IMG/VR virus record: IMGVR_UViG_3300047094_001412
Coordinates: 1 to 40,505 of that record
Strand: one strand, 5' to 3'
DNA length: 40,505 nt
DNA from: a virus
The notes below the pieces were generated by a model. That model saw only the letters and a program-made list of their open reading frames with translations, made no database searches and had not been told where the DNA came from. The position numbers and the translations under genes are program-made. This document shows, piece by piece, positions 1 through 40,505 of the stretch (the first letter of the stretch is position 1; every line of letters begins with the position of its first letter).

Positions 1-441
1 TGTATGGCCTGTCCACCCAAAACAATCACCTGCTTTCCAGAACGAATATACTTTATTTTCTATTTCTAATATTTGTCCTTCTATACCATCTTCTAACATC
101 ACAACTATTCTTATAATATTGTAATCGAAATTTAAATTATGAAGTTCTCTATATCTATCATATCTATCACTGTGTTTTGGAATAAACTGGCCTGGATTGA
201 AAAGGTTGATTGCAATGCTTATGTTTTTTAAGTACTGAAAACAAGGTTTGATATTTTCATACACACCTGCTGGCATAGGATTTGGTTCAAAATAATTATA
301 AAGTGTTAAGGACTCGATAGAATGTCCTGCATCTACATATTTCTTGAGTAAATCCGATCCTCGGTATTCGGCACGTTTATAGTTTAAACTTTTGAAATCA
401 TCGATATTCCAAGCAGGGGATATATGATTAAAAATTATCAT
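1..441 (-). CDS. HxD...H oxygenase-like protein (3' end outside window)
   Basis: Open reading frame of 147 codons that runs off the left edge, so the C-terminus is missing. It starts at an ATG whose last base overlaps the TAA of the amidinotransferase gene (TAATG). The visible part aligns with the 195-residue protein at 2372-2959: both have P-G followed by an HxD pair (His90, Asp92 here), a tyrosine, N-L, a hydrophobic strand, E-G-Q or V-G-Q, and W-x-A-G-D before a second histidine (His146, almost the last visible residue). This is the facial triad layout of Fe(II)/2-oxoglutarate oxygenases of the aspartyl/asparaginyl hydroxylase-like type. The 2-oxoglutarate-binding basic residue would lie beyond the edge. 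The two proteins are paralogs in one operon and may act on successive or related substrates. Substrate unknown. Confidence 0.82.
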   Translation of the reverse strand, partial: MIIFNHISPAWNIDDFKSLNYKRAEYRGSDLLKKYVDAGHSIESLTLYNYFEPNPMPAGVYENIKPCFQYLKNISIAINLFNPGQFIPKHSDRYDRYRELHNLNFDYNIIRIVVMLEDGIEGQILEIENKVYSFWKAGDCFGWTGHT

Positions 442-1496
442 TATGAAAAGTAATCTTGTAACTCGCCGGTACGTTTTACATCTAAAGTAGCACAATGGAA
501 TCCTCCACTCATTGTCCTAGCTTGGCGGCAAGGCAATCCAATAGTTTCAATTCCGTGCTTATCTAGAATACGGCGCAATTCATTTTGTTCAATGTCGCAT
601 ATTACTAGGTTTTCATTCACGCTTAAAAAGTTTAAACCAATATATGGACTGCACGGAGCTACTCCAGTATTTGCGGCAGGCACATGTAATTGATCTCCAG
701 TAACCCAAATTTTATCCCAATCTTTAAAAATTGGTGGGTACCAATTTTCGTTTAATCTATCCGCATTAAACAACACTAATCCTGGTCGTAAAGGTAAAAC
801 AGTAGAATCAAAATGTGCAAAACTATAATATCGTTCAGCTACATGTAATTTATATCCTCTTGGTTCAAGTATACTCTTCAACCATTTAAATCCTAGCAGA
901 TTTCCGCTGTTAGATACTTGACATAATAAATCTTTTCCTAATCTTACAACATTTGGCGCATCAAAAATAATTTCTTTATCAACTAAAGTTGCTTCGGTTC
1001 TGTCTTCTAACTGATAATTATCGTCAGTTAAAATAGGTTTAGGAGCACAAATCCATTCTGTACCTTCCTGCATCCATTCGTATAAATGTTTATAGTATGC
1101 TCTAGTTTCAAAATATCTAGCCCTCATTGGACTTGGACATTCTATAATTAAATTGTCAAGGGGTAACAACAAATCTCTAGGACAGAATGTATACCACCCT
1201 GTAGTCTCCCACTCCGGGGTACTGAATTTTTTCCTATGATCTATACTATCTGGTCGTCGTACTTTAACTCCTAGAGTTTTTAGAGTATCGGACAATCTTT
1301 CTAAATCTTCGTTAGCTTCGTCTTTTATCCACTGTTCGTGTTCAATGCCGTCAAATTGTTTTATGTCGTCATACTTTTCTCCGCCATAGATAAAACTGTG
1401 TGTGCTTTTATTCATTGTAGGATGCATACTAAAATCAGCAGTTCCTATTATGATTTCCTCAAGTGGATCCCAATCATTATGTGATTGTACGGGCAT
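441..1496 (-). CDS. Glycine/inosamine-type amidinotransferase
   Basis: A 351-residue enzyme of the arginine:X amidinotransferase family (AGAT, StrB1-like), which moves an amidino group from arginine to an amine, giving a guanidino product and ornithine. The full-length pattern is present: C-P-R-D at 105-108, the segment around 118-131 with R-A-R-Y-F-E, A-P-K-P at 151-154, F-D-A-P-N with Asp179, S-F-A-H-F-D with His228 and Asp230, and G-G-F-H-C with the catalytic Cys335. All three catalytic residues expected from the family (Cys, His, Asp) are in place, so it should be active. The amine acceptor cannot be read from the sequence. The start ATG has AAAGGA about ten bases upstream and overlaps the aminotransferase gene by 20 bases, so the two are translationally coupled. 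That makes a transamination product the obvious candidate acceptor. Confidence 0.93.
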   Translation of the reverse strand: MPVQSHNDWDPLEEIIIGTADFSMHPTMNKSTHSFIYGGEKYDDIKQFDGIEHEQWIKDEANEDLERLSDTLKTLGVKVRRPDSIDHRKKFSTPEWETTGWYTFCPRDLLLPLDNLIIECPSPMRARYFETRAYYKHLYEWMQEGTEWICAPKPILTDDNYQLEDRTEATLVDKEIIFDAPNVVRLGKDLLCQVSNSGNLLGFKWLKSILEPRGYKLHVAERYYSFAHFDSTVLPLRPGLVLFNADRLNENWYPPIFKDWDKIWVTGDQLHVPAANTGVAPCSPYIGLNFLSVNENLVICDIEQNELRRILDKHGIETIGLPCRQARTMSGGFHCATLDVKRTGELQDYFS

Positions 1497-2379
1497 AATC
1501 TAGTCCTTTAATAAATTGTTTATGAAAACTTAATCTGTTAGTAGTGCTGCCACGATTGTATTGATTCCATTCTTCGCCGCCGATTCCAAACAAAACTGTT
1601 TTAGTAGGCTTTACAGATAAGACATTACAAAAATCGAGCTGTTTCTGCATGTATTTAGACGAAATATAATCTGGAGAGAAATTTTCTAGAAATTTCATAC
1701 CTAAAGAAGCACCAATTTTATTATTGTAACTTATTTTATGGTAAACAAACATAGTGTCGTCGTCGTCAATGCGTGTATATCTCATACCAATTCGGGCATA
1801 TGCTACTGGAAATGTTTTACTTAAACTAAAAGTTATGTCTGTAATACACGAATATGCAAAATCAAATTCAATATTTCTACAAATTCCAAAATATGCACAA
1901 TCTACTAGTACAGGTACATTAAGTGAATTGCATTTTCTCATCAATTCGTGATAATTGAGATGTATGTCTCCTGTATCTGCAAATGGTAGACTAATAATTA
2001 CTGCATCGTTAGGAAGAATATCGTCGTCTTCTAACCATGCCCAATTATATTCCGCTCGCCATGCCAATTTATGATACATATATTCGCCTTTAAAACATCT
2101 AAATCTGCGATTATGATTTCTTAAATAAAATTTATCAAACCCTTCAGTTGTTCCATTACTGTAACACTTAAATTGAAACTGATCCAATCCAATCAAAGTG
2201 TTAGCTGCTGTGCTACGAATCCAACGATCGTAGGTATGTAAGTATTCGTCAATAACAGTATTATTATGAACACATCGTAAGTCAAATGGCTCTCTTAAAA
2301 TTTTTAAAGTTTCTGGATCTTCGATAGCGAATGCACTACCAAAGTCTAAGCTTCTTTTATCGTTAGGTATTTTATTCAT
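1477..2379 (-). CDS. PLP-dependent aminotransferase-like protein (fold type I)
   Basis: A 300-residue protein, short for a fold-type-I aminotransferase (usually 350-430). The motif set is nonetheless recognisable: S-N-G-T-T-E-G at 74-80 for phosphate/PLP binding, V-L-V-D-C-A-Y with Asp160 to pair with the PLP ring nitrogen, and S-L-S-K-T-F with Lys188 as the Schiff-base lysine. Eight residues later A-R-I-G-M-R fits the R-x-G of class I/II enzymes, and N-R-L-S-F with Arg282 near the end is a candidate carboxylate-binding arginine. It overlaps the upstream oxygenase gene by 8 bases and the downstream amidinotransferase by 20. An aminotransferase followed by an amidinotransferase is the order of chemistry used to make guanidino groups in streptidine-type cyclitols. 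That parallel is inference; a different amine product, or use of the fold as a decarboxylase or lyase, is possible. Confidence 0.78.
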   Translation of the reverse strand: MNKIPNDKRSLDFGSAFAIEDPETLKILREPFDLRCVHNNTVIDEYLHTYDRWIRSTAANTLIGLDQFQFKCYSNGTTEGFDKFYLRNHNRRFRCFKGEYMYHKLAWRAEYNWAWLEDDDILPNDAVIISLPFADTGDIHLNYHELMRKCNSLNVPVLVDCAYFGICRNIEFDFAYSCITDITFSLSKTFPVAYARIGMRYTRIDDDDTMFVYHKISYNNKIGASLGMKFLENFSPDYISSKYMQKQLDFCNVLSVKPTKTVLFGIGGEEWNQYNRGSTTNRLSFHKQFIKGLDYARTIT

Positions 2380-2959
2380 CTAAATATGATATTTGCATAG
2401 CAATTATATCGGATTTACCAAAATTACAAGTTCCATGCCATGCAAAACTTTCCCATGTATATACATCTCCGGCAGTCCAATTTCCTAATAATTCATTTCC
2501 TATCTGTATTACTTGTCCTACGTCCCAGTCATTCATTAAAATTACAGACCTTTTAATCTTCTCAGCGTATTCAATCGTAAGATTTTTTCTATGAACGAAT
2601 GTAGCATATGTATCAAAGTGCCACACTAACATATGCCCTGGAGTAATTTTTATAAAATTATAGCTCAATGTCTTATAAGGAAATTTGTCTAATATAGTTT
2701 TTAAATTTTCATTTAATGACGGGCAGTGTGACATTAAATGCCAAGTACTTTGATCAGGAATTTTCCATTCTTTATGAATTTCTTCTAGGTCACGCTTCAT
2801 ATCAGTAGTAAAACTATCCCACGGATCGTCATCAGGTACTTCCTTAGTTTGGACAGTTTCTATCCAATCAAAATTTAAATCGTTACTGGTCCATGTACAA
2901 TCTATTCTAAATTTGACTGCATTGTATTTTGTTAAATCTTTAAACTTCTCTAAGTCCAT
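2372..2959 (-). CDS. Fe(II)/2-oxoglutarate oxygenase, aspartyl-hydroxylase-like
   Basis: A 195-residue protein with W-H-F-D (His114, Asp116) and S-F-A-W-H-G-T (His175), spaced as in the double-stranded beta-helix core of Fe(II)/2-oxoglutarate oxygenases. I-K-R-S-V at 135-139 and W-T-A-G-D at 161-165 mark the core strands. P-G-H-M before the HxD motif is typical of aspartyl/asparaginyl hydroxylase-like members. The start has AAGG eleven bases upstream and overlaps the radical SAM gene by 20 bases. It is paralogous to the truncated protein at the left edge, and the pair brackets the aminotransferase and amidinotransferase. The likely role is hydroxylation of a small molecule or a peptide side chain made by this operon. 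Family assignment is fairly firm; the substrate is unknown. Confidence 0.75.
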   Translation of the reverse strand: MDLEKFKDLTKYNAVKFRIDCTWTSNDLNFDWIETVQTKEVPDDDPWDSFTTDMKRDLEEIHKEWKIPDQSTWHLMSHCPSLNENLKTILDKFPYKTLSYNFIKITPGHMLVWHFDTYATFVHRKNLTIEYAEKIKRSVILMNDWDVGQVIQIGNELLGNWTAGDVYTWESFAWHGTCNFGKSDIIAMQISYLDE

Positions 2960-3890
2960 ATAAATGCCTTAAAATATATTCTTTATTTGGAATAGTTATA
3001 TCATTTAATAATAATGAAAATTGTGTCTTTTCCATTTCTGATAAATTTACAACATCTAATTTCTTAGGATATGTCAGTATATTGGTGTTCCAAACGTATT
3101 GATTTTGATTAATAAAATTGGCTAGATCTTTAACTCCGTGCCAATTATTGACATGTAATACTGAATTTATCTCTAAGGAAAAACTCGTCGACTTTAATTG
3201 TTCTAGGAACTTAATTATGTCAGACCATTTACTGCCTTTTCTTACTTTTTCATTTAGGTCTGCAACTCCATCAATACTTACGTAAATTTTAACGCTCTTG
3301 AATGCGTTTAAAACTAAAATTTCTTTCTCGCTCAAAAGAAAAGTTCCATTAGTATAATAAATTACTGATACATTTTCAGGATTAGATATTTCTTTGAGAA
3401 AGCGGATATGCTTGTTAGTCATTAACGGCTCTCCCCCTAAAAATAAAATTTTATCTATACTTTTAGGAAGATTTATAAACTCCGTCGTTGTTAAAATATT
3501 AATTTTTTTATTGGTAGGATTTTTAATGTTAGCCCATGTAGAGCTCCATTCTTCCCAACATCCATCGCATGCCAAGTTACATATATTGTCAAAACCAATT
3601 TCTAAAAATTTTAATTCAACTTTATTAGTAGAATATTCTTTATTAAATTTTTGTCTTAAACTTTCTTTTCCTTGATTTTCTTCAGTATAACATTTTTCGC
3701 ATTCTGGAAATCGAACTCCATTTAAAGAACCTTCTCTAAGTTTATTATATTCTTCAATATGTAAGACAGCACTTACATCTCCCGTAAAGGTAGCTATGGG
3801 TTGTTTAAATCGGCAACAAGGAAAAATACGATTTCCAGGGCGAATGTTAGTATGCACCCAAAATGCTGAACATTTACTCATGTTGGCCAT
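2940..3890 (-). CDS. Twitch-domain radical SAM protein
   Basis: A 316-residue radical SAM enzyme. The [4Fe-4S]-SAM motif C-N-L-A-C-D-G-C is at Cys104, Cys108 and Cys111, followed by L-G-G-E-P and Y-Y-T-N-G-T. Unlike the other four radical SAM proteins here, its extra cysteines lie before the core: Cys7, Cys25-Cys26 and Cys64-x2-Cys67, in the setting F-W-V-H-T-N-I-R-P. This is the N-terminal twitch arrangement known from a family of uncharacterised radical SAM proteins, often found in phage and surface-glycan loci. An alternative start is the fourth codon (ATG at 3879-3881), which would give the ATGA four-base overlap seen at other junctions in this operon; the longer start has AGAGAA just upstream. 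Function unknown. It probably oxidises or rearranges an operon intermediate. Confidence 0.88.
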   Translation of the reverse strand: MANMSKCSAFWVHTNIRPGNRIFPCCRFKQPIATFTGDVSAVLHIEEYNKLREGSLNGVRFPECEKCYTEENQGKESLRQKFNKEYSTNKVELKFLEIGFDNICNLACDGCWEEWSSTWANIKNPTNKKINILTTTEFINLPKSIDKILFLGGEPLMTNKHIRFLKEISNPENVSVIYYTNGTFLLSEKEILVLNAFKSVKIYVSIDGVADLNEKVRKGSKWSDIIKFLEQLKSTSFSLEINSVLHVNNWHGVKDLANFINQNQYVWNTNILTYPKKLDVVNLSEMEKTQFSLLLNDITIPNKEYILRHLYGLREV

Positions 3891-5188
3891 TTCTCTGTAA
3901 GTGTTTTTATTACACGATAGTTATGTTCTAGTATAGGAGTCATTGATTGATACAAATTCCGAAGTGTCGTTATAGGTAAATTATCGATAAAATCAATAAC
4001 TTTAAAAATTTTAATCAATCGCTTTTCATGATTTTCTTCTCTATCATACCCTTCATCCCAAAAATTTTCAAAGGTTTTAAAACCGTATTTTTTTAAGTAT
4101 TCTAATGTATAAGGAGGAGCAACTAGTATAAAAGGTTTATGTCTATAAATTGCGTTTAATGTTTTCTCGCTAAATGTAGAAATCGGATGACTATATTTTG
4201 TTTCGTTTATAACGGCACAAAAACAACTATCATACTCGCTATTAGGAGCATAATCGAAGGACATTTCAAAATTAGGATTTGGGATAGCAGAATTCATTCC
4301 TATGACTAAAGACCCCATATTATCTAATTTTTGTAAATTTGTTATCAACTTATTAAAAATTTTAAAATTATTTTTATGCCAGGACGATAAATCAAACCAT
4401 AATTGATTTTTTAGGGATCCGTAAATAGATTTTTTTTGATCAAAAGACATTATTGAATTTTTATCTAATAGATATGCAGCGATTAAATGTCTTACTGCTT
4501 TATATTTTCCATTAGCAGATAAAAATTTATGAGTTATTTGATTAGCAGTTCTTGGATGAATATAACTTATTGGTTTATCCAGTATTCTTTTAGCTACACT
4601 TACAACATACATATTCCTAACAGCTAAATTCATTGTTGGATATTGTTTCTGTAAATATTTTTGAACATTATAATCTCCACAATAAACAGTGACATTATTG
4701 AGATTATTTTTGTCAATAAACTGTTTTATACTGTCTAGTTCAAATGAATAAATTGTTTTTAAATTTTCTTGAGTGGATTCAAATCCTCTAATACTTGAAC
4801 CATATTTTTTGTAATATTCATTTGTACTTGCTTTTGTAGGAGGGCCTTCGAGATAGTTTTTTATTGTTGGACCTGTATTAAGATACAGATCCTCAAAGAG
4901 ATAAATGCATAGGCCTTGTGTATTAAAAATCTTAATATGATCAGGTTCGCAAATTAAATCTTCTATTTGTTTTAAAGAACCGCATCCTGTACAAACAAAA
5001 TGTGGTTTTGATTCTTCTGCCAAACATGTATCTTTAAAAATAGTATTATAAAAGTCAATAAAACTGTTTACTCCAATTACACTCAATGAAGATTCGCTGA
5101 AAATAGAACCGTTTTTTAACAGTAACCTATTTTCAATAGCAGGATTCATAAAATTTTGAAAGACTACGTGACTAAAAAACTCATCCAT
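3878..5188 (-). CDS. Unknown protein, possible glycosyltransferase-like (paralog of 5181-6560)
   Basis: A 436-residue protein I do not recognise with confidence. It aligns along its length with the neighbouring 459-residue protein. Shared marks are T-V-Y-x-G-D-Y-N near residue 170, a mid-region with L-W-F-D-L, and a strongly conserved C-terminus: S-E-K-T-L-N-A-I near 340, K-P-F-I-L-V-A-P-P near 352, and F-W-D-E-G-Y-D with E-E-N-H-E near 375-390. The E-K-T-x-x-x-I...P-F-I-x-x-x-P-P pattern resembles the nucleotide-sugar-binding part of some GT-B glycosyltransferases, so a sugar-transfer role is a guess. No membrane segment or signal peptide is visible. The gene overlaps both neighbours (8 bases upstream, 13 downstream), so it belongs to the enzyme operon. 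Confidence 0.6.
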   Translation of the reverse strand: MDEFFSHVVFQNFMNPAIENRLLLKNGSIFSESSLSVIGVNSFIDFYNTIFKDTCLAEESKPHFVCTGCGSLKQIEDLICEPDHIKIFNTQGLCIYLFEDLYLNTGPTIKNYLEGPPTKASTNEYYKKYGSSIRGFESTQENLKTIYSFELDSIKQFIDKNNLNNVTVYCGDYNVQKYLQKQYPTMNLAVRNMYVVSVAKRILDKPISYIHPRTANQITHKFLSANGKYKAVRHLIAAYLLDKNSIMSFDQKKSIYGSLKNQLWFDLSSWHKNNFKIFNKLITNLQKLDNMGSLVIGMNSAIPNPNFEMSFDYAPNSEYDSCFCAVINETKYSHPISTFSEKTLNAIYRHKPFILVAPPYTLEYLKKYGFKTFENFWDEGYDREENHEKRLIKIFKVIDFIDNLPITTLRNLYQSMTPILEHNYRVIKTLTEKWPT

Positions 5189-6560
5189 TATACTTAAACT
5201 TTGAAATATTTTGTATTATACGATAATTATGTTCTAAAATAGGTAACATCTTAATATATAGTTCTTTTAATTCGTCTATTGAAAAACTATTAATGTAATC
5301 TATAATACGAAATATTTTGATTAGACGAGATTCGTGATTTTCTTCTTGATCATAACTTTCGTCCCAAAATTCGTCAAATGTTTGTATTCCGTATGATTGC
5401 ATATATTCTAAAGTGCGTGGAGGTGCTACTAATATAAAAGGCCGAAACGATTTTATAGCATTTAATGTTTTTTCACTAAACTGCCCCATAGGGTATGCAA
5501 ATCTTGCTTCCGTTATCACCGAACAAAAGCATTGTTGATAACTACTAACTGGCACTGGTAAAGATTCTAATGCTACTTCGCTTTCTATGTTTGTATCTAT
5601 AGACAAAGAGTTTGGCATTATATTAAGTTGATGTCTTATTTTAGAATAAATTTCAGGGCAATCAGTCTTCCATTTGTCTAAATCAAACCATAAATAATTT
5701 TCTAATTTACCCCAAATTGGTATAGATTTATCTTTCCTGTCGTCAAAAATAACAAATGGCGAATCTTCAATTTTAGTTTGATACGAGCATAATGCAGACA
5801 TATTTAATAGATAGGCTGCTACTAACTGACGATAACCGTCATACCTTCTATTTCCGCACCAAAATTTGTATAATATAGTTTCCGATGACGGTGGTGTGCT
5901 ATAACTGTTATATTCGTATGATGTAAATCTACTATCCGAATGTCTAAATAGCGAAGTTAGAAATATGTCTTGAGTAGCAAGTGTCATTTCTGGATACGAA
6001 TTTTTGAAATGTTTTTCGATATTATAATCTCCAGTATACACAGTTACTTTTTTTAAGTTGTTTTTAATTATAAATTTTTTTAAATTTTCAAATTCGAAAC
6101 AATACATTTTAGAAATGTTATCATAAGTTGATTCAAATCCAACAACACTTGGTTTAATTATATTAAAAAGCTCTTCTCGAGAAGAATCAAATTTTAAAGA
6201 ATTTACAAATGGACGTTTACTATCGCTGATATCTATAAAAATAGTTTCATAAAGATATATTTCTAAACCGACTGTATTAAGATAGTTTTTGATATCTTCA
6301 GAATACATAATTTTGTCTAAGTGCGGCCAGCTTCCGCAGGCTGTAATAATTAAATAAGGAACATTATAATTTTTTAAAAAAGAATCAGAGTAATAATCTT
6401 TATAATAATCAAAAAACGTATACTTGGGGTACCTATGATTATTTGATTCAGATAAAAATTTTCCGTCATGAAATATAATACGGTTTTCTCGGTCAGGTAA
6501 TGACAAATTTTCGTATACGATTCCAAAACAACTTTCTTCTTTTGTATCAAATATTTTCAT
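5181..6560 (-). CDS. Unknown protein, possible glycosyltransferase-like (paralog of 3878-5188)
   Basis: A 459-residue partner of the next gene, probably from a tandem duplication with later divergence. It has T-V-Y-T-G-D-Y-N near residue 168, L-W-F-D-L in the middle, and the shared C-terminal block: S-E-K-T-L-N-A-I near 360, R-P-F-I-L-V-A-P-P, then F-W-D-E-S-Y-D with E-E-N-H-E near 396-405 and a final helix ending in I-L-E-H-N-Y-R. It differs from its paralog by an insertion around residues 210-275. The upstream gene overlaps by 14 bases and no clear ribosome-binding site is seen, which suggests translational coupling. The C-terminal pattern makes glycosyltransferase the best guess, but no DxD or other decisive motif is present, so I leave it as unknown. 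Confidence 0.6.
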   Translation of the reverse strand: MKIFDTKEESCFGIVYENLSLPDRENRIIFHDGKFLSESNNHRYPKYTFFDYYKDYYSDSFLKNYNVPYLIITACGSWPHLDKIMYSEDIKNYLNTVGLEIYLYETIFIDISDSKRPFVNSLKFDSSREELFNIIKPSVVGFESTYDNISKMYCFEFENLKKFIIKNNLKKVTVYTGDYNIEKHFKNSYPEMTLATQDIFLTSLFRHSDSRFTSYEYNSYSTPPSSETILYKFWCGNRRYDGYRQLVAAYLLNMSALCSYQTKIEDSPFVIFDDRKDKSIPIWGKLENYLWFDLDKWKTDCPEIYSKIRHQLNIMPNSLSIDTNIESEVALESLPVPVSSYQQCFCSVITEARFAYPMGQFSEKTLNAIKSFRPFILVAPPRTLEYMQSYGIQTFDEFWDESYDQEENHESRLIKIFRIIDYINSFSIDELKELYIKMLPILEHNYRIIQNISKFKYNG

Positions 6561-7461
6561 TTTTTATTGCGATAACATTTTCTTTAGAATGTTTTATTGA
6601 AAAAAGTTTATTGTTATTACACATATCGCAAAGATCAATGTGTTTATTAGAAGTTTCTACAAAGTGTTTTAATTCAGTTACAGTAGGATTTTTTAAATTA
6701 AGTGCTTTATAATTTAAATATTTTGACCAGTCGTTATCGTCGAGTTGATTTTTTATTTTTAAAATTTTAGGAAGAATTGCAAACCACGAACACTTGTATA
6801 ATTTAGATTCGTATAGTAAATGACAATTTGGCATCGAACATCCATTTTTATAAGATCCTTCGGGGTCATTTGTTGCAAAAGGTTTTATTTTATTTTCATT
6901 ATTTGTATAATAACAGCTATAAAAATATTCTGCGTCTGCTATTCTAACATTGAATGTGCTAGAAGAATATAATTCTACACTGTCTTGAACTACACCCCAT
7001 TTAATTGTACTCTTTTTATTCATATGATTAGTTTCGAGGAATTTCTCTAGTGTTTTATGAAATTTCTTAGCTATGATGTCGTCTGAGAACAATTTAAAAT
7101 GATTGGTGATATCAATCACGCAAGGGTGAAAAGTTTTGCAAAATTCTATTAGTTTATTCTGAAATTTATCTAGCAGTAGTCCGTTTGTACAGATTCCGAT
7201 AGTGCTATTAGGAAATTTTATTCTTATATGTTCGACAATCTTTTCTATAGAATCCCAATATAAAAATGCTTCTCCTCCCATCAGATCAAACTCATTTACA
7301 TCGGCATAATTGGAAAGATCATCGATACTTTCAAATATCGAATCTAATGTTGGATCGTGCTCGTAATTTTTTATAATGTCTGACGCCGAAGTGCATCCAT
7401 TACAGGATAAATTGCATCGATGTCCATAAAAAATTTCCACCATTGGCAGTGATATTTTCAT
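6547..7461 (-). CDS. Radical SAM protein with C-terminal SPASM/twitch-like cysteines
   Basis: A 304-residue radical SAM enzyme. C-N-L-S-C-N-G-C places the cluster ligands at Cys16, Cys20 and Cys23, very near the N-terminus. L-M-G-G-E-A at 60-65 replaces the usual G-G-E-P, and C-T-N-G follows in the SAM-binding strand. The C-terminal cysteines are Cys208, Cys213, Cys224 (in L-Y-K-C) and Cys278-x2-Cys281, the same five-cysteine layout as the three preceding radical SAM proteins, enough to hold an auxiliary Fe-S cluster. It is the most divergent of the four and lacks their I-W-P-L tail. Its start overlaps the previous stop by one base (TAATG), with AAGGT upstream. Substrate unknown; SPASM/twitch enzymes act on peptides or on sugars and cyclitols. 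Confidence 0.88.
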   Translation of the reverse strand: MKISLPMVEIFYGHRCNLSCNGCTSASDIIKNYEHDPTLDSIFESIDDLSNYADVNEFDLMGGEAFLYWDSIEKIVEHIRIKFPNSTIGICTNGLLLDKFQNKLIEFCKTFHPCVIDITNHFKLFSDDIIAKKFHKTLEKFLETNHMNKKSTIKWGVVQDSVELYSSSTFNVRIADAEYFYSCYYTNNENKIKPFATNDPEGSYKNGCSMPNCHLLYESKLYKCSWFAILPKILKIKNQLDDNDWSKYLNYKALNLKNPTVTELKHFVETSNKHIDLCDMCNNNKLFSIKHSKENVIAIKNENI

Positions 7462-8318
7462 TAAAACTTTACCTTACTTTTTGACAATGGCCAAATTGGC
7501 TTAATAATTTTTCTTTCTGCACATAGTTGACATTGTTTTATATAAGTTTGTATTTCATTAAAAAATTGTACCAGTTTATCTTCCGAATCAAATGGATCAG
7601 CGGGCACATATGAATTTAAAAGGTCTGCTCCTTCTTGTTCAAATTGAAATTGATTTGTCAGATCTGAAGCGATTGCGGTCAAATAGCATTTATATATTTT
7701 ACCTTTCATAAAAAAGTGCGATGGTCCACATTCTTGCATACAGAGGTCGTGTGCTTTAACTGGATCACTTCTTCTAAAGAAGGTTATTTTATTTTCTATT
7801 TTTTCTGTTGATGCTTTAAAAAAAACATAAGTGTTATATAGTTTTATTACATTTCGATCATTTAAAATATAATTTGTTACTGATCCATTGACAACTTTAG
7901 TTGCATTAATGAGGGCGGATATCTTGTTTATAGATAGTTCTATGCTATTTCTTAATGCAGGATCATGTACACATACATCAAAAGAAAATCCTTTGTTAAT
8001 TATTTCTATAGCAAGGTCAATATTATTCTGAATGTACGTTCCATTGGTGCTTATTCTAAAATTTTTAGTAGAAGTAAAGTATTTCGAAACTTGATTGACC
8101 CAATCAATTAATTTTGGATTTGCAAAAGGTTCGCCTCCTATTAAATTTATAGTATCTACATCTAACTTCTTACTCCATTCTATATAATAATCTTCATAAT
8201 CTTTCCAAAATAAATGACCCTTAAAATTTCTATTGTTATAAGAATCACAATTTTCACATGTTAAATTACATACATGTGTTACATGAAAAAACATTTCTTT
8301 TAAGTAAATTTTTTTCAT
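7461..8318 (-). CDS. Radical SAM protein, third of a tandem set
   Basis: A 285-residue radical SAM enzyme with C-N-L-T-C-E-N-C (Cys17, Cys21, Cys24), I-G-G-E-P-F and I-S-T-N-G-T. C-terminal cysteines are Cys193, Cys197, Cys211 (I-Y-K-C) and Cys263-x2-Cys266, an auxiliary-cluster pattern of the SPASM/twitch kind. It shares with the two upstream genes the H-D-P motif near residue 118, D-P-F-D before the last cysteines, and the C-terminal I-W-P-L-S-K. R-R-S-D-P-V-K-A-H is nearly identical to the protein at 9172-10032, so these two are the closest pair. The start overlaps the upstream stop as ATGA. The set probably arose by local duplication, giving enzymes for related positions of one substrate or subunits of one complex. 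Confidence 0.9.
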   Translation of the reverse strand: MKKIYLKEMFFHVTHVCNLTCENCDSYNNRNFKGHLFWKDYEDYYIEWSKKLDVDTINLIGGEPFANPKLIDWVNQVSKYFTSTKNFRISTNGTYIQNNIDLAIEIINKGFSFDVCVHDPALRNSIELSINKISALINATKVVNGSVTNYILNDRNVIKLYNTYVFFKASTEKIENKITFFRRSDPVKAHDLCMQECGPSHFFMKGKIYKCYLTAIASDLTNQFQFEQEGADLLNSYVPADPFDSEDKLVQFFNEIQTYIKQCQLCAERKIIKPIWPLSKSKVKF

Positions 8319-9175
8319 ACTAAGTTAGTTTTCAATTTAGATAATGGCCATATTTGTTTGACTGTGTTTGTCTCTGTACATAATCTACATTGTTCTATAG
8401 GATTTGGTAAATTTTCTATCCATTCTTTAATAATATGTTCTTCGTCGAATGGTGAACACGATTTGTATTTTAATAATAATTCTTTTGCTCGAGGTTCGAC
8501 CTCGAATTGATTACATAGTGGTTTTGAAACTGCGGTTAAAAAACATTTATATAATCTTCCTTCCATAAATGTGTAACAATATCCACACTCTCCATGAGAT
8601 TTAGATGGATCACTATCATGCATATAGATTATATTATTTTTTAAGCTACGAAGACTTTTTTTAGAAAACACATATTTTTTATCTAATTTTGCTATTTTTC
8701 GAGAGCCTATGTAAAAAATATCACAATACTCACTACTTTTTTCTTTTCTGATATTTTTAAAAATTGAAAATATTTCTTTTAAATTTTCTTCTATTTCATG
8801 AAATAAGCTAGGATCGTGTACATTAATGTCTAGCCATATATTTTGTCTTAATAACTCTTGACATTCTTTAATTTTGTGTTTTAGATATGTACCATTAGTT
8901 GCAATGTCAATTTCTTTAAGATTGGGCCATAAGGATTTTATTGACATAGTCCAATCAATTAATTTTGGATTTGTAAATGGCTCGCCGCCTATAATAGTTA
9001 AACTGTTCAGTTCTAGTTTTTTACTCCACTTTTTAAAATATGCTTCGTAATCTTTGAAATAATAATGCCCTTTAAATTTTAAATTATTATAAGTAATACA
9101 ATTTTCACATGTCAGATTACACACATTTGTTATGTATATTTGAACGTTTTCATCTAAACGATACATTGTTGTCAT
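8315..9175 (-). CDS. Radical SAM protein, second of a tandem set
   Basis: A 286-residue radical SAM enzyme with C-N-L-T-C-E-N-C (Cys19, Cys23, Cys26), I-G-G-E-P-F and A-T-N-G-T. Its first auxiliary pair is closer together than in its siblings (Cys197-x2-Cys200 rather than x3), followed by Cys211 in L-Y-K-C and Cys263-x2-Cys266. It keeps S-D-P-S, S-P-F-D and the terminal I-W-P-L-S-K of the family, but replaces F-F-R-R-S-D-P with Y-M-H-D-S-D-P, a difference in what may be a substrate-facing segment. ATGA overlaps join it to both neighbours. A later in-frame methionine (residue 4) exists, but the four-base overlap supports the start given. Function as for its paralogs is unknown. Confidence 0.9.
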   Translation of the reverse strand: MTTMYRLDENVQIYITNVCNLTCENCITYNNLKFKGHYYFKDYEAYFKKWSKKLELNSLTIIGGEPFTNPKLIDWTMSIKSLWPNLKEIDIATNGTYLKHKIKECQELLRQNIWLDINVHDPSLFHEIEENLKEIFSIFKNIRKEKSSEYCDIFYIGSRKIAKLDKKYVFSKKSLRSLKNNIIYMHDSDPSKSHGECGYCYTFMEGRLYKCFLTAVSKPLCNQFEVEPRAKELLLKYKSCSPFDEEHIIKEWIENLPNPIEQCRLCTETNTVKQIWPLSKLKTNLV

Positions 9176-10032
9176 AACTCAATCTTCTTTTTAGCCAATG
9201 GCCATATCGGTACTATTATTTCTTTTTCTGGACAAAGTTGACAAGCATCGATATGATTGTCTAACTCCCTAAAAAATCTGTCTAGATTTTCTGTTGTATC
9301 AAAAGGATCTGCAGAATTATATTTTTTTAGCAAATTAATACCGCGTGTTTCGATTTTAAATTGTGACATTAAGTCTTTAGAAATAGCAGTAAAACTACAT
9401 TTATATATTTTTCCTTTGTGAAAAACTACGTTAGGAACGCATGTACTCATGCAATATGTATGTGCTTTAACAGGGTCACTTCTTCTAAAAAATGTTGTTT
9501 TATTTTCTATTTTATACATAGAATTTGAGCGGAATACAGTGGCTTCCCAAATTCTTGCTATCTTTTTACCGTTCGCTTCAAAGATTATCGTTGTATTTGT
9601 TTTATATTTTTTAAAGTTAAAAACTGATAAAATATTTTCTAAAGTTTCTTCTATCTCATTTCTAAATGACGGATCGTGAATACTAATATCTAACCAGAAT
9701 CCTTGTTTTATAATTTCTCTTGATAAATCTATATTGTGTTTTAAGTATGTGCCATTTGTGCTTATATTAAAATTTTCTACATCTTTAAAATGTGTTTTTA
9801 ATGATTCAACCCATGTCATTAAATCAGGATTAGTATATGGTTCGCCGCCAAAGATGTTAACTTCATTTAATCGAATTTTTTTTGACCATTCGATATACAT
9901 GTCTGCGTGATCTTTCCAATAAAAATGATTTTTAAAATTTCTGTTACTATATACATCACAATTATTACACGTCAAATTACAAACATTTGTGATATGGAAC
10001 ACACCTTGTGTTCTGAAATATTTTTTTATCAT
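9172..10032 (-). CDS. Radical SAM protein, first of a tandem set
   Basis: A 286-residue radical SAM enzyme. I place the start at the ATG ending at 10032, which forms an ATGA overlap with the stop of the cupin-like gene; the reading frame is open for five more codons to a TTG, which I reject as a start. C-N-L-T-C-N-N-C gives cluster ligands Cys18, Cys22 and Cys25; F-G-G-E-P is at 61-65 and I-S-T-N-G-T at 90-95. C-terminal cysteines are Cys194, Cys198, Cys212 (I-Y-K-C) and Cys264-x2-Cys267, fitting an auxiliary cluster. The tail ends in I-W-P-L-A-K. It lies directly after the promoter-proximal cupin-like gene, and is the first enzyme of the operon. Confidence 0.9.
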   Translation of the reverse strand: MIKKYFRTQGVFHITNVCNLTCNNCDVYSNRNFKNHFYWKDHADMYIEWSKKIRLNEVNIFGGEPYTNPDLMTWVESLKTHFKDVENFNISTNGTYLKHNIDLSREIIKQGFWLDISIHDPSFRNEIEETLENILSVFNFKKYKTNTTIIFEANGKKIARIWEATVFRSNSMYKIENKTTFFRRSDPVKAHTYCMSTCVPNVVFHKGKIYKCSFTAISKDLMSQFKIETRGINLLKKYNSADPFDTTENLDRFFRELDNHIDACQLCPEKEIIVPIWPLAKKKIEL

Positions 10033-10526
10033 TTTTTGTAAAAACAAAAAATAGGAGAATCGGCATATGTTGCATTTATTTTTACAGAGTTTCCTGCCGC
10101 AATTCTTGCCGATGATAATTGATTTATAGAGATATCATTTATTGTTATTCCTGGAATCAAAGGTATAATTATTTTTTCGTTGTCGTCTATGTCTAATTTT
10201 TTTTCTGTTGTTACAGTTATTATATCTGCTTCATATATGCTCTCGTCACTCGCTGCAAATGTAACTGCATAAAAATCTTCGGCGCCGGCTGTCCACTTGG
10301 TATCAATTCCTTTAATTGGTCTAAGGTCTGCTAAAACGTCTACAAAAATATCATAATTTCCTTCATACCCATTCATTGTATATTCTATTTTAACATTACC
10401 TGCTAATAAGTATAACCATTGTATTTCCTGTCTTTCTCCAGAATTTAAATATCCTGTTACTGTGTTTGCTGTTCCATGTATAAAAGAAACAGTGAAATCT
10501 CTAGCATGTTTTTTTGATAGTTTCAT
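10029..10526 (-). CDS. Cupin-like protein, first gene of the enzyme operon
   Basis: A 165-residue, beta-rich protein without membrane segments. It is paralogous to the protein encoded just upstream: both have a W-[IL]-Y-[IL]-L-x-G strand (Trp37 here), a D-L-R followed some ten residues later by T-A-G, and I-[IL]-P-L near residue 118. The spacing suggests a double-stranded beta-helix (cupin-like) fold, but the metal-binding histidines of cupin enzymes are absent, so a binding or structural role is more likely than catalysis. It has no strong ribosome-binding site. An ATAAATA box lies 26 bases upstream of the ATG, so this is the leading gene of the transcript that includes the radical SAM genes. 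Fold assignment is tentative. Confidence 0.7.
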   Translation of the reverse strand: MKLSKKHARDFTVSFIHGTANTVTGYLNSGERQEIQWLYLLAGNVKIEYTMNGYEGNYDIFVDVLADLRPIKGIDTKWTAGAEDFYAVTFAASDESIYEADIITVTTEKKLDIDDNEKIIIPLIPGITINDISINQLSSARIAAGNSVKINATYADSPIFCFYKK

Positions 10527-10552
10527 AATAAATTTAAGTTAAAAATCCAAGA

Positions 10553-10559
10553 TATTTAT
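10553..10559 (-). promoter_or_regulatory. T4-type late promoter box
   Basis: Reads ATAAATA on the minus strand, in the context AAGAATAAATATC. It lies in the short gap after the stop at 10562 and 26 bases before the ATG at 10526, giving a leader of about 20 bases if transcription starts in the usual place. It would drive the radical SAM/amidinotransferase operon with the late genes. Confidence 0.7.
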
Positions 10560-10561
10560 TC

Positions 10562-11065
10562 TTAAGTGTTTATCAATAGAATGTGATGAGAATTATTGTC
10601 AAGATTTTTAAACTTGACTGATTTTCCTTTTGGTAGAATTACTATATTTTTAGTGCTTAATGGCTTGTCTGAATTTGTAAATTCTAAATTTTTGACCAGA
10701 GGCAGAATATACGAAATTGATGTATCCGAAGAGATAATATTTGTATCTTTTAAATTTTTTACTGAGCAACAACATTTTGAAGAAAATATTAATAAGCAAG
10801 CACACCCAGTAATACCAGCGGTTATCTTAATAAATCCTTCCGAAAACGCTCTAAGATCGTTTAATTTATTATTAGTTACAAAACTTGTTAAATTTTTAGA
10901 TTTTGCACTTTCTATAAACAACTCACCTTCTAAAATATAAATCCAGGATAATTCTCCTTCGTCTATATCATCGATATTTAAAGCATTAATTTCTAATGAT
11001 TCTTGTGAAAATAAACATATACGCTCTACTCGAATATTATCAATCTGATTTCTTTTGCGTATCAT
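10562..11065 (-). CDS. Cupin-like protein, upstream paralog
   Basis: 167 residues from the ATG at 11065. The frame stays open six codons further to a TTG at 11083, but the ATG start (M-I-R-K-R) lines up with the N-terminus of the paralog at 10029-10526. Shared features are W-I-Y-I-L-E-G (Trp41), D-L-R and I-T-A-G, Y-I-L-P-L and a final G-x-S-V-K-[FI]. A cysteine cluster not found in the paralog (Cys88, Cys90, Cys98-Cys99-Cys100) could bind a metal or form a disulfide. It overlaps the 136-residue protein by 26 bases. It is separated from its paralog by a late promoter, so it is read with the fibre genes while the paralog leads the enzyme operon. Function unknown. Confidence 0.65.
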   Translation of the reverse strand: MIRKRNQIDNIRVERICLFSQESLEINALNIDDIDEGELSWIYILEGELFIESAKSKNLTSFVTNNKLNDLRAFSEGFIKITAGITGCACLLIFSSKCCCSVKNLKDTNIISSDTSISYILPLVKNLEFTNSDKPLSTKNIVILPKGKSVKFKNLDNNSHHILLINT

Positions 11066-11450
11066 CGATATTGTCAATAACAATTTCTTCTAGAATTTCA
11101 TCTACTATAGATGCATATTCTACTCTATGTTCTACTATTTGATCTGCTGTTTGTAACAACGTATCAACGTCAAATACTAACTCTTTTCCTATGTATTCTT
11201 GGTATTTTTTTGCCAAATCTGGATTATTTTTAAATTGTTCGTCTTTATCTTGTTTTTGTGTAACAGATATACCTGCTCTTGCAATATGTTCTATCACTTT
11301 TGCTGGATCTTGAGTATCAAACATAGTTGGCTGAAATGCGGCAATAGGATATTCATCAATAGATTTTTGAGAATTTTCTGACGCAAATACTACAATTAAA
11401 GAATTACTTTCTTCTTCATATTTTAAAATTTTCATTTTGATTAATGACAT
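11040..11450 (-). CDS. Small acidic protein of unknown function beside the adhesin
   Basis: A 136-residue acidic protein that opens with M-K-I-L-K-Y after a short leader and has a charged, probably helical C-terminal half (I-V-D-E-I-L-E-E-I-V). I do not recognise a domain. Its position directly after the glycine-rich adhesin suggests a fibre-assembly helper, since T4-like phages often place such helpers there, but nothing in the sequence proves it. The start at the first ATG is chosen because a strong AAGGAG lies eight bases upstream. The second methionine (residue 6) has no such site. Confidence 0.7.
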   Translation of the reverse strand: MSLIKMKILKYEEESNSLIVVFASENSQKSIDEYPIAAFQPTMFDTQDPAKVIEHIARAGISVTQKQDKDEQFKNNPDLAKKYQEYIGKELVFDVDTLLQTADQIVEHRVEYASIVDEILEEIVIDNIDDTQKKSD

Positions 11451-11455
11451 GCTTT

Positions 11456-11461
11456 CTCCTT
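11456..11461 (-). promoter_or_regulatory. Ribosome-binding site deciding the start at 11450
   Basis: AAGGAG on the minus strand. It overlaps the stop codon of the glycine-rich adhesin gene and sits at ideal distance from the ATG at 11450, so it fixes that start over the methionine five codons later. Confidence 0.8.
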
Positions 11462-12452
11462 AACCTACATTTCCAAGTCTTGAGCCGGTAGCAGGGAAAG
11501 TAGCAAACGGATTCCCTACTATGTATGCTCCTGCGCCGCCAGCACCACCACCAGCTGAAAAGTTGTTGGACGAAAGTGTATTTTGTCCGCCACCGCCGTT
11601 AGCACCGGCTCCACCGCCAGCACCTCCGCCACCGCCGGTGGCTGTACCGCCAGCACCTGTGGTTGATCCTCCGCCTCCGCCACCGCCATTCGTAGGAACG
11701 GAGCCTGCGCCGCCTGGGCTTCCTCCAGAAACGTTGAACGGGCCAAAGGCGCCGCCGCCTGCACCCCCGTTAGATATTCCTCGGCCGCCGCCGCCGCCAC
11801 CACCACCAGAACATCCGCCATTGGTGAAAGATGGAAAGGTATATGAACCGTCGCCTCCAAAGAACGAAGAGTTTACTCTAGCGCCTCCGCCTCCGCCGCC
11901 TCCTCCTCCTCCGCCCCACAGGTTTCCATTATTAGTTATAGTTGTCGGACGAGAAATTTGTAAAGCAGTTGAGCCGCCACCTCCAGTATTGCCATTACCT
12001 ACGCCGCCTGGATTGCCATCACCGCCTGGGCCTCCGTCACCGCCTCGTCCGAGAATTGTTCCGTTATTAACGATTCTTACAGTATCGCTAGCATTAAATT
12101 GGTTCGGAACTGTGAATGCTGCCGCAGTGCTGCCACTACTTATAATTACTCCTGGATTTATAGTAAATGTTATATCTGTTTTTCCTGGAAAATAAGTTGG
12201 CTGTCTATTATCCCATGCATTATAATTTGAAGTACTGCCAGTAATTGTGACACTGATTACGTTTCGATTATTAGTTCCGTAAAAATTACCAATCGCTATT
12301 TGATTTGCTGTAGGAACTCCGGCGTTTGCTGGATAATTGCTAACTAACGGTCCTCCCCTATAAAATTCGTTTAGGGCGTGGGGTCTAGAGTCTCCGAATT
12401 CTACTCCAATCTGATCCATCGATAACGATGGTCCTGGTCCTGGTAATGCCAT
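11460..12452 (-). CDS. Glycine-rich tail-fibre adhesin (gp38-like architecture)
   Basis: A 330-residue virion protein in two parts. The N-terminal 135 residues start with L-P-G-P-G-P and S-M-D-Q-I-G-V-E-F-G, an opening common in fibre proteins of marine T4-like phages, followed by a small beta domain. From about 135 to the end the chain is glycine-rich, with several runs of five to nine glycines separated by short variable loops (for example S-S-F-F and S-N-N-F-S). In Salmonella phage S16 gp38, such runs pack as polyglycine-II helices and the loops between them bind the receptor; the same is inferred here. One cysteine falls in the array (near residue 214). GAGGAG lies upstream of the start. 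It follows two hydroxylase genes that might act on its proline-glycine N-terminus. Confidence 0.82.
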   Translation of the reverse strand: MALPGPGPSLSMDQIGVEFGDSRPHALNEFYRGGPLVSNYPANAGVPTANQIAIGNFYGTNNRNVISVTITGSTSNYNAWDNRQPTYFPGKTDITFTINPGVIISSGSTAAAFTVPNQFNASDTVRIVNNGTILGRGGDGGPGGDGNPGGVGNGNTGGGGSTALQISRPTTITNNGNLWGGGGGGGGGGGARVNSSFFGGDGSYTFPSFTNGGCSGGGGGGGGRGISNGGAGGGAFGPFNVSGGSPGGAGSVPTNGGGGGGGSTTGAGGTATGGGGGAGGGAGANGGGGQNTLSSNNFSAGGGAGGAGAYIVGNPFATFPATGSRLGNVG

Positions 12453-12468
12453 TTTATTTGCTCCTCAA

Positions 12469-13083
12469 TTACTTAAAAGGTGGTCCGCCCACCCATAATA
12501 CTAATGATTTACGTACACCCTTTGTCACAGGAGTAACACGATGTAGTGCCCAGCTTGGAAAAAACCATGCTCTTCCTCTTTTTTGTTCTAAATTAATCGG
12601 AATGTCGCTATCGGTTTTTACTTCAAACTCTCCACCTTCAAACTCTGAAGGATCACTTAACAACAATGACATACTGAGTTTTCTTGGAACATGCCTATCC
12701 ATCATAGACATATCTGTATGCCACGTATAGTGTCCTTGATTAATCTTTTCTGAATCATATAAAGATAGCTGCATAGGCTCATACATTCCAGTTAAATCAA
12801 ATTGAAAAAACTGGCTATTTACTTCTGCAACTACTTTAGAAATAACATCCCATAATCCTGCATTACTTTCATTTAGATGCATCCATGCAATTTGACTCGT
12901 TCTTATTTCTGGTCTATTTGCTGCTGTATTGGGATCATTCTGACCACCAACAACACCATCTGCTAAATTATTCCATTCAGGCATTTGCAAGATAAGATCG
13001 ATATGTTCTGGTTTGAGAAAATCATCCCAGTATGCAACTAAATCTTTTCCTTTTGGATTTCTTGGAGGTATTGCGTAAATCAT
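12469..13083 (-). CDS. PKHD-type Fe(II)/2-oxoglutarate hydroxylase
   Basis: A 204-residue oxygenase of the prolyl-4-hydroxylase-like (PKHD/PiuC) type. W-H-T-D gives His122 and Asp124, A-L-H-R-V gives His181, and the 2-oxoglutarate-binding arginine is Arg191 in G-V-R-K-S-L. F-E-G-G-E-F at 148-153 and F-F-P-S-W at 174-178 are the usual core strands. All ligands are present, so it should be active. Members occur widely in T4-like cyanophages; their substrates are not settled. Its start overlaps the previous stop as ATGA, with GGAG upstream, and it is followed by the glycine-rich adhesin gene, which suggests a virion protein as substrate. Confidence 0.92.
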   Translation of the reverse strand: MIYAIPPRNPKGKDLVAYWDDFLKPEHIDLILQMPEWNNLADGVVGGQNDPNTAANRPEIRTSQIAWMHLNESNAGLWDVISKVVAEVNSQFFQFDLTGMYEPMQLSLYDSEKINQGHYTWHTDMSMMDRHVPRKLSMSLLLSDPSEFEGGEFEVKTDSDIPINLEQKRGRAWFFPSWALHRVTPVTKGVRKSLVLWVGGPPFK

Positions 13084-13664
13084 TTACTCTCCATTAGATA
13101 AGTTCGATTTTTCATAAAAGCCGGAGGTCGTCTATTCATAGCATCTCCAGCATGATTAGAATGTTCTCCATTTTTTCTTACATAATGTAAAAATAATTGT
13201 CCTGAATAATATCCTGGAGGACCATCACATTTTTCCCTCCAATGTTCTACATCGCAGCCATGATACAAAACTCCGTCGCCTTCTGCTAAATCATAACGAT
13301 CATTACCAACATAAATTGGCCATGAGTAGTGATGAGACCGACCTAATTGTATGGTTACACTTACTTCACACGCTGGCCTATCTATATGTTTTTCTAGTAT
13401 ATTTCCATTAGTGTATAATCTAGAAAATGCATACGTTGGTAAGAGCTCTTCGCCGACGATTGATTCCATAGTAGGCCATAATCTTTCTAACACAGTATCG
13501 AACATTATTTCATGATCTAACCTAGCTAAACAATCCGGAACCTGAGGATCATGTTTTTTTGGTTTTAAACTTTGCATCATTAAAACGTGTGTGTAAAATT
13601 GACAAAATTCTTTTGGAAGAAGATTTGTTATCTTTGCCGAAAGTGCTTTGTTATTTCCGTTCAT
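13080..13664 (-). CDS. Fe(II)/2-oxoglutarate oxygenase-like phage protein
   Basis: A 194-residue protein with E-K-H-I-D (His93, Asp95) in the usual strand context R-P-A-C-E-V-S-V-T-I. It continues with G-D-G-V-L-Y-H-G (His135), E-H-W-R-E (His141) and F-L-H-Y-V-R (Arg163). This matches a group of phage oxygenases in which one of the two middle histidines completes the iron site and the final arginine binds 2-oxoglutarate; I cannot tell which histidine it is. The start overlaps the S74 fibre gene stop as TGATG and has GAAAGG upstream. It forms a coupled pair with the PKHD hydroxylase. The two differ too much to be a recent duplication. Confidence 0.8.
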   Translation of the reverse strand: MNGNNKALSAKITNLLPKEFCQFYTHVLMMQSLKPKKHDPQVPDCLARLDHEIMFDTVLERLWPTMESIVGEELLPTYAFSRLYTNGNILEKHIDRPACEVSVTIQLGRSHHYSWPIYVGNDRYDLAEGDGVLYHGCDVEHWREKCDGPPGYYSGQLFLHYVRKNGEHSNHAGDAMNRRPPAFMKNRTYLMESK

Positions 13665-14647
13665 CAGTTGCCTTTCAATACATCTATTTCTTTTTTCAAT
13701 TCAGCTATTGCAGCAAAAGCTAAGGCACTTAGTTTAGCATAATCAACAGCCAAACTGTCGTCATCACGTTTTCTTACAGCTTCTGGAAATGCGGATAACA
13801 CATCCTGAGCTATTACACCGTAATCGTCTTTTAGAATAAAATATCCGTCAGCACCGCCTTTAGATTCTACATATTCGTCTGTCCAAGAAAATAATTTTCC
13901 GCCAATACTGCAAACTTTATCTAGTGCATTTGGAATATCTCTAATATTTTCTTTAAATTTGGCGTCCGATGAAAAATACGCTACTACGTTGTTCGTTGCA
14001 CGTACTTCTCCAGATGTACCTGATGCAGCAGTGCCTACACCTAATGAAGTAATTTGAGAGTTTCCGCTGTTAAGTGTATTAGCACTAAGCTGTCCTCCAA
14101 TGCCTGCGCCTCCGGTAACTATAAGAGCACCAGAACCTGTCCCGCTTGACGCAGTACTAGCTGTTACAGAAACTCCAGAAGCAGAAAATATACCGCTACT
14201 TGGTATGAATGATAACTTAGTCGATGCACGATAAAGTGTCTCAGAGGTTGTATTTGTTGTTACTTCCGTAAACAATGGATAATGTACACTTGTAGAAGAC
14301 GTTTGATCTTGTACTCCTAAGTTCGCTGAAATCCAGGATAAATTACCGGCTCCATCAGTTGACAAAAATGTGTTATCGGAACCGTCAGCAGAAGGTAATG
14401 TCCATGTAACATTAGTCGAAACAGTAGCAGGGGCTTTAAATCCTACCCAATTTGTAGAGTCGTTATCGGCTAATCTAAGTCTCGATCCTGCCTCTATTTG
14501 AAAATCTTTAGAAGATCGTGTTATCCCTGTACCGACTGGAGTTATAGTAATGCTGTTGTTGGTTCCACCAACTGTTAGAACACTACCATTAATAGATAAA
14601 TCTCCAAAACCGGTTGGTAGAATACCCGCTGTTACTCGTCTTGACAT
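13664..14647 (-). CDS. Tail-fibre protein with S74 intramolecular chaperone domain
   Basis: A 327-residue fibre-like protein. The N-terminal 220 residues are low-complexity beta repeats rich in Ser, Thr and Gly. The C-terminal 101 residues are a peptidase S74 (endosialidase chaperone) domain: S-D-A-K-F-K-E-N-I begins at Ser227 with Lys232 as the second member of the cleavage dyad, then D-Y-G-V-I-A-Q-D-V, then L-A-V-D-Y-A-K-L and a final coiled coil. In this family the domain drives trimer folding of the fibre and then cuts itself off before the serine, so the mature fibre should end at residue 226. AAGGA lies upstream of the ATG. Confidence 0.92.
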   Translation of the reverse strand: MSRRVTAGILPTGFGDLSINGSVLTVGGTNNSITITPVGTGITRSSKDFQIEAGSRLRLADNDSTNWVGFKAPATVSTNVTWTLPSADGSDNTFLSTDGAGNLSWISANLGVQDQTSSTSVHYPLFTEVTTNTTSETLYRASTKLSFIPSSGIFSASGVSVTASTASSGTGSGALIVTGGAGIGGQLSANTLNSGNSQITSLGVGTAASGTSGEVRATNNVVAYFSSDAKFKENIRDIPNALDKVCSIGGKLFSWTDEYVESKGGADGYFILKDDYGVIAQDVLSAFPEAVRKRDDDSLAVDYAKLSALAFAAIAELKKEIDVLKGN

Positions 14648-14659
14648 TTTTATTATTCC

Positions 14660-14983
14660 TTAAGCTAATGTTGTAGTTTCGATACCAAATGCCACAGCGG
14701 AAACTCCGCTTGTATTGGTTCTAACTACAATTCTTTTACCTGCATCTAAAACAAGACCAGTTCTTTCAACCACACCGTTTGCTTGTAATAGAACATCATA
14801 TTCTATCCATTCTGCATCTGTAGGTGCATCTAAAGCTGATATAGCTATTCTTGCCCTAATCTCGGTGCTGTTTCTATTAACTAAGTTTACTGTAGCTACC
14901 GTAAATGTTGTTGTTGGGCAAGTATATAACACTACATTACTTGTAGTTGTTAAATTTTGTGCCCCTAATCTTCCTGATGCCAT
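14660..14983 (-). CDS. Small virion protein (paralog of 29306-29635 and 38685-39002)
   Basis: A 107-residue beta-rich protein with an N-terminal T-T-T-S-N-V-V-L-Y segment, a central V-N-L-V-N-R strand, and a late G-L-V-L-D-A-G-K-R-I-V-V-R-T block. Two other small proteins in this window have the same length and layout (strand, charged turn, then x-L-x-x-G-x-x-I-V near residue 85). All three lie next to large fibre genes, so they are probably connector or capping subunits of the fibre or baseplate; that role is inferred from position. GGAG lies nine bases upstream of the start. Confidence 0.65.
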   Translation of the reverse strand: MASGRLGAQNLTTTSNVVLYTCPTTTFTVATVNLVNRNSTEIRARIAISALDAPTDAEWIEYDVLLQANGVVERTGLVLDAGKRIVVRTNTSGVSAVAFGIETTTLA

Positions 14984-15005
14984 TTTATTTCTCCATGTTG
15001 TATAC

Positions 15006-18000
15006 TTATATTAAAAAGTAATTTAATGCGATTGGAACTCCGATAATGCCGCCGCGGAAATCGAAAGTTGCATTCATTTGTATCGCGCCGCTAGTAATAG
15101 TTGTAATTTGATTACTATTAATCAATATGCTACCTGCTGTTACACTATTTACATTTAACGCTGCACCACCTCCACCAATTTGTGATGCAATATATGCCTT
15201 AATAGCACGTTGTGTTGGTACTACATTATCTGAGTCTGCACTAAAGAATGGATCTGTACTGAATTCAGTAATTGTTGCAGATCCGCCGCCTAATGTTACG
15301 TTACCCAAATTAAGTTCATTCAAGCCCGAAATGTTAAATGCATCCGCATTTAGTGTTGCAATACCAGTGCTTTGTTCAACTGCAAACAAATTACCTACTC
15401 TAAAGTTTCCGTCCTGGTCTGTACTTGTAAAGAATACTCTTCCACCGCCGTTTTCAACAACTTCGTCTGCCGGGTCTGGTGCTATTAAAGGTGTTCCTGG
15501 GTAGTTGCTACTAGTAAATCCGCCGGTGCCAATATCTAAGAAATCGTGTCCTGTTAATCGAACTTGCGAATATCGAATCCTTGTTTCTAAACTTACACCG
15601 TTTTCTGGTGCTTCATCTATAGAGAATGTCGGACTTATTTGGAAGAACGCCTTATAAGATCCGTCAATTTCTCCCAAGAATGTCAACACATTGACTAGCT
15701 TAAACACTCTATCTGGTAAGTGCGAGAATACAATGTTTGAACCAGCTACAGGTCTTTGTGTTAATCTTCTAATCGCAATGACACCGGTTGCTTGATAATT
15801 ATCAGCGAAACCGTCAAGGCCTGATAGATTAGCCGATCCTGTAACATACGACGATCCTCTATTTGTAAAGGTAGGATTGGCTAATACTCCGCTGCCTACT
15901 CTTACTGTGTGCGGAACATCATAAATTACACTAGGATCTGTTACAGTCATAGTAGGCACAGTATCATAACCTGACCCTGGCTCAGTAATAATAATCTGGA
16001 ACACTTTTTCGTCTGCTACAGACGCTCTGCCTTTTGCAGTCGCTCCAGTTCTAACACGCACAGTATGTGAACTAACTTGCTCACTTAGAACTGCCCAGTA
16101 CCCGTTACGGTCTGGAGTTCCAAAAGCAAGTGCATTATATCCAGCGACGACTGCTGCACTAGGTCCTGGAAGACCTCTAGCAGTCCAAACTATACCGTCT
16201 TCGCTAGTAACTACGAAAGAATAATCTTCAACTGCTGAATTATATACCGTGGCCATAAATAATCCTTGGCCATAACTGACTTTTTCGTAACCGGCCACAG
16301 AACTACCATCTGGCGATGTAGTAGTCATCGAGCTCCATGTTGTTCCGTTTAAGCTGTAAGCACCATCGTTTGAATTACTAGCTAAGGCAACAAACTTATT
16401 ATTACCATATGTCACCGTCGTCCATGTTGATGCTGCTGGCAACACTCTTGTTGCCCAGGTTTCTCCGTCAGTGCTCGAAGCTGCTACTGTAGTTCCGCTT
16501 CTTACAGCTACAAATAATCCTTTTCCATAAGTTATAGCATTGTAACCGGTAGTAGCCAATGTACCGGTTATATCCCAAGTGATTCCGTCTAAGGACACTG
16601 CGACTGTAGTCGTATCCAATGCAATTGCTACCCAGCGGCCGTTTCCGTATGTAACACTGATCCAGTCAGCTGATTCTGGCATTGTGGTTGCATCCCAATT
16701 TATGCCATCTTCTGAATATGCTGCTTGATTTGTTCCGGATGCTACTGCTACAAATATTCCGGTGTTTTGAATAGAAGAAACATCGTCTACTTGTGCCGCT
16801 GCTACTGAAGTCCAAGATTGGTTACTTGGCATAGACATACTAGTCCATGTTATACCATCGTTACTATATGCACCCGAAGCTGCTGTTCGTATAGCAACAT
16901 ATCTTCCGCTGAATCCTGTACCTACAAAATCAAATGGCACCGCTGGATTGAGTTCTTCGTCTTGTAATAATAATTCTCCGGTTATCGGATCTACGCTTGT
17001 AATAGTAATTACAATATCGTTCGCAGGACTTGCACCGCCTAAATCTGTTCCTGCTATAGTGATAGTTTGAAGACGCTCATAGCCGCTGCCGCCAGTTACT
17101 CCTGTTACTATATACTTCCAACCGTTTCTGATTACATTAAAAGTAGCAGGTGTTACATTACCGTCACCGCTGTACGTTCCAGTTACATTAATATAAGTGC
17201 CTGTAGTTTGTCCGAACACTGCATCTGTCCATTGTGAAGATGCAATACTTGTTGATACAGTAGTAGTAAATCCTGGTGAACTAAATTCTACAGTTGGTTC
17301 AATAGTATAAGTTGTAGATGCATCCGGAGACACAATAGCAGTCCCAGGAACAACATGATCCCAGCCAGCTGCACCAGTGCTAAACTTTTCTACAGTAGCT
17401 ATCTTAGTACCAGAAGAGTATGCTGTGATTCTTCCAATTTGGCCTGCACCAGTTCCTCCAGTTAATAAAACAGTCATCCCAACATACTGATCATCTGGGC
17501 TACCATCTGTTGCTGCAAGTGTTATCGAAGTTGAATCTCCAACCTGTGCTGTACTAGAAAAAGTTACGTAACCTAGACCTCCAAATTGCTCTGATTCTGC
17601 TTCGCCTTCTATTAATCGTACTTGATATACACCGTCATCTCTGAACTCATCCTGAACAGCAGCTCCGTTGGAACCACCACCAGTAATTGTCCAAGTTGCA
17701 GTAGTATGATCGATACCAGCATTGAGATATTCTGCACGTAACAATGAAGATCCGTCTGTTAAAATTTGAAACAGTTCTGGACTAAATCTAGTGATATTAT
17801 CTACAATAGCAGTATTAGGTGTTTCTGTTAAATCTACACCTTCTGCTATAGCACCAAAAGAACCATAAGAATTGTTACCGTTAGTACCTCTAATACGGCC
17901 ACCGTTTTCTGACAAGTATCCAATATGAGAATAATAAGTGAATACTGAAACTAATTCAGCACGACCGTTGTTAGTTACCCACGCACCAATACCATCGCTA

Positions 18001-21000
18001 ATGACTTGAGTAAAGTCGTTAGACGTTATAGAATCGTTTCCTCCGTTGTGCAATGCTCCGTCGATTTTTTGTCCGATAGCAGCATTACCAAATGTAGTTA
18101 ACCCTTGTACATAAGGAGAACGGCTAATAATCCATGTTGTAAAGTCGGCTGGACCCCAACCTGGATCTAAGCTTGCATATGCACCAGCAGTTACTCTACT
18201 TGTTCCGTATGCATTAGGCGGTGTTAAGTCTCCGAATAATCCATCAAGAGTCATGTCTCTTAAACCAGTAGCATCTCTTAGATAGAACATATCTTCTTCT
18301 AAACTGCCTGTAACTGCATTTATATAATACCTTGCTGCATAACGAGATCTATAATTACCTGGATATCTTAAATCATATTTTAATGCATCGATGTAAGTAT
18401 TCACATCTCTTAAACATAATGCACTATCATATGCCAGCGACACACTCATGCTTCCTGACGATGAATTTAAATTAAAAATGGCACCAAATCTTGATTCTGA
18501 TACCGAGAACTTAGTTGAACTAATAATGTCTCGAACATAATATATTCTACCTGCTGTAATCCCTCCAAATACTGTTCCTGTAAATTTAATCCCAGCGTTT
18601 CTAGTTAACCAAGAAGTGCTTGAAATAGTAAACGAATCGTCGACAGTGTCTGAGGCTGTAGCTGTATCACTGAATGTCACGTCAATGTATGCTGTGGCTT
18701 CTGCAACTAAAAACTCTCTATTGAGTTCTAATAAAAGTTCAGCATAATATCTGTTTCTTTCTTCTGTTTGGCAAACAGATCCTTCATTCGATGCACTAAA
18801 AATAATATTATTAATTAAGGGCATCAATACATTAATTCTAGTAATAGCAGTCGCGTTTGATGAGACATTTGCAATTGCTTGAGTTCGTACATATTCTAGT
18901 GCTGCTCTTGTAGCTGCTTTTTGATTTAAAGTATAAACTTCAGTTGCAGTTAGTCTCAAATACGAATGAGCAGCTTTAATAGACTGATAGTTACTGTTGA
19001 ACATGAAATCATATCCAACTGCTTTTAATATTATACCAACATCTCTAGAGCATTTAGCATGATCATAAACTAAGCTACTATAAGTGTTTGTAATAAACTG
19101 TAAAGTTCCTTTAACAATGTCTGTTTTATTAGAAGCAATTATACCTGCTGCCGCTTGAATATCAGCAGCAGCCCATGTAATACTAGGAGCACTTTCTGCA
19201 ACTAATCCACTTAAACTATTTGCGGTGATAACATTTTCGATATTACCTGCAAGAGTTGTCATTCTACCGCCTTCTGTTGCGGTAGCTGCTGTGCCACTAG
19301 TGTTCTGTCCTGGGTATAATTCTTGTACAATGTCTGCACAAACTACACCAATTTGGGTATACATTGCTGCTGATGCTGCTTGTTGGCCTACAGGATAAAC
19401 TGATACACCAGTTATATTATTGAATAAGCTTCTAGCAATATTTCTAGTTGCCAGGTTTCCTCCATAGTTAACATCGTATGACAGTGCATCGATGCTATAT
19501 CCTATATCGCGCTGACATTTTGCTTGCCCTTCTGGTCCTAACCCGACCCATACCGAATTATAATTAGTGTTTAACCAGTCACTGATTTCAGTGATAATAA
19601 ATGCTCTGTTAGTTTGTAATTGTTGTCTAGCATTAGTAAAATTAGCAGTTCCTGTATTTGTAAACACTAATGCATCTGCGTTTCCTACACCGTTTTCTAG
19701 AATATCAAGAATTTCGTTATATGTATTATGGCTTCTTGTTCTAGCTGTTGAGTAGCTTGTCAATAATGTATTAATTTCTGATTTAATAAAATTAACAGAT
19801 CCTAACTCTTGTTGTAACTGTCCGGTAATAACAACTGCTGACTGTTGTCTATAATAAGAAATACCGTTTTGTACTGCCCAGAAATTTGATCCGAATGCTA
19901 CATCATAATAACCAGCATCTACTAAAAATCCTGCATCTCTTCTGCAAAGACTACTATTATAAGTAAAGGAACCAAAATTCGTATTGATATAATCAATGGT
20001 ATTGTCTTTAATTGTTTCTACTGCACTGTTTAATGTCGAATAAGCAGATATTAATGCAGTAGTTGATGTTACACCATTGGTTGCAGACGGATCAGTTAAT
20101 GTGTAAACAGCATTTTCAGGACCGTCGGTTACTAATTCAATTATAACATCCATGTTAGCACCAATAAAGGTACGTGCGGCTACTGATCCTGCTGTACCAG
20201 TATATCTACTTATGGCTGTTTGCAACGGAGTAATAGTGTCGTTGGTAGATAAACTTTGCATCCTTTCTTTTAAAAAGTTTATAGATGCAAGAGTCGCTAC
20301 TCTAATTGATGTTGGAATCTGAGGACCAGAATTATCGTCGCCGTCCCAATATGCTAAACCTGCTTTTACACTCATAGCGTTACCGCCATAAGTTAAATCA
20401 TAAATGATAGCATCAATTAAGTAACCAGTGTCACGTCTGGTATCTGTTTTTCCATATGCTAGAGTTGGATAGTTAGCAGCAAGGTATGAAATTACTTCTT
20501 CTTGCAGCCATTTTTTATTATATTGTATTAATTTTCTAGCATCACCGTAGCCTACAAGATATGAAGAATTGTACCCAACAGGATCTGTGAGTGTAGCTGT
20601 ATACATTGTATTAAGAGAAAAATCAATTTGATTTCTCATCATCTGTACAAGATCAGTTAATACAGTTGCTTCTGCTGTGTCACCATATGGATATTGATCT
20701 ACTTGTGGAATAGTATTACCAGATGTTGGTGTAACATTTGTTCCTACTACTAATTGACCAATAACAGTACTTAAACGGTCAAGTGTTCTTATACTGTAAT
20801 AAGAATCTTCTAGATTGACTAGACTTCCTGCAGGTCCTGCATTCGTCGAACGTAATTCGTCGCCTTGAATACATGTTCCTGCTGGTACAATTATAGGAAG
20901 TGTTTCTCTATATCTTCCTGTAGCTGCTCTAATTAAATTATTTGGAACTACTCTTTCTGGAATATCCGCAGTGTCCCCAGATACTAATACAGTTGTAATA

Positions 21001-23195
21001 ACTCCGACTAGTTCTTGAACGATTGGTAAAGCACCAGGTTCTGCACTTACAATAGTGCTTACAAAATTTTGTGGAGCAATTGCAGTCGAATCATCTCCTA
21101 CATTTTGATATAATGTTGCAGGCGGTGTTTGATTCAATACTGCTTCTATAACTTCAAGCATATAATTATATGCTGCTGCTGATTGTTGTCCTTCTGCTGC
21201 TAAGTTATTATATGGGCCGGTACCATTGTTTTCTTCTGCTGTTGAAAAAGGTCCGTCATCTAGTGCATTCAAGAATGTTTGAGCTGCTGCACGAATCTTT
21301 AAATTGCCACCATGTGTTAGATCATATACTGTTCTATCTATAATAAATCCAACATCTCTTTCGCATTTAGCAGTTTCATAAGTGAAATTATACCAAATAC
21401 TTGAAATTGTTGCATTATCAATCTGGTAACGAATCCATGCTGTTACTTCTCTTTGAATAAACGCTCTGTTAATTTCGATTAGCTGTCGAGCATTTGGATA
21501 ACGAGCACCGTTTAAGACTTGTTCTGCTGCATATCTAATAGTTTTGAATGGTTTATCTAAAGTAACTCCGTGTGTTGGAGCAGGAAGATCTGTTCCTGTA
21601 GCACTGTTGACATAATAGGTAAAATCTGATTGACCTAAAGTTGCCCACTCTGGGAATCCAGCATCGCTTACACGTAATATTTGTCCTTCTGTTCCGATAG
21701 GTAGTCGTGCTGGCCCAACGCCTTCACTATAGTAAACTAAGTCGCCGCCACGGGTTAATACTTCTGTTTCTGTACCTACTGCAATAACGTTCCAATAAGT
21801 ACCTGATATGTCTTGGTCCGGGCGACTCAGTGCTGCGCCGCCACCGGTATTAATAATCGACGAACCGTCGTCTGCTTCTGATCTATGTTTTTTAATACAA
21901 AGATAAGAATTAGTTCCGAACTGTACTGCATCGCCGACTTCATACTCCCGGTCGTCTTGCCATGTACCTTGCCAACTTATACCGCTGTTTAGTCTTGCAA
22001 AATATGATGTGTTAGTAGGATGCGCTGCAACTGTTGCTGTCATTAGGCCTGACGCAGTAGTTGGAGTAAATTCTGAACCGTCTTGGTCATCGTTAATTGT
22101 AAACTCGTCTACTTCCTCTACTGTATCGATATAATAAGTTGCATTTGTGAACACATTACCGAATGTTGTACCAGTAAATTTAACAGCCATTCCTGACACA
22201 AGTCCTTCTGTTGTATTAGCTGTAAATATTCTTGTACCTGCGTTTGTAGCAGAAACAGTAACTTGTGTAGAAGGAGAATCGGCAATCGCCAAATATGTAT
22301 ATCCGTTAACACGAACTACATCTCCAATTCTATAATCTTGTGTAATTACCCAGTCACTTGACCAATTTAAACCTTCGGCGAATAACCTCCAGTCCGATGT
22401 AGCAGTAGTAGGCACTAAACCGGTATGATTAGTTAGTGCCACATATTGATTTCCGCCGTAGCGTACTATATCTCCGATTTGATATAAAGTTAGATTACTC
22501 CATTCGTCTTGATATTGTAAACCGTTGGTAAAAGTTTCCCAATTTGATTCGTCTGATTCGAAAGTAGTAGAAGTATGATCTGATACGCAAATATATAACC
22601 CGCCGCCGTACTTTACTACATCATTTACTTTATATCTAACTGAAGTTAGCCAAGCTGTCTTATACTCTAATCCTTGATTAAATTCATCCCACTTTGATTG
22701 ATCTGCTTCTAATCCTAACGAAACAGTTGCAGCCGATGTATGGCCTACATTAGCTACATATGTGTAGCCGCCGTATTTTACTACGTCATTGATCTTATAA
22801 CGAGTCGATGTTGTCCACTCATTTTTCCAGTCAAATCCTTCTCCAAATAAATCCCATTTGTTTAAATCTGCTTCTAGTCCTAATGTACTAGTAGCAGCTG
22901 ATGTATGGCCTAAGTTGGCAATATAAAGATTACCGCCATATTTTACTATATCTCCAATTTTATATACAGTACCAGTGGTCCAACCACTTCTCCAATCTTG
23001 GCCGTTGGACATTACATTCCACTTAGAAGGTGTAAATGTCAAATCAACATCAAATGACGCATTCGATGTATGATTAACCATACATATATAGGTTTTACCG
23101 CCGTATCTTACAACATCGTCTTTGTAGTAAACAGTGCCTGCATTCCAGGTGTCTTTCCATACAAATCTAATTCTACCAAGGTTAAATTCTGCCAT
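15006..23195 (-). CDS. Giant fibre protein, 2729 residues, with CBM-like repeats, beta-helix and Asp-box propeller
   Basis: Largest gene in the window. Residues 1-470 hold seven repeats of W-x(6-8)-Y-x-x-x-D-x-V-x-Y-G-G-x-x-Y, similar to chitin-binding (CBM5/12-like) modules. From about 600 to 1600 there are six copies of a helical module with C-x-R-D and Y-D-x-x-[YF]-x-x-N (the second copy lacks the Cys). A beta-helix core at about 1630-1770 contains A-L-H-N-G-G-N and Y-G-S-F-G. Residues about 2110-2340 form a predicted six-blade beta-propeller with S-x-[DN]-G-x-x-W repeats. The C-terminus has G-H-D-F-L-D-I-G-T-G, N-F-R-V-G and V-V-P-T-Q-R-A-I, shared with the 1894-residue protein. CGGAG precedes the start. 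It is likely a host-contacting fibre or baseplate appendage; no enzymatic residues were identified. Confidence 0.85.
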   Translation of the reverse strand: MAEFNLGRIRFVWKDTWNAGTVYYKDDVVRYGGKTYICMVNHTSNASFDVDLTFTPSKWNVMSNGQDWRSGWTTGTVYKIGDIVKYGGNLYIANLGHTSAATSTLGLEADLNKWDLFGEGFDWKNEWTTSTRYKINDVVKYGGYTYVANVGHTSAATVSLGLEADQSKWDEFNQGLEYKTAWLTSVRYKVNDVVKYGGGLYICVSDHTSTTFESDESNWETFTNGLQYQDEWSNLTLYQIGDIVRYGGNQYVALTNHTGLVPTTATSDWRLFAEGLNWSSDWVITQDYRIGDVVRVNGYTYLAIADSPSTQVTVSATNAGTRIFTANTTEGLVSGMAVKFTGTTFGNVFTNATYYIDTVEEVDEFTINDDQDGSEFTPTTASGLMTATVAAHPTNTSYFARLNSGISWQGTWQDDREYEVGDAVQFGTNSYLCIKKHRSEADDGSSIINTGGGAALSRPDQDISGTYWNVIAVGTETEVLTRGGDLVYYSEGVGPARLPIGTEGQILRVSDAGFPEWATLGQSDFTYYVNSATGTDLPAPTHGVTLDKPFKTIRYAAEQVLNGARYPNARQLIEINRAFIQREVTAWIRYQIDNATISSIWYNFTYETAKCERDVGFIIDRTVYDLTHGGNLKIRAAAQTFLNALDDGPFSTAEENNGTGPYNNLAAEGQQSAAAYNYMLEVIEAVLNQTPPATLYQNVGDDSTAIAPQNFVSTIVSAEPGALPIVQELVGVITTVLVSGDTADIPERVVPNNLIRAATGRYRETLPIIVPAGTCIQGDELRSTNAGPAGSLVNLEDSYYSIRTLDRLSTVIGQLVVGTNVTPTSGNTIPQVDQYPYGDTAEATVLTDLVQMMRNQIDFSLNTMYTATLTDPVGYNSSYLVGYGDARKLIQYNKKWLQEEVISYLAANYPTLAYGKTDTRRDTGYLIDAIIYDLTYGGNAMSVKAGLAYWDGDDNSGPQIPTSIRVATLASINFLKERMQSLSTNDTITPLQTAISRYTGTAGSVAARTFIGANMDVIIELVTDGPENAVYTLTDPSATNGVTSTTALISAYSTLNSAVETIKDNTIDYINTNFGSFTYNSSLCRRDAGFLVDAGYYDVAFGSNFWAVQNGISYYRQQSAVVITGQLQQELGSVNFIKSEINTLLTSYSTARTRSHNTYNEILDILENGVGNADALVFTNTGTANFTNARQQLQTNRAFIITEISDWLNTNYNSVWVGLGPEGQAKCQRDIGYSIDALSYDVNYGGNLATRNIARSLFNNITGVSVYPVGQQAASAAMYTQIGVVCADIVQELYPGQNTSGTAATATEGGRMTTLAGNIENVITANSLSGLVAESAPSITWAAADIQAAAGIIASNKTDIVKGTLQFITNTYSSLVYDHAKCSRDVGIILKAVGYDFMFNSNYQSIKAAHSYLRLTATEVYTLNQKAATRAALEYVRTQAIANVSSNATAITRINVLMPLINNIIFSASNEGSVCQTEERNRYYAELLLELNREFLVAEATAYIDVTFSDTATASDTVDDSFTISSTSWLTRNAGIKFTGTVFGGITAGRIYYVRDIISSTKFSVSESRFGAIFNLNSSSGSMSVSLAYDSALCLRDVNTYIDALKYDLRYPGNYRSRYAARYYINAVTGSLEEDMFYLRDATGLRDMTLDGLFGDLTPPNAYGTSRVTAGAYASLDPGWGPADFTTWIISRSPYVQGLTTFGNAAIGQKIDGALHNGGNDSITSNDFTQVISDGIGAWVTNNGRAELVSVFTYYSHIGYLSENGGRIRGTNGNNSYGSFGAIAEGVDLTETPNTAIVDNITRFSPELFQILTDGSSLLRAEYLNAGIDHTTATWTITGGGSNGAAVQDEFRDDGVYQVRLIEGEAESEQFGGLGYVTFSSTAQVGDSTSITLAATDGSPDDQYVGMTVLLTGGTGAGQIGRITAYSSGTKIATVEKFSTGAAGWDHVVPGTAIVSPDASTTYTIEPTVEFSSPGFTTTVSTSIASSQWTDAVFGQTTGTYINVTGTYSGDGNVTPATFNVIRNGWKYIVTGVTGGSGYERLQTITIAGTDLGGASPANDIVITITSVDPITGELLLQDEELNPAVPFDFVGTGFSGRYVAIRTAASGAYSNDGITWTSMSMPSNQSWTSVAAAQVDDVSSIQNTGIFVAVASGTNQAAYSEDGINWDATTMPESADWISVTYGNGRWVAIALDTTTVAVSLDGITWDITGTLATTGYNAITYGKGLFVAVRSGTTVAASSTDGETWATRVLPAASTWTTVTYGNNKFVALASNSNDGAYSLNGTTWSSMTTTSPDGSSVAGYEKVSYGQGLFMATVYNSAVEDYSFVVTSEDGIVWTARGLPGPSAAVVAGYNALAFGTPDRNGYWAVLSEQVSSHTVRVRTGATAKGRASVADEKVFQIIITEPGSGYDTVPTMTVTDPSVIYDVPHTVRVGSGVLANPTFTNRGSSYVTGSANLSGLDGFADNYQATGVIAIRRLTQRPVAGSNIVFSHLPDRVFKLVNVLTFLGEIDGSYKAFFQISPTFSIDEAPENGVSLETRIRYSQVRLTGHDFLDIGTGGFTSSNYPGTPLIAPDPADEVVENGGGRVFFTSTDQDGNFRVGNLFAVEQSTGIATLNADAFNISGLNELNLGNVTLGGGSATITEFSTDPFFSADSDNVVPTQRAIKAYIASQIGGGGAALNVNSVTAGSILINSNQITTITSGAIQMNATFDFRGGIIGVPIALNYFLI

Positions 23196-23213
23196 TCTAT
23201 GCTCCGATTGTTG

Positions 23214-23220
23214 TATTTAT
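23214..23220 (-). promoter_or_regulatory. T4-type late promoter box
   Basis: ATAAATA on the minus strand in the context AGAAATAAATACAAC, 18 bases before the ATG of the 2729-residue fibre gene and immediately after the stop of the 1894-residue gene. Confidence 0.7.
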
Positions 23221-23223
23221 TTC

Positions 23224-26200
23224 TTAAAAATCTGAACGTTCTCTAAAGGACGAATAAAAGAACGTTTGTGCGATAATTGTTCCTGCAACTATTGATGTTG
23301 GTGTAAAGTTGGCTTGAACTGGAATTACAATATTTAAATTTGCTGTATTTGTAATTAGTTGCGGTCCTACTGACACTGTTCCCGCAATAAAACTTGACGT
23401 AGCGATTTCTGATCCGCCCACTGTTAATCTGCCTGAAAGATATCTAGCTATAGCACGTTGAGTAGGAACCACACTATTCGAATCTGCTGAGAACAATACA
23501 TCTGTTGAGAACTCTCGAATAATTGCGCCTGTTCCTCCAATTCTAATGCCGCCTAATCGTAATTCACTAAGACCTGCTAAATCAAAAAAGTCTGCACTTA
23601 ATGTTACAATACCAGTGGCCTGTTCTACCTGGAATAACTCTCCTACTCTAAAGTTACCCAGTTGGTCGGTGGATGTATAGAAAACAACACCACCATTTAG
23701 ATAATCAATTTCATTTTCTGGATCAGGAGTAAACAATCCTGTTGAGTATATTTCAGGATAATTTGTCTGTTCAAAATTGCCAGTGCCTATATCCAAGAAA
23801 TCGTGTCCAGTTAGTCGTATTTGGCTGACTCTTTCTCTAATTAATACAGGCTGGTCATGGAAGAATGCATCTCTTACACGTAATTCTGGGCTAATACGGA
23901 ATCTAGCAGTGACACCGCTGAAATCCTCGCTTAATTGTGTACGTGTTACAATGGTGTAAATTGTATCGTCACCCACAAATTCAATTTGAGCACCTAATAT
24001 AGGTAATCTTTCTAATCTGCTGATTGAAATATTTTTTCCTACAGGAACAACATCTGCGACGCCGTCACCTGTAATTGTAGCAGTAAGTGTGTTAGAAAGA
24101 TAGCCAATTCCTCTATTACTCCAGCTTGGATTAGCGAGAACTCCGTCTGAAGTTCTTATTGTAAACACTGCTGGTTCTGAAAGGCTAGGTGATATTAAAG
24201 TTACTGTAGGAGTTGTAGTATATGCAGAGCCCGGATCCCAAATTTTAATAGACGAAACTCTACCACCACCAATTAAACAACGTCCTAAAGCTCTTTTACC
24301 TGCTCTTATTTTACTAATTCTGTTAGTTGTTCCGCCCACTGCTACCCATATTGGAGTATTAATACCTAACGATGATGTCACTGGAGAAAGATCAGGATTA
24401 CCAAATCCGATATTATTCCAAGGTAAACTAGAAGTTAATGTTTCTTCAACCCATTGCACACCGTTTTCTGATTTAAATATTTTCTCTGTTGCAGATCCTG
24501 CTTGGGTAGTACCGATAGCTAGAAAAACTCCTTGTGCATACTTAATAGATTTAATTTTCACCGGATTTAGCTGAGCATCTAGTATCTGAACTCCATCGAA
24601 CCAAAATGTTGGATTAAATCCATATGCAGTTTTTCCGTTACTAGCCACTGCTACGAATTTACCGTTGCCGTAAGCAATACCAACCCAATCATTACTGGTT
24701 GTAGAAATGCTTATATCAGTTCCTGCCCACGTTATTCCGTCATCTGAATATGCTACTGCATCTATACTGTTAGCAATAGCGACGAATTGTCCGGCACCGT
24801 AAGTAATATCTACCCAAACATGGTCTGATGAGTCTAGACTAACGATCGTAGAAGAATCCCAGTCTATACCGTTTTCAGAATATGCTTCATTTGATGTTCC
24901 TTGTGCTACTGCTACAAATTTACCATCACCATATGTAACTGCACTCCAACTTTCTATACTTGGCATAGCAGTCGTTGTCCAATCTATGCCGTTATAAGAA
25001 TATGCTGCTGCATTTACAGTTACAGCGTCAGCTTTTATTGCCACAAATAGCACTGCCGACGACGTCGGTGCTATTACCGGTAGTAATCCTTCTCCGGCAG
25101 CAACATTGGTCCATTGTCCGGACGACGGTAAAACAGAAGCGGTCCAATTTTCTGCATCGTAAGAATATAAAATTTGATCACTGTTTTGAGGAAATACTAC
25201 GAATACACCGCTAGATGCTACTCCGCTTACTGTAAAGTCTACGATTGAGTTCGTACTATCGTCTGAAACTTCAGTTACTGTGATTATTAAATTATTTTCA
25301 GATGTTACACCGTCTAATAAAGCACCTGATGCAGAAATTACATCTCCTACTGCATATCCTGCACCACTTTCATTTAATGTAGCCGAGTAAGTTCTTCCTG
25401 TTTTGATAACATCAAATGTTGCTACTAATGGAGTCAATCCGTCTTGTGTTTCTACTTCACCTGTTCCAAATTGTGTAGGAATATTGAAATATTGTCCTGA
25501 TGTTTCACCGTATATAACAGCTCCCCATTCGTCGGTAACAGGCACAGTTATTTCTTCACTTTCAAATCCTGGATCTGAGAATATCACACGGGGTTCGATT
25601 CTATAAGTAGTACCTGTGGTAAATGATGTAAGAGGATATCCTGGTATAATATGATCCCATCCTGGTTGATCATCTGATTCTCTTGAAACTAGAACTTCCT
25701 TACTAGTTGTATTATATTCTGTTATATACCCGTACTGGCCAGCACCTGGACCACTAAGAACTATTATTCTCATACCAAGATATTGTGCTTCGGTTCCGTC
25801 GTCATTAACAGCAATAGTAATTCCTGTATCATCCCCTCCTGGTGTAGAATGCGGCTGAGCATTACCTTGGGTTTCAGTATAACCTGCACCGCCAATTGTT
25901 TGATTAATTACTTGATTCAGCGTTGAAAAATCGTCTGCTTCAGTGTCAATAGGTTTTACATCAAATATAGCATTATCTCTAAAATCTTCAAATATAGCGT
26001 TAGCACCGGCACCTGATCCAATAAGTGTAAGAGCTGCATTTGTATAACTCTGTCCTGCATTATTAAATTCTAATAATAAGATAGCTCCGGTAGGAGAAAC
26101 GATATTTCCAGCAATGGTTGCTTCATTTAATCTATTATTTAAAGTACCGGAGATAGGAGTTTCTGTATTATCTCTACCGTCTGCTACTGAACCAAAATTA

Positions 26201-28908
26201 CCGTAAGAGTTGTTACCGTTTGTAGCTCTAATGATTCCGCCATTAGTAGCAAGATAACCTACATTAGCATAATAAGTAAAGACGGAAACTAATTCAGCGC
26301 GGCCGTTGTTAGTTACCCAAGCACCGTAACCGTCGGATATGAGCTGTGTAAAGTCGTTTGATGTTATAGATTTATTGCCGCCGTTGTGCAATGCTCCGTC
26401 AATTTTTTGTCCTACAGCAGCATACCCTTGTGTTGTAACTCTTTGTATATAAGGAGAGCGATTTATAATCCAACATTCTTCATGAGCTGGACCCCATCCT
26501 GGATCTAAACTAATATAAGATGGTCCAACAGTATCTTGGTATCGCACAGGCTGTGCTGTAATAGTACCAACTAAGCCGGCTAAAGTCATATTCCTTACAC
26601 CTGTAGCGTCTCTACAATAAAACATGTCTTCGCCCGATGACCCTAATACAGCGTTTTTGTAGTATCTAGCGGCCATCAACGATTTATAATTACTAGAATA
26701 CTTCAGATCACTCATTATTGCTCTAATATATTCTCTTACATCACGTTTACAGGCATCACCATCAAACTGAAATGCTGGATAATTTATTCTTACAAATTCA
26801 ACTGCTTCCTCTGCAAGGAAATTTTTATTTGCATCTAAAATATAAGTTGCATTAATAAATCCTTCGTTTGTAGTTAAAGAATTACTTCCGTAAAATGCCG
26901 GAGGATCTCCATCTTCGTCAATATATGAATCAAGATATTCTATAATTTGATCGAACAAAGTAAGAGCAGCAATACCAGCAGGACCTGTTCCAACAACATC
27001 TATAAAATCTGTATCAAATATTTCTTCACCAGTTTCAATGATGTACTGTGGAGGAGTAAAGGATACTTGTACAGGTTTTTGTCCTACTAAAACTTGATCT
27101 AAAGTATTTGTGGTAGTTTTAGTAATAGGATTTCCTAAAATAACATTTTCAATAATTTCAATTAATCTACTTAGAGCTATTCTAGTATATACATAATCTC
27201 CTTGTAAAGCAGCTACAGGACCAGCAGCCCTTACAAGTGTTGATCTTAATTCTGATCCAAGCACCACTGTGTTTTTTGGTATAACTATAGGTAATACTTC
27301 CTCGTATACGCCAACTCCTACACTTATAGTACTATTTCCATTAAAATTATCATCTAGACGACTAGCAGCAAATCTTATAGTTCTCCAAGGTTTAAACGGA
27401 CTAATGCCGCGTTCTGGATCTGTATCATCGTCTACACCATCTGTTCCTACATGGCGTAATCTGCTGACAACTCCCCATGTTTTATATTCTAATTTTTTTT
27501 CTAATGCGAGAATTACATCTACTGGTGGAGGAGGATCTGGTTCGGTAACGAGTTCGGCTAGTCCAATATTTAAAAGTTGTCCTGGAGTTCCTATCTCAAC
27601 ATTAATAGGTTTTAATGCATCATAGTTCCCGTAATCAAGCGGATCAAAGCCGTAGGTTAGTAGATCGCCCTCGATTTGTAAACCTGTATTAGGGCCTGCT
27701 TTTAATACTAATTCCCAATAAGTAGGGCCTGCCGGAGTGTTAGGTGCATTAGTTAATAAAGGAACATGTTCGACTAATGCTCTGTAAGTATTACCAATAA
27801 ATCTTACAATATCTCCAGCACCGTATGTTCTTAAGATTTCTCCAGGCTCTCCTGTAGGAGTAACTTCTAGCCAGTTACCTGCATAATTATATCCGGTGGT
27901 TAATAGTTCCCAATTTGAAGTATCCAAATAATCTAAACTACTACCATCTTCGGTTAAGGTAGTATCTATTAACGCCACATATAAACTTCCGCCGCGCCGT
28001 ACTACATCACCTGCTTTATACTCACTCGAAACGTTCCATGTTCCTGCAAAATTAATACCTTTATATAATATCTGCCAATATGCTGTATCACTTGGTGATA
28101 AATCATAAATTGATGCATTAGGTAGTTCATTAAAATTATTAGTAAGAGAATAATATAGATATCCTCCATACTTAACAATATTTCCTACACTGTAATAAGT
28201 TGCTGGATCCCAATCGCCTTGATATAGTTGTCCTGGAAGTTCGATGGCCCATTTTGTCTCGTCAAAAACGTGAGTGGAAGTATATGCAGTAGTACATCTT
28301 AAAAGAGTTGCTTTATATAAAACTAGATCATTTATTTTGTACTTTATATATCCTGTGAATTCGCCTCTGTATTCTACCCCTGAATAGTATACTTCCCAAC
28401 TCGCAAGGTTCGCTTCTAGACCAGCAGCATTATTACTAGAAGTATGTTTATTAATACAAAGATATACTGTGCCGCCATATCGTACAATGTCATTTAATTC
28501 ATAATTTGTATTTTGAGTCCAATCTTGTCTAAACTTTGTAGAATCTACGTATGTTTCCCAGTTACCGTCAGCCGGATTGAAGTTCGCTCCGCTGGTATGA
28601 TTTGTCACACAGATATAAACATTGCCGTTTAATTTAACAATATCGCCTATTTTATAGGCAGTGGTCGATTCCCAGTCTCCGGTCCATACATATCCTTCGG
28701 TCATTTTAACCCAATAAGGTGTTGGAACGTTATTAACTAAGTCTTGTTTTAAATATTCTGCGTAAAAGTTATTGGTAGAAGTATGAGCTACTATACAAAC
28801 GTAACTAGACCCATTGTAATGGACTATGTCATCTTTGATATATGCGGTAGTGCCGCTCCAGTTGCCTTTCCACTTATACTTAAATCTACTTAATCGAAAT
28901 TCAGCCAT
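23224..28908 (-). CDS. Giant fibre protein, 1894 residues, paralog of 15006-23195
   Basis: Same plan as the 2729-residue protein but shorter. Seven CBM-like repeats occupy residues 1 to about 430 (the fourth and seventh are degenerate). A lead-in of K-P-W-R-T-I-R-F-A-A begins the beta-helix region. Only one C-x-R-D helical module is present, near residue 720, against six in the paralog. The beta-helix core with A-L-H-N-G-G-N-K and Y-G-N-F-G spans about 755-905. An Asp-box-like propeller covers about 1245-1485 (for example S-D-D-G-I-T-W), followed by G-H-D-F-L-D-I-G-T-G and V-V-P-T-Q-R-A-I near the end. The start has GAG upstream and a late promoter box 30 bases away. Presumably it forms part of the same appendage as its paralog. 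Confidence 0.85.
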   Translation of the reverse strand: MAEFRLSRFKYKWKGNWSGTTAYIKDDIVHYNGSSYVCIVAHTSTNNFYAEYLKQDLVNNVPTPYWVKMTEGYVWTGDWESTTAYKIGDIVKLNGNVYICVTNHTSGANFNPADGNWETYVDSTKFRQDWTQNTNYELNDIVRYGGTVYLCINKHTSSNNAAGLEANLASWEVYYSGVEYRGEFTGYIKYKINDLVLYKATLLRCTTAYTSTHVFDETKWAIELPGQLYQGDWDPATYYSVGNIVKYGGYLYYSLTNNFNELPNASIYDLSPSDTAYWQILYKGINFAGTWNVSSEYKAGDVVRRGGSLYVALIDTTLTEDGSSLDYLDTSNWELLTTGYNYAGNWLEVTPTGEPGEILRTYGAGDIVRFIGNTYRALVEHVPLLTNAPNTPAGPTYWELVLKAGPNTGLQIEGDLLTYGFDPLDYGNYDALKPINVEIGTPGQLLNIGLAELVTEPDPPPPVDVILALEKKLEYKTWGVVSRLRHVGTDGVDDDTDPERGISPFKPWRTIRFAASRLDDNFNGNSTISVGVGVYEEVLPIVIPKNTVVLGSELRSTLVRAAGPVAALQGDYVYTRIALSRLIEIIENVILGNPITKTTTNTLDQVLVGQKPVQVSFTPPQYIIETGEEIFDTDFIDVVGTGPAGIAALTLFDQIIEYLDSYIDEDGDPPAFYGSNSLTTNEGFINATYILDANKNFLAEEAVEFVRINYPAFQFDGDACKRDVREYIRAIMSDLKYSSNYKSLMAARYYKNAVLGSSGEDMFYCRDATGVRNMTLAGLVGTITAQPVRYQDTVGPSYISLDPGWGPAHEECWIINRSPYIQRVTTQGYAAVGQKIDGALHNGGNKSITSNDFTQLISDGYGAWVTNNGRAELVSVFTYYANVGYLATNGGIIRATNGNNSYGNFGSVADGRDNTETPISGTLNNRLNEATIAGNIVSPTGAILLLEFNNAGQSYTNAALTLIGSGAGANAIFEDFRDNAIFDVKPIDTEADDFSTLNQVINQTIGGAGYTETQGNAQPHSTPGGDDTGITIAVNDDGTEAQYLGMRIIVLSGPGAGQYGYITEYNTTSKEVLVSRESDDQPGWDHIIPGYPLTSFTTGTTYRIEPRVIFSDPGFESEEITVPVTDEWGAVIYGETSGQYFNIPTQFGTGEVETQDGLTPLVATFDVIKTGRTYSATLNESGAGYAVGDVISASGALLDGVTSENNLIITVTEVSDDSTNSIVDFTVSGVASSGVFVVFPQNSDQILYSYDAENWTASVLPSSGQWTNVAAGEGLLPVIAPTSSAVLFVAIKADAVTVNAAAYSYNGIDWTTTAMPSIESWSAVTYGDGKFVAVAQGTSNEAYSENGIDWDSSTIVSLDSSDHVWVDITYGAGQFVAIANSIDAVAYSDDGITWAGTDISISTTSNDWVGIAYGNGKFVAVASNGKTAYGFNPTFWFDGVQILDAQLNPVKIKSIKYAQGVFLAIGTTQAGSATEKIFKSENGVQWVEETLTSSLPWNNIGFGNPDLSPVTSSLGINTPIWVAVGGTTNRISKIRAGKRALGRCLIGGGRVSSIKIWDPGSAYTTTPTVTLISPSLSEPAVFTIRTSDGVLANPSWSNRGIGYLSNTLTATITGDGVADVVPVGKNISISRLERLPILGAQIEFVGDDTIYTIVTRTQLSEDFSGVTARFRISPELRVRDAFFHDQPVLIRERVSQIRLTGHDFLDIGTGNFEQTNYPEIYSTGLFTPDPENEIDYLNGGVVFYTSTDQLGNFRVGELFQVEQATGIVTLSADFFDLAGLSELRLGGIRIGGTGAIIREFSTDVLFSADSNSVVPTQRAIARYLSGRLTVGGSEIATSSFIAGTVSVGPQLITNTANLNIVIPVQANFTPTSIVAGTIIAQTFFYSSFRERSDF

Positions 28909-28938
28909 GTTTTTGTCTCAAATTAGTAATAATTACAA

Positions 28939-28945
28939 TATTTAT
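28939..28945 (-). promoter_or_regulatory. T4-type late promoter box
   Basis: ATAAATA on the minus strand in the context GAGCATAAATATTG, 30 bases before the ATG of the 1894-residue fibre gene. It overlaps the stop codon of the 117-residue gene. Confidence 0.65.
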
Positions 28946-29295
28946 GCTCCGTTAGAATATGTGTATTTTTGATTTATCCGTACAACTAATTCTCCCTCTG
29001 CATTTACATAGTAATATAAATCACGTGCTTCCCATTTATATTGAGGGTATTTTAAATTTTCTTTCAAGGGCTCATGATCTTCGTCAATTCCGTCAAAATA
29101 ATTGGTTCCAAAAGTAAAATCTTCGTAGTTTGAATCTACATCGCCTATGTTATTAATCGTAATAGGCTCACCTGATATTTGATTTACCCTAGCAAAATAC
29201 AAGTTTCCTTCTGTGTCTCTACGCAGTGCGTAAAAGAACTTAGGAATATCTCCCAAAACTTGTTCTTGTGTATTACCTAAAAAATAGTTGCTCAT
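28942..29295 (-). CDS. Small virion-associated protein, unknown
   Basis: A 117-residue acidic protein rich in Tyr, Asp and Asn. It begins with S-N-Y-F-L-G-N-T and has Y-A-L-R-R-D-T-E-G-N-L-Y-F-A-R in the first third and D-L-Y-Y-Y-V-N near the end. No known domain is recognised, and it does not resemble the 105-109 residue family nearby. AAGGAAA lies upstream of the ATG. Its place between two fibre genes, with ten bases to the preceding stop, argues for a structural role such as a fibre connector, which is inference from context. Confidence 0.65.
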   Translation of the reverse strand: MSNYFLGNTQEQVLGDIPKFFYALRRDTEGNLYFARVNQISGEPITINNIGDVDSNYEDFTFGTNYFDGIDEDHEPLKENLKYPQYKWEARDLYYYVNAEGELVVRINQKYTYSNGA

Positions 29296-29305
29296 ATCAT
29301 TTTCC

Positions 29306-29635
29306 TTATACTATTTCTGCATAACTTATCACAGCATCAACACTGGATTCAGTATCTGCTACAATCCTTAGACCGCACTGTTCTGCTAAAATAAGTTTTT
29401 CTCCATTTGTAATCACTTTCACACTACTATTAACAGGAATTTTAAGTCCTTTGACATAATATCCTACTACGCTAGATGAATCTATTACAAATATATCAAT
29501 GTATACATCGTCTATGGTAGTATTTGCTAAATTGCATCCAATAATAGTAAACCTATTATTATCAACTGTTTGTAGCGCATCTACTGCGGTTGTTCCAATA
29601 TTTGTAACTACTTTTGTTCTAAAAAATGTTGCCAT
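29306..29635 (-). CDS. Small virion protein (109 residues)
   Basis: I start this gene at the ATG ending at 29635, which is four bases past the stop of the 1553-residue gene and has TTTGGA upstream. The frame continues 12 codons into that gene to another ATG, which lacks such a site. The protein is beta-rich (M-A-T-F-F-R-T-K-V-V-T-N-I-G) with V-P-V/I-P-V-N-S-S-V-K-V and G-E-K-L-I-L in the second half, the same layout as the small proteins at 14660-14983 and 38685-39002. A role as a small fibre- or baseplate-associated subunit is inferred from position. Confidence 0.65.
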   Translation of the reverse strand: MATFFRTKVVTNIGTTAVDALQTVDNNRFTIIGCNLANTTIDDVYIDIFVIDSSSVVGYYVKGLKIPVNSSVKVITNGEKLILAEQCGLRIVADTESSVDAVISYAEIV

Positions 29636-29639
29636 GTTA

Positions 29640-32600
29640 TTATCCAAAAATGAGTGCAGAGGATACTGCAATATCTTGAGCTGTTGCAGCAGTAATACCC
29701 GATCCAGTTCCTGCTACAGTTCCCCAAGTTAAACCATTATATATTTCTACTAATTCTAATTCAGTATTAAATCTCATCATGCCTAATTGAGGGCTTCCAG
29801 GTCTTTCTGAGATTAATCCGGACGGAATAACTACTGCATTGGTTCCTACAATATGATAATATCCTGAACCTGTTGACCTAAATTCTGTTACTGCACCAGA
29901 ATTAGTATTAGTTATAGTATTAGTAGTAATTCTAAACCCATCAATTACTACTGCGCCAGTTCCATTAGGTCTTAATTCTAGATTAGCATTCGATGAAGAT
30001 GTGCGAATAATATTGCCGTCGATCTCAATATTATCGATTGACAACTTATTTACATTAAATTCAGTTGAATTAAGAGTCGCTGCTAAAGAACCGCCAGCAT
30101 AAAAATATAATGTGTTTTCGTTTGATCCTGGACTTAATTCAGGAATAATATAAGTATCCCTGTTTAAATCAGTAATACCTCCAAAAGGTATCCAATATGT
30201 TCCATTGTAACCTTCATAAGCATTGATAGTACTATTGAATCTGATCATACCCGACAATGGCGACACTGGTCGTTCTGCATCTGTTCCTACAGGAATTCTT
30301 AATGCTTGATCAGTGTTAATTCTTACGATACCTGTACCGCTAGGAGTTATATCAATAGTTTGTCCTGGAACTATATTACTAATTGTACTTTGTTGAACAT
30401 TAAAATTTTCAAAAATTACACTACCTGTACCATTGGCTCTTAACTCTAAATTACTATTACTTTGTGTAGTTCTAATAACATTTCCAGATATTTGAATATC
30501 CCCGGTATTAAAAGTACTTGCTACAATTGGATTGTTTACAGTTAGATTTGTAGCACTTAGTGATCCTGTTACAGTAGTATTTTGTAATGATGTGGTTCCG
30601 TTAACTGTGAGATTATTATCAACTACCGCACTATCTTGTATATTAACTATACCAGTTCCATTGGCACGTAATTCTAAATTAGCATTTGAACTAGTAGTTC
30701 TAATGTAGTTGTCATTAATTTCTATACTGTCAATATTTGCAGAAGAACTTACTGTGATAGAACTGGCAACTAAATCTGTACTGTTTAAAGTACCCGTTAT
30801 ATTAGTGTTCTGTAACGAAGTAGTCCCGTTAACTGTGAGATTATTATCAACTACTGCGCTATCTTGTATATTAACTATACCGGTTCCATTGGCACGTAAT
30901 TCCAAATTAGCGTTAGAACTAGTAGTTCTAATATAGTTATTATTAATTTCTATGCTGTCAATATTTGCAGAAGAACTTACTGTGATAGAACTGGCAACTA
31001 AATCTGTACTGTTTAAAGTTCCTGTTACTGTGGTATTTTGTAATGATGTAGATCCGCTTACTGTAAGATTATTATCAACTACTGCGCTATCTTGTATATT
31101 AACTATACCAGTTCCATTGGCACGTAATTCTAAATTAGCATTTGAAACTGTGGTTCTTATATAATTGTTGCTTATTTCTATGCTATCAATATTTGCAGTT
31201 GAGCTTACAGTTATTGTTCCTGTAATTAAATCTGTACTGTTTAAAGTTCCTGTTACAGTAGTATTCTGTAATGATGTAGTTCCGCTTACTGTAAGATTGC
31301 TGTTGACAACAGTATTGCCTTGTATATTAACTATACCCGTTCCATTAGCACGTAATTCTAAATTACTATTAGAAACAGTTGTAGTAATTAAATTGCCGCT
31401 AATTTTAATGTCATCAATAAATGCACTAGATAGCCAAACATTTCTCCAATTATTAGTCGAAGAGCCTAAATCATATAAGCCGGTTGTCGCCGGAGTAATA
31501 TAAGAATTAATATATGAATTAAATGTTGTCGTATCTGATGCCGAATTTCCTAATACTGAATTCCCTTGTACAGTTAAATTTTGATTTAATGTAGTATCAC
31601 CGGTAATAGTAATATTTCCAGTATTTGTTACTTGATTGTTAGCTGGTGCTAGTGTAATTCCTCCAGAGATACTTTCTATAGTATTTCCACTTATTTTGAT
31701 ATTACCGGTTTCAATATAAGTAGGTACTATGGTAGTTGTATTAACTCCATTAGAAAAAACTACGCCCGTTGATGATGCGATTGTTAGTGATTCTGGAGCG
31801 AATGTAATAGTGCCGTTTTCTTGATCTACTACGAAAAAATCTCCTACTTTAAAGTCGCCTTTATTATCTACACTGGTATAATAAATTTTAGCATCGTTAA
31901 ATTGTACCACTTCAGCAACATTCGTAGAGTCATTTGGTATGATGATAGGGTCGTTGTCGCTTAATCTACCCGAGCCTATATATGCAAAATTTTGTCCAAT
32001 TAGATATCCAAGTACGCCGGCGCCGTCACCGTATACTCCGTAGTTTCCGTACACACAGGCGCTGCCAATACTTCTTACTTCAACACCAAAGTCGCTATAA
32101 TCTGCAAAATTGATAATACTAGCAGTGCCGCCTGCACTGGTTCTAATATCCTGTAAAGTTACACCATCATCTACAATTACTGTAGAATCGTTTGTGCCTT
32201 CAAAGTGTAATAATAGAACAGTGCTGGTATCACCTTTAAATACACTAGTAGGAACAGTTACAGAACTTATATATTTTGTGACACCTTTTACTAATCTAAA
32301 TTCGTCAATATAACCTGTACATAATTGTGATGCGACACGATTTGCACCTAATATAATCGGTCTTGCAGCATAATTGTTTGCATCTAAATAAGTTGTTGGA
32401 GTAATTGTACCGTTTACAGATAGCTTAGTAGTTCCAGATGTTCTAAATAAAACAATATGATTCATTGCTCCAGCTGTACAAGCTACACTGGAAGTAATTC
32501 TATAAGATCCATTAACAAATAATCTAATATTTCCAGCTGTATTCATTTCAAGATACAGTGCTACATCTGTGGCTGCTGTTCTTTGATCGAACAATACTTG

Positions 32601-34301
32601 CTGTGTACCTAGAGCATCGGGTTGCCAGAAAAATTCTAAAGTAAAATCACTGGTATCGTATCCAAAGTCTGGTTGACTTGCTAAAGATAGATAACTGTTA
32701 ACCCCGTCTAATCTTAAACTGCTAACTCCAAATTTTTTGACTGCGGTTTTAAGTTTAGCATTTCCATTTACAGTAACAGTTTTTGGGTCTCTATCTGTTA
32801 GTGTTTCGAATCCTGGAACTTTACCGTCGATAACAAAAAAATCACCGTCGATACTTTCAATTACACCACTAGCTAAAACAGTAGTACCGTCTGTATCGTA
32901 ATAGGTCAGTGTGTTGCCTACATTAAAAGTTCCAGTAGTGTTAATAATTTTAATTCTTGTTTTACCGTCACTAGCAAATCCAGATGTTCCTCCTAAAAGA
33001 TAAAGGCCTCTGTCAGCAAAGTAAGTAAAGCAACTTAACCACTCTATTCTGACACCGTTGATAGCTGTTACTGCATCTACTCCTGGACAGATAAATGTTA
33101 CACTATGAAATAACATACTTGCTTCTTTACTAGAAGCGTTGACAATACTACCGTCTAAGTAAACACCTTTACCAGCATCGCCTGCTAAAAATCCCCTTGG
33201 ATCATCTACCGGATTAGTTGAAAGTCTTACTGTAGAACCTGCTGTAGTCACAGTTACATTTTTTATGTAAGGACTACGACTAGTTACTGTCATTCCAGGA
33301 GCGAATCTAAAGGCATATCCTGTGTTAGTTCCGGCATCAAATTCAAAACCAGAAACCGTTAAATCCTCAATAGTAGTTTCACCGTTAAGTAAAAATACAT
33401 CCACTGTCACGTCACTGTCTGGTTGAATCGTTACTGAACGTATACCTGCACCTTTAACTGTGACTCCGGCAGGAACAATCAATGGCATAGTTTCGGAATA
33501 TGTTCCTGGATAGATATAAATCGTATCACCAGCAGTAGCTAAATCTAATGCGCGACCAATACTGCTTAATGGATCGTTTTGATGTGTTCCTGAATTCCCA
33601 TCGTCACCATTTGTTGCAACATAGAATATGTTACCTTGTCTTAATGCAATATCGATACCATCAACAGTAATTTCTCCTGTAGTTACAGATCCGGCATTTA
33701 AACTTCCTACCCATACATCTGCCCAGCGTTTAGTTGCACTTCCTAACTGATAAGTGTTATTAATGTCAGGTAAAATATCACTAGCTACTTCAGCATTAAA
33801 AACTACGTTGTCTGTATCAGCATCACCAATTTGTAAATCACCGTCTGCGGTTATAGTTCCTGTGGCATGCAAGTTTCCAAATACTTCTGTGTTGCTATTT
33901 AGGTTGATAGTACCAGTACCGTTAGCCATAAACTCTAAATTGGCGTTAGAATCTATTGTACTAATTCTATTTTGAGATATTTCTATACTATCTACAAGCA
34001 GTTTATTTTGATAAACTACTTGGCCTCCGGTTGGAGGATTAAACTCAAGGATTCCTGTATTGCTGTAAATTCTATTGCCGTCTAAGACAACATTACCTAA
34101 TGTAGCTAAAGTTGTTACTTCAAGGTTAGTAGTTCTTGTAGTTCCATTTACTGTTAAATCGTGTGTAGGAGCATTAGTTTTAATTCCTACCCTTCTATTA
34201 TTAACATCTATATATAAGAGATCGGTTTCAAACGCCAAGTCGACGCCATCTCTTAGTAGATTTTCTTTAAGAAGTGGTCCAGAAATTTTACCTAAAGCCA
34301 T
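29640..34301 (-). CDS. Beta-helix fibre protein with inserted LamG domain, 1553 residues
   Basis: A large virion protein with a conserved start (K-I-S-G-P-L-L, then L-A-F-E-T-D-L-L-Y-I-D-V) shared with the 1254-residue protein. Residues about 225-435 form a right-handed beta-helix of the DUF1565 kind (Y-P-G-T-Y-S-E-T and I-V-P-A-G-V-T-V-K-G-A-G-I-R-S). Residues about 500-700 are a LamG/concanavalin-like module (S-S-L-R-L-D-G-V-N-S-Y, G-Y-I-D-E-F-R-L-V-K-G) absent from the paralog. The helix core resumes at 740 with E-V-R-S-I-G-S-A. Residues about 965-1265 are 76-residue repeats with N-x-E-L-R-A-N-G-T-G. The C-terminus has E-R-P-x-S-P. A late promoter box lies 19 bases upstream, with GGTGAA at the start. 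Confidence 0.87.
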   Translation of the reverse strand: MALGKISGPLLKENLLRDGVDLAFETDLLYIDVNNRRVGIKTNAPTHDLTVNGTTRTTNLEVTTLATLGNVVLDGNRIYSNTGILEFNPPTGGQVVYQNKLLVDSIEISQNRISTIDSNANLEFMANGTGTINLNSNTEVFGNLHATGTITADGDLQIGDADTDNVVFNAEVASDILPDINNTYQLGSATKRWADVWVGSLNAGSVTTGEITVDGIDIALRQGNIFYVATNGDDGNSGTHQNDPLSSIGRALDLATAGDTIYIYPGTYSETMPLIVPAGVTVKGAGIRSVTIQPDSDVTVDVFLLNGETTIEDLTVSGFEFDAGTNTGYAFRFAPGMTVTSRSPYIKNVTVTTAGSTVRLSTNPVDDPRGFLAGDAGKGVYLDGSIVNASSKEASMLFHSVTFICPGVDAVTAINGVRIEWLSCFTYFADRGLYLLGGTSGFASDGKTRIKIINTTGTFNVGNTLTYYDTDGTTVLASGVIESIDGDFFVIDGKVPGFETLTDRDPKTVTVNGNAKLKTAVKKFGVSSLRLDGVNSYLSLASQPDFGYDTSDFTLEFFWQPDALGTQQVLFDQRTAATDVALYLEMNTAGNIRLFVNGSYRITSSVACTAGAMNHIVLFRTSGTTKLSVNGTITPTTYLDANNYAARPIILGANRVASQLCTGYIDEFRLVKGVTKYISSVTVPTSVFKGDTSTVLLLHFEGTNDSTVIVDDGVTLQDIRTSAGGTASIINFADYSDFGVEVRSIGSACVYGNYGVYGDGAGVLGYLIGQNFAYIGSGRLSDNDPIIIPNDSTNVAEVVQFNDAKIYYTSVDNKGDFKVGDFFVVDQENGTITFAPESLTIASSTGVVFSNGVNTTTIVPTYIETGNIKISGNTIESISGGITLAPANNQVTNTGNITITGDTTLNQNLTVQGNSVLGNSASDTTTFNSYINSYITPATTGLYDLGSSTNNWRNVWLSSAFIDDIKISGNLITTTVSNSNLELRANGTGIVNIQGNTVVNSNLTVSGTTSLQNTTVTGTLNSTDLITGTITVSSTANIDSIEISNNYIRTTVSNANLELRANGTGIVNIQDSAVVDNNLTVSGSTSLQNTTVTGTLNSTDLVASSITVSSSANIDSIEINNNYIRTTSSNANLELRANGTGIVNIQDSAVVDNNLTVNGTTSLQNTNITGTLNSTDLVASSITVSSSANIDSIEINDNYIRTTSSNANLELRANGTGIVNIQDSAVVDNNLTVNGTTSLQNTTVTGSLSATNLTVNNPIVASTFNTGDIQISGNVIRTTQSNSNLELRANGTGSVIFENFNVQQSTISNIVPGQTIDITPSGTGIVRINTDQALRIPVGTDAERPVSPLSGMIRFNSTINAYEGYNGTYWIPFGGITDLNRDTYIIPELSPGSNENTLYFYAGGSLAATLNSTEFNVNKLSIDNIEIDGNIIRTSSSNANLELRPNGTGAVVIDGFRITTNTITNTNSGAVTEFRSTGSGYYHIVGTNAVVIPSGLISERPGSPQLGMMRFNTELELVEIYNGLTWGTVAGTGSGITAATAQDIAVSSALIFG
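30570..31415 (-). repeat. 228-base tandem repeat, about four units
   Basis: Corresponding positions at 30601, 30829, 31057 and 31285 are exactly 228 bases apart, so each unit is 76 codons and the reading frame is kept. Units two and three are nearly identical over long stretches; the outer ones are more diverged. They encode the N-x-E-L-R-A-N-G-T-G-I-V-N-I-Q modules of the 1553-residue protein. Weaker copies continue on both sides. Confidence 0.9.
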
Positions 34302-34320
34302 GATTTTTCACCGTTTTTAG

Positions 34321-34327
34321 TATTTAT
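34321..34327 (-). promoter_or_regulatory. T4-type late promoter box
   Basis: ATAAATA on the minus strand in the context ACAATAAATACTAAAA, 19 bases before the ATG of the 1553-residue gene and just after the stop of the 1254-residue gene. Confidence 0.7.
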
Positions 34328-34329
34328 TG

Positions 34330-37300
34330 TTAGCCCAATATCAAGGCCCATTCGTCGGAGATTTCTCCCATCTCACTTTCGGAAATCGTCGCTCCACCAC
34401 CAGATGCTACAATCCAAGTAGAACCGTTCCAAACTTCTAAATAGGATTCTTCGATATTCCATCTCGTAGCTCCAGTAGGAGTTCCGGCTGGTCGTTGTGC
34501 ATTTGTACCTGTAGGAATTATAATAGTCGTATTACCATCGAATTTTACATAGCCTGTTCCTGTTGAAATAATTTGAGTCACTGCATTATTAGCTATATTT
34601 TGAATTCTATTATTTGTAATTGTAAGATCGTCTTTAAACTGAAGTACTCCTGTTCCACTTCTATCTAATTCTAAATCAGCATTCGAATTAAAAGTGCTTA
34701 TTATATTTGAATCAAATCTTAATTGATCTACTACTAGCCTATTATTAATAGTCAATGATTGATTATTAATCGTAGCCTGTGTTGTGCCGTTTATTAACAT
34801 TCTAATTGTATCATCATTATTTCCAATTGTAAGTTCTGCTGTGATGCCAGTATTAGCATCTATATCAAATAATCCAAAGAAGTTTCTATTTCCTGAACTC
34901 AGTCTACCTTCAAACCTACTAGTTATATTATTAAATCTTACTTCTCCCGATGCTGACAGGAGTCGTGTAGTATCATTTCCTAATGGAAGTCTTAACGCAG
35001 TGTTAGCGTTAATATTAACACTTTGCCCGGTTATAGGTTGAAATATTATTGATCTTTCTGACTCAGTACCAGAAACTAAAATATTAGACAGTTCTCCGTT
35101 AAAGAATTTAATTGTTTGATCAAATATTACTCCCCCTAAAAGATTAGATCTGAGTTCTAAACTACTATTCGACAATGTTGTAGTAATAAAATTATCATCA
35201 ATCAATATGTCATCAGTTTGAAGAGCCGAAGCTTGAAAGGTATTAGTTACATTTACTGTTCCATCTATATCTAATAATCCGTTAACAGTGCTAGTTTGTA
35301 AATTTGTAGTTCCGCTAACTGTAAAAGATTGATCAATTAACAAACTATCAGTGATATTAACAAACCCTGTACCATCAGCTCTTAATTCTAAACTACTATT
35401 AGACACAGTAGTCGATATAAAATTATCATTAATTAGAATATTATCTGTTTGTAAAATAGTTCCTTGAACAGTGTCACTGATGTTTAGTATACCGTTAATC
35501 GTTGTTATACCATTTATAGTACTGGTTTGTAAATTTGTAGTTCCATTGACTGTAAAAGACTGATCAACTGATAAACTATCAGTGATATTAACAAATCCTG
35601 TTCCGTTGGCTCTTAATTCTAAACTACTATTAGATACAGTAGTTGATATAAAATTATCGTTAATTAGAATATTATCTGTTTGTAAAATAGTTCCTTGAAC
35701 AGTATTACTTACATTTAATAAACCATTAATTGTTATTTCATTTATAGTGCTAGTTTGTAAATTTGTAGTTCCGCTGACTGTAAAAGACTGGTCAACTGAT
35801 AAACTATCAGTAACATTTACGAACCCTGTACCGTTAGCATATAAATTTAAATCATCGTTAACTTGTACGGTAGAGATAAAATTATCTTCGAATAGTATAT
35901 TATTATTATAAAATTTAACAGCAGTTAAAAAATTATTAATATTTGTGTCGTTTGTAGTAATATTTCCGACAACTGTGGTGTTACTAAAATTTGTAATACC
36001 GTTTATAGTAAAATCGTCATATATACTAGCACTATCAGAAATAACAATACTTCCAGTTCCGTTAGCATCTAGATCCAAATTACTATTACTTAGAGTAGTA
36101 CTAATTACATTTGTATCTATCCTAATATCTTCAAATAATAAAGCAGACCCATATAAGTCACGCCATTTATTTGTAATTAACCCCAAATCAAAATAGTTGG
36201 AAGTAGGAACAATGCTGGAACTTATTTGTGCATTTATTGCAGTTGTATTAGTGCTGTTACTACCAAAAATTATATTTTGACTAATTGTCAAATTATCTGT
36301 GGTTAGTGACTGACCTGTATAGTTTGCGTTTAGATTGTAAGCAGAATTAGTAGGAGCAAAATTTATTGCACCTGCATTACTTTGTATTGTGTTCCCGCTA
36401 AAGGTTATATTACCTGTAGTAACTTCAGTTTTATCAATGTAACTAGTGTTTGTACCGTCTGTTACTGTGAGATTAGTAGCTGTAACACTTGTTGATGTAA
36501 ATGTAATAGCGCCAGTAGTTTGTTCAATTAATAATTTATCGCCTACTCTAAAATTGCCTTTATGGTCAACACTTTGATAATAAATTTTTCCGTTGTTTAA
36601 TTGAACTACTTCATTGGCTTGAATAGCTGCGGAAGGGTCGTTATTACTGTCTAATCCTGTTCCTATATAAGCAAAATTATGATTTATAAGATACATCAGC
36701 GTAAAATCGCCGTCGGCCCACGCACCGTAATTACCGTATACATTTGCACTGCCAATGCTTCTTACTTCTGCTCCGTATTTTAATCCTAAACTTGCAAATC
36801 CTGACAGACCAGTCTCAGCATACAGCCCTATGTTAGCAAAATAGATAAAACAGTTTAGCCATTCAACTCTTACACCGTTTTTCATTATGATGCAATCAGC
36901 GTCGGGAGTGATAAAGGTCGCGCTGTGAAATAACATACTGGCTTCTTCGCTGGCAGCATTGGCTACGCTACCATCAATATATGCGCCGCGGCCAGCAGAT
37001 GCTAAACTACTTTCGTTTTCTGTAATAACTGAAATATTTTGAATGTAAGGACTTTTTGAAGTAACTGTAAAATTGTTATCAAATTTAAATGCGTATCCTG
37101 TATTAGTTGTACTATTATAGAAAAAATTTGCAATAGTTAGATCACTTACTGATGTTTCTCCGTTTAATAAGAAAGCATCTTGATCGTTTGTTGCTGCTTG
37201 AGGAATAATTTTTGTTGATCTAATTCCTGAACCTTTAATAGTAACTCCTGCTGGAATTACTAATGGCCAATATTCCATATATGTACCAGGATAGATGACA

Positions 37301-38094
37301 ATAGTATCGCCTGCGGTAGCTTGACTCAGTGCATATTCAACAGTTCTAAAAGGGCCGTTCTCGTGATCTCCGGTAAATGCATTGTCACCATTTTCTGCTA
37401 CAAACCATATGTTACCAGGTCTAAGTGCAAGATCAACACCGCCGACAACTGTGCCTGATGCTGTGTAATCGATTCCGTTGACTAACAATGTGTTAATGTT
37501 TGAAAACTTTTTATTTTCATTTCCTAAACTGTATGTTAAGTCAAGATCTGGAACTAAGTCTCCTGCTAAATCAGCTGCAAAAACTATATTATCTGTATCA
37601 TCATCGCCTAAAACTACACTGCCATCAAATGTAATGTTTCCTGTTGCATGTAAACTACCGTTTACTTCTACATTAGAATAAAACTGTATTTCGCCTGAGC
37701 CTGCTGGAATTAAATCAATATCTTCATTGCTACGTCTACTTTTTATAAATCCTGCATCGATTATAATTCCTTCGGTAGCTATACCGCCGGCACCTATAGA
37801 AACGACAGATTCAATAAGAATATTGCCATCTGTGTTAGATATTAGATTGCCTGAGATTTCAAAGTTTGGAACTGTAAAAAGATTGTCTACTACAAGATGT
37901 TCTGTTTTAAAATCTTGATTTATTAATAGTTGTCGAAACGGAGTGTCAGTGTTTACTCCGACACGATTATTGAATACATCTAGATATAGAAGATCTGTTT
38001 CAAAAGCTAAATTTTCATCTCCGGACTGCATATCTCTACGTAAGAGATTGCTTTCTAGCATTTGTCCTGAGATTTTACCTACTGTATTAGCCAT
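34330..38094 (-). CDS. Beta-helix fibre protein, 1254 residues, paralog of 29640-34301
   Basis: Structural paralog of the next gene without the LamG insertion. The start region has K-I-S-G-Q-M-L and L-A-F-E-T-D-L-L-Y-L-D-V. A DUF1565-type right-handed beta-helix lies at about 225-470 (Y-P-G-T-Y-M-E-Y, I-P-A-G-V-T-I-K-G-S-G-I-R-S, then E-V-R-S-I-G-S-A-N-V-Y-G-N-Y-G). G-N-F-R-V-G-D and I-E-Q-T-T-G-A-I-T-F follow near 520, then 76-77 residue repeats with S-S-L-E-L-R-A-N-G-T-G from about 730 to 975. The C-terminus has Q-R-P-A-G-T-P and V-W-N-G-S-T-W. GGAG lies nine bases from the start and a late promoter box 17 bases upstream. Probably a baseplate- or fibre-associated trimer. Confidence 0.87.
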   Translation of the reverse strand: MANTVGKISGQMLESNLLRRDMQSGDENLAFETDLLYLDVFNNRVGVNTDTPFRQLLINQDFKTEHLVVDNLFTVPNFEISGNLISNTDGNILIESVVSIGAGGIATEGIIIDAGFIKSRRSNEDIDLIPAGSGEIQFYSNVEVNGSLHATGNITFDGSVVLGDDDTDNIVFAADLAGDLVPDLDLTYSLGNENKKFSNINTLLVNGIDYTASGTVVGGVDLALRPGNIWFVAENGDNAFTGDHENGPFRTVEYALSQATAGDTIVIYPGTYMEYWPLVIPAGVTIKGSGIRSTKIIPQAATNDQDAFLLNGETSVSDLTIANFFYNSTTNTGYAFKFDNNFTVTSKSPYIQNISVITENESSLASAGRGAYIDGSVANAASEEASMLFHSATFITPDADCIIMKNGVRVEWLNCFIYFANIGLYAETGLSGFASLGLKYGAEVRSIGSANVYGNYGAWADGDFTLMYLINHNFAYIGTGLDSNNDPSAAIQANEVVQLNNGKIYYQSVDHKGNFRVGDKLLIEQTTGAITFTSTSVTATNLTVTDGTNTSYIDKTEVTTGNITFSGNTIQSNAGAINFAPTNSAYNLNANYTGQSLTTDNLTISQNIIFGSNSTNTTAINAQISSSIVPTSNYFDLGLITNKWRDLYGSALLFEDIRIDTNVISTTLSNSNLDLDANGTGSIVISDSASIYDDFTINGITNFSNTTVVGNITTNDTNINNFLTAVKFYNNNILFEDNFISTVQVNDDLNLYANGTGFVNVTDSLSVDQSFTVSGTTNLQTSTINEITINGLLNVSNTVQGTILQTDNILINDNFISTTVSNSSLELRANGTGFVNITDSLSVDQSFTVNGTTNLQTSTINGITTINGILNISDTVQGTILQTDNILINDNFISTTVSNSSLELRADGTGFVNITDSLLIDQSFTVSGTTNLQTSTVNGLLDIDGTVNVTNTFQASALQTDDILIDDNFITTTLSNSSLELRSNLLGGVIFDQTIKFFNGELSNILVSGTESERSIIFQPITGQSVNINANTALRLPLGNDTTRLLSASGEVRFNNITSRFEGRLSSGNRNFFGLFDIDANTGITAELTIGNNDDTIRMLINGTTQATINNQSLTINNRLVVDQLRFDSNIISTFNSNADLELDRSGTGVLQFKDDLTITNNRIQNIANNAVTQIISTGTGYVKFDGNTTIIIPTGTNAQRPAGTPTGATRWNIEESYLEVWNGSTWIVASGGGATISESEMGEISDEWALILG
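35170..35880 (-). repeat. Tandem repeat of 228-231 bases in the 1254-residue gene
   Basis: Equivalent sequence starts at 35350, 35581 and 35809, giving spacings of 231 and 228 bases, both multiples of three. Units encode I-L-I-N-D-N-F-I-S-T-T and N-G-T-G-F-V-N-I-T-D-S-L. The period is close to that of the repeat in the paralogous 1553-residue gene, but the unit sequences differ, so the two arrays have expanded or been homogenised separately. Confidence 0.85.
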
Positions 38095-38111
38095 TTAACG
38101 CTCCAATACAG

Positions 38112-38118
38112 TATTTAT
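38112..38118 (-). promoter_or_regulatory. T4-type late promoter box
   Basis: ATAAATA on the minus strand in the context CCAATAAATACTGTATT, 17 bases before the ATG of the 1254-residue gene and just after the stop of the 186-residue gene. Confidence 0.7.
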
Positions 38119-38124
38119 TGGTTT

Positions 38125-38685
38125 TTAACGATCAAAATTATGTAGAATATGTACAGGTTTGTTTGCCGGAACAGCTGAACCAAATTGTAAATAAACACCA
38201 TCGGGCATATCTACACCTGGGTTACCTCCATAGTTTCCAGCAGGGTTTTGAATTAGTTGATAGTTTACTCCAGCAATTTGTACAACATTTTCAACTAGTA
38301 CGATAATGTTTTTAGCTGCTTGAGTTAAATCCCATGACGTACCTGATTGTGCGACCAATGTACTTAATGGGTTAGGAGTTAATGGTCCGAATATTACTGT
38401 AGATCCGTCACCTACTTCGCTTAATGTTTGTACTACTATACCACCTGGTTCTTTATAACGTAAACTTCTCCAATTACCAGATTGATACCCTTCAAACTCG
38501 CCTGTAGTAGTGTTGAATCTAAGCATACCTGTAACAGGAGAACTAGGACGATCTGACTCCGGTCCTTTTGGAATTAACAAGCTGTATGGCTGATCAATTA
38601 CTGCTTCACCATTGATGTCAATGTAAAGCGATTGTTGTCCTGTTACAACATTTCTGTTTAAAATTTGTTTACGTAGATATCTCAT
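38125..38685 (-). CDS. Virion structural protein, 186 residues
   Basis: A 186-residue protein with two visible parts. Residues about 35-75 contain L-L-I-P-K-G-P-E-S-D-R-P-S-S-P and G-M-L-R-F-N-T-T-T-G-E-F-E-G-Y, a short module also found near the C-termini of the 1553- and 1254-residue proteins (E-R-P-V-S-P, G-M-I-R-F-N-S). The second half (L-V-E-N-V-V-Q-I-A-G-V-N-Y, then H-I-L-H-N-F) resembles small beta modules repeated in phage fibre and baseplate proteins. The start ATG shares a base with the previous stop (TAATG), and a late promoter follows its stop. It is probably a fibre or baseplate subunit; the exact role is unknown. Confidence 0.72.
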   Translation of the reverse strand: MRYLRKQILNRNVVTGQQSLYIDINGEAVIDQPYSLLIPKGPESDRPSSPVTGMLRFNTTTGEFEGYQSGNWRSLRYKEPGGIVVQTLSEVGDGSTVIFGPLTPNPLSTLVAQSGTSWDLTQAAKNIIVLVENVVQIAGVNYQLIQNPAGNYGGNPGVDMPDGVYLQFGSAVPANKPVHILHNFDR

Positions 38686-39002
38686 TATACTTGAATTGTA
38701 CTAATAGTAAAAGTTAACAATCCTGCTGCACTTGCACTAGCTACAATTCTATCTCCGTTATCCATAATAATTTTTTCTGCATCAAACACTACAGTTTCAC
38801 CTGGGGGCACTGGTAATGCATTTACTACCATGTTTGTATTTGTAATAGGATCGCCTTGTTTAACAAAATGTAATGTTAAATCAGCACTAGACACTGGAGG
38901 ATTATCTACATTACAAACCCACATGCAAGTAACAGCATTGTTACCGCTACTGGTATATACTGTTGTATTGCTATTGTTAATATTAGCACTGTTAATTGCC
39001 AT
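38685..39002 (-). CDS. Small virion protein (105 residues)
   Basis: A 105-residue beta-rich protein: T-V-Y-T-S-S near residue 15, C-M-W-V-C-N at 26-31, then P-V-P-P-G-E-T-V-V-F-D and D-N-G-D-R-I-V-A-S-A in the second half. It has the layout of the small proteins at 14660-14983 and 29306-29635, the last strand block being the clearest match. AAGGAAG lies upstream of the ATG. It is coupled to the 186-residue gene by a TAATG junction. A small subunit of the fibre or baseplate is likely from context. Confidence 0.65.
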   Translation of the reverse strand: MAINSANINNSNTTVYTSSGNNAVTCMWVCNVDNPPVSSADLTLHFVKQGDPITNTNMVVNALPVPPGETVVFDAEKIIMDNGDRIVASASAAGLLTFTISTIQV

Positions 39003-39011
39003 TGTTCTTCC

Positions 39012-40229
39012 TTAAAATATAAAACTGAATAACAAAGCTCTTTTTCTACTAACAAGTTCTTCTTGCAGTGTAAGCACAGTTGATCCATCTGTATCTACTC
39101 TACTATTAACAAAATATAAACCTGTATCTCCGCTGCCGACGCTTGATTTAGTATAAATTCTTGCGCTACCTGCTAATAATGTAGGATCGCTACCTTGATC
39201 AATTAAAGTAACATATCCGTCTACTCTAACTTCATTATCAAAAGGATCTAATGTTATTCTACTGCTTGTACTACTTATTGTATTAGTGTCTAGTCTCAAA
39301 TTGTTTACTAACATTCCGTTAGCATCAATAGTAACTTCTAATGTATTATCTACTTTAAATGTAAATTGACTAGTAGCATCTCCTGATTGTACAGTAATAG
39401 GTCCTACAGTTTGACTATTGTTCACTGTATAAGTTCCAACGCCACCAATACCTGTTAAAGCGCCTGTGATCGTTGTTCCTAGAGTAACTCCGATGCCGGT
39501 AACAGAATCGCCTACTTCTAATAAACCAAATGTCACAGTAGAAATTGTTAAAGTTGTTCCAGATATAGATCCTGTTCCTTGGAACGCTACTGTATCAAAT
39601 GCTTCGCCTATTGTATCTCCACTACCAAATAAAGGCGGAACATAAGTTGCTAGAGTACCATTAGTGTAATCTGCAACTGCTTTCATATTAGGAATTCTGT
39701 CAGGGTCTGTTACAGTAACTCCAAAACTTGGATTATAACTTACGGTGTCGACATAAGTTAAAATATTTCTTTGATAGTTCGATGTGCCTGTAACAGTAAT
39801 AAAGCCGGAGGAACCTGTACTAATTAAGTGTAGATTTCCTCCAGCAGTGTCAATGCTTTGAGTTCTAATTGCGCTAGTAACACCAGGTGCTCTTCTAGGA
39901 ACCCATGCTCCTGCAACTGCACCTAGACCCGGAACAAGGGCTGTAATCGATTCGTCCCATACAAAAGAAGGATTCGAGCTTGTGCCTCTTTCGATTTCAA
40001 TTCCTGAAGTTCCTTCTGTTACAACACTACCTGTTTCTCCTAAATTCAAGACAATGAGATTGTCTTCAATTTCCATATTAGTAGTTTGAACAGATGTTGT
40101 AACTCCAAGTACAGTTAGATCACCGGTGATAATCACTTCACCGGTACTACTACCGGTGTTTAAGATTATAGTGCCGCCATCTTGAACAGTAACTTTATAG
40201 TCGCCGTTACTGACATTTAAAACTTTCAT
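39012..40229 (-). CDS. Fibre-like virion protein, 405 residues
   Basis: A 405-residue beta-rich protein. The N-terminus has [12 protein letters not shown], a strand-turn module common in marine T4-like fibre proteins, then [12 protein letters not shown]. The middle (about residues 210-275) is glycine/threonine-rich low-complexity sequence resembling a small repeated tail module ([10 protein letters not shown]). The C-terminus has [12 protein letters not shown], the same kind of unit as the repeats in the large beta-helix proteins, and ends in [14 protein letters not shown] lies upstream of the start. No enzymatic motif is seen. It is probably a short-fibre or baseplate-attached protein. Confidence 0.78.
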
Positions 40230-40243
40230 TTACTTTCCAATAA

Positions 40244-40505
40244 TTAAATTGCTGTTAACAATAACAATGTAGTTGTTGAGTCATCGATTATTGCCCATTT
40301 ATATCTGTTACCAGAGAAATCAATAGCTATTCGATTATAGAGTTTTTTAAGTCTAATTTGTGTACCGTTAGTTAATTGTCCCATAATAGACATTTCGTTA
40401 GCACTTAACGACCCGTCGGGAGCATTAACTAGTTTACATGTTCCTGCTAGTCTTACTGTGCCTGTTCCGAAAGTTGCTTCTGCAAGACTACTAGGAGTCG
40501 TAAAC
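40244..40505 (-). CDS. Virion protein fragment (5' end outside window)
   Basis: The last 87 codons of a gene that enters from the right edge; the stop is TAA at 40244-40246, 14 bases before the next ATG. The visible part has G-T-V-R-L-A-G-T-C-K-L-V, I-M-G-Q-L-T-N-G-T-Q-I-R-L-K-K-L and Y-K-W-A-I-I-D-D and ends in a run of leucines. It looks beta-rich and lies with structural genes, so a virion role is likely, but no family is recognised from the fragment. Confidence 0.65.
   Translation of the reverse strand, partial: FTTPSSLAEATFGTGTVRLAGTCKLVNAPDGSLSANEMSIMGQLTNGTQIRLKKLYNRIAIDFSGNRYKWAIIDDSTTTLLLLTAI

What the first reader, a model, noticed from the sequence alone, without database searches (positions are those of the whole stretch)
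1..10526. Phage operon of eleven overlapping enzyme genes with an unknown product
Eleven genes from 10526 to the left edge overlap by 1-20 bases at every junction, behind one late-type promoter. They encode five radical SAM enzymes, two HxD...H oxygenases, an aminotransferase-like and an amidinotransferase enzyme, two large unknown paralogs and a cupin-like protein. This is a complete-looking biosynthetic set, not a collection of single auxiliary genes, and I know of no described phage pathway with this content. Late expression next to the fibre genes suggests modification of a virion protein, a surface glycan or a small molecule released at lysis.
Basis: partly seen in the sequence, partly recalled or inferred. 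Interest (0 to 1): 0.88.

Follow-up and report, generated by a model that had tools for sequence, protein, structure and literature searches.

The report
Phage operon for guanidino-sugar modification
A T4-like phage carries, right behind its tail-fibre genes and under the same kind of promoter, a set of enzymes that looks built to make and attach an unusual, positively charged (guanidinium-bearing) sugar, and related enzyme sets recur in many other phages, often near fibre genes.

Summary
Twelve (not eleven) genes overlap by 1-20 bases at all eleven junctions and begin 27 bases below a late-type site; all five minus-strand ATAAATA sites lie 18-31 bases before a gene, the other four before tail genes. 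The operon runs past the window in sister contigs, which add a DegT aminotransferase paired with a second amidinotransferase. The "two unknown paralogs" are predicted GT-B glycosyltransferases. Among solved structures the amidinotransferase is closest to streptomycin StrB1, about 100 bits above AGAT. Four radical SAM enzymes have the cysteine set of twitch enzymes such as BtrN. In 42 dereplicated groups the amidinotransferase lies within 8 genes of the aminotransferase (39), oxygenase (38), sugar genes (36), radical SAM genes (34); catalytic residues are kept. Best reading: oxidise, aminate, guanidylate a sugar and transfer it to a cytoplasmic acceptor, most likely a virion receptor-binding protein; lack of membrane proteins argues against O-antigen. 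Product and target are inferred. Not unprecedented: Campylobacter phage clusters combine radical SAM genes with an amidinotransferase (one also with an aminotransferase), and pelagimyophage host-recognition clusters hold fibres, glycosyltransferases and radical SAM cassettes. New variant of a known kind.

The parts
10553..10560 (-). late-type promoter site AATAAATA, 27 nt before the first operon gene
   Evidence: one of 5 of 5 minus-strand ATAAATA sites, all intergenic and just before genes
   Evidence: ORF; no Pfam or PHROGs match at E 0.1
9172..10032 (-). g2, radical SAM enzyme, CX3CX2C plus four C-terminal Cys (twitch-type)
8315..9175 (-). g3, radical SAM enzyme, same family as g2 and g4
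7461..8318 (-). g4, radical SAM enzyme, same family
6547..7461 (-). g5, radical SAM enzyme, diverged member of the same family
5181..6560 (-). g6, predicted GT-B glycosyltransferase (459 aa)
   Evidence: paralog of g7 (37% identity); fold inferred from the g7 model
3878..5188 (-). g7, predicted GT-B glycosyltransferase (436 aa)
   Evidence: model pLDDT 82; best Z 10.4 to T4 beta-glucosyltransferase, most rows glycosyltransferases; Foldseek itself weak (best E 0.008)
2940..3890 (-). g8, radical SAM enzyme of the 'twitch domain-containing' family NF033640
   Evidence: 208.7 bits against a cut-off of 170
2372..2959 (-). g9, HxD...H Fe(II)/2OG oxygenase-like protein
   Evidence: H114, D116, H175 in 81 of 81 family members of at least 140 aa; no Pfam match
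1477..2379 (-). g10, PLP-dependent aminotransferase, class I/II fold
   Evidence: model pLDDT 88.8; Z 22.9; K188 in 49 of 49
441..1496 (-). g11, L-arginine:X amidinotransferase, StrB1-like
   Evidence: E 5e-88 to inosamine-phosphate amidinotransferase 1bwd; H228, D230, C335 in 40 of 40
1..441 (-). g12, second HxD...H oxygenase-like protein, cut by the window edge (170 aa in L003)
   Evidence: 30% identical to g9 over 108 aa
11460..12452 (-). neighbour: glycine-rich tail-fibre adhesin (Gp38-like), possible acceptor
   Evidence: PF05268 33.7 bits against a cut-off of 25
15006..28908 (-). neighbours: two tail-fibre genes (15006-23195 and 23224-28908), possible acceptors, each behind its own ATAAATA site
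   Evidence: PHROGs tail fibre matches (E 1e-144 and 2e-168)

Best explanation
A cassette under a late-type promoter, in the receptor-binding region of a T4-like phage, makes a guanidinylated amino-sugar (or cyclitol) and transfers it to a cytoplasmic acceptor. Proposed steps: a twitch radical SAM enzyme and/or an HxD...H oxygenase oxidises a hydroxyl of the sugar to a ketone; the PLP aminotransferase g10 turns it into an amine; the StrB1-like amidinotransferase g11 moves the amidino group of arginine onto that amine, leaving a guanidinium group; GT-B glycosyltransferases g6/g7 attach or extend the glycan. The DegT aminotransferase plus second amidinotransferase further along would do this at a second position, as in streptidine. 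The most likely acceptor is a virion receptor-binding protein (fibre or Gp38-like adhesin). Shown: gene families, conserved catalytic residues, conserved linkage, late-type promoter site, predicted GT-B fold. Inferred: substrate, order of steps, product, timing and acceptor.
For: AMD: phmmer 299 bits to StrB1 against 193-199 to AGAT entries, 197 to SxtG and 206 to HsvA. AT: class I/II aminotransferase fold, Z 22.9, rmsd 3.6, 291 aligned, with an invariant PLP lysine. g2-g5 family: 3+4 invariant Cys in the 16-row alignment (49-50 of 50 in the wider set); BtrN has four Cys on its auxiliary cluster (PMC9012708 passages) and is among the profile matches (E 2e-7). GT-B: best rows T4 BGT Z 10.4, fucosyltransferase 10.0, exostosin 9.9, TarM 9.8. 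Linkage: of 42 dereplicated AMD groups, AT 39, OX 38, sugar genes 36, radical SAM 34, fibre-like genes 17 within 8 genes; from the AMD scan alone, 20 intact groups: AT 18, OX 17, rSAM 14 within 5 genes. Sugar genes are 82 of 772 near genes and 3 of 340 far genes (Fisher 9e-11). Late-type site before the operon as before four tail genes. No obvious membrane proteins: highest 19-residue hydropathy 1.71 among the 21 proteins examined, and 3 of 405 same-strand near genes of at least 100 aa have two or more TM-like segments. The isolate S-SCSM2R has genes annotated as glycosyltransferases, a DegT gene (57% identity), radical SAM, oxygenase (46%) and amidinotransferase (56%) side by side. Campylobacter phage WX1 has amidinotransferase, radical SAM genes (one annotated 'BtrN protein') and a class I/II aminotransferase (PF00155) in one stretch.
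Against: No product, substrate or acceptor is known. BtrN is not the best radical SAM match (17 rows rank above it), so dehydrogenase chemistry is a guess; twitch enzymes also do other reactions. Foldseek gave no GT-B match below E 0.001, and Z near 10 is only moderately above the usual best Z of 7-8 stated. No nucleotide-sugar or inositol synthesis gene was recognised among the proteins scanned (not every ORF was scanned). AT is nearest to structures of amino-acid enzymes, not to sugar aminotransferases. Six of 42 AMD groups have no recognised sugar gene within 8 genes. 18 of 42 groups have no late-type site before any same-strand gene of the locus. Three of the genes annotated as glycosyltransferases in S-SCSM2R and CP220 that I scanned have no Pfam match at E 0.01. 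The published view of glycosyltransferases in this region is host O-chain modification (PMC7029224).
Confidence: 0.42

Rival explanations
1. The cassette alters the host surface: the guanidino-sugar is added to LPS or O-antigen late in infection, to block superinfection or to keep progeny from sticking to debris.
For: Authors of the pelagimyophage study propose O-chain modification for glycosyltransferases of this region (PMC7029224, passages). Epimerase-like genes lie near 15 and UDP-glucose-dehydrogenase-like genes near 10 of 42 groups.
Against: No flippase-, ligase- or GtrA-like membrane protein in the cluster by a simple hydropathy scan: none strong among 21 proteins, and 3 of 405 neighbours with two or more TM-like segments; such proteins elsewhere in the phage or host were not looked for. 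The late-type promoter is shared with tail genes.
Confidence: 0.2
2. Direct protein modification without a sugar: radical SAM and HxD...H enzymes act on side chains of fibre proteins or on a phage peptide (RiPP-like), and AT plus AMD build a guanidino side chain.
For: g8 is weakly like the peptide-modifying radical SAM enzyme YydG (E 1e-5), and many of the NCBIfam hits of the radical SAM genes are peptide maturases, though far below cut-off (only NF033640 for g8 is above it). AT is nearest to amino-acid enzymes. Fibre-like genes are near 17 of 42 groups.
Against: GT-B-like X genes lie near 31 of 42 groups and some sugar gene near 36; AMD is closest to an enzyme that acts on an amino-cyclitol. 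No precursor peptide was identified (none was specifically searched for).
Confidence: 0.17
3. A diffusible small molecule, for example an aminoglycoside- or guanidine-like compound, is made in the infected cell.
For: StrB1-like AMD, AT and twitch radical SAM enzymes are aminoglycoside-type parts; two AT/AMD pairs are present.
Against: No cyclase, inositol-phosphate synthase, exporter or resistance gene was recognised among the scanned proteins (none was specifically searched for); content varies from phage to phage.
Confidence: 0.08
4. DNA hypermodification: the enzymes build and attach a guanidino-sugar to phage DNA.
For: The best structural match of g7 is T4 beta-glucosyltransferase (Z 10.4, tied with fucosyltransferase and exostosin). 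A QueE-like gene, typical of base modification, recurs in the flanks of related loci.
Against: Late-type promoter and position among tail genes rather than replication genes.
Confidence: 0.07
5. Unlinked auxiliary metabolic genes: the amidinotransferase is a GATM-type gene of creatine or amino-acid metabolism and the others are there for other reasons.
For: A 2024 ocean-virus survey discusses viral GAMT as a creatine gene, with GATM as the preceding step (PMC11360552, passages); a lake-virus study lists a viral 'glycine amidinotransferase', K00613, under amino-acid metabolism (PMC8226683, passage).
Against: StrB1 scores about 100 bits above AGAT; tight linkage to AT in 39 of 42 groups.
Confidence: 0.03

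Closest known systems
Campylobacter phage CP220/CPt10 radical SAM + amidinotransferase cluster (Timms et al. 2010), and its counterpart in phage WX1
   Same: Five radical SAM genes and one amidinotransferase in an interchangeable module; CP220 also has two genes noted as nucleotide-diphospho-sugar transferase-like; WX1 has an aminotransferase (PF00155) and a radical SAM gene annotated 'BtrN protein' in the stretch
   Different: Amidinotransferase only 27-31% identical to g11; the g9 and g10 profiles matched nothing in the CP220 and WX1 stretches printed, so WX1's aminotransferase is of another subgroup; the passages read propose no pathway
Host recognition cluster (HRC) of pelagimyophages/cyanomyophages
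   Same: Variable island in the structural region, between VrlC and the neck gene gp14, with tail fibres, glycosyltransferases and radical SAM cassettes; here fibre and Gp38-like genes on one side, T4 gp15 and a head-tail adaptor on the other
   Different: The passages read name no aminotransferase-amidinotransferase pathway; host and taxonomy of this phage are unknown
Streptidine / 2-deoxystreptamine biosynthesis (StrB1, BtrN, aminotransferases)
   Same: Oxidise, aminate, amidinate logic; StrB1 is the nearest solved amidinotransferase; twitch-type radical SAM enzymes
   Different: No cyclitol synthase recognised; aminotransferase g10 of class I/II rather than DegT (the DegT one belongs to the second pair)
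Synechococcus phage S-SCSM2R gene block 228-236 kb
   Same: DegT, radical SAM, oxygenase, amidinotransferase among genes annotated as glycosyltransferases; 46-57% identity to g12, DegT and the second amidinotransferase of L003
   Different: No g10-type aminotransferase or g6/g7-type gene recognised in the stretch printed

Membership tests
StrB1/AGAT amidinotransferases | sequence homology over the full length | tested here: met
   residues 3-349 of 351, E 5e-88 to 1bwd; Pfam ADI match below cut-off
StrB1/AGAT amidinotransferases | catalytic Cys, His and Asp (identity of the catalytic residues recalled) | tested here: met
   H228, D230, C335 in 40 of 40 proteins of at least 300 aa; position 179 D in 34, E in 6
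StrB1 (amino-cyclitol type) rather than AGAT | amidinates an amino-cyclitol | not testable with these tools
   only similarity: 299 against 193-199 bits
class I/II aminotransferases (PLP fold type I) | fold | tested here: met
   Z 22.9, rmsd 3.6, 291 aligned
class I/II aminotransferases (PLP fold type I) | PLP lysine | tested here: met
   K188 in 49 of 49 proteins of at least 260 aa
class I/II aminotransferases (PLP fold type I) | sequence match to a curated family or solved member | tested here: inconclusive
   no Pfam match at E 0.1, no PDB sequence match of the profile at E 0.01
BtrN-type twitch radical SAM dehydrogenases | CX3CX2C and an auxiliary cluster with four Cys | tested here: met
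   C17, C21, C24, C193, C211, C263, C266; four-Cys auxiliary cluster of BtrN from PMC9012708; cluster binding itself not tested
BtrN-type twitch radical SAM dehydrogenases | closest relative is BtrN / alcohol oxidation | tested here: inconclusive
   BtrN matched at E 2e-7 over the core only, and 17 rows rank above it; activity not testable
GT-B glycosyltransferases | two-domain GT-B fold | tested here: met
   Z 10.4 (rmsd 5.3, 265 aligned) to T4 BGT, most of the 50 rows glycosyltransferases; Foldseek alone weak; g7 only was folded
GT-B glycosyltransferases | sugar-nucleotide-dependent transfer | not testable with these tools
   E341 in 51 of 53 (D in 2) and K342 in 53 of 53 is suggestive only
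host recognition cluster of T4-like marine phages | variable island between baseplate/fibre and neck genes with fibres, glycosyltransferases, radical SAM genes | tested here: met
   (fibres, Gp38-like, T4 gp15, head-tail adaptor); VrlC and gp14 themselves were not looked for
gtr-type or Wzx/Wzy O-antigen modification | membrane flippase, polymerase or ligase in the cluster | tested here: not met
   hydropathy scan of 21 proteins and of 405 neighbours; genes outside the cluster not tested
creatine-type auxiliary genes (GATM + GAMT) | guanidinoacetate methyltransferase next to the amidinotransferase | not tested
   no GAMT-specific search was made

The most novel reading that the evidence does not exclude
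Phages encode a streptidine-like chemistry: two aminotransferase/amidinotransferase pairs put two guanidinium groups on one sugar, which glycosyltransferases attach to the tip adhesin or fibres, giving a cationic glycan at the receptor-binding end of the virion. This would be a kind of virion glycan that I know of nowhere (recalled; the paper searches made here were not aimed at every wording).
Probability: 0.2. Interest if true: 0.88.

Novelty: new variant of a known kind. Interest (0 to 1): 0.64.

Why it matters
Radical SAM genes, glycosyltransferases and 'glycine amidinotransferase' are reported in aquatic phages as separate auxiliary genes (passages). If they form one late pathway that decorates receptor-binding proteins, such annotations change meaning, and it becomes testable whether phages tune adsorption with small cationic glycans. 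It would also be an aminoglycoside-type chemistry that evolved, or was kept, for use on a virus.

Tried and rejected
Sequence-only searches failed for the unknowns: g6 had no match in 50,697 phage records at E 1e-5; g6 and g7 had no Pfam or PHROGs match better than E 0.04; the aminotransferase profile had no PDB sequence match. Predicted folds placed both. T4 consensus TATAAATA: no exact site (9.3 expected) and one-mismatch sites at chance level; the form ATAAATA was then found to be restricted on the minus strand to promoter positions. Sigma-70 and terminator scans were at chance level. A cellular source of the aminotransferase: 1 weak match (E 2.8e-4) in 398 genomes of one phylum; the only genome contigs match of the amidinotransferase (a pattern scan that finds close relatives) is a contig with phage structural-looking genes binned into a SAR116 MAG. 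Whether entry 7wzv, the best radical SAM match, is the aminoglycoside enzyme AprD4 (my recollection) could not be confirmed. Two counts (probes GTd, GTe, and so 'any sugar gene') were wrong because the probes hit a radical SAM and the amidinotransferase gene, and probe GTa hit an oxygenase-annotated gene; one search replaces them. A seeming fixed order R8-OX-AT-AMD is not general: strict in 4 of 20 dereplicated groups.

Limits of the counts: the aminotransferase scan kept the best 80 of 319 relatives, so the 42 groups lean to near relatives, and loci fetched through the aminotransferase have it by construction; the 20 groups do not. Dereplication at 95% gave 56 groups from 154 loci, of which 42 hold an amidinotransferase and 10 only an aminotransferase; the other 4 were left out, and loci L001 and L075-L077 before that. 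In one search, 2 of 22 groups with a cut amidinotransferase were dropped. In one search proteins below a length limit (300, 260, 240, 240, 140, 330 aa for AMD, AT, R8, R, OX, X) were dropped. ORFs were called by a simple longest-ORF rule of mine, with some 5'-extended starts, so the AT-AMD overlaps printed are upper values. Many contigs are short, so 'within 8 genes' is often truncated. Alignments were subsets: 22 of 23 aminotransferases (A1), 14 of 33 X proteins (A3), A4 window g8 plus 12 of 50 R8 proteins, A5 window g2-g5 plus 12 of 22 R proteins.


Full report
What is there. The window is a whole 40,505-base IMG/VR record. Its annotated-size genes run on the minus strand. From 10526 down to the left edge lie twelve genes that overlap at all eleven junctions by 1-20 bases. 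Upstream are a Gp38-like tail-fibre adhesin (PF05268), a 2OG-Fe(II) oxygenase gene, an endosialidase-chaperone-bearing fibre protein, and long tail-fibre and baseplate-wedge-like proteins. Three sister contigs (L002-L004; g6 and g11 proteins 100% identical) extend leftwards: g12 is completed (170 aa), then come a 302-aa protein that looks SGNH-like to me (no Pfam match; no PHROGs match), a 237-aa protein of PHROG 7084, two genes on the other strand (a 2OG-Fe(II) oxygenase, PF13640, and a 92-aa ORF), then a DegT-family aminotransferase (PF01041) overlapping a second amidinotransferase (35% identical to g11), a NUDIX gene, and T4-type structural genes: tail sheath stabiliser gp15, a virion protein, a head-tail adaptor.

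Promoter. On the minus strand the heptamer ATAAATA occurs five times, always in the few intergenic bases (232 of 40,229 nt) and 18-31 nt before a gene: two tail-fibre genes, two baseplate-wedge-like genes and g1. A first-order expectation would be 16.7 sites; the two plus-strand copies are inside genes. The enzyme operon is thus wired like the tail genes. In L069 a site of the same type precedes a gene six positions after the amidinotransferase, which by the order is the DegT gene. Of the 42 amidinotransferase groups 24 have such a site before some same-strand gene of the locus and 18 have none, so late wiring is indicated for this phage, not for all.

Enzymes. g11 matches inosamine-phosphate amidinotransferase StrB1 (1bwd) at E 5e-88 and 299 bits, about 100 bits above AGAT entries. 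g10 has no sequence match but folds with confidence (pLDDT 88.8) as a class I/II aminotransferase (Z 22.9); its lysine is invariant. g2-g5 form one radical SAM family with seven invariant cysteines, three for the radical cluster and four in the spacing CX17C...CX2C. A single auxiliary cluster with four cysteines is what the twitch enzyme BtrN has, while MoaA has three (PMC9012708, passages). BtrN oxidises an amino-cyclitol to a ketone (same passages); in butirosin an aminotransferase follows (recalled). BtrN appears among the profile matches (E 2e-7) but 17 rows rank above it. g8 belongs to NF033640, twitch domain-containing radical SAM proteins, above cut-off. g7 folds (pLDDT 82) as a GT-B glycosyltransferase: the best rows of the second-look alignment are T4 beta-glucosyltransferase, fucosyltransferase, exostosin, TarM and other glycosyltransferases, Z 10.4 downward, although Foldseek's own E-values were weak (best 0.008). 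g6 is its paralog and was not folded.

Comparison with other phages. A scan with g11 gave 65 loci; a scan with the aminotransferase profile gave 319 relatives, best 80 kept. In 42 dereplicated groups with an amidinotransferase, an aminotransferase lies within 8 genes in 39, an oxygenase of the g9/g12 family in 38, a radical SAM gene in 34, a sugar gene (GT-B-like X, epimerase, UDP-glucose-dehydrogenase-like, group-1 glycosyltransferase, or relatives of CP220 and S-SCSM2R transferases) in 36, all of these kinds together in 31, and a fibre-like gene in 17. From the g11 scan alone, which does not presuppose the aminotransferase, 18 of 20 intact groups have it within 5 genes. Sugar genes make up 82 of 772 near genes and 3 of 340 far genes, oxygenases 77 and 5, radical SAM genes 89 and 21 (one-sided Fisher 9e-11, 2e-8, 0.003; genes are not independent, so these are guides). 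Order and content vary: the strict order radical SAM-oxygenase-aminotransferase-amidinotransferase is in 4 of 20. L062 has the amidinotransferase with none of the other families within 8 genes, and an aminotransferase elsewhere on that 340-kb contig; L066 likewise has none, but its amidinotransferase sits at the contig end. Catalytic residues are kept: amidinotransferase H, D and C 40 of 40 (position 179 D in 34, E in 6); aminotransferase K 49 of 49; oxygenase H, D, H 81 of 81; radical SAM cysteines 71 of 72 (g8 family) and 49-50 of 50 (g2 family) (full-length proteins only).

Mechanism. Committed reading: oxidise, aminate, guanidylate, transfer. Which of the radical SAM and oxygenase genes makes the ketone is open; spare radical SAM genes may deoxygenate, epimerise or oxidise other positions. 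Acceptor: virion protein rather than host envelope, because the genes stand behind a late-type site beside receptor-binding genes and because no obvious membrane protein is among them (a simple hydropathy scan). The published proposal for glycosyltransferases of this region is host O-chain modification (PMC7029224, passages); that remains the main rival. Peptide or side-chain modification without sugar, a diffusible product and DNA modification are ranked below.

Known relatives. Timms et al. 2010 (PMC2853527, passages) found in Campylobacter phages CP220 and CPt10 interchangeable clusters of 12 and 10 genes, each with five radical SAM genes and a putative glycine amidinotransferase; CP220's record adds two genes noted as nucleotide-diphospho-sugar transferase-like (one of them, scanned, has no Pfam match). 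The counterpart in phage WX1 also holds a class I/II aminotransferase (PF00155) and a radical SAM/SPASM gene annotated 'BtrN protein'. So the combination is not unheard of, though the passages read propose no pathway. The pelagimyophage paper names the place: a host recognition cluster between VrlC and gp14 with fibres, glycosyltransferases and radical SAM cassettes. A 2024 survey discusses viral GAMT, with GATM as the step before it, as creatine synthesis (PMC11360552, passages); g11's likeness to StrB1 points elsewhere for this gene. A phage survey of the Tasman Sea found radical SAM and glycosyltransferase genes enriched together (PMC7150976, passages). Searches for radical SAM + amidinotransferase + phage, for a guanidin* pathway, for amidinotransferase in virus papers (20 of 3,530 listed), for inosamine + phage and for radical SAM + fibre + glycosyltransferase showed me, apart from the papers just named, no title or abstract start that describes such a pathway; the library holds open-licence papers only.

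Verdict. A real, recurrent enzyme cassette with a late-type promoter; product most likely a guanidino-sugar; target most likely a virion protein, but unproven. New variant of a known kind of region.

Noticed in passing
window 10553, 23214, 28939, 34321, 38112 (minus strand): ATAAATA is confined to late-type promoter positions on the coding strand and depleted elsewhere (5 seen, 16.7 expected), as if stray copies were selected against.
   Followed up: yes
window 12469-13083 and 13080-13664: Two small genes between the Gp38-like adhesin and a fibre gene: the first is a 2OG-Fe(II) oxygenase (PF13640), the second has an HxD by eye, no Pfam match and a PHROGs match labelled ferrochelatase. Fibre hydroxylation may be a separate activity.
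   Followed up: partly
window 1-10526 against the rest: The operon has 30.0% G+C, the rest of the window 37.2%, as might be expected for an exchanged module.
   Followed up: no
L041:14282-15379; same cluster in 11 loci: An S-adenosylmethionine synthetase gene (all three Pfam domains) recurs near the cassette in 11 loci, which would suit SAM-hungry radical enzymes.
   Followed up: partly
L018:13315-14211; same cluster in 23 loci: A QueE-like gene (PHROG 2076, E 5e-52) recurs within ten genes of the amidinotransferase in 23 loci, a hint that some of these phages also make 7-deazaguanine DNA modifications.
   Followed up: partly
L072-L074: A different, larger island with four or five radical SAM genes of the g8 family and several GT-B-like genes up to 736 aa, without the amidinotransferase in the stretch held.
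   Followed up: no
L078 (JADHOR010000039.1): A phage-like contig with this cassette is binned into a SAR116 MAG, a hint to the host or a binning artefact.
   Followed up: partly
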